DNA from: Watersipora subatra
Lineage: Eukaryota > Bryozoa > Gymnolaemata > Cheilostomatida > Watersiporidae
DNA: 64,000 nt
Reading direction: 5' to 3'
Assembly (NCBI RefSeq): GCF_963576615.1
Contig: NC_088711.1
Span: 5,270,001 to 5,334,000 of the forward strand
Position 1 is the stretch's first letter; each line of letters starts with the position of its first letter. A program made the position numbers and the translations under genes. Of this stretch, positions 1 to 64,000 are shown in pieces. The notes under the pieces were generated by a model. The model searched no databases, had not been told where the DNA came from, and saw only the letters and a list, made by a program, of their open reading frames with translations.

Positions 1-3000
1 TAATCATTTGTAATGCTATTTTTTAGACATCGATAAGGCTAGTAAGAGCAACATTGTAAGCTAGGAATATGCGTTGAGACATTGAGCGGTTTAGTGCAGA
101 AAATCTGCTGAGAATATCTTCAACAGGAATGTGAGAGTTTGTTTTTGATTTTTGCTTTTGTTTGTTTCTATTCCGCTTGGTTTAAAAATTCACCATCTCT
201 ACGGAGCTAAGTTCTATTATATATTAGCAATGTGTCGACACTTGTCATAAACTCTGTATGGTCTTAAGAATGTTCATGTAAAAAACAAGTAGCCAAAGCA
301 ACAAGTAGTTTATCATTTTCAGAGTTTGTATAATTTTATAGGCTAAATATCTTTAGCTGCAACGTGGGGGTCTTCTTCTGTCAAAATTATAAAACAGATC
401 TTTTTGAAAAACAAATTATTTTTTTAAGTTACTGTTCACCAATTAAAATTACAAACAGTAGACAGACAGGCAGACAAAAGGATAAATGAAATCTAGTAAT
501 GATATAAGTAAGTAGCCGTTTCCAAGTCGCATTCTGAAAGATGATAAGTAATTTGATAAGGTGCTGGCAGAAGTATTTCACGTAAGATGCAGTTTGTTTG
601 TGTCATCAACTGCCTAGAGGTGTGTCAGATGGACTCTAAGTAAACTGGGGCTGCATTACTTATACACAACTCTAGTTCAATTATGTAGTTATGACAACCT
701 CTCATTACTAGAAACCGCGCAGATTAGGAAAGAGGGACAAACATTTAGTGTAAGCGATTGGGTACAAAGGGTATATTACCTCTTGTTTATCAAACATTAG
801 CGGAGACCATGTCCGGGTATGAAAGAGCGCCAAGATACAATGTTACAAGTAATCCAGCTACTCAAAAAAAAAGCTGGAATTTGGCTAAAACTTCTACATC
901 TGATCTATTCTAGAGATAGGTAAAACTAATACATGGACTCATGCTTGCTTCCAGCTACTTCCAAACAACCTCTTGATCAATTTCTAGAAATAAGTGTGTA
1001 GGTTGAAGGGTATTTTGTAGCGATGAGTAACCTATGAGTGATCATGAAATAGTAACGCTTATTGTGTATGACCAAGTGTCAGGAGTGCCTTCAAGAGTTT
1101 CTTTGCCTCTAAATGAAACCACTACTACTCCGCTAACATAAGGAGCAGTGCAGAACACTTGAACGTTTGTACGCAAAACTGTTGGGCAACAGAACAACAC
1201 TAGCTCAACCGAACTATGAATACAGTGATATATAGGTACAGTATATTAGCTACAAACAGCCGTGGGGATGCATGAAGCCTGTGAACACTTGTCACCCAGC
1301 AAGTGTTGACTGAGGGTTTCGAAACGATTATTAAGACAAATGTGGAGAGCAACTCTGTAGTGAAGGGATGCAGTTGCCAATCATCAAGAAGCCTCTTTTG
1401 TCAGAATAGTGATAATGCAGCACTCAAACATAGCTTTAGTAACTCAAAGTTAAGTGTGTTATGATACTGATAGCAACGTTCATATTATAGTTCAGCCGAC
1501 AATTGGCTAAAAAATGGAGTTGCAGCAAACCAGATCTCACTAGACGTTGTTGCCAGATCTGGCCAGCTTCACACTCACCTCAGTAAAGTTGAACAGATAG
1601 ACTTCTGGCTAGTATCTCACATCTGCCACATCCACCGCTCTCTTGTGTTATGGTAAGAGGAAAGTCCAGCCAATGACACTTACAGTTGACCTTATAACCT
1701 AGTACTAGGCTACTATTGACTAGCAAAGAACGTTCCGGACGCACGACTAAAAGGTAACTAACTGCTGATTGAACTAGCTCCAGCTAGTCGTGTGCTTGTC
1801 TGACTGTAAATATATGTTCACTTGTACGTAACCGACTGCGGGAGTGAAGCGCTATCCATGGCAAGCTATCAATCAAAAAATTACTATGCATGAAGATAAA
1901 AGTATGATAGCATAGGTTATTACGCATAGAGAATTAGTGAAAGAGTTGACCTTTAACCTTTGCTTCTTGACTGGCCGAGTGGCTAAAGGTCCATTTGGAC
2001 AGTAACCAGCATTGACAAAGGACAATAGGGTCATGAAGGTCCTCTGACTGTACTGCGTCCAAAAGTGTCGCTTGTTCTGGACAATACAACCTAATAAAAC
2101 ACAGTTTAAAGGTTAGGGCTTGTCAGCAATCTTATAACTAATGACTGTGGCACCTGTAGGGGGCAAATACTGAACAAACTTCCATCTTGTGCTATAAACT
2201 CCAGCTTTCAGAGTGTACTACCAAGTTAATGTGCTCGAGAATCTAGATTCATGTTATTCATTATGCTATGAGCATTGAGTATGAACAAATACATAAGGGT
2301 CCGTCATTGTCCATGGAGGGTTGGGAGGAATACATTTTTACATTCAAAATATATTTTACAGTTAGAAAAACTTTTGAGCAACAAATTAGGTCTGTACAGC
2401 TCATAGTTGAAATGTCAAGTCTTCCCTTCACTCGGAGCAAAATGAAATCTTTGTGATCTGTAAAAATCACAGCTGGCGGAGACACGTCTGATAGGTGAGA
2501 GGTTCTGTCTCTACAGCAAAAAACACCCTATTCAAATATTATTATCTATGTTTCACCTTATCATTAGTAGAATTACTTAACTTTGCTGCTTCATGCTCTG
2601 GTATCTGTACTAAACATTAGAATTCAGGTTGAAAACTTAAAATAGAGGAAAATGTTTTAACTGCATTCAAGAAATATTTCCAAGAAAATAGACTACTCAA
2701 GACCAATAAGGCAAATGTTGTTCAATCAGCCTCCTTTGTAATCAGCTATATAATGTTTTAATCTACCTGCAAGCACTAAAACATTAGTCATTGTCTTATC
2801 TTGCTTTTTAATTGGCATATCTTGATAACTGTGTGCAGCAGCTTACCTTACGGTTCACACCGGACAGACATAGTGGTAACAAGCATGTTTAAAGGAATCT
2901 ACTGCCTTATTCCTAAAAACCAGTTAAAACCAGTTATACGAAGCGAAGTGACTTTTTTACTTTCCTACAAGCATTTCTGAATAGACAGCTCTAGCTCCAT

Positions 3001-3072
3001 AGTGAACAGCGCAAATGGTGGTCCAGGAACAGTAAACAGTAAATGCTCACAATGTACAAAGTGTGTTATGCT
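1..3072. other. AT-rich non-coding stretch, no gene seen
   Basis: No open frame here has recognisable protein motifs or splice-site-bounded coding sense on either strand. A short sequence near 1971-1991 resembles a tRNA A-box, but no matching B-box follows, so no RNA gene is called. Confidence 0.6.
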
Positions 3073-3413
3073 ATATCATATGTCTACAAATGTATGACAT
3101 ATTCCTAACATACTCTAGTATATCATATGTCTACCCCTGTATGATATATACCTAACATAGTATATGATATGTCTACCCCTGTATGATATATACCTAACAT
3201 AATATATCATATGACTACCACTGTATGACACATACCTAACATACCTTAGTATATCATATGTCTACTACTGCATGACATATACCTAACATAGTATATCATA
3301 TGTCTACAACCGTATGACATATACCTAACAGAGTATATCATATGTCTACTACTGTATGACATATACCTAACATAGTATATCATATGTCTACTACTGTATG
3401 ACATATACCTAAT
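3073..3413. repeat. Minisatellite, unit about 40 bp
   Basis: About eight imperfect copies of a 40-41 bp unit built around tatcatatgtctac and ctgtatgacatatac. The unit is AT-rich and partly self-complementary (ATCATATG/CATATGAT). A minus-strand open frame across it (3246-3524) only translates the repeat and is not considered a gene. Confidence 0.9.
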
Positions 3414-6400
3414 GTGATGTAGCTGCATGCACAACAAATGAACTTGTAAATGAATTTGTGCAATTGGATTGCAGCACGAGGCAAAAAGGGAGAAGAAGCA
3501 GCACCTCGGCAGCGAACATGACATTAACAGGTTTTCAACATATGAATTGGTTTCATTAACAAATATGTAAAAGACTGTTTTAATTTATTATGGAAATTAG
3601 AGAAAATAAGGTTTTTTAGAATTAATTAAAATACAAGCATGCTAACAAGCTAGTAAGCTACTACTAGGCACTTTCTAGATGAAAGTCATTTTATTAACCT
3701 GTTGGCAGTTGACAGCCTGGCAGGTGCTTGTTTCTATAACGGCTGAATCAGAACTGATTGATCAGTTGTTTTTTTCAGCAGGGCAATTTCTAAAATAGCC
3801 TGTCAGTTTTGTTTTGGTCATTATTGGATACCAGATGATTTATAACGTAAATTCCGCAGAAGAGCGATTGTCTACAAAGAACATTCCACGCATATGACAG
3901 AATTCTGGTCTACTAGCCTGAGATTAAAAAGGGTTATAAGGGTTTCTGGGTGTTTTATGAGAAAAACGGAAATTTTTAAAAATAAATTTTTGAATGTAGA
4001 AGGTATAACGCTATGAAGCCAAAGACATACAGTAGCTAGGAGAGGCCGACTAGCTGGAATGATAAAGTTGTACATTACAGCCAATTAGAGATCAGCTTAA
4101 ATAGTACGGAGTATATTTGCTTTCTTTTATAAAGTGCATGCAAAAAAATTTATCAAGCAATGTTCAAAGGTTGTTTATGAAAAAAACACCCATTCATCCA
4201 ATGCTTGCTGTCGATGGCATTATAATATGGAATTTCCAAAACACCTCGCTAGTCTGTCCAAAGTTGTCTGCTCGGCTTGACGCGCTGCTACATTACTCAA
4301 AATCACTTATTCCCCAAAATGCTAGAGTTAGTATCATGGCACCTTAACAGTACTCAGTAGAGAGAGGTCAGAGGTCAGCAGTCAGATGCCAGCCAGTGAT
4401 CATTGGTAAGGTACAAGTCAAAAATACTGAATGAGTTTATTGTTTATTTGGTCGGTCAATGATGGCAGCAGCAAACTTTATGGCAAAATTCAACTGGGCA
4501 GCTAAAAACATTTAAAATAAAAAGATATTTTGTATAAATTGTGTGAAAATTGATGCCATGTGTCAAGCAATAACAGCATTCAATAAATAGCAGCACAGCG
4601 ATACATGGCAGCACTGATGTTCCAATAAGTTGAGCAGTTTATCGCTAAAACAACTTTTATGTGAAGCACTGTGAGCCAAGAGACCATTGTGTGACCACGT
4701 GGGTCACCAGGTTTATTATACCTTGTAAGTGGAAAAGGGATCACAAATCACTAAGGAAAGCTAAGCAGGTCATCTTCGGGTATCTATCCAACACAATAAA
4801 GTTTTTAATCCAATCTTTTAACGGAACATGTTATTAGTCGTTAAAATTCTTTAACGGCACTCGGTTGTCTCTTAGACGCTCGAAGTGACTCGTGGAACTG
4901 TTAATAATCTGCTTTGGCTGTTCACGTTCCTACAGATCTCTAAAGCGTATCAAAAGGTGGCCGTAGCGTCATAAAATAATAAATATGGTGGACAATTTGC
5001 GTGCATACGAAAAGTTGCTTCTAGCAATACTAATTTATACTAAAGCTACAATGGAGTCAAATGAAACTGCACAATTTCTGGAGCACGAAGGACTGACAAG
5101 GTCATTATAGTTATCACTTTAACATTCATAAAGTTATAGGGTGAGATACCATGAGTTTGATTAAATAGGTCGACCTTGCAAAGTGTCACAAACCAACTGA
5201 CAGATCACATTTCTACATTTTTACAGATATTTCAGAACATCAATCAAATTTAGCTAAAATTTGGCTGGTTGTCACAATTTTTGCAACGTATCGTACTAGA
5301 GTTTCAGAATATCAAATTGCTCAAAGCAGTTTGAAAAGTGAGAGGAAGGAAACCTTACTGCTCAGAGAAATAGAACATTTGAAAGTTGTATTAGCCATTG
5401 CATGGTAGTGAAACAGTCCTCTAATCTCAAAGGGATGGTTGGTAGCCACCTGCTGTGCGTGGTCAGAAGATTCAAACCTACTTTTACTGGTACTAATCCT
5501 CCTATTGGTTGGGGCGCTAACAACAGAGGATACAAGTTGAGATCAATACAGCAGATTAGTGGTGGTCACGCTTCACCAGCTGCCCTTGCCATCTAGATAT
5601 GGAAAGCTGGGGTAAACTGACAATAAAGACCAATTTGCCACCTCAGTTGACTCAAGCAGCAACGCCCACATACCTGCTAACACACGTTGTAATCACCCAC
5701 TTAACATACACTTCATAGAGTTGCTCTTTTTTATCAGGTTTGTGAGCAACTGGAATAGCTCTACTGAAAACTTTTGCTTTATCCCACTTGACATGTAGCT
5801 ATGCTACACCCAGGCACACTCACACTACGCACGGTATCTTGTGTCAAATGTGTTGCCTGTGAATCTACCCTGAATGTTTTAAAAAGATTCAAACACCCTA
5901 GACGATATGAAGGCGTCACGTGATTGGCGGCGTGGCGCCAATCTGCGCTGGAACTCGCCCAGGAAGTTGATGCTGAGTGATAACGCTAGACTTTCTCTAT
6001 CAGAACTTTATCACGTGTGAGATGCATTTCGATTGGTTGTTTTTCCCCAGAATGCAATTCTATGGCTTCTAATTTTTTTGCATCAATGTTCACCGTACGG
6101 CAGCAACATTTCGCTATTTTGTTACGATTGAAACGTCAAAACGAACCCTGAATTGTTCATAGATTTAAGAAGAGCACACCCAGCCCTGTAAGACACAAGA
6201 CACTAAAATTACAAAGAAACCCAGTTGAATACCAACATTTGTGAGTCAATCGTTGCACAGGTTGACCATCTTGAGAATGGTAAATATTTATTAAAATAAA
6301 ATAAAAAAACGACTACAAAGTAAACTACATATATAAATCCTAAACAATTACTGTTAAAAGTACAGAATCGTTTTTTCTTATGTTTTTTGTAGTGTACAAT

Positions 6401-6976
6401 TTGTGAAAGTGAGATAGGCCCAACAACAAAAGCAGAAGTGATTAATGTCATTGTCTAGAAGGCGCCATATTGACTTAAATCTATTAACAACTCCAAAAAA
6501 ACTGATAATACAGAATTTAATTGGCAGTTTGTGAGCGTGTGAGTCGCCCAAATGTGTTTAAGCGCACGCCAGCGATACCTCCGCGCTCCTCATGACGCAT
6601 GCCATAAAATCGCCTGGTGTGTTTGCACCTGTAGTCATCGCCCATGATCTTTATGCTCGTAGGTGAGTACACATAAACTCTCTACATTTCAGTAGGGTGT
6701 GTTTCTGCTTCAAGCGCAAGCAGTTTAGACAGCCATCAAAGAGTTAATTACTGTTACTGAGTATTACTTGTGTGTCCGGAATACCTCACAGCCCTTTATA
6801 TACAGGGGACCCCTACTTTGTTGTAGGTTCTGAATATTGCACTGGTATAAAGTATAAACACAGCTGTTGGAGCAAGAAGTTCTCAACCTGGATGTTAGAG
6901 CCTTACAGCAACGTATTAAAAGTGTTTCATAGAGTTGCTGACATACTGCCGACAGTAAACTTTAAAAACAAAATAT
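3414..6976. other. Non-coding stretch with scattered repeat-like segments
   Basis: No gene is recognised. The segment 5900-6110 includes a small palindrome around attggcg/cgccaat and a CACGTG-containing stretch that looks like dispersed repeat DNA. Short open frames at 4117-4347 and 5402-5596 show no domain, motif or splice context. Confidence 0.5.
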
Positions 6977-7118
6977 TTGCTATAATAAAAGTCGTGTCCA
7001 TCCGTCTGTAGACACGACACGCTAAAAGAATAAATAAAAAGATTGCACGATACAGGAATCAAACCTGGATATTTAAATCCTTAGCCGAGTGCGTTACTAT
7101 TATCACCGCTCCATCACC
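6977..7118 (-). repeat. tRNA-derived SINE-like element, copy 1
   Basis: Read on the minus strand, 7118-7046 resembles a tRNA: an A-box-like region, then a B-box close to GGTTTGATTCC. The body ends in a tail (ACGGATGGACACGAC, then TTTTATTATAG) shared with the copies near 21.3 and 22.4 kb. The acceptor-stem ends do not pair, so this is not a functional tRNA gene. The shared tail and antisense orientation suggest a SINE or a tRNA-carrying non-autonomous element. Confidence 0.55.
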
Positions 7119-9045
7119 TTTTGATATTTAGGAATACTTGTGCACATAATTATAATACATGACAATCTCTCACGGCACGCTGGGCAATGAAAGTGGAGGA
7201 TGAGTCAGCTGAATCTTGGTTTTGCTTGTCACGATTGTCAGAAAAAAGATGGCCGACTCTACATTCCCTGTACTCTACTGGCCAATTGCTACAGATAATC
7301 GTACTAATAGATGCATGAGTCGTATGGTCTATGAAACCTAAAGCCTTACATATGCATGTGTAATTTCGCTGCATGTTTTAAAAAAGCCTCCTGAAAAAAC
7401 TTGTTAATATGCAGTAGGCAGCAATTCACAAACCACAAAGAGAAGTGATACCACGAGCTGCCTCACCTCATATCACACAAGTATTACTCTGATCATCTGT
7501 GTATCCAGCTAGACCAGTCTTATGCGAGACAAATTAATTTTAACTTTTGAATAAACCGATCTTAGAGAGTTTTCTTCTCTGATTCCAGAGATTACTTTAT
7601 ATGAAGCCTGATAGCAAGTGTGAACAGTTGTAAAATGATTAAACTTTTATGAAACATGACAGCGCTTGCTTTGCGCGATGAAATTGTTCTAACGCCTGTC
7701 ATTTTTTTTCAACGATTGAACGAAGGGTATTAAATTTTTATTATTATTAAACTCTTCTCATGCAACACCAAATATAATGCTCGGTTAAATATTAATTTGC
7801 ATTTTTTGCTATGTTGTACATTTTCTACATTTATGACTAAAAACTTGTTATCAACTAGTTTGTCTACAGTGTGTCCACAGTTTATACACTCTAGTTAAAA
7901 TATCAGTAGTAAAATAGCGTATATATCTACATATCATAACACATAGACATGAAACAACTATTCCAGTGGAGGAAGAAGCAGCCATATTCAGTTAAGAGTT
8001 ATCTACTCTTATTAATTTTGATGCTTCTGAAGTCAAGTCATGAACCATATAGTTTCATTGCTACACTGGGAGTCCGGCATTGATAATGGTGAATTAACTT
8101 AGCAAGCACTTGCAAGCACTTGTAACTGCAATTTTATGTAGTATAATGTACATTAATGTTTTATAATGACCAGTACATATGCTAGGATACTGCAATATAA
8201 TATGACATGTTGAGGGCAAATCCATCATACATATGAATATATCCTGACCATGATATGTCTGGTAATGTATTGGACAAATTGTGTTCTGCAAAGTACTTTG
8301 TTTCACTGCAGTGCCCATCATGCTCTGCAGTCTAATACATAACGGCGTATAATGCTACCTTGAATATTAAATTATATTTTATCTTTAGTATTACATTGTG
8401 TAACTGATCAAAGTTTGCATTTGCAGCTGGAGACCATCAATAACTTCACAGCTATTAAATAAAAATACATCTTCATAACGTTTTCTGAAAAATAAAACTA
8501 TTTCAGTGAAATTTTCACACATGGTAGAATTACCTTTGCAAATCTTTTGGACTTGAAAACTTCTCGTTGCCAATAACAGACTAGTTTAACTGACCAGATC
8601 ACATATTAATAGTTTTCTCCGCGTATGAAGCATCTCAGAGATCGTCTCTGTCACTCATTGGCTTATTTCAACTTCATCCATACGTAAATCAAACACGAGA
8701 GCTAAAAGAGTTGAATAAAAAATGAAGATTTTTTATTTTAATTAACTTTTTACTCTTAGTAAGGAGCTCCAGGAGAGAAGCCCTTCCAAAACACTTTGAG
8801 TTAAGTAAAGTGATTTTTAGACATGTATTCTGCATAAAGACAGCAAAAACTGTCCTTAAAGTAGTTTTATACATTGTAGTAGCTAATAGTAAGCAATACA
8901 ACCAGCGTCCATGTGGTCCACATTGTTGTGTATTTATGGAAAGTTATCGAAAAAAACAAATTCATGATTTCAGAAGAATAAATGGTCAGCATACCAAATT
9001 TCAGCATTTTCATTATATATACAATTTTCCTGTAATCTTACATTA
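7119..9045. other. AT-rich non-coding stretch
   Basis: Several frames of 60-80 codons occur on both strands, overlap each other and show no domain, signal peptide or splice logic. Nothing else was identified. Confidence 0.5.
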
Positions 9046-9111
9046 ATTTGGGCTCCAAAGCTATTTATTTGGGCTCCAAGGTTATTTATTTGGGCTCCAA
9101 GGCTATTTATT
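9046..9111. repeat. Three-copy 21-bp tandem repeat
   Basis: The motif tttgggctccaaggctattta is repeated three times with one or two differences per copy. Confidence 0.85.
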
Positions 9112-9958
9112 CAAAGCAGTATCGGAAGCTTTCGCAAAAGCCTCTTGTTTGTACTTGTCACAAACAAGCACTCATGATAAGGTACGCTAAGAGTGTGTTA
9201 TGTCAGTTATTCTCATATCAGTAAGAGATCAGCAGTATATCAGTATGTCTGTAATACTTTCATAAGAAAGACAGTCGTGAATTTACCAATTCAGAACTCT
9301 GGTAATAGTTGGATAGTCTCTGAATAGTCTGAGAAGCTAAGTATAGCCCTAACTCGTGGTATGCATGCTTTGCTAGAGTGTTTAGGGCTGTTCAAGTGGC
9401 TGTAGAAACAGTTGAAGTGAATGCTTGTCTCTATTTGCCATCTCAAGGGCATTCAATAGACTTTCGCCATTTAATATAACAAATATGATTTCAATGCCGA
9501 CAGGAAATTTATTTTCAGAGATTTTCTATATGGAAGCAGCCCTCAGCCAGTATGCATGCGTGTTTAGCTAACCAAGATTGTTGCAGTGATATTAATTACT
9601 TCAAAGAGAACTTATAACGGCGAACAACGCAGATTAAAATTTAATTTAAATTATAAAGCAACAGATGAGCAATTATCCAAACCTTTGTACTAACTCATAT
9701 GAAGGAATGCTCAAGCTCCTTTCAGTGTTTGTTTAATATAGTAAACAAGACCTTTAGAGTGAGTGTACAGAAGCATACTCAGAACTCCTCATACTTCTTG
9801 TACGTATGCAGGTGAAAACACTCTAACTCAAGGTTTCGCTGACTTCATTCTCATAATCTTAAGGATAACAAGTTGAAAAAGGTTGTGTGCAGCGATATCT
9901 TTTCAACTAAAAGCGTATCATCATAAATCTCTACAGCGTAGCTAATAAAGCTCACAGT

Positions 9959-10000
9959 ATGCCAGCCAAAGCTCACAGGGCACCCAAAGATCGTCTACAG
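9959..10000 (+). CDS. Candidate alternative first exon of the LRR gene
   Basis: An ATG opens 14 codons (beginning MPAKAH) that end at a consensus donor, CAG followed by GTAAGT at 10001. The exon ends in phase 0, the phase needed to join the exon at 11694. It could be an alternative first exon of the LRRC74-like gene or a chance combination. Only the start codon, open frame and strong donor support it. Confidence 0.3.
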
Positions 10001-10139
10001 GTAAGTAAAATGTCCTCTTATGACTGTCATCAGTATGTCCTATTAACAAGTACAAACTGCTTCATTTGTGAAAGAGAGTCACGTTGTAAGTATTTCCTGT
10101 TTAATATAAAGTAGGTGTTCTACAAATGGGTGGGTCACA

Positions 10140-10171
10140 TTCATAGAGTTTCTCTAATAGAGAGACTCTAT
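10140..10171. repeat. 14-bp-arm hairpin
   Basis: Inverted repeat with arms catagagtttctct and agagagactctatg around a 3-4 base loop, with one mismatch. Function unknown; no terminator role is implied in a eukaryote. Confidence 0.7.
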
Positions 10172-10423
10172 GGATGTGAGTTAAGATGAGTTAGGATGGT
10201 AGGATGAGTCAGCACCGGTCAGTATGAGTAGAGTCTTGATTTGACTGCAGTTCTAGATTATTACTTTAACTACTAGCAAGCATGTGACAGGACTATATAC
10301 CATAGCAAAGGTATAATAGCCTTAACAGAAGCTGTAGAGTTTTCCTTATGAGCAGGTTGCTATCAAACGAACCCTGGTAGGAAGAAAAGATAAAAAAGTG
10401 TTGAAATAAAACTAGGATAAGTA

Positions 10424-10566
10424 ATAACAACAACAATGATAATATCACAAGTAACAACAGCAATAATAATGATGATCTGAGTTATGATAACAAAAATGGT
10501 GATATCTGAACTAGTAATAACAATAATGATAATATCTCATCTAATAACAACAATAATAATGATATC
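10424..10566. repeat. Degenerate AAT/AAC microsatellite
   Basis: A run of aataacaacaataatgata-type trinucleotide repeats interrupted by gatatc-containing spacers. Simple-sequence DNA. Confidence 0.8.
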
Positions 10567-11312
10567 TTGGCTCAAGTTAAATTTAACGCATTGCTTGTAA
10601 GAATACTTGTAACCAGAAATCTCGCAGAAACAGACATCTTGAAGATGTTAGCTTCAGTATAAAAAAGGTATGAGTGGTACTCCTTAGCTTATAACTGAGT
10701 CCCAGAAACACTCATTCTATCAGTCTTAAGATTTCTGTGTGAAACTAACCATAATAACTATAGTCTAGCTTGGGTTGCAGCTTTGAAAATCGCATCGAAC
10801 ATCAAGCTAAACGGCTAAATACTAATAGCATTAATATGTCACCATAGAAAAGTACAACATGGACTTGGTAAAATGTTGCGCAGCCCCCAAGATTGAAATG
10901 CTATCCTCTGGTATGATATATTGTAATATGCACTCATTACCAACATAAAATACGAGCCTATACAAATATGTGTTAACACCACCGACTTTGTTGTAATCTA
11001 CAAACAGGCATTCTGCCCAACAATTCTATTGTCTCAGAAATGGCCAGCTATTTGAGTAGGCTATCGTGCCTATTTAACAGTAATTGTTTGTATTTCATAT
11101 CAAAGTATCGGCTTTCAAAACGCCTTAGTTACTTACTTTCAAACGACTTTTAAACAAAACATCGAAGAACAAAACGCAAGGCGCTAGTATTGACAGCACG
11201 GTCCTTTCTTCGAGTTAATACTATTATGTAATGCGTAGAAGCTTTCCTTATCTGATATATCTGCATTCCTTATCCCTTCAATGAGACCTGCAGGTGGGCA
11301 AGACGTGAAGAT

Positions 11313-14300
11313 ATGTCAGACGCTGGATCAGTTGTGAGTTATGTAAGTAAAAAACCTCAAAAGAAAGTTTTCAAACGATGGAATTAGCCAATTTTAATAA
11401 TGGCTATTAGCTTAGATATCTATTGTGCATTAGTTTATCGCTACTATTCAGAATTCAGTAAGCTCTTGTGCAAAGATAGCAAAAGGTTTCTGAGTTCTGC
11501 TTTGATCTCTGTGTGCGCAACTATTAAAAAGCAGTCTGTCTTCATTTTGGCTGAGCGAGAAACATTCTACCTAACCTGGATCCAAAATGATGTTCATGTG
11601 ATCAATAGTAAAGATGAATTTGAACTATTGGGGATAGGACAGGTCATAGCAATTACTACGAATGGCATTAATCTGAGAATGTTAACTTTCCAGGTCGGGG
11701 TCAAGGCTACCTTCTCGAGACCATCAACAAGGACTGGTGGCGAGGGCGTAGAGGAACCTCAGAAAAGGTTACCAAGTTGTGAGCCAACAGAGCAAGTAGC
11801 TAATCAAGGTGTGCTTATAACAGAACTCATCTACGATCCTCCTGAAGAAGGAGAAGGAGCCCAAGTACCAAATGATGAAGTACAGGTACAGAGGCTATAT
11901 AATGTGCAAGTTTTGGAAGGCAGAAAATGCTCATTTTTTTTACTCCAGAAGTTTGAACTTGAAAAAGGTTGAACAGTTCTGGTCAGAAGTGGTTACAAAG
12001 CAAAGTCCATGTATTTAATGCCTGTAGATTTTCTGTGCTGAGACAATTTTATATTTGTAAACATCTATGATGTGAGACTTGTACACTAACTTATCCTAAA
12101 CCTATGATAATCTTAACATTGTTTACCTGTAAATGTGCCATAATCTATCCGTTGATATATCTGTCCATTTCTAGATGTACAATAGTCTACTTCCAAACTC
12201 AATCATAGTTTACCCATAGACCCATAATGGCTACCCACAGACTTGCCATACTCTACTTACAGACTAGTCATAGTGTACCCACAGACTTGCCATACTCTAC
12301 TTACAGACTAGTCATAGTGTACCCACATACTTGCCATACTTTACTTACAGACTAGTCATAGTGTACCCACAGACTTGCCATACTTTACTTACAGATTAGT
12401 CATAGTGTACCCACAGACTTGCCATACTCTACTCACAGACTAGTCATAGTGTACCCACAGACTTGCCATACTCTACTTACAGACTAGTCATAGTGTACCC
12501 ACAGACTTGCCATACTTTACTTACAGACTAGTCATTGCATACCCACAGACTCGTCATAAGCTACCCTAAAACGTACGACAGTCTATCCTTGAACATACCC
12601 TACTGTACCTTAAATGTACGCGCCTAACCTCAAGGCCTCATTAGACTTTAGACGTAACTTAGGCTACCCATAGTTGTACCATAGTCTATTTTCGGGTTCT
12701 GTAATCTACTGATTAATTCAATATAGGCTCATAATAGTCCACTCATAGACTCACCGCGGTCTACCAATAAACTTGGACATAAACTAGCTCATAAGTTTAG
12801 GTATAAAGTGAGAAGGTAAGAGATCAACTACCACAAGAGCTAAACCTCTACATTATACAAATATTATTACACCATCTAGAAAGAACAACCCTCACAGAAG
12901 TCAGCAGACTCGAGCAAATCGGCGGATACAAAAAGTAGTAAAGAAAGGAAATATCAGCAGATGGCTCCAGATATATTCAATGAACAGGAGTGGGATACAG
13001 ATTTGGATGATGAGGGTGAGCAAAAATATGTGTTCAATAACTGTGACTCAGCAGACGGACAGAACGAGAAACACTTCCATAACCAGCTTTTGCTACCATT
13101 AGTTAGTTACATAGTTGACCCTCAAGTGTGTAGCTGATATCTCTGTTTCAGCATACTGCATCCTTTTAAATTAATTTTTAATGAGAAATATGTCAAAAAT
13201 CCTTGTCAGAAGCTAAAACGGTGTGTCACAATCCTGAGAGACTAATTTACAGTTAAGGATGATAAATGTGTGATAAGCAGGGACAGACCGTGTCACTTCC
13301 TAACATCACTTATCGATACCAGTTTTGTTAAAACTAGTTAAACCTTGTTTTATAAATGCATAAATAAAAGGATAGATGGTCTAGTATTGCTATCTTTAGA
13401 CTGATAGTATTGTATTGCTATCTTTAGACTGATAGTCTAGTATGGCTATCTTTAGACTGATAGTCTAGTATTGTTATCTTTAGACTGATAGTCTAGTATT
13501 GCTATCTTTAGACTTATAGATAGTCTTATATTTGCTATCTTTAGACTTATAGTCTAGTATTGCTATATTTAGACTGATAGTCTAGTAATGCTATATTTAG
13601 ACTGATAGTCTAGTATTGCTATCTTTAGACTGATAGTCTAGTATTGCTATCTTTAGACTTATAGTCTAGTATTGCTATCTTTAAACTTATAGTCTAGCAT
13701 TGCTATCTTTAGACTGATAGTCTAGTATTGCTATCTTTAGACTGATAGTCTAGTATTGCTATCTTTAGACTTATAGTCTAGTATTGCTATCTTTAGACTG
13801 ATAGTCTAGTATGGCTATCTTTAGACTTATAGTCTAGTATTGCTATCTTCAGACTAATAGATAGTCTAAGACCATTATCATTAGACTGATAGTTTTGCTA
13901 AGTCGAGGCAATCAAACTTTAGATCGGAAACCTACCAGGTTTCTAGATATCTCAGCAGGTTTCTTCTAGTTCAAAACTTTTGCAAAAATGTAGAATTTTT
14001 CAATTAGAGATGCTCCTGTGTGGTCTCTGCACAAGCATTTATAAGGAAGCAATGGTAAATAACTACCCCTTGAGAAACTGAAGAGGAAAATCTTACATGA
14101 AAGGATAACCAAATGCTATTTGAAAGACATAAAACTATTTGTGATGAGCCGCCAGTATTAAAGTGAACACTTCAAAAGCATCTGCCCCTCTATCCGCCAA
14201 TCACATCCACTGGAGGCATTCACATATCCAGAGTAGCCATTTGACACAAAGTATTTGATGAATTTGTCCAGAAGTCGTTGTTCATTACAGCAAAGTGCAA

Positions 14301-17300
14301 ATATATTAGGACATGGAGTCACTTAACGATCTGCCTTAAGGTGATTAATTGAAGAAAAATTGCATGCCAACTTTCAAGATATTAATAATTTGATTCTATT
14401 TGCAGAAGAGGGTCTAGATACTGGGCCACCCTTCAGAGGTCTGTACAGAAGCATCTGCGACAAACATGGTTGCCATCCCAACAGCTACTTCGTGAGGCAT
14501 ATCGAGGAGAAGGAGCTGCGTATGAAGCACCGCGGATTTACCAAGCAAGAAAGCACTGCCCTCGGTGAAATTCTCCGAGTATGTTATGCAGTCATTTTTA
14601 GAGCAACTAGAAGAAGTTGAATATTTGGATTAGTCGGCCCCTACGGCATCAACTGCACCCAGCGTCACCTTGACATACATTTCAGCTTGTCCAAAAAGGA
14701 TTTTAATTAAAAAATTTATGTCTATTTATCGCTGTTTATGGCTCCATCATACACATGTCTGTAATCATGGCCACGAGGGGGACACCTTGCACTTTTAAAG
14801 TTAGATTGATATTTTCATTGTCTTAAAAGCCTATACTGCCCAACTGCTGTTAGCCTCAGTACCCACAGCTTGGCAATCAGGTAGTGTTGCCTACCACCCA
14901 TACTGGAACAACGCCAAAGAGACTAGTCATCCGTAAGCATGTAGGCCAAAGTCCATTATAGATTTGTCACCTATGGAAGGTTGTTTCTCTTGTCAGTTGA
15001 ACTTATGACCAGCTTTTTTGCGTTATGGTGATCCCTTGGCTATTATCACAAGGAATGGAATTACTAGGAATTCTCACTGCTACTAGCACATCATTACTAA
15101 CTGACAATTGTTAGCTGTTCTAGACTGAACAGCTATTTTGTAATTTAAATAGATTGTACAAAATTCCAGAGCATCACACAACTTTATTTTTAATAAAATA
15201 GTTTTTAAAATACATTTGTCATCGGCTTTTACATTATTTATCACTTTTTATTATTCTGTTGATTATATGGGTACTTCCAATGGCATCGGTACAAAGTTTG
15301 TAATTTGTGCTGTTGTATTGTATTGTACTAGTTGTACTACAGTACTGTTTGCCTGTACTAATTTGTGTACTGTAATGTTTGTAATTGCTATTTTAGTCTA
15401 TCATCTGTGTGGATACACTAGATTTAGAAGACAATTGGCTGAGAAATGTTGGATGCAAACAACTGTGTAAGATGTTGTCAGACAATGATAATATCCATGA
15501 GATGGTAAGCAACCAAGTGGCGTCATTCACATGAGTCTAGTGAGAGTGAAGTACACTCGGCTCTTGTATTGTATCAGCACTTGCTTTATTATAAATGGGA
15601 AAAAAGGAAAGCCTATTACTTAGGCAGTAGTAGGCCTACATACGATGGGTCATTGATAAGCTGTTTGTTGAATTCGATAAAAAGCTGACGTTTGTTATGA
15701 TAGTATTCCAGAATATTCTATAAAATATGGTATTGGATCAGTATAGCTTGTTGAGGCTAACTCTCAGATATTGTTATATGTAACCAAGTCATTTGCTATC
15801 ATATGGTAAAAGCTTCACGCTGACCTCTTCATAGAGAGTCATTGTTGTTACACAGATAACACTTCAACAGATCTCTCTACGTGCTGGTGTTCACCTAATA
15901 ACCCTTGCTTCTAACATTGATAATAGAGTCTAGATTTCCTAGGTTGCTTCCACTCTGCCACCATAGTGCACAAACTTGAAATAACCGATTAGTTTGCATA
16001 AACTGAGTAATTAAGATAATCTTACAAAAAATTGCAAGTTTTTCTTCCTTTGATAATCAATAAAAGCCTTAGAGGTTTACAGGAAATGCCGCTCGACTCT
16101 TACAATATCATATGTTTTTGCCAGCGATCATATAATCTTCACCTTCAGCCAAGGCGATGCTGTAGCATATCGAGTAATGAAAACTATACACTGCTTTTAC
16201 CTATCTTTTAAGTGTCTTCCAATGTGTCAGTCTCTGTACGTGCCTTCCAATGTGTCAGAATCTGTAAGTGCCTTGAAATGTGTCAGAATCTGTAAGTGCC
16301 TTGAAATGTGTCAGTCTGAAAAATAAATAGCGAATTGAATGGCCTACAACAATATGTTTATATTACCAGACATTTTCCATGTGCAAAAGATTTATCATAC
16401 GACAATTAATAATACATCTAGAAAATCCTTGACTAGAGACGGATAAGTGAAAGTTGTTGGTTGGAGTTTTTATGGTTAAAAACAGGATGTTGAGGGTTTC
16501 TTGAGTCGCAAAATGAAATCCTGTTTCCGAGCAACTTCAGTAGATGTTAGAGAACATTGAGGTGATCACTCAACTAGCGCCTAAACAACTCTTTGTTCAA
16601 TTCCTAAAGTCTTCCTCCTGCCTCACTTTCTCCTCTAATTGCTGTTTTTATTATCCCCAGTTTTCTTTATGTTCTAAAGAATCTGTCTCAAACCGAACGT
16701 TACGGCGTTTTAAAAAGTCTAACAGCATTTGAAGCTGATAAATTAAATACACCAAGCTGTTGTATGATAAGAAAACAAAATTTTAAACCTTCAGCTTTAG
16801 TCTTCATCACAAAAATATCTTCCTGCCCTAAAGAAATGAGTGGTAACTACTAACACAAAGGAGTCTGACCATATCCAAGAGTAGACTACTCCAAGTGTAG
16901 GCAAACATACAAGTAGTTGCTGATGATGGATCATGCTGCGTTGTAGGATTTATCCCAAAATCAATTGGGGATGGAAGCAGCCAATCATCTTAGTCGAATG
17001 CTCAAGTCTAACCAATCTTTACAATCCCTTTCCTTGTCAGCCAATGGATTCGAGGATAACATCGCTGCAATACTGGCGGAGGCTCTAGAGGTAAATTCTC
17101 TACATACATTATATCTCCCCTTACTCGTAGAACTGAATGGAAAACGAATAACATAGTTGGTTGCTAAAATGAGATAGCTAGAGGGAGTTCATGTTTCAAG
17201 CTAATCCATAAAGTTAACTGATTATAAATGCTCGCTCAATACTTAAGGTGATGGCTATTAAGAGTTTACCTTACAGCAATCTGTAAAAATAAGTAATAGA

Positions 17301-20300
17301 AATAAATATATTTATTTACATATTTATAAATAAACAAATAAGGTTATACAAAGGGGTATCTATATTCGCTATTTGCCAATATCAATATCGTTTTTAGGAC
17401 TGTCGACTTAAGAGATTACGGCTGAGCAAAAATCAATTTGGGGATAGAACTGGAACTATACTCGGGAGCGTCCTCGCAGCAAATGATTACATAGAAGTTT
17501 TGGATGTGAGCTGGAACATGATACGGGGAGCCGGAACTACGATCTTAGCCAAGGGTTTGAAGGTAGGATGTATAGCAGGGGCTCCCAACCTTTTTCATTC
17601 AGTTCCCCTTTTATGCCTTTTCATAAATTTGATTCCCCAAGCACTTTTAAATCACATGACTAAAATAACTGATACAAATTATAACCCCATTTTATTGTAC
17701 ATACCTAAACATCTAACAACATATTATTAATTTTATACAGAACACATACAACACATAACAATTATACATGACCTTCGGCATAGCAGTCAATTTGTTTATG
17801 ACTAGGTTAACTTACTATCCAATCAAAATCTGGATGGATGCGCTCACACGTATCTGGGTTCTGACTAGTAGCTCATTATTAGCAACTAGTCGATCTATAT
17901 ATATATTTCTCAAAATATGTCCGTGTGTCGTATGTCTGTCTGCATTCCGGTGAGAGCTATTATTAGATTAGCCTAGCTGGGCAACAATGCTGATGCAATG
18001 TCATTGCCTACCGGCATTTGAAGCTTACTAGGTTACTGGAATTTTCCATCCGCAATGTGCCAGGCCACTTGGCAATGGCCTGCCACAGTGGTAAGCAAAT
18101 CTCATCACTTCTCATTGTTTATAAGCTGATTTTTAATACCTGGGCAACGCCGAGAGGCACAGCTAGTGTTATATGTAAAACCAAAATGTTAAATGATGAA
18201 ACCCAAACTCACACAGCACTGCAGGACATAAATTAAAAATTTAACAAATTAAACACCTCTCTGTTCCCCCTTGTATATTCAAAATTCCCCCTTAGGGGAG
18301 AATTCCTCCTTGATTGGGAACCCCTGATATATAAGAAACATTATGCCGACCATTAGCAATATTCTTCCATTTATATCCCGACTCAGCTGAGTCAGTTTTG
18401 GTGCGAATATCAGCAAGCGCATTCTCACCTGCTCCTACTCTCTATGATACACTGTCCATGATTCATTGCACGAGAGGATTAGTACAAACTGCCATTTTGG
18501 ACAGTGATAGAGGGGTAGTGAACATTGTGCGTGTGACCATTTAATACTCACGGTGTGTTCAACTGCGCTGTGCTCAGCTACAAAAACATCTCAATATAAC
18601 TGCATCTCGAGGAGAATGAGCAGCTAAAGAGTATATGCTGCCAATTTAATCTTGTAAACATCTCATTCAACTAACAGCTCTACTTTAAACAACTACTTTA
18701 CTAGCTACATACGATCAATAGGTTGAACTACCATCTCACTGTGAGCAGATACATTCTGCTACGATTACCTTTATGCATTTCCTTAATTATAGCCGTGTGA
18801 AGCTTCACTTTAACTGGCAAACTGAAAATTTAAAGCATTACAACTTTGGTAATTTGCAACTCTGTAAGAGCTTTTGGCCAGTTTCATAATAGTTCTAGTC
18901 TACAGGCAGAGTTGCTATTATTTATTTATATATTTAAATTTATTATATTAATAAATAAATATTATTTATTTACATAATTGTTTATTAACAATCTGTACTA
19001 CCGGAAATATTGAACAGAATAGAGCTTCAATTACAGGAGAACATAAGACTGAGATCTTTAGATTTATCTTGGAATGGCCTGGGAGAGAAGGGTGGCATCG
19101 CGCTGGCCGATGCCCTCCTTGTCAACAGTACTCTCACCGAACTGGACATCTCCGCTAACCGTTTAAACAACAATGTAGCTATCAAGTTTGCAAAAGTAAT
19201 CAACAGCAATGACGCTTTACAGATCTTGCGGGTGAGATATCTAATGACTCATCATACTCCAAATACTAGTATACCAAGTCTACCAGCACGGAGAATCACT
19301 AGTATTGGCTGACTAGCCTCCTAACAGGCATTACAAAAAATAAACTTTAGAAAACTATCTAATGATTCTCTGCGGTTATTTGTGACTGTCAACATGAGAA
19401 CTCATAAACAGATATATATATATATATATATAACATTGAGTAATAATCGTAAACAAGACTCAAGTGCTCATTCCTATGTTATGTTTCAGCTGAATGATAA
19501 TCCGATTAGCACATCAGGTGCTATAACTCTGATCACAGCCTTGCTCAACACCTCCAACCACGCATTAGAGCATCTTGGCTTACAGGTTAGTCAGACTGTC
19601 TCCATCTGAAGACAAACCAAAGCATGGAGAGAACAACTCTAAAATATGGCGATTTAAACAAAATATTTTATGCATTGTATTTCATAGTATGTTATGCTTC
19701 TTGTTTTGTGTCTAGTCATACTTGATATCACCAAAGATAAATCTGGGTGGAGTGTAATGAATGTTGTACCGGTAGTAGTAGTAGTACTAGTAATGCTATT
19801 AGCAGTGATAGCATATAGTATTGGTTGTAAAAGTAGTAGTAGGCGTGGTAGAACACGTACGTACATAAGGGTTGTAGAAATAATAGTGTTGCTAGAAAAT
19901 ATTATTAGTAACGTCAGCAGTAGTAGCGGCAGGGGTAGCAGTGGTAGCACTCGCAGCAATAATATTAATACCTATTGTCAGATATTTGTAGTCGTAATTG
20001 TCATCTTCTAGTACGCTGCAACGTCTCACCAATTATGACAACAAACTTTCACTGTCACTATCTAAATTAGAGTTCGTGGCTTTACAAAAGAATTGTTTGG
20101 CTTAGTAGTTTATCCCACTAGTCTAAGCAAACAGTATGGCTACTGTCGCAAGAGAACAAACTACCTTCAATGCTTTGCCTTCACGTCAAGGATCAAGGGG
20201 TAATGAGTGAGCAACGTTTCTCAAACTTTCCCCTAATAGCACCCAGCTGAGTCAGCAGTAGAGCTCACACTCTGCACTAAATACACATTACTACTGATAA

Positions 20301-21994
20301 CTGATTAACTGACCAATATATTACCATAGCTGTATTGAGCGTTAGCAAATCCGACTGGGCTTACACTACAGCGTAGTTGTGCTCTCTGGTTCAGTGTTCA
20401 GCTATCTGTGAGAATATAACCCTCGTTGTAACCGCACGGTCCAGAGAATCGACTCAGACTATATCTCACAGAGGTGAACAAAATAAATGCACCCGTCAAA
20501 TTTGAATGTTTAGTAAAATTTGAATATCCAATCACAGTTTCATATTTAGGATGTGACAGATTGCACAAAGTAGGAGCATAGTTGGAGTAAAAAATGGTAT
20601 CGAATTAATAGGTAATGCTTTGCATTATGAAGTCTGGCTAGAACACTAGAAGACCTCTTCCTACTGCTTAAGATCCTTAAACAAACCTTGGAGCAAAGAG
20701 CTAGTTATACGGATAGGTGAGACTTGAAAACTGTGATCCAAAACAGCATTTGAGATTATAAGCTGGTACCAAAACTATTGATTTTTGCTTTTTTATAAAC
20801 GACTAAAATCAATGTTTTAAACTTGATGATGTAATTAAAATTCCAAGTTTATTCTAATAAAAATTTAATCTCTGGCTATGCCATGACTTCCTGTAGGGCA
20901 ATCCTGTTGAATACGAGTTCCTACGCACGTTGCGTGAACTTCAAACTGAACGAAAAGTGACAGTTACCTATGGTACTGTTCTAAGATCAGGAAATACAAC
21001 TCAGGACCTCGGTAAACCAGCAATCGGCCCTGCAGGACCAACCAAGCCAGTGCTGATCATGGAGGAAAACTTAATCATAAACAATACAAAACGGCTACAA
21101 GAGCTCTTCACCAAATATTACATAACTGCAGCTGAAAAGGGGATGTGTAACCCTGAAGAGCTCATTGAATGTCTGAAGGTAAAATTGTTGTTATTAGTTA
21201 GTTATTTATCGCAGAGGTGCAACTGCAGTAGCTGAATATTTTTTATAAAAAGAGCAGTGTCCGTCCATTCATTCGAAGCCATGCTAGAAGCGTTAAAAAA
21301 AATTGCCTCGCATGGGAATTGAACTTCAATGTTCCCAATTACTGACTAGCGTGCTCACCACTACACCAACCGGCCACCTTCCCACTCCATGGATTAATGA
21401 TGAACGCAGTGATAACTGATTACTGTTGCTCACAGTGCACGGGACTGCCAAGCGTATTACTGGGTATAATGGTGAAAAAATGTAGTCTTCTCTAAAACAA
21501 TCTCAGTAAAACATGACATTAAAATTCATGCACTTCTTTTGTTCTAATCACTGCCTGAAATGCTTAGAAGTTATCTCATCATGAAATCAGGAATAACAAA
21601 AAAGCTAGTAGACTGCACTGCGGTGAGAAACAATGTGTGCTCATACATTCATGAAGCCTTCAAAGGCCGACGGCTTCACATTATTGTTGGTGGATGTGAT
21701 TAGAATTATTTGAAGGTAAACAACTGCCTTTGCTGCAAGCTTTTAGTTGTCATACAAGACCATTATCTCTAGCAATATTTCTAGCATAAAACAGTTCTAG
21801 GAAAATTTCTGCTTCTCTGCTGATTTTAGATCATGTCACCAGGGCTGAACATGAAGCAACTGAGCAGTGTGGTTCAGAGCATACCAAGGAATCACCATAA
21901 TCTCATACCACTTAGGTGGGTTTATATTTTGGTATCAGCACCATATCTTATCTTGTATATACATGTTCAACCACTCCTCTGTACCAAAATGTAA
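11313..21994 (+). CDS. LRRC74: LRRC74-like leucine-rich-repeat protein (multi-exon)
   Basis: Exons inferred from consensus splice sites and matching phase: 11313-11342, 11694-11885, 12898-13015, 14406-14578, 15397-15504, 16947-17090, 17398-17562, 19037-19231, 19490-19585, 20897-21178 and 21830 onward. The first ten give 501 codons with no stop. Residues about 65-115 carry the family signature: EWDTDLDDE, then SYFVRHIEEKELRMKHRGF. Tandem LRRs follow (LDLEDNWL, MDLSQNQLG, LRLSKNQFG, LDVSWNMIRG, LDLSWNGLGE, LDISANRLNN, LNDNPIS), with most repeat exons joined in phase 0. The C-terminal part (VTVTYGT, then a helical region with CNPEELIECLK) matches the non-LRR tail of the family. LRRC74 proteins are poorly characterised, and a cytosolic or ciliary scaffold role is only inferred. 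The last exon reads to TAA at 21992, or may splice at 21915. A 5' extension (acceptor at 11293) or the exon at 9959 could replace the start. Confidence 0.8.
12215..12560. repeat. 44-bp minisatellite in LRR gene intron 2
   Basis: About eight copies of a 44-bp unit alternating cccacagacttgccatac with tacagactagtcatagtg. It lies wholly inside the intron between exons ending 11885 and starting 12898. Confidence 0.9.
13375..13885. repeat. 28-bp minisatellite in LRR gene intron 3
   Basis: About eighteen copies of a 28-bp unit, tagtattgctatctttagac followed by tgatagtc. Each unit contains a short palindrome (AGACTGATAGTCT), so the array can form serial small hairpins. Confidence 0.92.
16209..16317. 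repeat. Four-copy ~30-bp tandem repeat
   Basis: The motif aagtgccttgaaatgtgtca, followed by gaatctgt, is repeated four times with the first copies diverged. It lies in an intron of the LRR gene. Confidence 0.85.
17894..18166 (+). mobile_element. Short non-autonomous Helitron
   Basis: The element begins TCTATATATATATTTCTC, directly after an A. It ends in CTAG followed by T, the insertion context of Helitrons. Just before the end is a decayed GC-rich hairpin (CCTGGGC AAC GCCGAG) about 10 bp from CTAG, as expected of a Helitron 3' end. There is no coding capacity in 273 bp. It sits in the LRR gene intron between 17562 and 19037. Its 3' part, starting tttataagctgatttttaat, recurs at 61459-61509. 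Confidence 0.75.
18905..18985. repeat. AT-rich self-complementary tract
   Basis: Runs of ttatttatttata and aataaataaata face each other and could form a hairpin. Intronic, about 50 bp before the 19037 exon. Confidence 0.6.
19415..19432. repeat. TA dinucleotide microsatellite
   Basis: Nine TA units lie in the intron upstream of the 19490 exon. Confidence 0.9.
19775..19960. repeat. Degenerate AGT-rich simple repeat
   Basis: Interrupted gta/agt/agc trinucleotides across an intron give long apparent open frames on both strands (19654-20011). These are compositional and not genes. Confidence 0.7.
21243..21378 (-). repeat. tRNA-derived SINE-like element, copy 2
   Basis: On the minus strand, 21378-21304 is tRNA-like: an A-box-like GGTTGGTGTAGTGGTGAGCA and a B-box-like AGTTCAATTCCC. 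A T-rich body follows, with the tail GGACGGACACTGCTC shared with the copies at 7.0 and 22.4 kb. It lies in the last intron of the LRR gene, antisense to it. Confidence 0.6.
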
Positions 21995-22151
21995 ATACAA
22001 TAGACACTCCTACAATTTAAATAACCCATTCCATGAACGTTTACATTATAGCGATTTTACGTTATACAAACAGTAAAATACAACGTAGGTAAATTGCCTA
22101 ATCTGTTCTAACATTTTACCAAACCCCTCTCTTTGAACCTTCAAAAGAGAT

Positions 22152-22198
22152 AATTAAAAAGTTAACTTTAGTTTTAACTAAAGTTAAATTTTTAATTT
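22152..22198. repeat. AT-rich palindrome, ~21-bp arms
   Basis: aattaaaaagttaactttag faces ctaaagttaaatttttaatt with almost no loop. Confidence 0.8.
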
Positions 22199-22400
22199 AA
22201 TGACTATAAAGTAACTGTGGTATTATTGGTTTGCATTGACAACTTTTCTCTTATCACTTGCGCTTGGTTATTTTACGCTAAGTTAGGGAAGCACATTCCT
22301 TCAATGTAAATTCTAATCGATTCTTTCAGTTTTTTCTACACAACAAAATCTACGCTGCGAAGAAAAAAATTGTTTATCTAAAATAAATTAAATCAAAAAT

Positions 22401-22550
22401 GTCTTTACTATAATAAGAGTGGCATCCGTCTATCCGCCCGTATGAAGCCAGGATTAGAGGTTAGGATAAAACATGGCTCTCAACAAGACTCCAACTCATG
22501 ACATGCAGATTGGTAGACCAGCCCTCTAATACCTGCACTAATCGACTGCC
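22401..22550 (-). repeat. tRNA-derived SINE-like element, copy 3
   Basis: Minus-strand 22550-22475 has a tRNA-like head (CGATTAGTGCAGGTATTAGA, then a degenerate B-box GAGTTGGAGTCTTG). The body contains TGGCTTCATACGG and the tail GACGGATGCCACTCTTATTA shared with copies 1 and 2. Confidence 0.55.
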
Positions 22551-22997
22551 TTCAAGTATTCCGGAATCATTGCGCAGCAACTTATTATCTGTGCTTTATC
22601 AGTGTACCAGATGATCTCTTACAGCACACTAGACCTCCAGGGTACTAGTATATATAATATAGATACTCATAGATCGATTTTCTCATAAGTGCGGCAAAAA
22701 AATCCACACTGATAATGCTGACTGAGTGTTTCGTTATTCAAATGGAATTTAAGAACTTGCACTGGCTTAAAGCTTTACTTTATATGGAATTTTTTACTTA
22801 ATACGAAGCAAAAACTACTTGACTTCATGTTCAGCGGATTATTACATAAAAGGAGGTTTATGTTATATCATATATGTTATCTTATAGGAGCGTCTACTGT
22901 ATCCATATCTAGTTATATCTATGCACATGCTTGTCTCTAATCGCACACCCGTGCAGCCAGGCTGTTTGTACTCATAGAACATATCTATGCAGTACAT

Positions 22998-23119
22998 GTA
23001 TGTCTGGTCATTGTAGAGGTTTATTTCTGTATGTCTAGTCATTGTAGAGGTTTATTTCTGTATGTCTGGTCATTGTAGAGGTTTATTTCTGTATGTTTGG
23101 TCATTGTAGAGGTTTATTT
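22998..23119. repeat. 31-bp tandem repeat, four copies
   Basis: Unit tgtatgtctggtcattgtag followed by aggtttatttc; copies are nearly identical. It lies about 0.7 kb beyond the USP stop codon on its downstream side. Confidence 0.9.
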
Positions 23120-23845
23120 GAGTCCAAAGATTGCAAGATACCTGCACGCTAAGCAATGGCAACTTCTCAACACTGCGTGGCTAGTTCAGAGGTATAATTG
23201 CATAAGTTCATTCGATACGATTTATTTTGACAATTCACAAGTATTTAAGTATTTGATATTGATATTTCTCATTAACAGTCAAATTTACAAAAGACTGGCC
23301 AAATATGATCATGTAGTATCTACCAGTTATTTCGAGTCAATCATATTAACTTTGTAAAATAATTTTAATTAGGAAAGTATTATTTCATCATAATAGTTAA
23401 CATTCTCTTATGTACATAACATTTATAAATATAAAAGATAAACACACTCTATCATATAAGAGACTGAGAATATATGAGCTGCATATAAAAGACAACAATA
23501 TATGACTAGTTGATAAAGTATAAGTCTGTAAAACTGAGAGCTTCATCCAGTTTGCAGTCCTGCATGCTGTGTGTACATACTGTGCACTGTGAGAGACCCA
23601 CTTGTGTATAATCCTGTACAATGTGTGCACACACTGTATAATATTAGAGAGTATTTGTGTATCCTCATGTATACTGTGTGCACACTCTGTAGACCGTTCA
23701 TTTAGCGACTGAAAGGGTTCAGAAGTCATAGCTAGATAAACTCGGCAGTTTTCCTTCCCTTTTCTACAACAGCCACATAGATGGTCTCGTGTATCATAGC
23801 ATTGCACTTGCATATCAGCAATAAGATGCCCCATCAGTACTAGCC

Positions 23846-26800
23846 TTACAACATAACAAAGAATATCAAACATACCAATTGTCGCACTTTATTAGTCGTG
23901 TTTTGAATCGACTGGAAGTGGTCTCGACTGTTCGCACCTCCATGTTTCTTTACCTTGACCTTCTTTCGCTACAACAAGCTCTCAGTGCTGATGAACCAAT
24001 AAAAGATCAGACACAGCATACCATGAGACGACCCTGACTTTTCTAAGGTCTTTTTTTCTAATCAACTGAGCAAAACTGCTTTGATCAAAGCTTACTCCTA
24101 GTTTCGCTAGCCAACAACGCAAGGGCTAGATTGATATCCCAACCCGACTTGGGAGCAGTTAGGTTACAGTCATAGCCTATAGCGAGTGGCCTAACTTCGT
24201 GTACAGCAGACATGTCTACCCTAAATGTATGACATATGCATGTCAACGATTCCACTTCACTGAACAGGAATATTTGTGTCAATGTTTTCACCCTTGAAAT
24301 AAACAATAATCTGCTTTAACATAAAATCTAGCCCAATGATGACAGAATAATCCGAAACATCAGTATTTCATTGTAGAATAAAAAGCTGCAACGACCTCAA
24401 CACTTTCGCTACGGTAGGAGCGGCTATAATAGCTCGTGGTAGCATAATTTAGAAACCAGTCAAGAAGTAAATTTAAATTTACGAGTCAAGAAGTAAATAA
24501 ATTTGCCTAAAGCGTTGTAATAAGATAGCTAAGATGTTGGGTTACCATTTCATTAAATAGTCTAGGTATTATCCTTTTGACTCACAACAAACTATTGCAG
24601 CTGTGAATCTGTTATTTGCGGTTGTAATCGATGGAAAGAAAACATCTTCGCTATGACCTAAACACATTTATTATAGACGATATTATAGATTCTGAATACT
24701 CCAAACACTCTTCAGACCACAGAATCTCATTTTAATTTGAATAAAACCACAAACAAAGTACAGTCATACCTCGACATACAAACACTAACAAAGTACAGTC
24801 ATACCTCGACATACGAACACTAACAAAGTACAGTCTTACCTCGACATACAAACACTAACAAAGTACAGTCATACCTCGACATACAAACACTAACAAAGTA
24901 CAGTCATACCTCGACATACGAATACTAACGAAGTACAGTCATACCTCGACATACGCACACTAACAAAGTACAGTCATACCTCGACATACAAACACTAACA
25001 AAGTACAGTCATACTTCGACATACAAACACTAACAAAGTACAGTCTTACCTCGATATACAAACACTAACAAAGTACCGTCATACCTCGACATACAAACAC
25101 TAACAAAGTACAGTCATACCTCGACATACGAATACTAATGAAGTACAGTCATACCTCGACATACGCACACTAACAAAGTACAGTCATACCTCGACATACA
25201 AACACTAACAAAGTACAGTCATACCTCGACATACAAACACTAACAAAGTACAGTCATACCTCGACATACAAAAACTAACAAAGTACAGTCATACCTCGAC
25301 ATACAAACACTAACAAAGTACAGTCATACCTCGACATACGAACACTAACCAAGTAGTCATACCTCGACATACAAACACTAACGAAGTACAGTCATACCTC
25401 GACATACAAGCACTAACAAAGTACAGTCATACCAAAGATTACTCTCAAGATTCATAAAGTCCATCTCAAAGATTACTCGGATCTCAAGGAAGGAACTTGC
25501 TTGAACGTCAGCTCACGCATGTTGAAGCATGCAGAGTTTTTCGCATGTTGAAGCACTTGTATGTAGAGGTACTTGTATGTAGAGGTACTTGTATGTAGAA
25601 GCACTTGTATGTAGAGGTGTGACTGTGCTGTAATTCTCTTAGTAGCAATACTGTTTGCACTATTTGTTCACTAATACTATTTTTCAATACAAACCTGTTT
25701 GCTGGCATCACCTAATGCTACCACTAGTCTGTGACAATTACTATGGCATGAATATCTTTTTGACTTACCCTTCCTTCATCTATTTCCTGTTCATAGCCAT
25801 CATACCAACTGTTCCTATAACTGGTGGTTAGCTTCTCCCGCTCTACTTCTCTATTCACCTCAGGCTTGCTTCCATCCCAGGTGGATACTAGAAAGCAATA
25901 GCACTTCTGCATACATCATCAGCAATTCCACAAATAGATCTTGGTGACCTTTCAGACCTTGGTGACCAATCAAAGTACCTTGGTTATTCAAAATGAAAAT
26001 TTGTTAGTCGAAATAGCTGTCTGAGTGCATTAAGGTTTAAAATGGATAGTTTCTAGACGTTTAAACACAAATCAGATGAGCTCAAAACGATCAAAAAGAG
26101 CTCAGGTCGTTACCAGATCCTGTTTAAAAATGCTGCTATTCTAGCAGGTTGTGCACACAGCTTTGAAACCTACCAGTGCTTACATACATTCACTACTCCT
26201 GGTCCTAGTACTACCAATTATATTCACCTTACCTCCTGTTCCAAGACCATTTATTTTAGACGCATGTCTTTCCATTAAAAAACTGATGTTGCTTTCTTTT
26301 CTGCCGTCCCATGGTGACACAGAGTTGCTTACTCTCTGAAATGCAGCATCATCTTTATCAACTGATGCGTTCCAGACCTTCACAACAGCTGAAACCGAAC
26401 AACAAAGTATCTATAAATCACCAAGATCAGATTACTGGAAAAGTTTAAATCAAAAATTAACATTCTATATTCTCGCTTTGAAGGTATACTAAGGACAACT
26501 ATTCAGAGTTGTTAAACTAAGCTCTTCCGTAAGAAGTCAGTTTAACGCGTCTTTCAGAAGCAATAAAATGCCAAGTTATATATATGCTACTCAAGGGACC
26601 AGCTGAAATAATTATATGCTCAGCGTGACAGAACTCACCAGGTGAGCTCTAGCTACATGACAGAACTCACCAGGTGAGCTCTAGCTACATGACAGAACTC
26701 ATCGGGTGAGCTCTAGCTACATGACAGAACTCTCAGGTGAGCTCTAGCTACGAACAAACTGAAACCAAAAGTTGTTGGTCTATCTGATTAGATGGACACA

Positions 26801-29800
26801 ACAATGTTAATAAAGTCCAATATAATCAACATACGCTCACTAAACCGTCTCTTCTTCCCCTTTGACCGAGGAGTTGCGTGTCCATTCTCCTTAAGCACAT
26901 CTTTCACGTGGGGATGAGTCAAATAGGAGCCAGCATTAGGTTTTTCCACGTCCTCTGAAAGTTCACTCACTCCATTGCTATGAATTCCGGTGCTTTGGCT
27001 ACTAGAAAGAGACTTCTCAGACTGCCGCGAGCAATAACCATTAACCGAATAGAGCTCTGATGGTTGCTTCTTATTTTCCCGTGATTGTTTTACATTCGCA
27101 AGTAAAGTGCTATCGGCAACTGTCTCTGACTTTTGTGGTTGTGTTAGCCTAGATACTATGGCATGATCAGGTGCAGCGGTCACGGAGACATGGTTAGTAC
27201 CTGTTCCAATGGAATTGCTTGTAGGTTTTGTAACAGAGATGGGTGAAGCAGCATTTACCTGTGGCTCAACTACACCTTGATCAGCAGTTGCCACAGAACT
27301 TGGACAATAAGGTCGACCCTCGGGAGCTGGTCTGTTCTTTTTCCTCTTTCGCCTTTTTTTCTTCTTTAAAACTGAATGAGGCTCAGGAGTTGTCTCATTG
27401 GACAGCTGCAAGCAGTTTTTGGAATCTTGCTTTACTTTTTTCTTAGCAGGTTCAAAAATGTCACAGCTATTGCTTCCGGTAGAATGACTCATACGATTCT
27501 CTTTCTCGGATGACATGGAGGAGCTAGAACCTTCCTCTGATACAGGATTCCCCTTACGAGATCTTTTCTTTTTCTTGATATCTCCTTCCTTCGCATGCTT
27601 TGCTTTCGACTTGTGGTGATCTTTTGTGGTTGTACTCACCGTCCAACTACTGGTAGAGTTGATACTGCCTGCCTCCGAGTCTGAGTGGCTTGCAAAGTGT
27701 CCATTAGTAGTGACAACCTAGCAAAACCAGTAACTACCAGTAACACTAGTATTGATCAACTATTACTAGATAAAGTTACCGTAATGAACTGCTAGCATTG
27801 AAACAATGATAATAATAATAATTTGACTTTAATTACCTGCAAACTGCTGAAGAATGCACTATCATTGCCTGTGTACTGCTGAAAAATGCACTATCATTGC
27901 CTGTGCATTGCTGAAAAATGCACTATCATTGCCTGTGTATTGCTGAAGAATGCACCAGCACTTTCAAGATCACTAATGTTTACAATTAGTCTGTTGTTAA
28001 TGTTTTTTCAACTAAATGGGTTTTACCATTGCGCCAAAAACTCGAAATTCTTGTTTTCAGTTGATCATCAAAGAATGAAACAGTGAAACTTTTCGATGTC
28101 TTCTTTCCGCAAAAGCTTATTTGAACAATTATAAAAGCAGCGATAAGAATATATTATTAGCACTTGAACATCTGATCAGGCAAATAGAAAATCAAGAAAA
28201 ATGGGCAGCCAATCCTAATTTTGTGTTGCCATAATTTAAAAGTAAAAATTTGTTGCTGGTTAAACATTGTAAAATTTTTGTTCATTTCACTGCTTTTTAG
28301 TACTTAATTACAGGTTTATTGTTTTTCAAATGAAAAATGGTAAAAATGTAAACCAATGCTGTTAAAAAGGAACTCTAAAAATAGACATCAACCGCCACAC
28401 AGACAATGATTGTTATAATAAATGGGCATGATAGAGTAGGCAATTGCAAGAGAGCAGGCAATTGCAAGAGAGTCGACAATTGCAAGAGAGTAGGCAATTG
28501 CAAGAGAGTAGGCAATTGCAAGAGAGTAGGCAATTGCAAGAGAGTAGGCAATTGCAAGAGAGTAGGCAACTGCAACTTTTCATAAACAAGTAAACAGGCT
28601 TGCATTATAAACAACTATAGAATATACCTGTAGCCAATCATAAGCTGAAGATATTTTAATCATAATTTTGAATTTTATATTGACTTAACTCCATTCTTAA
28701 CAAAAATGCAAAAAGCACATTTTGCATTTGCCATTTTCCACATGAAAAAAAGATAAATCTAGGACAAAAATCAAGGTCGCAACCACATATCCCAATTACT
28801 AGATTGAACATTCCTAGTTTTTCATATTATAACAAAATGAAAAAAGAACTTGGGCTGTTACAGTAACGTTACATGATTAAACAATTATCACTATTAACAC
28901 TTTTTCCCAGTCTTAATGCAAGCAGTGAAACCAAAAAGAAAGAAGTATTTGTCTATGACAGGGTACTTAACCGATCCTTCGTGTCAAACGCCACAATTAA
29001 ACTTGTCATTATTATTCTCTGACCCTCAACATTATTCTTAAATTTATCCCTAAAAATATTCTTAAACCTTCGACGTGATGGCTAATCGCAGGCACCGTTC
29101 CTAGCAGTTCTTAGCCTTTTTTTCTACCCTCTGAATGCACTCAATTCTGTCTAATATCAGAAACAATAGCACCAAACCAGACATTACATATGAAGGCATA
29201 TGCAACATTTTAGGTATACTCCACCAGAAAGTCCTATTGCGCAGGAAAGAGCGCTTTATTAGATCTGGTACAGCATTCTAGCATCTGACATGAGAGAGGT
29301 CAGCACACTAGACTTGCTTTATCACAACTTACCTGCCAATTTGAACCAGCCATCCTTGTAGTTGGACTCACCACAGGATTCCTGGGTGGGGACATGAGCT
29401 TCGTCAGTGGAACCTAAAATAACATTCAACAAATAATTATTTTAATAAAATACCACTAAGGAACTGAGAGGATAGAGGATCGAACATATATTAGCCCTTC
29501 TCGATAATCCCAGCCATAACTGGCCTTACCAGTTTAAAGAGAGATGCATTGTCAGAAACGTGCAGTTGTGTAGCAGTCATGTATGAAATATACCAAATCT
29601 CAAAGTAATATCATGAAATGTTAACATTGTGGCAAGTACAGAAGCTCCTTCCCTGAGCCAAATGCCTGGAGATGAATATTACCCAATAATTAAGGGCTAT
29701 TGCGCTTTATCTCTCATATTTCCAAAGAAACATTTTAATGGAACATCTTTAAATATTATGAAAACAGAAAAAGCAGATTTTTCCATCTTCAATTTATTTA

Positions 29801-32800
29801 GAAATATAAAGCAGTGAGATTTTTCAATGTTTTGACAAAACAAACATTTACGAGCTACATATTATGCAGGTAGCTATTGTAAACATGCATAGTTGGTAGT
29901 GATTGAATGCACCATCACACGCACGCACACACCACACACACACTATGACCGGCCAAGGAAAGCATATCTAATTTTTTTGCATAAATATGACAATAAAAGA
30001 AAAGGGTGGCTATTTTTAAAATTGTAAAAGCCTGTCGAACATACTTTAAACCTATTGCTGCCGACTACTACAGCAGCGCTTAGGAATTATCACACCGTCA
30101 GATGTCCTGTATGTAACCTCTGTATTACCTGGTGTTTATACAAGTGCAACAGTTAGAAATGGCACAAGACTAACCCTGCGTGGACTTGAAGGGTTAGTAG
30201 ACACAGCTTCCATCTGTTTGAGAGATGTACCAGCAGAGAGCGTTGGTCTCTTCGCTGACCCTTGGGAAGGAGTAGATGATGTCTTTGTTGACCCTTGAGA
30301 AGGAGTAGATGTCTTTGTTGACCCTTGAGAAGGAGTAGATGTCTTTGTTGACCCTTGAGAAGGAGTTGATATCTTCACCATATCTTGGGAAGGATTTGAT
30401 ATCTTCGCTGGTCCTTGAGAAGGAGTTGGTATCTTCGCCGGTCCTTGAGAAGGAGTTGGTATCTTCGCCGGTCCGTGGGAAGGAGTTAGTATCTTCGCTG
30501 ACCCTTGGGAAGGAGTTGGTATTTTCGCCGGTCCTTGGGAAGGAGTTGGTATCTTTGTCGGTCCTTGGGAAGGAGTTGGTATCTTCGCCGGTCCTTGGGA
30601 AGAAGTTGGTATCTTCGCTTGTCCTTGAAGAGGGGTGGAGATCAATGAAGGCTGTGAAGAAGTTGACTTAGTCTCAGGAGTTCTTGTGGAGTTGCTCGAG
30701 TCTGTGTGTTTGTGGAGGGTTGTGTGAGACTTTGCAGAGGTGTGAACTGAAGATGTAGGAAAACCAGTAATATAAAATAACAGTGAGAAATGATTAACTG
30801 ATCGCTATGTATCAGTTAACATTTATTAGATGAATGGATAATGAATTTTAGATTCTCATCAAGTAAAATAATTGCTAAGAAATACACCGTTACAAATTCA
30901 TTGATGAAGGCTCCATGCACACAAAAGTTCAGCTAGTCGAGGCGCGGAGCCCAGTTGGCAGAAAGTGAGCAGGGTGTGGCTCATATTATTGGTTTTTTCA
31001 ATGAAGGATGTTTCCCTGAGAGTCGTACGATTCTACAGACTTATCCATGATTTAATCTCTATGCTGATCTCAAAATAAAAGCTGAACTAAAGCATTTGCA
31101 AAATCCAAAGTAAACGGTTGGAATTTCTTTCATCAAAACAGCATTCCTCAGGGTTAACTGAAGAGCTATAGATAGCAATGGCAATACAAACCTTTATTAG
31201 CATTAATCTTTTGCTGACCTGTCAGCCGTTGAGTGTTGCTAACGTTAGTTGTCTGATCCGAAGGCAGCTGACTGTAAAATAGGATGTATGCCTCCGAACT
31301 TAGCACACTCTTTACACCTGTCTGAGAGACCTACGAGTAAATTAAGAAGCAAGAAATGTTGAAGACAAGGTTTTTTTTAAAAGTATGCAGAGTTCTGAAT
31401 AACAAAATAAACATCAGCATTAAAAGCTGGCAAGGCTTATTGTCGCACAACAGATAGGACTAGATGTAATAAGGGTGAAGAGGCTGATGTTGATATAAAG
31501 TGATGCTTACGTGGGAGTCATTCATGCAGTACCATGTCTGGTTGGGTGCCTTGATGTAACAGTAGTAATGTCCAGAGTTACAGCTGAAGCCCGAGTGAAC
31601 AAGGACTGCATACAACTGGTAGTTAACAGGATTGCCCTAGAAGAAAGAGACAATGTAGGGTCGCATAAGTAACTTACTGGCGTCGTTTCAAATATTTTTT
31701 CAACAAAAAGGAGGAGACAATTACTAAATGTAGCAAAATTGCTATACGATACAAATATATTTAAATAACTAATCAAGGGCATAACATTACTTTCAGCCAT
31801 TGTTTGGACAGCCATACGACTGCAATAGGCAGCAAAGTCGAAGTGGCGCCATATAAATTTACTAGCAAGCACAGATTTCCATACTTATGCAATTTGTAAT
31901 CTAAAAACGAGCAAGCTGTCAAAAATGAGATGGGATAGAGACATATTTATTCAAGTTGTCAGCTGTGAACAATAAGATATCCAGCTTGATTTTCTTTTAC
32001 TTGAGCATGTGTAAAATGACTCATCGGAAATGGATTGTTGTAAGTAGTGAACTACTCGTTGATACAATGTTAGTATAGATTTGTTAGAACAGAATAGTGA
32101 CTGTCGGCGCTTCGATAGCTCATAATTAAAAAGTTTGTTTTAATTATGAGCTACCGAATCAGTAGCGAAAGCTAATTATTATTAACTAATAATTAATTAG
32201 TTAGTTCACTATTTGTACGAAATCAACTTTCAAATAAATCAAAAAAAATACAGCCATCATACTAACAAAAAATTATTTTTCAAATTTACATTTTCAAGAA
32301 TTGAATCCTGTTTGTAAAATATTTAAACGGGGAATGATATGCCAATATTGATTATAGCCATAGAGTGAAAAGTAAAATGTCATGACCATACACTACTATA
32401 TAGCCTGAGTGTTTTAAAAATAGATACACAGCGTGATACGATGAAAAATCTCAGGTTTTACACAAAAATACCAGTGTTTTTTTATTTCTGGAAAACTATA
32501 GAAGTTTTATGACATTTGAAACTAACACCAATTAGGAAACTTGGTAATATGAAAAAATTAAATTAAAATCATTAACACACTTGAAACATCAAAAGCAGAC
32601 TACATTTCGAGTTAGCATAATGACCCTCATTCTTTTGGCGAATATCATTTATATGTTATTTTCTCTACTTGTAAAATTGCACAGTTTACTTCATGCGAAG
32701 AGATAACCCTTATGTGGTACCATCATGCACAGATACGATGAGACTTTTAAATATATTTTGTGTCACCATAAGTGTGTCATCATAGAAGTATACATTGATG

Positions 32801-35800
32801 AGTTGTTCTCCCAACTGTCTGGTACTAAAAAGCCTCAACCGAGAGAACAACCCTTCCATGGTAGTCCAACAGATGAAAAGCATTTTAATAAGGTTGGGAT
32901 TTGAAAATAACAAATACTATAATATCAATGTAAGAATGATGTACCTCCCTGTGGGACATATATGGTCGTAAATTCAGTGTGGACGAGAAATCAATATGAC
33001 GACTGACTTTGCCACCCATAAGCCGATGGTAGTCGAATCTTTTCAGGTGCAAGGTAAGCACTTTAGGTGCTCTGTGTATCGTAAACTGTTTCAACGCTCT
33101 AACCTTTTTTTGGCACCTGCAGCAGGCAGCGAGTGCCTTATAAACATGGTGAAGAATATGTCAACAAAAGGAACAATCACAACCAAGAGATCTGCTTGAT
33201 ACACTTCTAAGATGAGACAGTAACAAAAATATCTACACGAGAGTGGACAACTCCTAAACCCCGAGTCGAGTACAATGGTCATTAACTTTTTCACTACCAT
33301 GATGCAGCTTTAGCAGGCTTCAAACAAATTGTTTCTGATTAGTGAGTAGTTAATTTATGTTTCTTATCATATCTGTACATAAATGAAATGAAGGGACACA
33401 ATTATCTGCATCAGAGTCGTATAGTTTCACAAAAGTCCCACGGCCAACGGACGCGTATATGGGAGCTCGTTCGTTTCCAAACAAACAGGCCACACCTACT
33501 ATTTTTATATAGGTTATAATGGAGAGGTCGCAACATTAACCAACAAAAATTACTCCCATTGGCAGTCGCTTTAAAATTGATTATTGTATTATACACCATT
33601 TGAAAGAGGACTAAAATTCCCTACAAGAAACTACAAATAATTTTTCTGTAAAAAAGTAAAGTAAATGCAAAGAAGTGAGATGTTTAGAGTGAGGTAAGAA
33701 AATTCCATTAGAGAACAGTATGTCGATAGGGTTTGCTTGGAAACAAACGCTTTTGTTTCCGGTTTTTGACACGGGACTATGTGAAGCTATATGGCTCTGA
33801 TCTGCATGTGTTGAGCCTATAAAGATATGTTTACAGCCCATCCAGAGTGTAGATTCGCTCTGCAAAAACTTCTTTTTGATCGCGATATCTTCTTAGCAAT
33901 GACCAGTCGTATCAGACGCGTTACAGCTACAAATTTTAGATATATAGACACTGGGTGATTTTTATTGAACAATGCTATTACTGACTGAGAATAGTTATTT
34001 TTATCAGTAGTAATATGCCATAAACTAATAATATTAATAAATCCTCCAACTCAGACATGATCATGGTTTTTCAAAAATGTGTTCATTCTCATTTTGCAAC
34101 GCGTTTGCGGTGTTTTTCCTGGCATCAGCTGATGTAATATTTTATGCTGATTAATTTGGTATCAAAAGATTTTTATAGACTGGATGGTTCAAAAGTTATG
34201 ACGATGTATAATATTGCTAAATATTAGGTTTTACTGAATACGTAATTACGTTACGATGAAGAAATTAACTTGGTAGAAAGAGTTACAGGAGTATGATGAG
34301 TAGAGGAACAATGATACTTAACAATTATACAGAAACAATGATAACCAACCTTGAGCATCTGTAGGCATTGTCCACGTCCAATATCTCTGGCTGCACAAAC
34401 TTTTGCAGTCCACGCTCCACACTGTTGACACCCTACAAACAGATATGGATGTATGTGAGAGGACTCACGCAAACCCTTCACTGGCTGTCTCCAAATTTTA
34501 CAAGCTGCAAAGCTTTAGATGTTAGATTTGTACTGAAGAGAAATCCCAGAACCCTATAGGGCTATGAGAGTAGTCCGAAGTTGTTGTCAATTACTCATAG
34601 CAGTTGGTTTTCGACAGTCAACTGACCTTGATATCGAGACTGACATCGAGTACAGGGTCATATGTCCTAGAGGTTGTCTTGCACTGCATGCATTTCACCT
34701 GACTCCGCAAGTAGCCCCCAAATACTTGGTGAACAAATGTCGTCTCTTTGCTCAGTTTCTCCAAGCTATAACCATAGACTAGACTGTTCGAAGTTGATCA
34801 TAACAGTGTTTGTACCAAAGAGGTTTTCTTATGGATAGACCTTAGCTGGGTTAGGCCTTTAGGTCGACTGGATGGAATGGATAGACCTTAGCTGGTTTAG
34901 GCCATTAGGTCGACTGGATGGAATGGATAGACCTTGGCTGGGTTAGGCCATTAAGTCGACTGGATGGAATGGATAGATCTTAGCGGGGTTAGGCTCTTAG
35001 GTCGACTGGATGGAAAGGATAGACCTTAGCTGGGTTAGGCCCTTAGGTCGGCTGGATGGAATGGATAGACCTTAGCTGGGTTAGGCCATTAAGTCGACTG
35101 GATGGAATGGATAGACCTTAGCTGGGTTAGGCCCTTAGGTCGACTGGATGGAATGGATAGACCTTAGCTGGATTAGGCCCTTAGGTCGACTGGATGGAAT
35201 GGATAGACCTTAACTGGTTTAGGCCATTAGGTCGACTGGATGGAATTGGTAGACCTTAGCCGGGTTAAGCCATTAGGTCGACTGGATGGAATGGATAGAC
35301 CTTAGCTGGGTTAGGCCCTTAGGTCGACTAGATGGGAGGATTCAGTTTCTAACATATAATTTAGTTTTGTAAATGGTATTAAATAATGTAGTTTTAACGC
35401 TATATGCAACTTCCTGAAGTATTTATCATTAGGTTTATGAGCTTAGGAATGAATTGAACAAAAAAGACCGTACTTTTACAATTTGTTCAATTTTCAACAG
35501 TTTCAACACAAGAAGCAAACCTCAGAATATCTAGTTTTGACTGTATTAGATAAGGCATTTGAGTACAGGAAATGAATGCCTAATTTAAAACAAGTGCAAG
35601 ACACTAGGATCACCTGGGATTCTGGCCGGTCAGGCATGATTTCTGCATGGCATCCACAATGTATCTCAGAAACTCATGCGCATCCTCCTGTCTGCCCCAG
35701 CGCAAGTGCTTTGCTATCACTGTAACAAGACACAACATTAATATCCTAAAAACTCAACAATTAGGCATGCCTATTGGGTTAACAAGAAAAGTCCAAGTCA

Positions 35801-38800
35801 AACGAGGTATACATAAGCCCGGAAATGTTGCATTAAAGTTTATATGCAGGTAGAAGTCAATCAATAGATTTCAGCATACAAGTCGACCCTGCGTACAAGT
35901 GGAGGTCTAAGCTTTGGTTTAAAAATCCTGGTTTTGACATGTACCTGTCGTATAAGGCGACCCTTTCTCTGGCTTAAATCGCTTGATTGCTAAAAGTTCA
36001 GTCGGCATCAGAGGTGAGCGATGCATAACTGAAAAAATGGCATCCAAAAACGCCGCCAGCAATGATGTCCATGTTTTTTTGGTGTCGCCGGCAATACAAC
36101 CATTGACAAAAGATCGAGAGAATGCAGTTCTGGTGAAAAGCATAGGGCACGAAAAACGGCACTTCAACATCGTATTGGCCCGCCTGGACAATAGAACAAA
36201 ACTGCCATCCCTGACAATACGCATTTTAGAGAAAAGCAGTCCTGCGAGACCGACTTCTGGCAAGAATCATGTACAAGAAGAAGGACGGATAGATGAGAGT
36301 GGATGTGTCAAACAAATTACCCAAGTATGGGATTGTAGGTAGATACTACGAAGCATTAAATTTGAAAAACACGTTATTTCAGAAGAGAATCCTAGTGACG
36401 ACAATTTGAATGGTGAAGAATAGAATTTTGTGTTTGATCCATCTCATGTTGACTAGGATTACTAGTGTTGTACTATTTTATAAAGAAATCCCTTTATGTC
36501 ACACCATGTAATTTTGATTTGTGGTGGTTTTTAAAAGTTGAATTTTATTAGAATTTGTGTAATAAAAAAAACATGAGAGCTGTAAAAATCGAGGATGAAT
36601 TTTTGAGCTTGTAATTTTGTGTCAAATCTTTGACTTATACGCCGAAATTTACGGTTATAGGTATTTCATCATATGATAAGAGATTCGTAAAAACCTGAAA
36701 AAACACAAAAATGCAAGATATAAAATACTATGTAAACCAAATTGGAAAGTGCGGGTCACTCATGAGAGAGCCTACTAAGAAAGAATGTTGCTATCAGCCT
36801 ACTGTGAGACAGTATCACTATTAGCTTCCTAAGATAGGTATTTGACTTACATTTGAGTTTCTGTAGGACATTGAGAGGTTTCAGCACTCCACCATGCTGC
36901 ACCAAGCACTTGCTCAACAGGTGCTCCAACTCACACAGCATGCAGAACCCATTACAGCGACCTGGAAAAGATTAACTCAAGTGGTTAACAATACAAGCTG
37001 CACGTACCAAGCAAGGTCACCCAATATCTACAACCTGCAAATATTGACACGTAGCACTGATTAGTAAATACCATCCTGTTTGCTAAAATATGAGAACAAC
37101 ACTTTTCAAGTTGAAAAATGACAATCATTTATTTACATTAGGATAGAAACAAATAGGCGTTTGCCAATATTTAGCAAATAATGAATCCGTTATTTTGATT
37201 TCTGCTAAGAGAAATATTACAAATAGATGTTTCCCATGCGATGAGACATGCAAGAGGTGGTGACTTTTGAAGTGTTTCAAAATGCTGCAACATCAACATA
37301 ACATGTTTTGCAACCATTACAAATGCACACGATATATATATATATATATGAGACTCTTTAGTAATATGCAATGGAAGTAGTCGGCATTATAAGAGAGTGC
37401 TAACATCAGCATTGGACATTCATGCATAATATTTAATAAAAACAAACAAGACTATGTAAATGTTCAATAAGAAGAATCGTGAGTGTTAGGGTGTTAGGGC
37501 ATCTGTCCATCGAACTATATACAGTCAAACATGGATAACTCGTCCACGGATAGCTCGAACACATGGTTAATTCGAACATTTCCTTTGGTCCGTTCCCACG
37601 TAATGATAAATTGCTATAGATAACTCGAACTCAACACTGTTAATTCGAACTGTTTTTTTGCCCAACGGCTACCGAAACGGTTGTTATCGCTTTAGAAAAT
37701 CACTTTATTCAAAGCCATAGAGGTAAACTTCATCTTTTCGTAATTCATAAGCATCGTTATTACCACCATCGGCAAAATATTTTTGTCAACGACTTTTCTA
37801 AAAGTTTGGTGAAATTTGATTTATACTGCGATACGATGAATAGCACGGGTTAGCCGGGTCACGCGCGCAAGGATTTTCGCCACGCACATACAAAACAAAA
37901 ATCGCATGTTGTTTTGTATGTGCGTGGCGAAATTCCTTGAGTACGTGACCCGGCTAGCCCGTGATGAATAGTTTTCCGACGTTGATTCTGTGTTGAATCA
38001 ACGTCGGAATGTTGAATGTTTAAAACGTCTTAAAATTGTTGTAATACGTTGTCTGAGCTACAAAAAACTAATCATCGTTTGACCTAAACACAGAACACAT
38101 GTGTACATTCAATAAGTATCTATTAAAAAAGCGTGAGTGATATAGAATGTACCGTAAAACCTCGTAAAACTTCTAATTGAACTGCCTCGGAGTGTTGCTC
38201 TTAACGAATCCCAGGTAAAGTAAGGTAATCTGCATAAACTTCAAGAAAAAACGGCAAAATTGATCGTGGGTAAAACCCCAAAAGAATAAAATGTCTTTTC
38301 TTTTGAGCATTTCAACAACCATCAAGTTTTGCCAATGTCAATCTGAAAAACGTCCTGGCGATAACATCACCTCAAACAACAAACCAATCTCAAGTGATAG
38401 AAAAATCTCTATACTTTTTCATGAAAACGTTTTAAACTTTACATTAGAAGCATTTAATTTGAAACAAGCCATTTGTGCTTTTGATTTATATTATAGTTTG
38501 TATATGCACATGTATTTACTAATAAATAAGTAAATATATGGACTTGTGACAGTGCTCTGATAACTTGAACGCTCTGATAATTCGAACACTTTTGCTCGGT
38601 CCCTTGAAGTTCGAGTTATTCATGTTTGACTGTATATAGAAATAGATTATAGTTTTGGGTCTCATAAGCGCTTTTGCAAATACATAGACTTGGCTGGTGC
38701 GAAGCCTTCTTTAAAAAAACTAATGGCCACTACAAAACTTGTAATGGCCACTACAAAACTTGTAATGGCCACTACGAAACTTGTAATGGCCACTACAAAA

Positions 38801-40983
38801 CTTGTAATGGCCACTACAAAACTTGTAATGGCCACTACAAAACTTGTAATGGTCACTACGAAACTTGTAATGGCCACTACGAAACTTGTAATGGTCACTA
38901 CGAAACTTGTAATGGCCACTACGAAAGTTCTAATGGCCACTACGAAACTTGTAATGGCCACTACGAAACTTCTAATGGCCACCACGAAACTTGTAATGGC
39001 CACTACGAAACTTCTAATGGCCACTACGAAAGTTCTAATGGCCACTACGAAACTCCTAATGGCCACTACGAAACTTCTAATGGCCACTACGAAACTTGTA
39101 ATGGCCACTACGAAACTTGTAATGGCCACCACGAAACTTGTAATGGCCACTACGAAACTTGTAATGGCCACTACGAAACTTGTAATGGCCACTACGAAAC
39201 TTGTAATGGCCACTACGAAACTTGTAATGGCCACCACGAAACTTCTAATGGCCGCTACGAAACTTCTAACGGCCGCTACGAAACTTCTAACGGCCGCTAC
39301 GAAACTTCTAATGGCCACTACGAAACTCCTAATGGTCACTACGAAACTCCTAATGGCCACTACGAAACTTGTAATGGCCACTACGAAACTCCTAATGGCC
39401 ACTACGAAACTTGTAATGGTCACTACGAAACTTGTAATGGCCACCACGAAACTTCTAATGGCCGCTACGAAACTTCTAACGGCCGCTACGAAACTTCTAA
39501 CGGCCGCTACGAAACTTCTAATGGCCACCACGAAACTTCTAATGGCCACCACGAAACTTGTAATGGCCACTACGAAACTTGTAATGGCCACTACGAAACT
39601 TGTAATGGCCACCACAAAACTTGTAATGGCCACTACGAAACTTGTAATGGCCACTACGAAACTTGTAATGGCCACTACGAAACTTCTAATGGCCACTACG
39701 AAACTTGTAATGGCCACCACGAAACTTCTAATGGCCGCTACGAAACTTCTAACGGCCACCACGAAACTTCTAATGGCCACTACGAAACTTGTAATGGCCA
39801 CCACGAAACTTGTAATGGCCACTACGAAACTTGTAATGGCCACTACAAAACTTCTAATGGCCGCTACGAAACTTCTAATGGCCACTACGAAACTTCTAAT
39901 GGCCACTACGAAACTTGTAATGGCCACTACGAAACTTCTAATGGCCACTACGAAACTTTGAAATATAAAAACCTAAATCTAACGAAGCAGTAGCAAAAAA
40001 TTCAAGTTCTGTCAGACTCCATTGAATTCTTTTATAACAGAAAATCATAGCAGTTTTTTATTTACTGAAACCAAAAAAATCATTTGACAAAAGAAACTTA
40101 AAAACTACAAAACTCATTCAAATACTGAAGCTATGTGGACTCATTTCAGTTTCACTGGAAGTCTATTTGTTTTATATTTTATGGGCATCATATAAAGGTT
40201 ATAACCTTGACACATTTTAGCAACGCTCTGATTGTGCATATATTAAAAATTGACTTTTTAAAACGAGCATGATAAAACACGCAAAATGACCTCCATTTTA
40301 CGTGTCTAAGTATTTAGACCGAATTTTGACTGTTACCGTGAACAACCTGATTACACCTAAACACTGAGAATGGCAGGAATAATAATTTAGTAATTACATT
40401 GGGTTTTGTGCTGGCCAGAGATAAGGTGACTGGCAAGGGGTGCTGTATAACCAAGGCACTGCAAAACGGAGTTGAGAAAGCAGGTATTGCCGAGATTTGT
40501 AAACCCTCCACCAACCCTTCTGGGTGCTGACCAGGCCAGTTGGACTTCATCAGGCGAGTACAGAACAATTCTAGGAGTTGGTAATCCATCACTCTTCTGT
40601 TTCTTGCTATCTTTTTGTCCAGCACTAGAATTGTCAGTCTTCCCCACATCTACAATGTTATGATTGGTTAAATATTGCACCAGGTACCGAGTAAAACAGA
40701 AATAGGTAACTAAACAAATGTTCGGAGTTTTCTCACCGGAACTTTCCCTTTTGAAGTTTTGTGTTAAACAGATATATTTATCCTTGAGGTTCTGCAACAT
40801 GCTGTTGGCATCCTTTTCTGCTTTGACAAAGGTAATCGTGGCCTTTTCCAGAAGAGCCCTTTTAGCTGATGATGTAACAACACTGCTGACATCTTTTGTA
40901 CCTGCCACACTTTTCTTGCTCGCTGCCAAAGACTTAGTTAGACTGTCGGCTATGCAGTCTTGTAGTCCGTTTGCAGCAGGCAT
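23846..40983 (-). CDS. USP36: USP36/USP42-type ubiquitin carboxyl-terminal hydrolase
   Basis: Fifteen coding exons, each with GT-AG borders and matching phase: 40983-40737, 40649-40398, 36961-36851, 35719-35614, 34765-34627, 34432-34350, 33116-32945, 31636-31511, 31330-31192, 30746-30175, 29413-29333, 27717-26835, 26388-26233, 25887-25769, 23968-23846. Total 3309 nt, about 1102 residues, close to the family length. The catalytic domain spans about 131-433: Cys box NLGNTCFLN (Cys ~139), zinc CX2C pairs KCMQCK and [19 protein letters not shown], His box NSGHYYCY (His ~393) and CMNDSH. A 10-residue repeat region follows in exon 10, then lysine-rich nucleolar-type stretches ([12 protein letters not shown]) and a conserved tail (WDG motifs, [18 protein letters not shown]). 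USP36 removes ubiquitin from nucleolar proteins and histones. The start ATG is on an exon with an acceptor at 41001, so the 5' UTR is spliced. Confidence 0.93.
24758..25428. repeat. 35-bp minisatellite resembling a transposon terminus
   Basis: About nineteen copies of a 35-bp unit, acagtcatacctcgacatac followed by aaacactaacaaagt, in the last USP intron. The core CAGTCATACCTCGACATACGAA resembles the terminal inverted repeats of Tigger/pogo elements. Copies differ at only a few positions. Confidence 0.93.
25546..25620. repeat. ~17-bp tandem repeat
   Basis: Four to five copies of acttgtatgtagaggt in the last intron of the USP gene. Confidence 0.8.
26629..26752. repeat. 32-bp minisatellite with palindromic core
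   Basis: Four copies of catgacagaactcaccaggt followed by gagctctagcta. Each contains the palindrome CTCACCAGGTGAG. It is intronic, starting about 240 bp downstream of exon 26388-26233's acceptor on the plus map. Confidence 0.88.
27836..27955. repeat. 32-bp tandem repeat in USP intron
   Basis: About four copies of tgcctgtgtattgctgaaaa followed by atgcactatcat. Confidence 0.85.
28432..28570. repeat. 18-bp minisatellite in USP intron
   Basis: About eight copies of gagtaggcaattgcaaga in the intron 27718-29332. The minus-strand frame reading LQLPTL repeats is an artefact of the array. Confidence 0.92.
29915..29945. repeat. CA-rich microsatellite
   Basis: Interrupted cacacgcacacac repeats within a USP gene intron. 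Confidence 0.85.
30200..30640 (-). repeat. Coding 30-bp minisatellite inside USP exon 10
   Basis: About thirteen copies of a 30-bp unit translate in the USP frame as [10 protein letters not shown] and the variants [10 protein letters not shown] and [10 protein letters not shown]. It stays in frame along its length, and one copy carries a single extra codon. It sits after the catalytic domain in what should be a disordered linker rich in Pro, Ser, Thr and Lys. Flanking exon ends are phase-consistent with exons 9 and 11, so this array is translated. Confidence 0.85.
32116..32153. repeat. 16-bp-arm hairpin in USP intron
   Basis: tagctcataattaaaa pairs perfectly with ttttaattatgagcta across a six-base loop. 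Confidence 0.85.
34829..35336. repeat. 46-bp minisatellite in USP intron
   Basis: Eleven copies of gatagaccttagctgggtta followed by ggcccttaggtcgactggatggaatg. It lies between the exons at 34765 and 35614. Confidence 0.93.
35864..36656 (+). pseudogene. Tigger/pogo-type transposon remnant
   Basis: Frame 35983-36342 (+) encodes 119 residues matching the start of a Tigger/jerky-type DDE transposase domain ([12 protein letters not shown], then RTKLPSL and RIDESG). The surrounding 0.8 kb has related ends: TTTCAGCATACAAGTCGACC on the left, and on the right the complement of AAATTTCGGCGTATAAGTCA. Those read as diverged terminal inverted repeats. The fragment lacks the DNA-binding N-terminus and most of the catalytic domain, so it is an internally deleted, inactive copy. 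It lies in a USP intron, opposite in direction to the host gene. Confidence 0.7.
37338..37350. repeat. TA microsatellite
   Basis: Short (TA)n tract in the USP intron between the exons at 36961 and 40398. Confidence 0.8.
37844..37963. mobile_element. hAT-type MITE nested in the pogo-like element
   Basis: A 120-bp near-palindrome with arms of about 53 bp starting CACGGGTTAGCCGGGTCACG. It is flanked by a perfect 8-bp direct repeat ATGAATAG (37836-37843 and 37964-37971). The 8-bp duplication is typical of hAT transposition. It interrupts the 37522-38632 element and is therefore younger. Confidence 0.85.
37974..38009. repeat. Perfect 15-bp-arm hairpin
   Basis: ttccgacgttgattc pairs perfectly with gaatcaacgtcggaa over a 6-base loop. 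It starts 3 bp after the MITE's right-hand duplication. Confidence 0.85.
38718..39958. repeat. 21-bp minisatellite, about 59 copies
   Basis: Unit taatggccactacgaaacttg with recurring variants (cttct, ccacc, ccgctac, aaaac). Because 21 is a multiple of three and the unit lacks stops in several frames, open frames of 420-440 codons appear on both strands (NGHYETC heptads on plus, SFVVAIT heptads on minus). The array lies inside a USP intron, so these frames are not considered genes. Higher-order blocks are visible: a ccgctacgaaacttctaacgg run recurs at about 39247-39320, 39457-39530 and 39730-39770. Confidence 0.95.
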
Positions 40984-41142
40984 TGCATCTAGTTTCTTAT
41001 GCTGCAATGAAACAAAATAGCTTACTATGTAATACTGATAGTCGGTTGCCTTCAGTTCTAGAAGTCATTAATACGAAGCCTTAAACATGAGTGGTTGAAA
41101 AGTTTAAAAAAGTTCCTTTGCAGATAGCTTACTATTATTTAA

Positions 41143-42021
41143 AGGTTGACTTGCAACAAAATTCACATTACAGTTATTTGATATCAAAAGATCCACCATG
41201 TCTTACTCTGTTGTGTTGTAGGTGCCAAATATGTGGAAATGTGATTGCAAGCTCTTAAAAGCTCAAAAACGAACAGTTAATCGCAGCCACACGAGACCGC
41301 CGTAGTTTGGATTCGCTTTCCAAAACGGCTAAAATGTGACGTAGTTGTGGTAGATGGTTTCTGTTTACACTTTCATGCAACCTTATTCATCGAAATATTT
41401 TCACAAATATACTTCACGCATTCAATAAAACTATGTCTACTGTTCTTACGCGTCTGTTTTATCAACATTGTAATGCTGTCACTTTTAGCACTGATATCTT
41501 ATAACTTACCGTAAAAAATCGTTAAACTTTTTAACCTTAGCTCGAAGGAGTACATATCATTGTCTGATAATCATGACGAGCCTGTTGGTCACCTGTGATA
41601 ATCGAAAAGTGCTGCAAAAATTATTTGCAAATTATTGGGTCACATGATCAGATTACGACTTGACGATTGAATAATGCCGAAACAAAACTGTAAAGTAGCG
41701 AGCATCTATATTTGATACGGGGTCTTCGGTGAAACTCGAAGTGTTTGTCATAAACTAGTACTACAATAAGTTTTATATTGAGCTTTGTATTGGCCTTTGA
41801 ATTCACGTAAGAACATACGTGACAAGACGATAACCAAATTTCGTGGCTACGTCATCGAAATAAAGAGATTCCAATCTACGGCGGCTTTCGTTTTGGAGCT
41901 TTTAAGAGCTTGTAATCACATTTTCACATATTTGGCACTTACAACACAACAGAGTAAGACATGGTGAATCTTTTGATACCAAATAACTGTATATAATGTG
42001 AATTTTGTTGCAAGTCATCCT
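41143..42021. mobile_element. TTAA-flanked fold-back transposon (Kolobok/piggyBac-like)
   Basis: Long inverted arms of about 200 bp: left AGGTTGACTTGCAACAAAAT, right the complement of AGGATGACTTGCAACAAAAT, each next to TTAA (41139-41142 and 42022-42025). The arms also share accatgtcttactctgttgt and agctcttaaaagctc. The 879-bp element has no transposase frame. The TTAA duplication fits Kolobok or piggyBac; the AGG end argues more for a Kolobok-type MITE. It lies about 140 bp upstream of the USP exon that holds the start codon, probably in a 5' UTR intron. Confidence 0.75.
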
Positions 42022-42025
42022 TTAA

Positions 42026-43643
42026 GTTTTAAAATTAAGTCCAACATTTACCACGACTGTTTCCAAATATGTAATTAGTATTGCTCAAGGACAGCAAGCT
42101 GACAGACTTATCTAGAAACAACTGTTGTTACAGCTTTCATAATCATTTCTCCTAATATGTTGCAAAAGCACGTAGTATAATACAGCATTGTATAAAAACA
42201 CACAGCAGGTTGTCAATAAACATAGCTGTCACAATGTAATGTAGTACTACCTTAAAATAATTTAGACCTACATAGCACATGATTGTCAAGAGCTTAGATC
42301 AACAGCTGGTTCAATATTTTTTCCTCGATTTTGCAGCACACTCAATCGTGGTTAGATTGGTCATTAGCCCATCTGTTTTAGATGCTGATGTGAATCCAGC
42401 ATTTCATTAATTAAGGCCTCATTAATTAGCAATTTGACAGATTTCGTTAGTTTGCTGGACAAATTAAATTCAGCTCTGTAATATAATGAATTGATAATTG
42501 TAATGTTTAACAATAAATTACTTTAGTAATAAGGCCTGTCAATGGATTAGCAAGGGAACTTATGTTTGCACAGCAAGAAACGTACTTACTGGAAATTGCA
42601 TGTGTTATACGTTTGGTAAGTTAGTGCAGTCGATTTTGCCGAACCTGATAGCTATCATCTGATTTTGTAAAGAAACTGTAACAAGCTAATCGTTGACTAG
42701 TAATGCACGTGTTTGTGTTGTCAATTACAGTTATGAAAACCATGAGACGCTGGCAGTAATCCTGAAAAAATAACCAACCGTCGTTTAAAGCAAGGCAGAC
42801 AATAAAAACAATCAGGAGCCCTTAATAATGTAAAAACAATCGTATATATCATTCGTTGTCATAAAAAAGTTACTAATGATGAAGCCTCAATAAGTGCAGC
42901 CCTGTTAGTATCAGTATGAACGCTCCGTCTCTCATTTGCTAATTAAGTAATGGTTTTCTTATTTACCGTCAATCATTAATGACAGATTCCAATACTCCAT
43001 ACACCGCTTCTTAGTTCAGCTGTCACGGCACTGAAACAAAACACTGCATTAAGAGACTGCATTAATAAGATGGCACGGTATTGGTTCGTAGAGCAATACC
43101 TAGCTCGCCATGCGTATTTGAATAGAACATGGGACACAACTGGACTTCCGTAGCAAGAACAGTATAGGCGTAACCATCGCCAATAGGAGTATTAGACTAG
43201 ATCGATAATAAAAAAGACAGAAACTGCGACCGCGTCTATACAAACCAAAACGAAGCCAATCAGAGCGCTGGTTAAAACATAGAGTTATCACGAGTCAGAG
43301 AACATTATTAGGCATAAATATGTAAAGTTTACGTAGTATATCGACGAAGCAGCTGATTTTCTGCCGCTTTGTAAACATCGACCATGTGGCCCATCATGTG
43401 GACCATTGATATAGGTATACCGACGAGCTTTTAGAAGTCCGATACATATACAGTAGGTCTACAGTATAACATTAGCAGTAGATGAATAATCGATGATGCA
43501 TCGGCAACCAAATGTTTTAATACATAACTTGGAGTTGGACGGTAGTGCAACTAACTTTAGGGTTACATTTAATGTCTACGAACAGCTATAAGAGAGGATG
43601 TGCGTAGATAGCAAATAACACATACATCGCTAAACATGATAGC
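42026..43643. other. Upstream region of the USP gene, no gene seen
   Basis: No coding exon is recognised. The untranslated first exon and promoter of the USP gene should lie here or within or next to the fold-back element, but no core promoter could be chosen with confidence. The frame at 43100-43291 (-) shows no domain. Confidence 0.45.
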
Positions 43644-43850
43644 TTGGTACCCAGGCCTGCCAACCCAAAAGTGGGGCAATGCTTGAGATTTGGTTTTGGG
43701 GCAATTGATGTATCAATGATAGTATATATAAAATTGTGTAAATTGGGGCAAAAATCTCACGCATTTCTCACGCACTTTCATTTTTTCTTTGGGGTGATTG
43801 CGTGAGTCTCACGCCCAATGCGTGAGAGTTGGCAGGTATGCTGGTACCAA
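43644..43850. mobile_element. Short inverted-repeat element (MITE), CTCACGC-rich
   Basis: Ends TTGGTACCCAGGCCTGCCAA and the complement of TTGGTACCAGCATACCTGCC form imperfect terminal inverted repeats about 207 bp apart. The interior contains gcgtgagtctcacgcccaat-type inverted motifs. No coding capacity. Confidence 0.6.
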
Positions 43851-43919
43851 TATGTCTGACAGGAAACCAGGTTATAGGGATAATACTACATCCTCTTTTT
43901 CCAGCTGATCCATATTTGA

Positions 43920-44609
43920 GTTGGCAGATCTAGTCCTTAAGATTTATGGATGTCCTTCAGACCCGTATGGGATGCGCAGATGTTGGAGATGGAGTGGTGT
44001 AGCAGCATAGCCATCAGTATCGGTAATTCTGCCAGGCTCTGCAACAATGATAGCAGGCTGGTTATATCGGTATGGCTGGTTTTCAGTTCACCCATTATAG
44101 GACTGGAGTGCAACATTGCCGTAAACTACATCAGTAGTCCCTCGGTCAGGCAAATACAAAGTGTCTGGGGTTTAGCTCGGGTAGATCTTTAGCATGGGGT
44201 CACTGATCATGCATTAAGCAGTTTGGCTGTTGACAGGTCTTTTTGCAGCTGACCACCTGAATGTAGTTAGGTAAAATAGGTATCAGATGTTGGGGAAGCC
44301 ATTGTCGAATGGTGCCACATGGCAATTGAGCAACATGTGGTTAATGTCCTTGGATTTGTTCAATAAACCTTTTATGGTTTAAACTGCTCATTCAGCTTCA
44401 CTGTTTGCGTTTGATTATTTTGATGAAAACGTTACGAGTGTGGTCCATTTTTGTCTAAAATTTGTGGTCCATCATCCGATACAAAATTAAACAGCCAGGT
44501 GTTGTGAAGAATTTGGTCAGATCACTTATGAAAGCTTTTGATGTTGGCTCTTCCATCTTTGTTACCTCAATCCATCTAGCAAAATGGTTGAAAAATTTTA
44601 GGAGGATAC
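43920..44609 (-). pseudogene. Gypsy integrase remnant, downstream half
   Basis: Minus-strand translation across several frames shows an integrase core (HFARWIEVTKMEEPTSKA, then a DDGPQF-like site with frame breaks). A C-terminal region with NHMLLNCHVAPF- and DLPELNPRHFV-like stretches follows, containing multiple stops. This is the distal part of the older minus-strand Gypsy copy. It is separated from the rest at 48386 by the plus-strand LTR element. The start of this piece and the sequence at 48386 share GATAC. Confidence 0.75.
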
Positions 44610-44844
44610 TGTTGTATATGCAGGTGTCTCTTGTGCGTCTGACTATGTTGCAGGAACTTGGGCTAAGAAAGCCAGATAGGCTTTGGGAGACAAAGCCTCT
44701 CACACAGGCTTGCAGGATTATGTAGCTTTCTCAACTTATTGATAAAGCTGAGGAATAGCTGACTAGATATGGAGGAGGGTATATAAGGGGGCGTTCTTCT
44801 TCCTGCTACAGGGGAGTGAAGTTGTGGTGAGTAAATACACAACA
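44610..44844 (+). repeat. 5' LTR
   Basis: 235 bp, TGTTG...CAACA. It matches the 3' LTR over its full length with scattered substitutions. Confidence 0.92.
44780..44787 (+). promoter_or_regulatory. TATA box in the 5' LTR
   Basis: TATATAAG lies before a G-rich stretch, about 60 bp before the LTR end, a plausible U3/R promoter. The 3' LTR has TGTATAAG at the equivalent place, so the motif differs between the two copies. Confidence 0.5.
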
Positions 44845-44857
44845 TGGCGTCGTAGGC
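44845..44857 (+). promoter_or_regulatory. Primer-binding site
   Basis: TGGCGTCGTAGGC begins immediately after the 5' LTR. TGG complements a tRNA CCA end. The tRNA species was not identified. Confidence 0.6.
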
Positions 44858-44879
44858 AAACTTGGTTTGCGGAGGACAG

Positions 44880-45025
44880 CGATAGTGTTGCCAGTGTTTA
44901 GTGCTCAAATTGTCGCATGGACATTTGAGAGTGTTGTAAGGAGAAGAATACAGTGTTAAGTGTTCAGTGCTCAAATCGTCACGTGGACATTCGAAAGTAG
45001 TGTAAGGAGAAGTGATAGTGTTCAG
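44880..45025. repeat. Two-copy repeat in the LTR element leader
   Basis: A block of about 65-70 bp (tgttcagtgctcaaat, tggacatt, gtgtaaggagaag) occurs twice between the primer-binding site and gag. Confidence 0.7.
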
Positions 45026-45133
45026 TGATTTTGCTACAGGATTAATTACCTATTCGCTTCAGGAAGAGCTAGGGTAAGTGTTTTGATTACTTTTGTGCAG
45101 TAATCGAGATAGCGGCCTTCGTTATTTTTAACG

Positions 45134-45778
45134 ATGGCCGCATTCAGGTTTAATGTCAATGACTTTCCCAGGTTAGTTACTAACTTTAGTGATGCAGCTA
45201 ATTCTTACAAGTCTTGGCTGTCAGAATTTAATTTATGTGTAAAAGTTACCACTCTACAAATGGGTAAGGCTGAAGGAGGTCAGGTTAACTTTAGCGGTCG
45301 CATTAAACTGCTTGCACTTTTGAGTGCTATAGGTAAGGACGGCTGTGAAGCTTTACAGTCTGTAGGATTCAGTTTAGAATCTCATGATTCTACTTATGAG
45401 CAGGCCATAGATCGTCTAAATAGAATTTATGGTGGAGAGGAAACAATATATGTTAAGGTTTTGAAATTCGTTACTTGTTTTCAAACATGTGACTAAAATG
45501 AAAGGGATTATATGTTAAGGGTTGAGAAACTCAGCAGGAATTCAAACTTTGATGTTGATGATAACAGGAAAGATTTTGCTTTTGCGATAGCTGTTAATGG
45601 ACTCGGAGAGTCAACGCTACATAGGCAGCTGATGCAGGAAAGGGATTTAGATTGGGCAAGGTTATCTGACACTCTAAGAGCTAGACAACTTGCTCGTGAT
45701 TCAGAAGCAGTACTTAAAGATGCCAAGACTAAAGCTAGTGGTACTAAAGGTTTCAGAAGTAGCGGCCATTGTTTCTAG
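45134..45778 (+). pseudogene. Broken gag of the LTR element
   Basis: An ATG at 45134 opens 120 codons of gag-like sequence (MAAFRFNVNDFPRL at the start) ending in TAA at 45494-45496. The same frame resumes at once and stays open to TAG at 45776-45778, with a charged helical region (ERDLDWARLSDTLRARQLAR). A single premature stop therefore splits capsid. Sequence from 45779 to about 45970 has stops in the relevant frames, so the join to the downstream nucleocapsid is also frame-disrupted. Confidence 0.75.
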
Positions 45779-45971
45779 GCAATCTAAAAATAAAACTAGA
45801 AGCATTAGTCATTACTATAGTAAAGGTGCAGAAGTTCATAGAACTTCTTAGAAGGAATGCGAGGACCATTATGATAAAAGGTCTAAGAACATGTACCCCA
45901 AGTCTGGGTGTGAAACTTCAGGTAATAAGTCTACTAGGCATGAATGTAGAAGCCGACATACAAACTCTATT

Positions 45972-46670
45972 TGATCTTTTAGGTATTCTAGTGCTGATAG
46001 ACATAATTGGCGCACTAGGTCTCAGGGTGAACTTTTACCAAGGAGTGATAAATGTTACAACTGTGGTAGTCGGCAGCACCAGCTTCGCAGTTGCCTTGAT
46101 GCTAAGTGCTTTGCTTGCAATAGGAAAGGCCATACTAGTATTGACTGTGCTAGGAATGGTTCTGAAGGCTCTCAGAAACAGGATCTTAACAGGTATCGCT
46201 ATGATAGGAGTAGCAGTAGCGGAAGTGACAGGAATATGGGCAGAGGTTCAAGTAGAGACAGGGACTACACATGTTCCCGTCATCTTAGTAGGAGTGTGAG
46301 GTTTTCTTCTTTTAGTCCTAAATGGCTAGATGATAAGATAGTCAGAACTTTAAAGGTAAATGATATGGCGGTTGATTTTGCGCTCGATACAGGTGCTGAA
46401 GTTTCAACAGTAACAGAACAAACAGCCAACAGGTTAGGTTTACAGTTAACAGCGCCATCAACTGTTTTGACTGCAGTAAATGGTTCTGAGTTAAAGGTAG
46501 TAGGCAAAGAGGAAGTTCAGTTAAAAAGTAGACACAGATCTATGGTCACTCAAGTTCATGTTATAAAAGGATTAAACAAAAACTTTTTGGGCATAAATGA
46601 GTTGAAGCAGCTGAAATTATTAGCTGTTTTAAATGCATTGTGTATGAAAGGTTTTAAGCCAGTTATATAG
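45972..46670 (+). pseudogene. Nucleocapsid zinc knuckles and retropepsin-type protease
   Basis: This open frame differs from gag's and has no stop from about 45972. It contains two CX2CX4HX4C zinc knuckles starting at 46053, then an Arg/Ser-rich linker. A retroviral-type aspartic protease follows with active-site motif DTGAEVSTV (around 46385) and the later LGINELKQLKL. It ends at TAG (46668-46670), and the next frame continues in phase after that TAG. The active-site motif looks intact, but expression would need a shift from the broken gag. Confidence 0.8.
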
Positions 46671-47753
46671 TTGCCTCCTAGACCTGTTACTGCTGGTGCA
46701 CGTTGGCACCTTTCAGATGATGGCAAGTTGCAAAACTTGACAAATATGTCTAATAGAAAAGATAAAAGTCCCGGAGATAGGAAGGCCAGGAAGCAAGGTC
46801 AACCAGGAAAATTATCAATGAGGGATGGTACCAGCTCAGAAAAAGCTGTTCCACAAACAAAGGTGCATGGTCGTAACACCAGCTACGCAGAGGCAGCTCA
46901 GGGTAAGCCACAACCTTGCCGGAATCAGGTGAGCAGTTTCTTTTATGAGGTTCAGTCTGGTTTTATGTCACATGAGGTTATCCTACAGTGTAAACATGTC
47001 TTTGCTGAACACTGGTCCCGGATAGAGGAGGAGTACAGGACGGCTATTGCGGCCGTAGAAGTTGACGAGCGCCAGTTCCAGCCGGAAATCGAGAATGACC
47101 GGGAATTCAAGGCTGCCTTGACAAACTTGGCTACCCTGAAAGACAAGGTTCTGAAGGACGCTAGACTGCCTGCTCCCCAGGCTAAGGTAAAATCACCTAC
47201 AGACAACCAGCTGTCTGTAGGTGACTTTACCTTAGCCTGGGGAGCAGGCAGTCTAGCGTCCTTCAGAACCTTGTCTTTCAGGGTAGCCAAGTTTGTCAAG
47301 GCAGCCTTGAATTCCCAAAAAGACACCTGCAGACAACCAGCTGTCTGTAGGAGGGGAGGCCCCTTTGGCTCCCCACACTCTCATCAGGGAGGTGCCGAAG
47401 AGAATGCTTTGTCAGTAACCAGTTCTAGCCAAAAGGCTAGTAAGGCTCAGTCAAAACCACCTACAGGCAACCAGCTGTCTGTCACCGGGGAGGCCCACTT
47501 GGCTCCCCACACCTCGAAACAGGGAAGTGTAGAGGTTCCTGTCTCGACAGTAACCTGTACTAGCCAAGAGGCTCGCCATGCCAAAACAGGCGGCATGGTA
47601 ACCCTGGGAAAGTCTTCTGGGGTTAAAGCGGTCGATAAGGCAGAGGCCCTGATGGAGGGTATGTCAGGCACTGAGGAGGTGTTTGGGATATACCCTATAT
47701 GTGATTCAGATGACTCGATGATGTCAGTTAAAGAAGGTAACCCTGATACGTAG
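46671..47753 (+). CDS. Unrecognised ORF3 in place of pol
   Basis: This frame of about 360 codons follows the protease TAG in the same phase and begins at a TTG, not an ATG, so it may be read only by stop readthrough or may be a relic. It has no polymerase, RNase H or integrase motif. The first third is basic and low-complexity (NRKDKSPGDRKARKQG). A middle segment is helical and acidic (EEYRTAIAAVEVDERQ). The rest is built on a recurring module, DNQLSVGGEAPLAPHT-like, seen three times, once out of phase. A long palindrome (47101-47316) sits in the middle. Function unknown; it may be a captured host sequence or an accessory protein. Confidence 0.55.
   Translation: MPPRPVTAGARWHLSDDGKLQNLTNMSNRKDKSPGDRKARKQGQPGKLSMRDGTSSEKAVPQTKVHGRNTSYAEAAQGKPQPCRNQVSSFFYEVQSGFMSHEVILQCKHVFAEHWSRIEEEYRTAIAAVEVDERQFQPEIENDREFKAALTNLATLKDKVLKDARLPAPQAKVKSPTDNQLSVGDFTLAWGAGSLASFRTLSFRVAKFVKAALNSQKDTCRQPAVCRRGGPFGSPHSHQGGAEENALSVTSSSQKASKAQSKPPTGNQLSVTGEAHLAPHTSKQGSVEVPVSTVTCTSQEARHAKTGGMVTLGKSSGVKAVDKAEALMEGMSGTEEVFGIYPICDSDDSMMSVKEGNPDT
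47101..47316. repeat. Near-perfect 216-bp palindrome in ORF3
   Basis: Arms of about 105 bp run from GGGAATTCAAGGCTGCCTTG to its exact complement, with one or two mismatches, around a ~6-base centre (aaccag). Both strands read the same peptide (EFKAALTNLATLKDK). The transcript could fold into a very long hairpin. Confidence 0.93.
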
Positions 47754-48133
47754 TCACGACATGGGAGCAGGTGAAAGCAAGAACAGGTATGTGCTCAGAA
47801 CTTGCAGGTTTGAGCTGAAGGTGATAGGTTAGACTTGCGACAGCCACTATGGCTTGGGGAGTAAGAATGGGAGAGGATGACTCCACCCATACAGGTAAGG
47901 CCACTTTATTTTAGTATTGGTTAACATATGGTTCACAGGCTACTCTCATGCTTATGTACAATTGCTAAGCTCCCGTTTAACACATCGGCGAGCTCATGAT
48001 GATGCAGGCTTTATTAGAGTACCAGAGGATAATATATATGCATGTCAGACACAAAGCTTGTTGTCTCCCAACATGATTGGTGGTTAAACCTATGATTGAA
48101 CCCCAAAAGTTACAGGTGCTATGTTCAGGCTTC

Positions 48134-48148
48134 AAAGAAAAAAAAGGG
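48134..48148 (+). promoter_or_regulatory. Polypurine tract
   Basis: AAAGAAAAAAAAGGG ends two bases before the 3' LTR and is the likely plus-strand priming site. Confidence 0.75.
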
Positions 48149-48150
48149 CA

Positions 48151-48385
48151 TGTTGTATACGCAGGTGTCTCTTGTGCGTCTGACTATGTTACAGGAACTT
48201 GGGCTAAGAAAGCCAGATAGGCTTTGGGAGGCAAAGCCTCTCACACAGGCTTGTAGGATTATGTAGCTTTCTCAGCTTATTGATAAAGCTAAGGAATAGC
48301 TGACTAGATATGGAGAAGGGTGTATAAGGGGGCAGTCTTCTTCCTGCTACAGGAGAGTGAAGTTGTGGTGAGTGAATACACAACA
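48151..48385 (+). repeat. 3' LTR
   Basis: 235 bp, TGTTG...CAACA, followed by the duplicated GATAC. It has about twelve substitutions relative to the 5' LTR. Confidence 0.92.
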
Positions 48386-50230
48386 GATACCGGTACAGCT
48401 TAATGAAATCCATCGTTAGTCGTTTCCATGGTTTCCCTGTAAAGAAGATTGAGCTAAGGTTTCTACCGGTGTTGGTAGCATTTCTTACAGTTATTCACCA
48501 TAATTGATATCTCTAGAATCATACCGAGCTACCAGAATCGTGTCTGGTTCTTGCTTTATACTTAGTTATGCCGAGGTGGCCTTCATGGATGATTTGTAAC
48601 ATCTCTAGCTAGAATCCTGTAGGAGTCACTACTCCGTCTTTGTGAAGAACTTTGCTAGTTGATTGAGATCATTAAGCCAGAATTCTGCTGCGATGTTGGG
48701 AAGTTAACAATAGCAGCTGTCTTCTTATGATCTGCATGAATACCAACACTGTTTGTTATGTGGCCTAAGAACTAGAAAGATGTGACTCCAGAGCTACACT
48801 CAATTCTGCTCAGTGTTAGACCAGCATCAGGTATGCGCTGCAGAACAGCTTTTAGTCCTAGATCATGTTTCTGGAGATTGTTTCCATGGCCTGCAGTAAA
48901 ATGTCATGTCATGTTTACAGCAGGCCATGCCATCTCTTTTTTGCCCTCTAGGCAAAAAGTAAGTTAGGCATGCTTCTCTGGCAGATGTTCTGTGTTGAGG
49001 AGTTGCCAAATGCGTTATTTTCTTGCATGTGTTAGAAATTTCATCAAGAGTCAATATGATGGATCTAGTGGTAGCTGCCACAATCTGGTGTTGGTACCAA
49101 CCGGTTGAACAGTCTAATCTGGCCCAGTTTAGCCAGACTCTCATTTACAAAGCTCATAGCGTGTACCAGTTTCTTAACAGCAGCATGCAGATAATAAAGG
49201 TCAGCACATACTCGAACGAAGCCATCTGGTTTTGGCGCTACAACCATGCTGTGACACAGTCTGTGGATTTTCGAATAGGCAAGATTACACCTAGGTTAAC
49301 AATTTCTTTCAGAGCATTTCTCTGAAAGAACTTGTTATCATATTTAAACCATACCGTATGGTACTCCATACCCTAAAACTGTACCATACCCAATACCATT
49401 TGTTGTATTGGGTTTGGTACGGTTCCAAGTATGTAGACAGATATAGGTGCATCGCTTTCTCATAACGTGGTCTTGTAGGCATAATCTTTGCCTGCTCCAA
49501 GTAAGCACTGTGAAGGATGAAGAGTACTGGAGGTAGTCAGTTTCAGTGTGAGTAAGAGTATCAACAGTACAAGTCAGGAGCTGTAGATGTGAGCAGGCTG
49601 CTTGGCTAAGTAGGATACAAAATTGTTGGTCTACCGCATATACAGTTATACGCCAGTTTTGTTTTTTTGTGCATCCTTTTGGCGTAAATGCAGCTGAGGC
49701 AGGAGATGTATTGGTTGCTGGTCTTTTCAATTTATCAGTGGTTGGCTTTAGTGTTATATTAGACAGTGTTGCTCCATGGAGGACAGAATTGTTGCATCTG
49801 CCCTTGAGTCTGGCACACAAGTCAGTGTGTGTGAGTTTATTACTAGTTCAACAGTCCATTTGTCAATGGTTGCTAATGAATCAATTGTTAGCTCTCTAGC
49901 GAATAAGGTAGTTGTTGCTTCTGCCTCTTTCTCAGTTGTTATCTCATGGTTTATTACCTCAAGAGGTTTTCTGTTAGGATTGGCATACATAAGCAAGTAT
50001 TCCCTTTGTCGCAGTAGTTACAGTCAAAATGTTTTGCCAAGCTATTTTCTCGTGAATGTGAGCTTTTCCATTCTAGGGATGATTAGAGGGTTTGCTAGAG
50101 TCATGTGTTGGCTTGCTAGAGTAGTGGGTTCTGATTTAGGTTTAGTCTTGGCAATTGCAGCAACAGATTTAATGATGGAGTCTATAGTAAGAACATTAGT
50201 AAGCTCGTTTATGCTATTGTAGGTCACTTC
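48386..50230 (-). pseudogene. Old Gypsy pol remnant (protease, reverse transcriptase, integrase start)
   Basis: Read on the minus strand from 50230 down. A protease-like relic lies near 49850-49760 (DSRADATILS where DTGADVT is usual). A linker follows, then a reverse transcriptase start near 49250-49070 (VVAPKPDGFVRVCADL, SFVNESLAKLGQ). The RT end is near 48790-48690 (FLGHI-, GIHADHKKTAAIVNFP), with stops. A further segment, HEGHLGITKYKARTR, is the zinc-binding start of integrase. RNase H and part of RT are missing, and many stops and frameshifts are present. It continues at 44609 beyond the nested element. Confidence 0.8.
49385..49421. repeat. Hairpin inside the Gypsy remnant
   Basis: taccatacccaatac faces gtattgggtttggta with one mismatch. 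Flanking TACCGTA/TACGGT motifs suggest a small inserted inverted-repeat element (about 49355-49430). Confidence 0.6.
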
Positions 50231-53200
50231 CTGTAAGCGATAAATTCTTTATTTGAGCACCTTCTATTTGACGACCCCTAGAGGAGAAGAGTTGAAAAGT
50301 AGAGCGCCACCCTTTAATTGAATGCCACCTCCATTTGGCCGTTAAGCTGACATTCTTCGATCTTTACGAACCCACAATAGCAAGTGATCAGTAGAAAAGT
50401 GACCACAATACCGCACTGATAATGATTCAATTACATCAATAACAATTAATTATTTTATTGTTTCTGTTCGTATCAGTCTTTTTTCAACTCTAAAGCTTTT
50501 AGGTTTTTTTGTTAAAATTTTGAAAGCAACACTACAGGAATAATTAGTAACTGTATCAGGCTAATAGTTTCTCATTTAACGCGGTTTTGATACTTTGATG
50601 TGTATGGAAAACAGTTTATATTTACGGCATATGAACCACTAAGTAGTTTTAGGCTAAAGGTTGTGCTTAGCGAGTAAAACTTTTACACTTTGCATTTGTG
50701 GGAAACGCAACGCATAAAAGTTTTATTCTGCTAAAAAAATTACTTGGACATTAATATCGACTAACTAAGAAACGCAGAACAGGAGTTGAGGTCAACAGAC
50801 ATTGTGAAAGGTTTTGGACAGCCAGAAGATGTTCGTTTCATCAAAAGCAACAATCAACACGCAACTGGCTAAGCAAACAGAACCAATATTTTTGTTTCAA
50901 AAATTTTTATTCTTGTTTCTGCATGTTTTGCATTCTCTTTTTGTTTATGTTGCTTGTTTTTTAATATATATTTGTAGCATTTGATAGCGACACTTGTAAC
51001 TCATCATCTATTGCACATAAAAGCTAGTTTTGGTTGCAAACTGTAGCAAACATATTAATGAGTGCAATGAGCTTTAATGCAACATTGGTAAATATAGATA
51101 CCAAATAGAAATGTCTTCAAATTTAGAATGGAATAAAAATTGAAAGCTTCAACAAATTACAAAACAGGACACAAGCTATAATAACAGGTTAATTGCAAGC
51201 AATAGATATCAACTGGTAGAGATATTTCTCAGATTCCAATGCACATTTATTTAGAGATCTTGGACAAGTTGGAGGTAAGGTGGCAGATTTATTGCATTCC
51301 AAAGATTAATGTTGCTCTGCCCGAAGGAGAGGGCAAAATATAGGCAACATTCGCTTCGCCTAAAGTATTAAATTATGAAAGGATTAAATTAATGTTCCCA
51401 AAATTCTGATGCGCTATTTGAAAAATATAACGCAAGCCTCTATTTGAATGCCACCTCTATTTGACCGCCACTATAATGTACGAGTTGAAAAATACTGCGC
51501 TATGGCATTTGAATAGAGGTTTTACGGTATCTGTAAAATCTCTGTTCTGTATATTATCAGATAAAAGGAAGACATTGCTTAAGCTTGGATAGGTCACTCA
51601 CATTGTAAGCTCTGTCTGTAATTCTGTATATGGTAACTCGCCAACCATCAGATCCGGTTAGGTGAGCTGTCAACTTTCTGCTGTTTTACCTTTCATGTAT
51701 TGTTATTAATCCTTATTCACCTCCCATACATTTATCTTTATTTGCCCTATTTGCATGCTTTAAAGACATCTGATTATAATTTATATAAAATGTAATGAAA
51801 ATTTGTACTCCAGCAACATCTTTGAGCACTGCATTCTGAGCCAAGTTTAAATACCAGGCTGTCTGTCACAGTGCAAAAGAAAGATATCCAACGTCCGATG
51901 CCCATTTACAAGGTACCTATGTATGGGTAACCCAGTTGAAATGCCTAAGATCCATAACAAACTATGTCAAGGTGAAAGCTAAGTCGGGATTTACAGATGA
52001 TTGATTGTGATGCACTGATACACTGTTCTAATGTAGCAAGAGTACTGGTATAAAGGTATCATCTAGACTAAGATAAGGCAGGTTGGCTATAATACTAATC
52101 TATTGATGCTTGCTGCAAAAGCAAACTTATTTCAAAGATTATAGTAGTTGAAATAAAGAGTGACCTAGAAATAATTATACTATACGTTACATGATGTTTG
52201 GTAGCAGCAAGTTTATCCTTACCATTTCAGTTGCATTTTACACACATAAATTTTTTATTTGGAGCAATAGTACTCAATTACTAACAGTCTATTCTTAACA
52301 AAGATTTACCACGTGAATTTACTCTAATCAAAGCATGTTGAGTCAATCGCTTATTTGTTTTATAGGTTTATCAATGATTTTATAGCATGCATATTCCATG
52401 TCATAAAAGTGTTCATTATTTACTAAATTGTTTCATAACTCCACACGTAAACTTGTCATTTATTCTCTATGCTTTCTCCTAATCTGCGTGTTTCCATACC
52501 GTATAACTGAAGGATGCATGTTTTATGAAAACTTTATATCGCTTTCTTCTAACTCTGCAAATTTATTTTAAAATAAATATGGCAAAAATTAGCTTCACAT
52601 CTTGTCTTACAGCTATAAAAACCAACATCTTGTCTTACAGCTATAAAAACCAATAATCAGTATACTGAGGTAGGGCTAGGATGATGTGGTATAAATGGTG
52701 TCATATACTGGTCACTTATTTGACTAATCCTCATCGTGTTCCCCAAACTCTGAAACAGAACTATTGATATCTTTGGATTACTAGTTTGGATAGGTGTTCT
52801 CTTGAGTCAGGGAATAATGGCTAAGCCAACTTCCCACTGCTTGCCTACTCTAGTAGAGGCCTAGATAAGTATTTAAAATGAACCCTGTTATGTACCACCT
52901 TGTTGATAACATCTCCCATGACGATTATTAGTTTATTTCAAAATAATTAAATCTGTTACAATTGCTGTCTATGAGATGAGCTGGTCTACCAAAGAGAATT
53001 ACCGATAATTGACGAATCACAAACAAACAAACATTGTTTCAGTAGATCTACATAGAGTAAGCTGTTTTGCAATAAGAAGACAGCTCCTTTCTATGAACTG
53101 TTGCTGTTGAATCAATGCCTCAGTATTTAGTATACCTATCTATTTACTGATTATGTTTGTCAACCTACACAAGTAGGTGATAATCTAGAAGCGTATGGTC

Positions 53201-53271
53201 AACGCTGTGAAGCAACATGCATAACTCAACTCGTTTGAAGTAATAATTATTTACTCCACTTCTGGTTACCG
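50231..53271. other. Non-coding stretch with decayed DNA-transposon modules
   Basis: The segments 50255-50345 and 51430-51532 share ctatttgac, gagttgaaaa and aatgccacct modules. The second ends tagaggttttacggta, the complement of TACCGTAAAACCTC, a common transposon terminus that also occurs at 38151. A 28-bp duplication (atcttgtcttacagctataa) lies near 52597-52652. No gene was recognised in the remainder. Confidence 0.5.
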
Positions 53272-53508
53272 CTAGTAGTCCACGGCTAGTAGTCCACGGC
53301 TAGCAGTCCACGGCTAGCAGTCCACGGCTAGCAGTCCACGGCTAGCAGTCCACGGCTAGCAGTCCACGGCTAGTAGTCCACGGCTAGTAGTCCACGGCTA
53401 GTAGTCCACGGCTAGTAGTCCACGGCTAGTAGTCCACGGCTAGTAGTCCACGGCTAGTAGTCCACGGCTAGTAGTCCACGGCTAGTAGTCCACGGCTAGT
53501 AGTCCAGC
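53272..53508. repeat. 14-bp minisatellite, ~17 copies
   Basis: Unit gctagtagtccacg (variant gctagcagtccacg). It begins 26 bp past the stop codon of the 53535-54320 gene, so it probably lies in that gene's 3' UTR. Confidence 0.95.
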
Positions 53509-53534
53509 TGCAGGATAGGAGGGAATTCTGTTTG

Positions 53535-54320
53535 CTAGGGGACATAAGTGGAATAAGGAGTCTCCTGCAGGCATCGGTGTTTTGGATAGTAGAGACGACT
53601 GGTGATCTCCTCAACAGTCTGAGAGCGAGAGAGGCCAGAGAGCAATGGTAACTTATCCCATCTAATTTTTGTCTCTTGTTTTAACCGACACTTTCTACAA
53701 GAGTGCTTATCATTGGCAGAAGCATGAATAGGAGTTGTCGAGCGGGTGACAGCTCCACTATATTTTTTAGCATTGAAGATCAGATCTTTGCTTAACTCAT
53801 CTTCTAACTGAGATTCAAACTTCTCCTTATCTATATCCTTATCCATGCAGTAACTACAGAATCCCAGTCTTTTCAAGGAGGATGCAGTCGTCGGTCGTGA
53901 TAGTCTTACAATCTTTTTATGCAATACTTGAACATCTCTAGTCAACGTATCAACAGCGGAGAGAAGTGGCTTTTTCTTATTGGTGCGACTGCTGTTTCTG
54001 TTTTTTGCAAATTTCTCAGAGCTGCTTGTTGCTCGTTGAAGACGGTGGACTATTTCTTCAAGGTCTTTTTGGGTTGTAAATTTGTTTTGAGCACCTGCTA
54101 TAGCTGTGACTGGATCAAAAGCTGATGCAGTGTTTGGTCTGGAACGCGAACCTCGACTATTTGACATTTGGGTTTTTTGCAGCGGACTGCTGACAAGAGT
54201 ATGCGTCATATAGAGTCTTCTAGAAATGGCATCAACTTTTTTTGGTGGCAGTGACTGAAAACCATAGGTTTTAGCTTCTGGAGGTGAACGTTGAATCTGA
54301 TGAATTAGCCCACTGGCCAT
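53535..54320 (-). CDS. Unrecognised 261-residue basic protein
   Basis: A continuous ATG-TAG frame. Upstream of ATG the minus strand reads TTGTTTTAG then ATCAGC, a plausible acceptor for a spliced 5' UTR. The protein is basic and mostly polar, with no signal peptide or membrane segment. Internal symmetry is visible: ISRRLY at 32-37 and ITSRLY at 239-244, and SRPNTASA at 60-67 and SRPTTASS at 141-148. Two CX2C pairs (CSYC 155-158, CRKC 208-211) could bind zinc. Helical segments are likely at 83-95 and 121-138. Repeated I-x-x-RLY and SRPxTAS motifs recall ciliary microtubule-associated proteins, but this is only a resemblance. Confidence 0.65.
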   Translation of the reverse strand: MASGLIHQIQRSPPEAKTYGFQSLPPKKVDAISRRLYMTHTLVSSPLQKTQMSNSRGSRSRPNTASAFDPVTAIAGAQNKFTTQKDLEEIVHRLQRATSSSEKFAKNRNSSRTNKKKPLLSAVDTLTRDVQVLHKKIVRLSRPTTASSLKRLGFCSYCMDKDIDKEKFESQLEDELSKDLIFNAKKYSGAVTRSTTPIHASANDKHSCRKCRLKQETKIRWDKLPLLSGLSRSQTVEEITSRLYYPKHRCLQETPYSTYVP

Positions 54321-55589
54321 GCTGATCTAAAACAACAGCAATAACAATAATAGTATTAAAAAGGATAAAGATAAAAACAGATGATGGCGGGAAAAACACC
54401 GAAATTGATAGTAAAGAAAGAGGTAAAGTTTTATTTATGATAATTGGCAGGATGGGGTACAAAAGCAGTACTTCTACCTTGAAGAGGCTAACAAGATTTG
54501 AAAAAAGCATAAGAAGTTAGATGAAGGCAGACACCTTAAGAATTAGAGAAAAGTAACTTATATTAATAAATTTGAGTTGACAGACCCGAGGAGTATGCAA
54601 GGTGTGGGAAGTGTGCAGAAGACCATGTCACTGAAGATTGTCTACTTATGCGTCAATACGACTAAAATAGACTGAATCAAGCTGACTGACAACCTCAACA
54701 AATGAAGACCCAGATGGTGCTAATGGCTGATTACATTGGAAATAATTATAATTTGTACAAAAGCAGTTTGCCAACCTTTTGAAAAGATGTTTTCAACTAG
54801 TCGATCAAAGAATATCTCTAAAATAGGAGGATATTTGGGGCACATTTCAGCAATAAAGTTTTATACTGTAACCATAAATCGTTAAATTCTATTCGAAAAC
54901 AGCTCCAAAAAAACACACTTCATTATACAAATATTTTTGCTTGGTGAACCAGGCTTCAAGGAACTTTTGCTAGCAATTACCTCTTGATCAATGTGCTAAA
55001 CAAACTGACCAATTTCTTTCTAGATTCAAGCAAACCAAAAATAGATAGCTCTTTAGTTTCTTAGTTTTTTTACACTTAACTTCTGCATAAAAGCATACAA
55101 ACTCTGATACTGTCAGCCTAAAATTAATCTTTGAAGGATTCATTATAACATAGCACAGCTCTCAAAACAAAAAAGTCTACTATATGTTTACTCCCATCTA
55201 ATGTTTGTATCCATTAAATGAAGCTTACCATTGAGAAACCTTTCACTAAGTCATCGAAGTTACTGACTTCTCATTTGTCTCCTTTGCTATCTAATATCCT
55301 TTTCATTAAATACTTTGCTGTCACAAGATTTACTATTGACTCAAACCCTCCTAATAAATCAATGCAACTAAGCACCATACAACAATGTTAAATTGCATAT
55401 AGCAAGAAAAACTGTAACTTTTGAAACGAACAAACAGCTTCTAGCCTTGAATACCAGTAAAGATGTTTTTTTTGTATGACAAATTAATCCTCTTTTCAGC
55501 ACCTATTCTGTGCTAATCCTCTCAACTTCCATTGTTATAGGTGCCAAAAACAAGCTATCTTAACCTGCATCTGTCAATGATAGTTTTTA
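54321..55589. other. Non-coding stretch upstream of the 261-residue gene
   Basis: No exon was recognised on either strand. This should include the promoter or 5' UTR of the minus-strand gene. Confidence 0.45.
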
Positions 55590-55775
55590 TGACGGTGAGG
55601 AGAGGAAGGTGGGAGGTGACATAGAGAGGGGTAGGAAAAGAGAGAGGGAGAGGGAAAGAGAGGAGAGAGATTGGGGGTGAGGGAAAGAGAGAATGAGAGA
55701 GAGAGAGGGAGAGAGAGAAAAAAAGAGAGGGAGTGATAGGGAAGGAAAGGGAAAAAAGAGAGAAAGAAAGAGGCC
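55590..55775. repeat. Polypurine (GA-rich) tract
   Basis: Nearly uninterrupted A/G on the plus strand (gagagagagagggagagaga) for almost 190 bp. Minus-strand frames rich in Ser, Leu and Pro here are artefacts. Confidence 0.9.
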
Positions 55776-55793
55776 ATTAAGAGGCAAAATTAG

Positions 55794-55916
55794 AAGACTG
55801 AAGCCGACATTTCTAATAGTGATATTGCCATTGTCATAATTGCAATCTTAATCTTAACTCTTGGCTTAAGATTCTTCCTGGTAAAAAAAAAGAAGAATGG
55901 AAAGAAGAGCGGTTGA
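55794..55916 (+). CDS. Possible 3'-terminal exon: membrane segment plus polybasic tail
   Basis: After an AG at 55792-55793, 40 codons run to TGA at 55914-55916. They encode a short acidic lead (KTEADISNSD), about 20 hydrophobic residues (IAIVIIAILILTLGLRFFLV) and KKKKNGKKSG. This is the plan of a tail-anchored or type I membrane protein. AATAAA lies downstream at 56231. The acceptor is weak, being preceded by purines, and no upstream exon was found, so this may be chance. Confidence 0.3.
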   Translation, partial: KTEADISNSDIAIVIIAILILTLGLRFFLVKKKKNGKKSG

Positions 55917-56230
55917 TCCTCCTGCATACACTATACTTTACCATGGTAACCAGGTAGACAATATCACCTGGCGTATTGAAAACAAAAAAGATGGTCGGAT
56001 AGCAAGAAAATACAATCGTATATTATCATTCCTTTTTGTATCCTCTACAGCGCATACAGACATACAGCCACAGGTACTCCATCTGGAGATCCTAACTACA
56101 GGGTGATTCTGTCGGCTATAATATGGCACATACTACGAAGCATCAACAGTCAGATGTCCCATGCTATATGATCTACCACCATGGAATGTTATATTGTATT
56201 GTATATTCCGTGCAACAGTGTGCTACTTGC

Positions 56231-56236
56231 AATAAA
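56231..56236 (+). promoter_or_regulatory. Candidate polyadenylation signal
   Basis: AATAAA is followed at about 15-35 bp by GT-rich sequence (gtgttctgatcgattggtgg). It would fit the 3' end of the possible gene ending at 55916. Confidence 0.35.
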
Positions 56237-57323
56237 ATACACAGCGTGTTCTGATCGATTGGTGGCTTTTGTTCCTTTGTACACTCAAAGCTCTCCAATT
56301 ACTCACCAAATGTGTCTGTGGTATTTGATGAATAATGCCTTTTATTAGTGAATATTCCTTGATACATGACAGCTTGGTGAACACCCGTTATGCTAGATAT
56401 TATGGTTAAAGAAGAGATTCTTGTATGAAAGCCAAAGTAATGAAGAGAGCCCTTTCCTAAGAACTTAAACATGTCGCTGCAGTATGCGGTGTGCGTAGAC
56501 TAAATATTTACACAACTGTATTTTTTGTACCTTGTACGACTGTACAAGTACAACTGCGTATTCTTTACTGATATATACTCCGCATGGTACACACAAGTGC
56601 AATAACATCGCTACTACAGAAAAAATAAATAGCATTTCCCATATTACCTTTAGAAAGCTCCAGAGCGATTCAAAATGGCTTTTAGAAATCAATACTTAGA
56701 AATCTACCCATGAGAAAGGCCTAACAACTATGCAGAAGCAAATTGGCATCACGACTCTATGATGACTATTAAAATAGCTTACTTTTCACTGTCACAGCTG
56801 TTAACATACAACTTACTCTGAGATCACCTTGCCCTGACTTGAGCTTTCTGATACTGTAGCCCTAGCTCTTAACTATCCTTTGAGATCGAGACCTTGTGTT
56901 TAATCAATATCAGGTCGTTGGCTTTTGAGGCAATAAAGAGACTTTATGAGAGCACTTGGAAGATTAAAGCTTTGAAATTATTGGAATTAAGTTTTTCAAA
57001 AGCCATGCCTTCGCTGAGAGCGGAGGTTTTATTCAAGTTGCAATACTTTCTACACAGGAATTACGTACAGGCAACAAAAGAGTAAATTTATTCAGCTTTG
57101 TGCAAGCAAGAATATCAATAGCAAGTCAAATGTTCATGGTCAATAAATCTCCCTGCAATGTTGTGCAACATGAGAATGCAATACTCTCCTTCACTGACAA
57201 CCCAACTACAAATTGCTAGCAGCATTCATCTAGAAAGTACAAGCATACTATTTTTGTCATAATGTTAACAAGTTATAGATATGATATCAATTCTAATAAT
57301 AAAGATTCAAAGCACAATGCCTA
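56237..57323. other. Non-coding stretch
   Basis: No gene was recognised. Frames at 56465-56692 (-) and 56894-57085 (+) show no domain. Confidence 0.5.
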
Positions 57324-57479
57324 TTCTACTAATAGTATTTACTTATATTTATTATTTATATCCGCTAGACTGTGGTTCTACTAATAGTATTTACTTATAT
57401 TTATTATTTATATCCGCTAGACTGTGGTTCTACTAATAGTATTTACTTATATTTATTATTTATATCCGCTAGACTGTGG
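57324..57479. repeat. Three identical 52-bp tandem copies
   Basis: The unit begins ttctactaatagtatttact and ends tccgctagactgtgg. The three copies appear identical or nearly so, which suggests recent expansion. Confidence 0.93.
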
Positions 57480-58352
57480 ATGGTTGGAGCAATTGCTAAC
57501 AACTAGCTAGGTTTCTAATAAATACCGCAAAAATTTACCATTTGAAAATTTAATACTGTCCGCTTTTAGCTGGTTAATTGTGTTATTCACGGTGTCTACG
57601 TAGAGGAACTTCCTGATATCACGGTTGCTGAGAGTATGGGCAGTTTGTAGAATCAGGTCATTCTATCGGGACTAATTTTGAAAGTGTTGTACTTGACCTC
57701 AATTTCTAGTTACCCAATTATAACCCTTGTTACACATGTCACCTAGAGCTAAAATTCTGCCAACTTCCTGTTTGACCTATGGTTGTGAAAGACTCATTTG
57801 TGATGATATTACATCAATTGCTGCTGGGACGGATCATAACTAGTTTGCCTGAATTAAACTGATTTTACAAAGGCTTTTTGTAAAGTTACTTTTCGAGCAC
57901 CTTTTTACAAGTTACATGTTGGAGCCATATGTGACATTGCATTCAAGCATTTTGTTGACAATATTACTAATATTGTTGCAAAACGTCACCATTCAAAAAT
58001 GCTGAAAGCTCATTTGGGCACTGAGATGGCAGTTTCAAGAACAGAATTTGGGTTTGACATGTAAAAGACTACAATGAGAAATGGTATGCAGAGGATAATA
58101 TTGTGCCTTCACATTTTGATGATAGGCTCAGGACCTAAGACTCATGCTATGAAAGCAGAAAGGCGGCGGTCTATCTTAGCGCTCTTCTAGTACTTATAGT
58201 ATTATTCAGAGGGGTTTGTGGCAAATAGAAGAGTTGTTATTCCTTGCCTTGTTTACAAAATGTAGTACAATAAAATTTTCATAAATTTACTTATCTGAAA
58301 ATATAATTGAAGAATATGTTACTGTTATTTTATCAGGACGGCTTTATCCTGA
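57480..58352. other. 3' flank of the GPCR gene
   Basis: No gene was recognised. It should include the 3' UTR of the receptor gene, but no minus-strand AATAAA was found close to the stop. Confidence 0.45.
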
Positions 58353-59600
58353 TTAGCCTTGGTTCAAAAAGCCTGAAGATACATCATCTTCAAGAGGCAG
58401 TTCTTGATTTGATGTGTCATCTCCGCTACAAACAGACAGTTTGAGATGTACCTCTTCGACACCGTTACTAACAGGCAGTGTTATATCTGATGTTTCACCG
58501 CCATCACAAGCGGGTAGTTCCAGGTTTGATGCAGATCTAGACGAGATATTTGTGGTTGCTGTGTCTGGCGCTCTCAGGGCTCTCTTGCTAAAGCTTGCGG
58601 TGAAGCGTTTTGACTTGTTTTTTCGGCGTGACTTGCAACACAGGAAGTCTATGAAAGCTTCTCTGAACGTGGTAGAAGAGATCGTGTAGAGTAGGGGGTT
58701 CATGCAGGAATTGGCGTATGCAAGAGAGTTGCAACAGACCAGCAGCAAGACGCTTCCCCTTGAAAAAGGGTACATACCAAGTTCGCTCAAAACTAGTATA
58801 GTATGCAAAGGCAGCCAGCATATTATGAAAACGACAACAACGATTATCACCATTACTGTTACTCTTTTTGTAATTTTTTTTGCCGACGATTTAGACCCAG
58901 CTGACATTGGTTGACTCACAAGAGAGGCTATAAGTACGCTATAAAGAGCTGCTATAACTACAACTGGGAGCATAAATCCAAAGACAAAGTAAGAAAAGTG
59001 GAAAGTTCGCTTTGCTGGCCCATCTTGTTCCTTGGGAAGACAAGTTTTTCTTATTGTGTCATTACCAAAGTAGTATTCGTGTTCACCAAAAAAGTACAAG
59101 GCTGGTATATTAGAGAGAAGCACAACGACCCACATTATGACTATCGCTATGATGGTAGTGCGAGTCTTATTATGCCCCCTGAGGCGCATTGCGAATACTA
59201 TGGCAAGACATCTGTCCAGAGACATGAAGACTAAAGTGTATACGCTGGCCCACGCGCACACGTAGGCCATATAGTTGTATATGCTACACCACGCCTCTCC
59301 AAATATCCATACTGGGGTGGCGTATTTCACAGCAGTGAATGGTACACATATGATAACAAACAGGAGATCTGCTATAGCGAGATTTAACACTAAATAGTTG
59401 GTCGAAGTTTTCATGCTTGGGTTGAATATGATGACAAGAATGACAAGTGTGTTCCCGAAGAAGCCGATTATAGCAATGAAAGTGAAGACAACAACAATAA
59501 CCGTGGCTACTGTTGCATCAAAGTTGTCTGCTCCTGGAGCTGTTCCACCTTCGGTATAGTTTTTAACGAGAGTCATAAAATAGCTAGTTGTGTTCTGCAT
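58353..59600 (-). CDS. Rhodopsin-family neuropeptide GPCR, allatostatin-A/galanin receptor type
   Basis: 415 residues from the ATG at 59600. The frame extends upstream, but an acceptor (TTTCTATTGCAG ending 59631) marks the exon edge, so the start lies on a second or later exon. The N-terminus has N-glycosylation sites (NTT, NYT). Seven membrane segments: TM1 ~30-59 with GNTLVILV, TM2 ~69-91 with NLAIADLLF, TM3 ~104-126 with Cys 105 (disulfide partner near 188 in loop 2). Then SLDRC at TM3's end, TM6 with CWLPLH, and TM7 with NSCMNPLLY. CC at 321-322 may be palmitoylated. A Ser/Thr-rich tail follows. Best match is the allatostatin-A/galanin/kisspeptin group, which couples peptide signals to G proteins. 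DRC replaces the usual DRY. Confidence 0.85.
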   Translation of the reverse strand: MQNTTSYFMTLVKNYTEGGTAPGADNFDATVATVIVVVFTFIAIIGFFGNTLVILVIIFNPSMKTSTNYLVLNLAIADLLFVIICVPFTAVKYATPVWIFGEAWCSIYNYMAYVCAWASVYTLVFMSLDRCLAIVFAMRLRGHNKTRTTIIAIVIMWVVVLLSNIPALYFFGEHEYYFGNDTIRKTCLPKEQDGPAKRTFHFSYFVFGFMLPVVVIAALYSVLIASLVSQPMSAGSKSSAKKITKRVTVMVIIVVVVFIICWLPLHTILVLSELGMYPFSRGSVLLLVCCNSLAYANSCMNPLLYTISSTTFREAFIDFLCCKSRRKNKSKRFTASFSKRALRAPDTATTNISSRSASNLELPACDGGETSDITLPVSNGVEEVHLKLSVCSGDDTSNQELPLEDDVSSGFLNQG

Positions 59601-59636
59601 TCTGTCGAGACGAGTATTTCTCTGAATGTTCTGCAA

Positions 59637-60241
59637 TAGAAATACACAACTCAGAGGTTTGCTCTACAAGCTTGTAACCTATCCTTACCATAGTGAAAAA
59701 CATTTTGTGTGTAACTAACTGTATTAAGTAAACTTTAACAGAGTGTATTTCTTCGATGATTTCATTAATTGAATACGTATAGTAATACCGCTATGCCATA
59801 TCTTGCTTAGCCTCATTTCTCATTCATATGAGGCACGAGACCAAGCAGGACTCATGTCTTGCGTGGCCCCATGTCTGGCTTGGCTCTCAAGCTACAAGAA
59901 TTAGTACCAGTTGTAGAGTAGTTTACTGAGTAGCTCTATCGGTATAAGAAAAACTGTAGGCTGTAAAAGAGATCTGTCAAAAAATTACAAGAAGTAGTAT
60001 TGTCAATTTGTACCATCGTTACATTGACAGCTGGGTGTTGTAACTCCTCTCTATCATCAAATGATGCTTCAAGTGTCTGAGGGTTATCTGCCAACCTCGG
60101 TAACAATTGACTATATTAACACTCGCTGCAACATTTCAGCATAATATAAAAAATGCTGGACACTGTACTAGTAGTAGAATGGCTTACTCATAAAAGAACA
60201 TAAGCTAGATCCTGATTGACTAGTCAACATGGATTCACCTT
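59637..60241. other. 5' flank or intron of the GPCR gene
   Basis: Holds the intron upstream of the receptor's coding exon. No upstream coding exon was recognised. Confidence 0.45.
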
Positions 60242-60450
60242 AGCAAGGGTATCTAGCTATTCGAGTATGACATGGCACTTGTGAGGTGAACTAGCAAGGG
60301 TATCTAGCTATTCAGGTATGATACTGTGTCTGCTAGGGACACTAGCAAGGATATCTAGCTAATCGAGTATGACACGGCACTTGTGAGGTGAACTAGCAAG
60401 GGTATCTAGCTATTCAGGTTTGATACTGTGTCTGCTAGGTACACTAACAA
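60242..60450. repeat. Higher-order tandem repeat (~106 bp, two copies)
   Basis: Two copies of a ~106-bp block, each made of two related ~53-bp halves (ctagcaagggtatctagcta, then gtatgacatggcacttgtga or gtatgatactgtgtctgcta). Alternating A-B-A-B structure. Confidence 0.85.
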
Positions 60451-61139
60451 GTCAATGCTGATTGACTGATAATGATTTGCACTTTTTCGTCGAAGGCTAA
60501 GAACAATGTAACTGCTATAACTTCCAAAAGTAAGTTTTTAATGACACCTAATGGCAAATGACATAAGCTAATTATTATTTATTGATTACTAGTATCAGAC
60601 AAACCATTTGGACAGGATGTATTATAGATTGTACTCAGATCTCCAGATTCTACTGCAGAGACCTATACTGCTTTATAGAGCCCAATAAGTTTTTGTTAAA
60701 GCAATTGTTTACTATTTTTATTTTAAGCAATTCTTCAGAAGACACATTTGTTACTCCTAGCCTTAGTTCTTATAAAATGCATCATTTCTTTAAAGAACAG
60801 CGGTTAAGTCAGCCCTGTCCTGTTAGTCACAATGCTCACTTTTACATTCAATTATTATTATCCAATATTAATTCGCTTTTTCTTAGCTGAATGCAGATGA
60901 ATGGGCTAGCCGCTAGACCAATGAAACACGAGCTGGATTTCAGAGCAGATCTACCAAAGCAATTATAAAGAAAATGGCTATTTTGAGTTCAGCGAACTCG
61001 TTTTATTGTCAAACATTGTATGAAAACTGCTAGGGTTAAAATTTATTCATGATCGTGTTTGAACATTAGTACATGTATATAGAGATATATGTATATACAT
61101 GTATGTACATATGTATATGGTATATATGCGTATATATAT
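60451..61139. other. Non-coding stretch with TA/TG microsatellite
   Basis: The frame at 60582-60890 shows no domain. A tatatgtatatacatgtatg simple repeat runs from about 61070 into the next element. Confidence 0.5.
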
Positions 61140-61509
61140 ATGTATATACATTCATATTTATTTCTCAAAGTTTTTCATCATTGTATATGTCCAGCTATAG
61201 CTATTAAAATCTTGAAATGAAGAATTTGTAACGCAGAAGATTTAATATCGGAACCTCTCCTTCGCCAGCCCAACGCTTTACCAATTCAGCCACACAGGCT
61301 TGATAACATCTCTAGGTGATATACGTATGTCACTATATGGGAGCAAATACACCACCGCTTTCAGTCACGACGCAAAGTGATGACTTAACGTCACGGAGAG
61401 GGATAGCTATTATTAGTTAGCTAATAGCAAGTGGCAGGCAAGTCTCAATACCTCTAATTGTTTATAAGCTGATTTTTAATACGCGGACAACACCGGGTAG
61501 CATAGCTAG
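61140..61509 (+). mobile_element. Second non-autonomous Helitron end, carrying a tRNA-like segment
   Basis: Ends CTAG (61506-61509) followed by T, with a decayed GC hairpin (CGCGGACAACACCGGG) about 10 bp before. It shares tttataagctgatttttaat with the 17894-18166 copy and tttctcaaa near its start. Inside, the minus strand (about 61300-61240) reads a tRNA-like A-box, TGTGTGGCTGAATTGGTAAA, and a poor B-box. The 5' limit is uncertain because of the TA-rich microsatellite. Confidence 0.6.
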
Positions 61510-64000
61510 TAAATATATATACTAGCTGGATGCTATATATGCTGTCATCATATGGCCTGCACATCAAATGTGGCATCAGTTAACACAAGTGAGTTGTAGA
61601 AAAGTGTGCTATTGAGAAGGGCTAAGATCTTGAGGTGAGTGCTCAAACTCCCAGGTCTCTGGTAGTAGACTCGAGCTTGAGTAAACATTACCATTCATTT
61701 TGGTTAAAAGGAGTGAGGAAACAATTTATCATAGTTATATAGATATATTCATATATATACTCAATTTGAAGAATAGTGTCTATTTAGCTTTCAGCTGCTG
61801 TCAGTTTCGACGATGCAACCTGTCTGGTCATCTAGCTGTACTCTTTAATAACTTCAGGTAATTATCTTTTAAATCATTATTTATTTTAGCAGCGTATATA
61901 TAATTAAAGTAAACACATAATATATTACATAAGGTGATTTTGTAATTAGTTTAGATGAAGTGTTGCTGCTACATGACATTGTGAATGAGATATACAGCCA
62001 TAATGTGAACTTCCTGGAACATTACGAGAACAACTTTGAACTAGAAAGAATCTAGCCTCGAAATCTCAGGTCAAAGATATTTATATACAACAGATGTTGA
62101 ATCTTCAAGTGATTGTTTTTAATAAGAATTTAACATTTAAACTTGTTTTTTGAACGGGACGAACTTTGAAACTTGATCCAAATGTCATGCAGCAGGAACT
62201 CCAGTTATTCCTTGAAGGGATAGGAACCAGGTGCTAGGAACCAGGTGTTCTTTCAGTTTGATCATTCCCGATTTGCATGCGATTTTCTTATTGATTTCCA
62301 AGGGTTTATGAGAGCTTGTATAACTTTTTGTATTTGAGCAACAAATAAAACTAATACAACGGGTTAGCTTTAATACCTTTAATCTGATTGATCTTGTCTG
62401 GCTGTCTTTTGTTTATATGAATATATGATCTATCATTTGTATTTGTAGCATTCGTGTTTGTAATGAACATTTTCTTTTGCACAACTGGAAAGGTTCTCTT
62501 GCTGTAAAATGAAGCCTTTTTGATAACAGTTTCATAACTAGTTACTGTATTTCCAGTTGAATATATAGTAGTATACACTCTTCCTCTGAATTTCATAGAT
62601 TATCAGTTATAAAAAATTTCTTTAACATCTCTTCCAGTACATATACTATGAGAATGACAAGTACATACATAGCACTAACAGTAGGCCTATGTACCACCCT
62701 TATTAACTGCACATATAAATACTACAGATTTCATACATTCTATGTGTTGTACTTTAGCATTCAATTGTTACAAAAGTCTGGAGCCGTTCAGTAAATCTAG
62801 CAAAATTTTCCATTGTATTTGAACTAGTGAAAATATGAAAACAGAAAGAAGGGAATAACGGCGATAGGGAAGTACATGTAATTATATAATCAAAGCAGAC
62901 AGGTTTGGTTAAACCAACTGTCAGTATGTAGGGCAGCTATTCACAAGGTCATGGTACATCAGCTTTTTATAACCAGTACATATTTCAACGCTATGTCACT
63001 TCCTAGTTAAATTCAGAGTGCCTCAAAACATCTATCTCAATATTGCATCTGATGCAGATGACCATGAAGGCATTCATAAGCTTATATTAAAATAAGAAAT
63101 TAAAAATGTTTTTAATAATTTTCATATTTAACAAGATGCGTTACACGTGATGATAGATGGCACAAATTTTTGAGCAAGTTGTTGCTGGGCACTGGAGTCG
63201 CAATTCTTGGAGCGCGAAGGCCTTTCTTCAGCTTCACACGTTTATTAAAGTACATAACGGCATGCTGACCTATTGCTGACCTACCACTCAAATGTGACCA
63301 TTGATGACAATATGGAGGTTATATTGTTACAGAGAGGAATATAATACTTCATTTTATAAATTCATGAGAATTATTTGTTTCTCTATGTACACATGCACAA
63401 TAAAATTAAATATTACAAAAAATTAAATATAAACTACATGTAAAATAAAATAAAATAACGAAACATTATATTATATTCGTTTCATTGGACCAAAAGCGCT
63501 ACAGGTACCTATTTTATGTTATCTGTGAATGAATTGGTGAAGGAAAATGCTAAGCCTTGTGAACTGAAGTACACGGGTAAGAATGACGTCTAGACATATG
63601 TTTGCCCGTATAAAACCTTTATAGCATGCGCAGTGAGATCAGAGGCAATAATGGAGTTTTAAATGCAAGGTTCCAAGTACCGGTATTATTGAGATCGTGA
63701 GTTTTTGTGAATATATAAAATGCTCTCTCTTATTGTTGTTATACTGTTTAATATCTGCAGTCATAGAATAACTGGCACAGCTCTCATCACCATTTACTAA
63801 TAATAATAGCAGCAATTAGTCAGCAGGTCACGAGCTATACTAAAGGTTAGCTGCAATTTTCATTTCAGGGATTCCAAGATATTCAGTCACCAGACTGATT
63901 ATGTTTGCACGCTTAATTTGCCAGCAACTTAATCAATTAAGCCGAGCAGATTTATAGAGCTAACCAACCCTCTCTGTTTCAATAATATTACAGGAGATTG
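61510..64000. other. AT-rich non-coding end of window
   Basis: No gene was recognised. The frame at 62351-62596 (-) shows no domain. A short taaaataaaataaaat repeat lies near 63440-63456. Confidence 0.5.

What the first reader, a model, noticed from the sequence alone, without database searches (positions are those of the whole stretch)
46671..47753. LTR element whose pol is replaced by an unfamiliar frame
Between the protease and the polypurine tract, where reverse transcriptase, RNase H and integrase are expected, there is instead a ~360-codon frame with no polymerase motif. It lies in phase with the protease after one TAG. It has a basic low-complexity start and a module (NQLSV...EA.LAPHT) seen three times. 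This could be a non-autonomous family with its own accessory protein or a captured host transcript.
Basis: partly seen in the sequence, partly recalled or inferred. Interest (0 to 1): 0.75.

Follow-up and report, generated by a model that had tools for sequence, protein, structure and literature searches.

The report
Pol-deleted retrotransposon keeping accessory protein
A short jumping-gene copy in a marine bryozoan belongs to a family that has lost its copying enzymes but kept its coat proteins plus a third, poorly understood protein that its complete relatives carry after their enzymes, so it most likely moves by borrowing enzymes from those relatives.

Summary
The window is chromosome 4 of the bryozoan Watersipora subatra. 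The element (44610-48385) is a true insertion with paired LTRs and a GATAC target duplication. It carries a broken gag, zinc knuckles and protease, then a 360-codon frame without RT, RNase H or integrase. The frame is not a host capture. It is a remnant of ORF3, an accessory protein (zinc knuckles plus a long helix) that full-length Ty3-like relatives in this genome encode after pol. Deletion of pol and of the knuckles put the rest of ORF3 behind the protease. Of 37 pol-less loci compared, 34 could be aligned across the junction and share it; the TAG is private to this copy (1 of 34). The relatives' gag/pol stop (TGA-CTA) is a sense codon in 22 of 32 pol-less copies with an entry, so the family could encode Gag-PR-ORF3. 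In this copy 47101-47316 is a private palindrome, so about 56 of the 360 codons are not ancestral reading. A second, separate pol-less PR-ORF3 family exists in the genome. Mobilisation in trans is inferred; selection on ORF3 in the window's family is suggestive, not shown.

The parts
44605..44609 (.). target-site duplication GATAC, left
   Evidence: identical 5 bp at 48386-48390
44610..44844 (+). 5' LTR, 235 bp
   Evidence: direct repeat D1; 41 LTR matches in the host genome, lower bound (40 of 272 candidates scored)
44845..44858 (+). candidate primer-binding site starting TGG, tRNA-Ser-like by recall
   Evidence: sequence directly after the LTR; tRNA assignment is recalled, not tested
45134..45775 (+). 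gag (capsid part), broken: TAA at 45494-45496; frame changes between about 45750 and 45975
   Evidence: ORFs 45113-45493 and 45497-45775; matches gag of pol-less and full-length relatives
45975..46667 (+). nucleocapsid (two CCHC knuckles) and aspartic protease
   Evidence: Pfam zf-CCHC (2 stretches), gag-asp_proteas 1.2e-9
46323..46325 (+). TGG codon at the place where 7 of 7 copies with pol-length spacing have the gag/pol stop TGA followed by CTA
46668..46670 (+). TAG between protease and frame, private to this copy
   Evidence: TAG in 1 of 34 aligned distinct copies
46671..47750 (+). the 360-codon frame: truncated ORF3 with a short pol stub in front; stop at 47751-47753
46671..46745 (+). frame residues 1-25: probable stub of the RT N-terminus left by the deletion
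   Evidence: by-eye likeness to the L070/L081 pol stretch after the protease; inferred
46863..47198 (+). helical (coiled-coil-like) core of ORF3, frame residues 65-176
   Evidence: 70% identical to L069 ORF3; long confident helix 191-256 in a related ORF3 protein, P0001
47101..47205 (+). palindrome arm 1
   Evidence: inverted repeat I1; mismatches only at 1, 3 and 17 from the centre up to 108 nt
47212..47316 (-). palindrome arm 2, fold-back copy of arm 1, private to this copy
   Evidence: seen in 0 of 23 other copies that gave a result (24 tried)
47317..47377 (+). first half of repeat unit 2, read out of frame
47751..48150 (+). stop codon and 3' untranslated region; polypurine tract 48134-48150
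   Evidence: matched in other copies
48151..48385 (+). 3' LTR
48386..48390 (.). target-site duplication GATAC, right

Best explanation
The locus is an old, degraded copy of a non-autonomous Ty3-like LTR retrotransposon family of the bryozoan Watersipora subatra. Shown: full-length relatives in the same genome read gag, a TGA-CTA stop, PR-RT-RNase H-IN in the same frame, then a separate ORF3. In the window's family RT, RNase H and IN are gone, and ORF3 without its zinc knuckles follows the protease in one frame. The TGA has become a sense codon in most copies with an entry, so the family could encode one Gag-PR-ORF3 polyprotein. The pol-less form inserted repeatedly, with target duplications of its own. 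Inferred: it is packaged by Gag particles and copied and integrated by RT and IN from full-length relatives; the retained Gag-PR-ORF3 product may help its own RNA in cis. In this copy a template switch at a hairpin in the repeat probably made the palindrome, and gag and the PR/ORF3 junction gained stops.
For: Full-length layout: L070 gag ORF, TGA, 1026-aa PR-RT-RH-IN ORF, 417-aa ORF3; L069 PR, RT, IN, ORF3 (Pfam RVT_1, RNase H, rve, H2C2, zf-CCHC). Homology of the frame to ORF3: (68% to L069). Shared junction (34 of 37 loci alignable) and private TAG. Readthrough codon: TGA in 7 of 7 copies with pol-length spacing (RT and IN seen by profile in two of them, L069 and L070; the other five by spacing); in pol-less copies 22 sense (8 TGG, 5 CGG, 9 CGA), 2 TAG, 2 TGA, 6 gapped or misaligned, of 32 with an entry. 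Transposition of the pol-less form: of 8 copies checked, 5 have perfect 5-bp duplications (in 2 of these the LTR end was set by eye), 2 have one mismatch, 1 is unresolved; LTR K2P 0.036-0.109 in those 8. Palindrome in 0 of 23 other copies with a result; 15 of the 23 have two repeat cores 134-135 nt apart. Shared LTR start: TGTTGTATATGC after a purine tract in both the window element and L070.
Against: No expression or transposition data. Selection on the frame in the pol-less family is weak evidence: median dN/dS 0.44 for the helix part and third-position excess 1.34 (CI 1.10-1.59), but noncoding LTR and UTR stretches gave medians of 0.46-1.11 by the same method, and neutral simulations medians of 0.56-0.87. 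The helper is not identified: the window LTR has no match at E 1e-5 in the flanks of L069 or in L033/L070. PR and ORF3 disagree on the nearest full-length kin, so the history includes recombination or unequal rates. The 37 loci are those among the loci returned by capped searches, some may be duplicates of one another (L025, L027, L028), and loci without the junction would not align to a query across it.
Confidence: 0.85

Rival explanations
1. The frame is a host gene transcript captured by the element between protease and PPT.
For: The frame has no Pfam, NCBIfam or PHROG match and only one PDB hit, at E=0.019.
Against: It is homologous to ORF3 of full-length elements in the same genome, in the same order PR ... 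frame ... 3'UTR. ORF3 matches lie downstream of protease matches at two typical distances in hand-picked pairs. A stand-alone host copy of ORF3 was not searched for.
Confidence: 0.04
2. The frame is an env-like gene: the family derives from a retrovirus-like form and keeps its envelope remnant.
For: ORF3 lies in the env position, after integrase.
Against: ORF3 has CCHC knuckles (Pfam zf-CCHC 4.9e-8) and one confident long helix with the rest at low confidence. No membrane segment or signal peptide is evident in the translation (by eye; no program was run).
Confidence: 0.05
3. The pol-less copies are decaying deletion products whose ORF3 and gag frames have no function; the family spread only as RNA packaged and copied in trans.
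For: Noncoding controls and neutral simulations overlap the coding dN/dS values. The frame's stub and C-terminal part are near neutral (0.89 and 0.71). The 8 dated copies have LTR K2P 0.036-0.109. Seven loci have no match to the helix part at all or only to its last 20 residues, with mixed ratios (0.34-1.05, 3-18 pairs per region).
Against: Third-position excess in gag N-part (1.55), PR (1.22) and ORF3 helix (1.34) but not in the junction stub (0.91). Two separate pol-less families both kept gag, PR and ORF3 with PR and ORF3 in one frame.
Confidence: 0.35

Closest known systems
TelKA2n, non-autonomous LTR family of bdelloid rotifers (PMC5408684; abstract, sections 3.4 and 3.6 and passages read)
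   Same: LTR element that lost most of pol but kept the ORF3 of its autonomous relative
   Different: [quoted passage not shown] here gag and protease are kept and ORF3 is a knuckle/helix protein fused behind protease
Mouse IAP 1-delta-1 elements (PMC6466679, passages read)
   Same: internal deletion giving a novel fusion ORF; non-autonomous; propagated
   Different: there a 1.9-kb deletion removes part of gag and pol and the fusion protein is reported to act in cis; here RT-IN is removed and PR is fused to ORF3, with no experiment
TR-GAG non-autonomous plant elements (PMC9784723, passages read)
   Same: two LTRs around a Gag-coding interior without RT or integrase, some mobile
   Different: plants; described as coding for GAG alone, without an accessory ORF3
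LTR elements with a third ORF after pol, such as bdelloid GDSL, DEDDy, CC and TM ORF3s (PMC5408684, as above)
   Same: extra ORF after pol, shared between lineages, including coiled-coil types
   Different: ORF3 here has CCHC knuckles; the words zinc and CCHC do not occur in that paper's main text

Membership tests
LTR retrotransposon (integrated copy) | paired LTRs, short target duplication, PBS-like and PPT sites next to LTRs | tested here: met
   the PBS tRNA was not tested
Ty3/gypsy autonomous element | PR-RT-RNase H-integrase in that order | tested here: not met
   RT, RNase H and IN absent from the window element; met by its relative L070
Non-autonomous (TR-GAG-like) LTR element | Gag-coding, no RT or integrase, multicopy with own target duplications | tested here: met
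   5 of 8 copies with perfect TSD. Gag is broken in the window copy itself
Non-autonomous (TR-GAG-like) LTR element | mobilised in trans by an autonomous relative | not testable with these tools
   inferred from lack of RT/IN and the shared LTR start and purine tract
ORF3 family of the full-length elements | sequence homology, and position after integrase in the relatives | tested here: met
   position in L069 and L070
ORF3 family of the full-length elements | CCHC knuckles in the N-terminal part | tested here: not met
   no zf-CCHC in the window frame; present in L069 and L070 ORF3
IAP 1-delta-1-like cis-acting fusion | fusion protein helps its own RNA in cis | not testable with these tools
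   in-frame fusion seen; cis action unknown
Captured host transcript | frame derived from a host gene | tested here: not met
   derived from element ORF3; the origin of ORF3 itself was not tested

The most novel reading that the evidence does not exclude
In this bryozoan, Ty3-like elements have at least twice shed RT-IN while keeping gag, protease and ORF3, with protease and ORF3 in one continuous frame, and one of the two families also turned the gag/pol readthrough stop into a sense codon. On this reading Gag-PR-ORF3 is a selected, cis-acting packaging polyprotein of a parasite that leaves only the enzymes to its host element, and ORF3 is a second nucleocapsid-like RNA-binding protein whose helix oligomerises.
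Probability: 0.3. Interest if true: 0.65.

Novelty: new variant of a known kind. Interest (0 to 1): 0.5.

Why it matters
Which proteins a defective retroelement keeps hints at which of them must act in cis. Two separate pol-less families in one genome that both keep Gag, protease and the third protein, with PR and ORF3 fused in frame, point to ORF3 as a working part of the particle and not a passenger. The same genome holds young full-length relatives (LTRs 100% identical over 209 nt in one copy), so the question can be asked by sequencing RNA and particles. Bryozoan retroelements are little described in the held library: one paper has both words Watersipora and retrotransposon.

Tried and rejected
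Host capture and env were considered and set aside (see rivals). Profile searches of the frame in Pfam, PHROGs and NCBIfam gave nothing; the one PDB hit, a TRAP transporter subunit at E=0.019, was taken as chance. The protein search found nothing at E 0.01 for the frame or at 0.001 for the protease frame; with L070 ORF3 it gave 3 proteins, two named Watersipora subatra (only 7994 candidates scored). Viral contig scans found no relatives; phage records none. Folding the window's ORF3 part alone gave pLDDT 50 and was not used; an alignment of three ORF3 proteins gave a confident helix at about 191-256 only, and no fold search was run on it because a lone helix matches anything.

dN/dS below 1 was first taken as selection; the noncoding control and the simulations showed that the method's neutral baseline is itself below 1, so the claim was lowered to suggestive. 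Repeat-unit pN/pS was too small a sample.

A search for integrase copies near the window's LTR family did not complete, so the helper stays unidentified.

Full report
What the window is. The genome that holds the window has contigs of 79350317, 77133738, 75923518 and 67125504 bases, and the window is C4:5270001-5334000. Two proteins found with a relative of the frame lie on a 67125504-base record and are named Watersipora subatra. The genome note gives chromosomes of 79.35, 77.13, 75.93 and 67.13 Mb and 783.70 Mb in all (PMC12902671, passages). The host is therefore the bryozoan Watersipora subatra, chromosome 4.

The element. LTRs 44610-44844 and 48151-48385 differ at 12 of 235 sites (K2P 0.054). 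GATAC flanks both sides. It is inserted in what looks like an older minus-strand Ty3-like pol: the best PDB hit of the fragment 49065-49295 is Ty3 RT, weak at E=0.23, with no Pfam match; integrase-like words flank the insertion in the joined empty site (motif recognition recalled). The interior has gag with a TAA and a change of frame, two knuckles and a protease, a TAG, and the 360-codon frame. The frame exceeds the longest open stretch in 1000 shuffles of each of two regions (245 and 235 codons). No RT, RNase H or integrase profile matches the frame or 9 other ORFs tested there.

The frame is not one clean protein. Bases 47101-47316 are a palindrome that pairs to 108 nt from its centre with mismatches at 1, 3 and 17 only. 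Frame codons about 181-216 are thus antisense copy. The next repeat unit starts in the +1 frame (NQLSV at 47335) and a 1-nt difference near 47378 brings it back. Of 24 other copies tried, 23 gave a result (L018 did not): 15 have two repeat cores at spacing 134 or 135 nt, 5 have one core, 3 have other spacings, and none has the inverted copy. The core of unit 2 folds into a 10-bp hairpin, which suits a fold-back template switch; such events are described for DNA replication (PMC8794818, PMC7954356, search listing only). This step is inferred.

Copies in the genome. The frame query gave 155 matches and the protease query 152, both lower bounds. From the loci returned, 30 pol-less copies with the frame (the window included) and 7 with no match to its helix part, or only to its last 20 residues (L022), were compared. 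At the PR/frame junction 34 of these 37 could be aligned (27 of 30 and 7 of 7): TAG in the window only, Leu in 17, Gln in 7, Ser in 7, Met in 1, Trp in 1. Three lack the stretch; for one of them (L048) the tool's entry was dropped as spurious. A locus with another junction would not align to this query, so this is a shared junction among alignable copies. It is most simply one event inherited by the family, and protease and frame are one reading frame in the family.

Where the frame comes from. L070 (C4:42055000-42062500) has a 435-aa gag ORF ending in TGA-CTA, a 1026-aa PR-RT-RNase H-IN ORF in the same frame, and a 417-aa ORF3 in another frame, with its first ATG 17 nt after the pol stop. L069 (C5:21307500-21313500) has PR, RT, IN and then ORF3, broken in places. 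Both ORF3s have CCHC knuckles (Pfam). The window frame matches the helix part: 70% of 110 aa to L069, 73% of 95 to L079, 29% of 93 to L070. The first residues of the frame resemble the start of RT after the protease (LPPRPVTAGA against LYSPRSIAAGL; by eye). So RT-IN and the ORF3 knuckles were deleted, and the rest of ORF3 follows the protease.

The readthrough codon. Seven of 7 copies of the full-length class have TGA followed by CTA; RT and IN were seen by profile in two of them (L069, L070), and the other five belong by the pol-length distance to ORF3. In 32 pol-less copies with an entry, 22 have a sense codon (8 TGG, 5 CGG, 9 CGA), 2 TAG, 2 TGA (one in a shifted context), 3 another codon in a shifted context, and 3 a gap; 5 of the 37 have no entry. 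TGA-CTA as a readthrough context is recalled knowledge. The pol-less family thus seems to have given up the gag/pol stop.

The pol-less form moved. Of 8 copies with two LTRs checked, 5 have perfect 5-bp duplications (window, C3:0.53M, C2:38.75M, and C4:43.0M and C1:33.77M with the LTR end set by eye), 2 have one mismatch, and 1 could not be resolved because its 5' LTR end is missing. LTR divergence is 0.036-0.109. The window LTR and the L070 LTR begin alike after a purine tract but show no match at E 1e-5.

A second pol-less family. Forty protease matches and 39 ORF3 matches, hand-picked as likely neighbours, were paired on the same strand: 18 with a gap over 2 kb (pol length), 20 with a gap under 1 kb, 1 between and 1 unpaired. 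These are not unbiased counts. Seventeen of the 20 short gaps lie at 267-295 nt; the others are 133, 446 and -365. Two of the 20 were read: L080 and L081 each have one open frame, 594 and 613 codons, running from protease through an RT stub into ORF3 with its knuckles, behind the TGA. This is a separate deletion in the L070 lineage that again puts ORF3 in frame with protease. Two in-frame events by chance is about 1 in 9, so this alone is weak.

Selection. ORF3 in the full-length class is constrained: dN/dS 0.28 (L070 against L076) and 0.28 (L080 ORF3 against L070 ORF3). Between the fused frames of L080 and L081 it is 0.22 in protease, 1.79 in the stub and 0.49 in ORF3, on few changes. In the window's family, medians are 0.48 and 0.56 for two parts of gag, 0.53 nucleocapsid, 0.54 protease, 0.44 ORF3 helix, 0.89 junction stub, 0.71 C-terminal part; protease in the full-length class is 0.10 (9 pairs). 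But noncoding LTR and UTR read as codons gave medians of 0.46-1.11, and neutral simulations 0.56-0.87. Third-position excess with codon bootstrap is 1.55 (1.31-1.85) and 1.25 (0.97-1.58) for the two parts of gag, 1.22 (1.03-1.45) protease, 1.34 (1.10-1.59) ORF3 helix, 1.13 (1.00-1.27) C-terminal part, 0.91 (0.69-1.18) stub, 1.08 (0.86-1.34) nucleocapsid. Copies are related, so these intervals are too narrow. Verdict: suggestive.

How it likely works. Lacking RT and IN, the RNA must be copied and integrated by enzymes from relatives; that is inference. The kept Gag-PR-ORF3 product may act in cis as in mouse IAP 1-delta-1, where a fusion protein from an internal deletion is reported to act in cis (PMC6466679, passages). 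A non-autonomous LTR family that keeps ORF3 and lacks most of pol is known from bdelloids (TelKA2n, PMC5408684, section read).

Novelty. Searches for print on this. In the titles and abstract starts listed there I saw no pol-less LTR family with a Gag-protease-ORF3 frame; the lists are capped and bodies were not read beyond the passages cited. I file it as a new variant of a known kind.

Noticed in passing
C4:30374300-30376700 (L080), C4:14856900-14859300 (L081) and 18 more places: A second pol-less PR-ORF3 family in the L070 lineage, keeping the knuckles and the TGA in the two copies read, with long open fused frames.
   Followed up: partly
L069, L070, window: Protease puts L069 with L070 (59%) and the window apart (48-50%), while ORF3 puts L069 with the window (70%) and L070 apart (29-33%): possible recombination between lineages.
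   Followed up: partly
L014, L015, L020, L022, L025, L027, L028: Pol-less loci with no match to the helix part of ORF3, or only to its last 20 residues (L022); L025, L027 and L028 lie within 90 kb of one another on C2 and may be duplicates.
   Followed up: no
window 58356-59663, minus: Rhodopsin-family GPCR in one open frame of 436 aa (PF00001 6.4e-55).
   Followed up: no
window 40390-41064, minus: Start of a ubiquitin carboxyl-terminal hydrolase domain (PF00443 3e-7, profile positions 2-37 of 254).
   Followed up: no
window 41139-41273 and 41887-42025: Inverted repeats of about 135 bp, 92% identical, some 610 nt apart: possibly a DNA-transposon derivative.
   Followed up: no
window 38720-39958, 24741-25433, 34831-35335, 13375-13893: Tandem arrays; the first has copies mostly at multiples of 21 bp and yields 436-443-codon open frames in three frames as a by-product.
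   Followed up: no
window 44893-45027: A 66-bp tandem duplication in the 5' leader of the element, also seen in other copies.
   Followed up: partly
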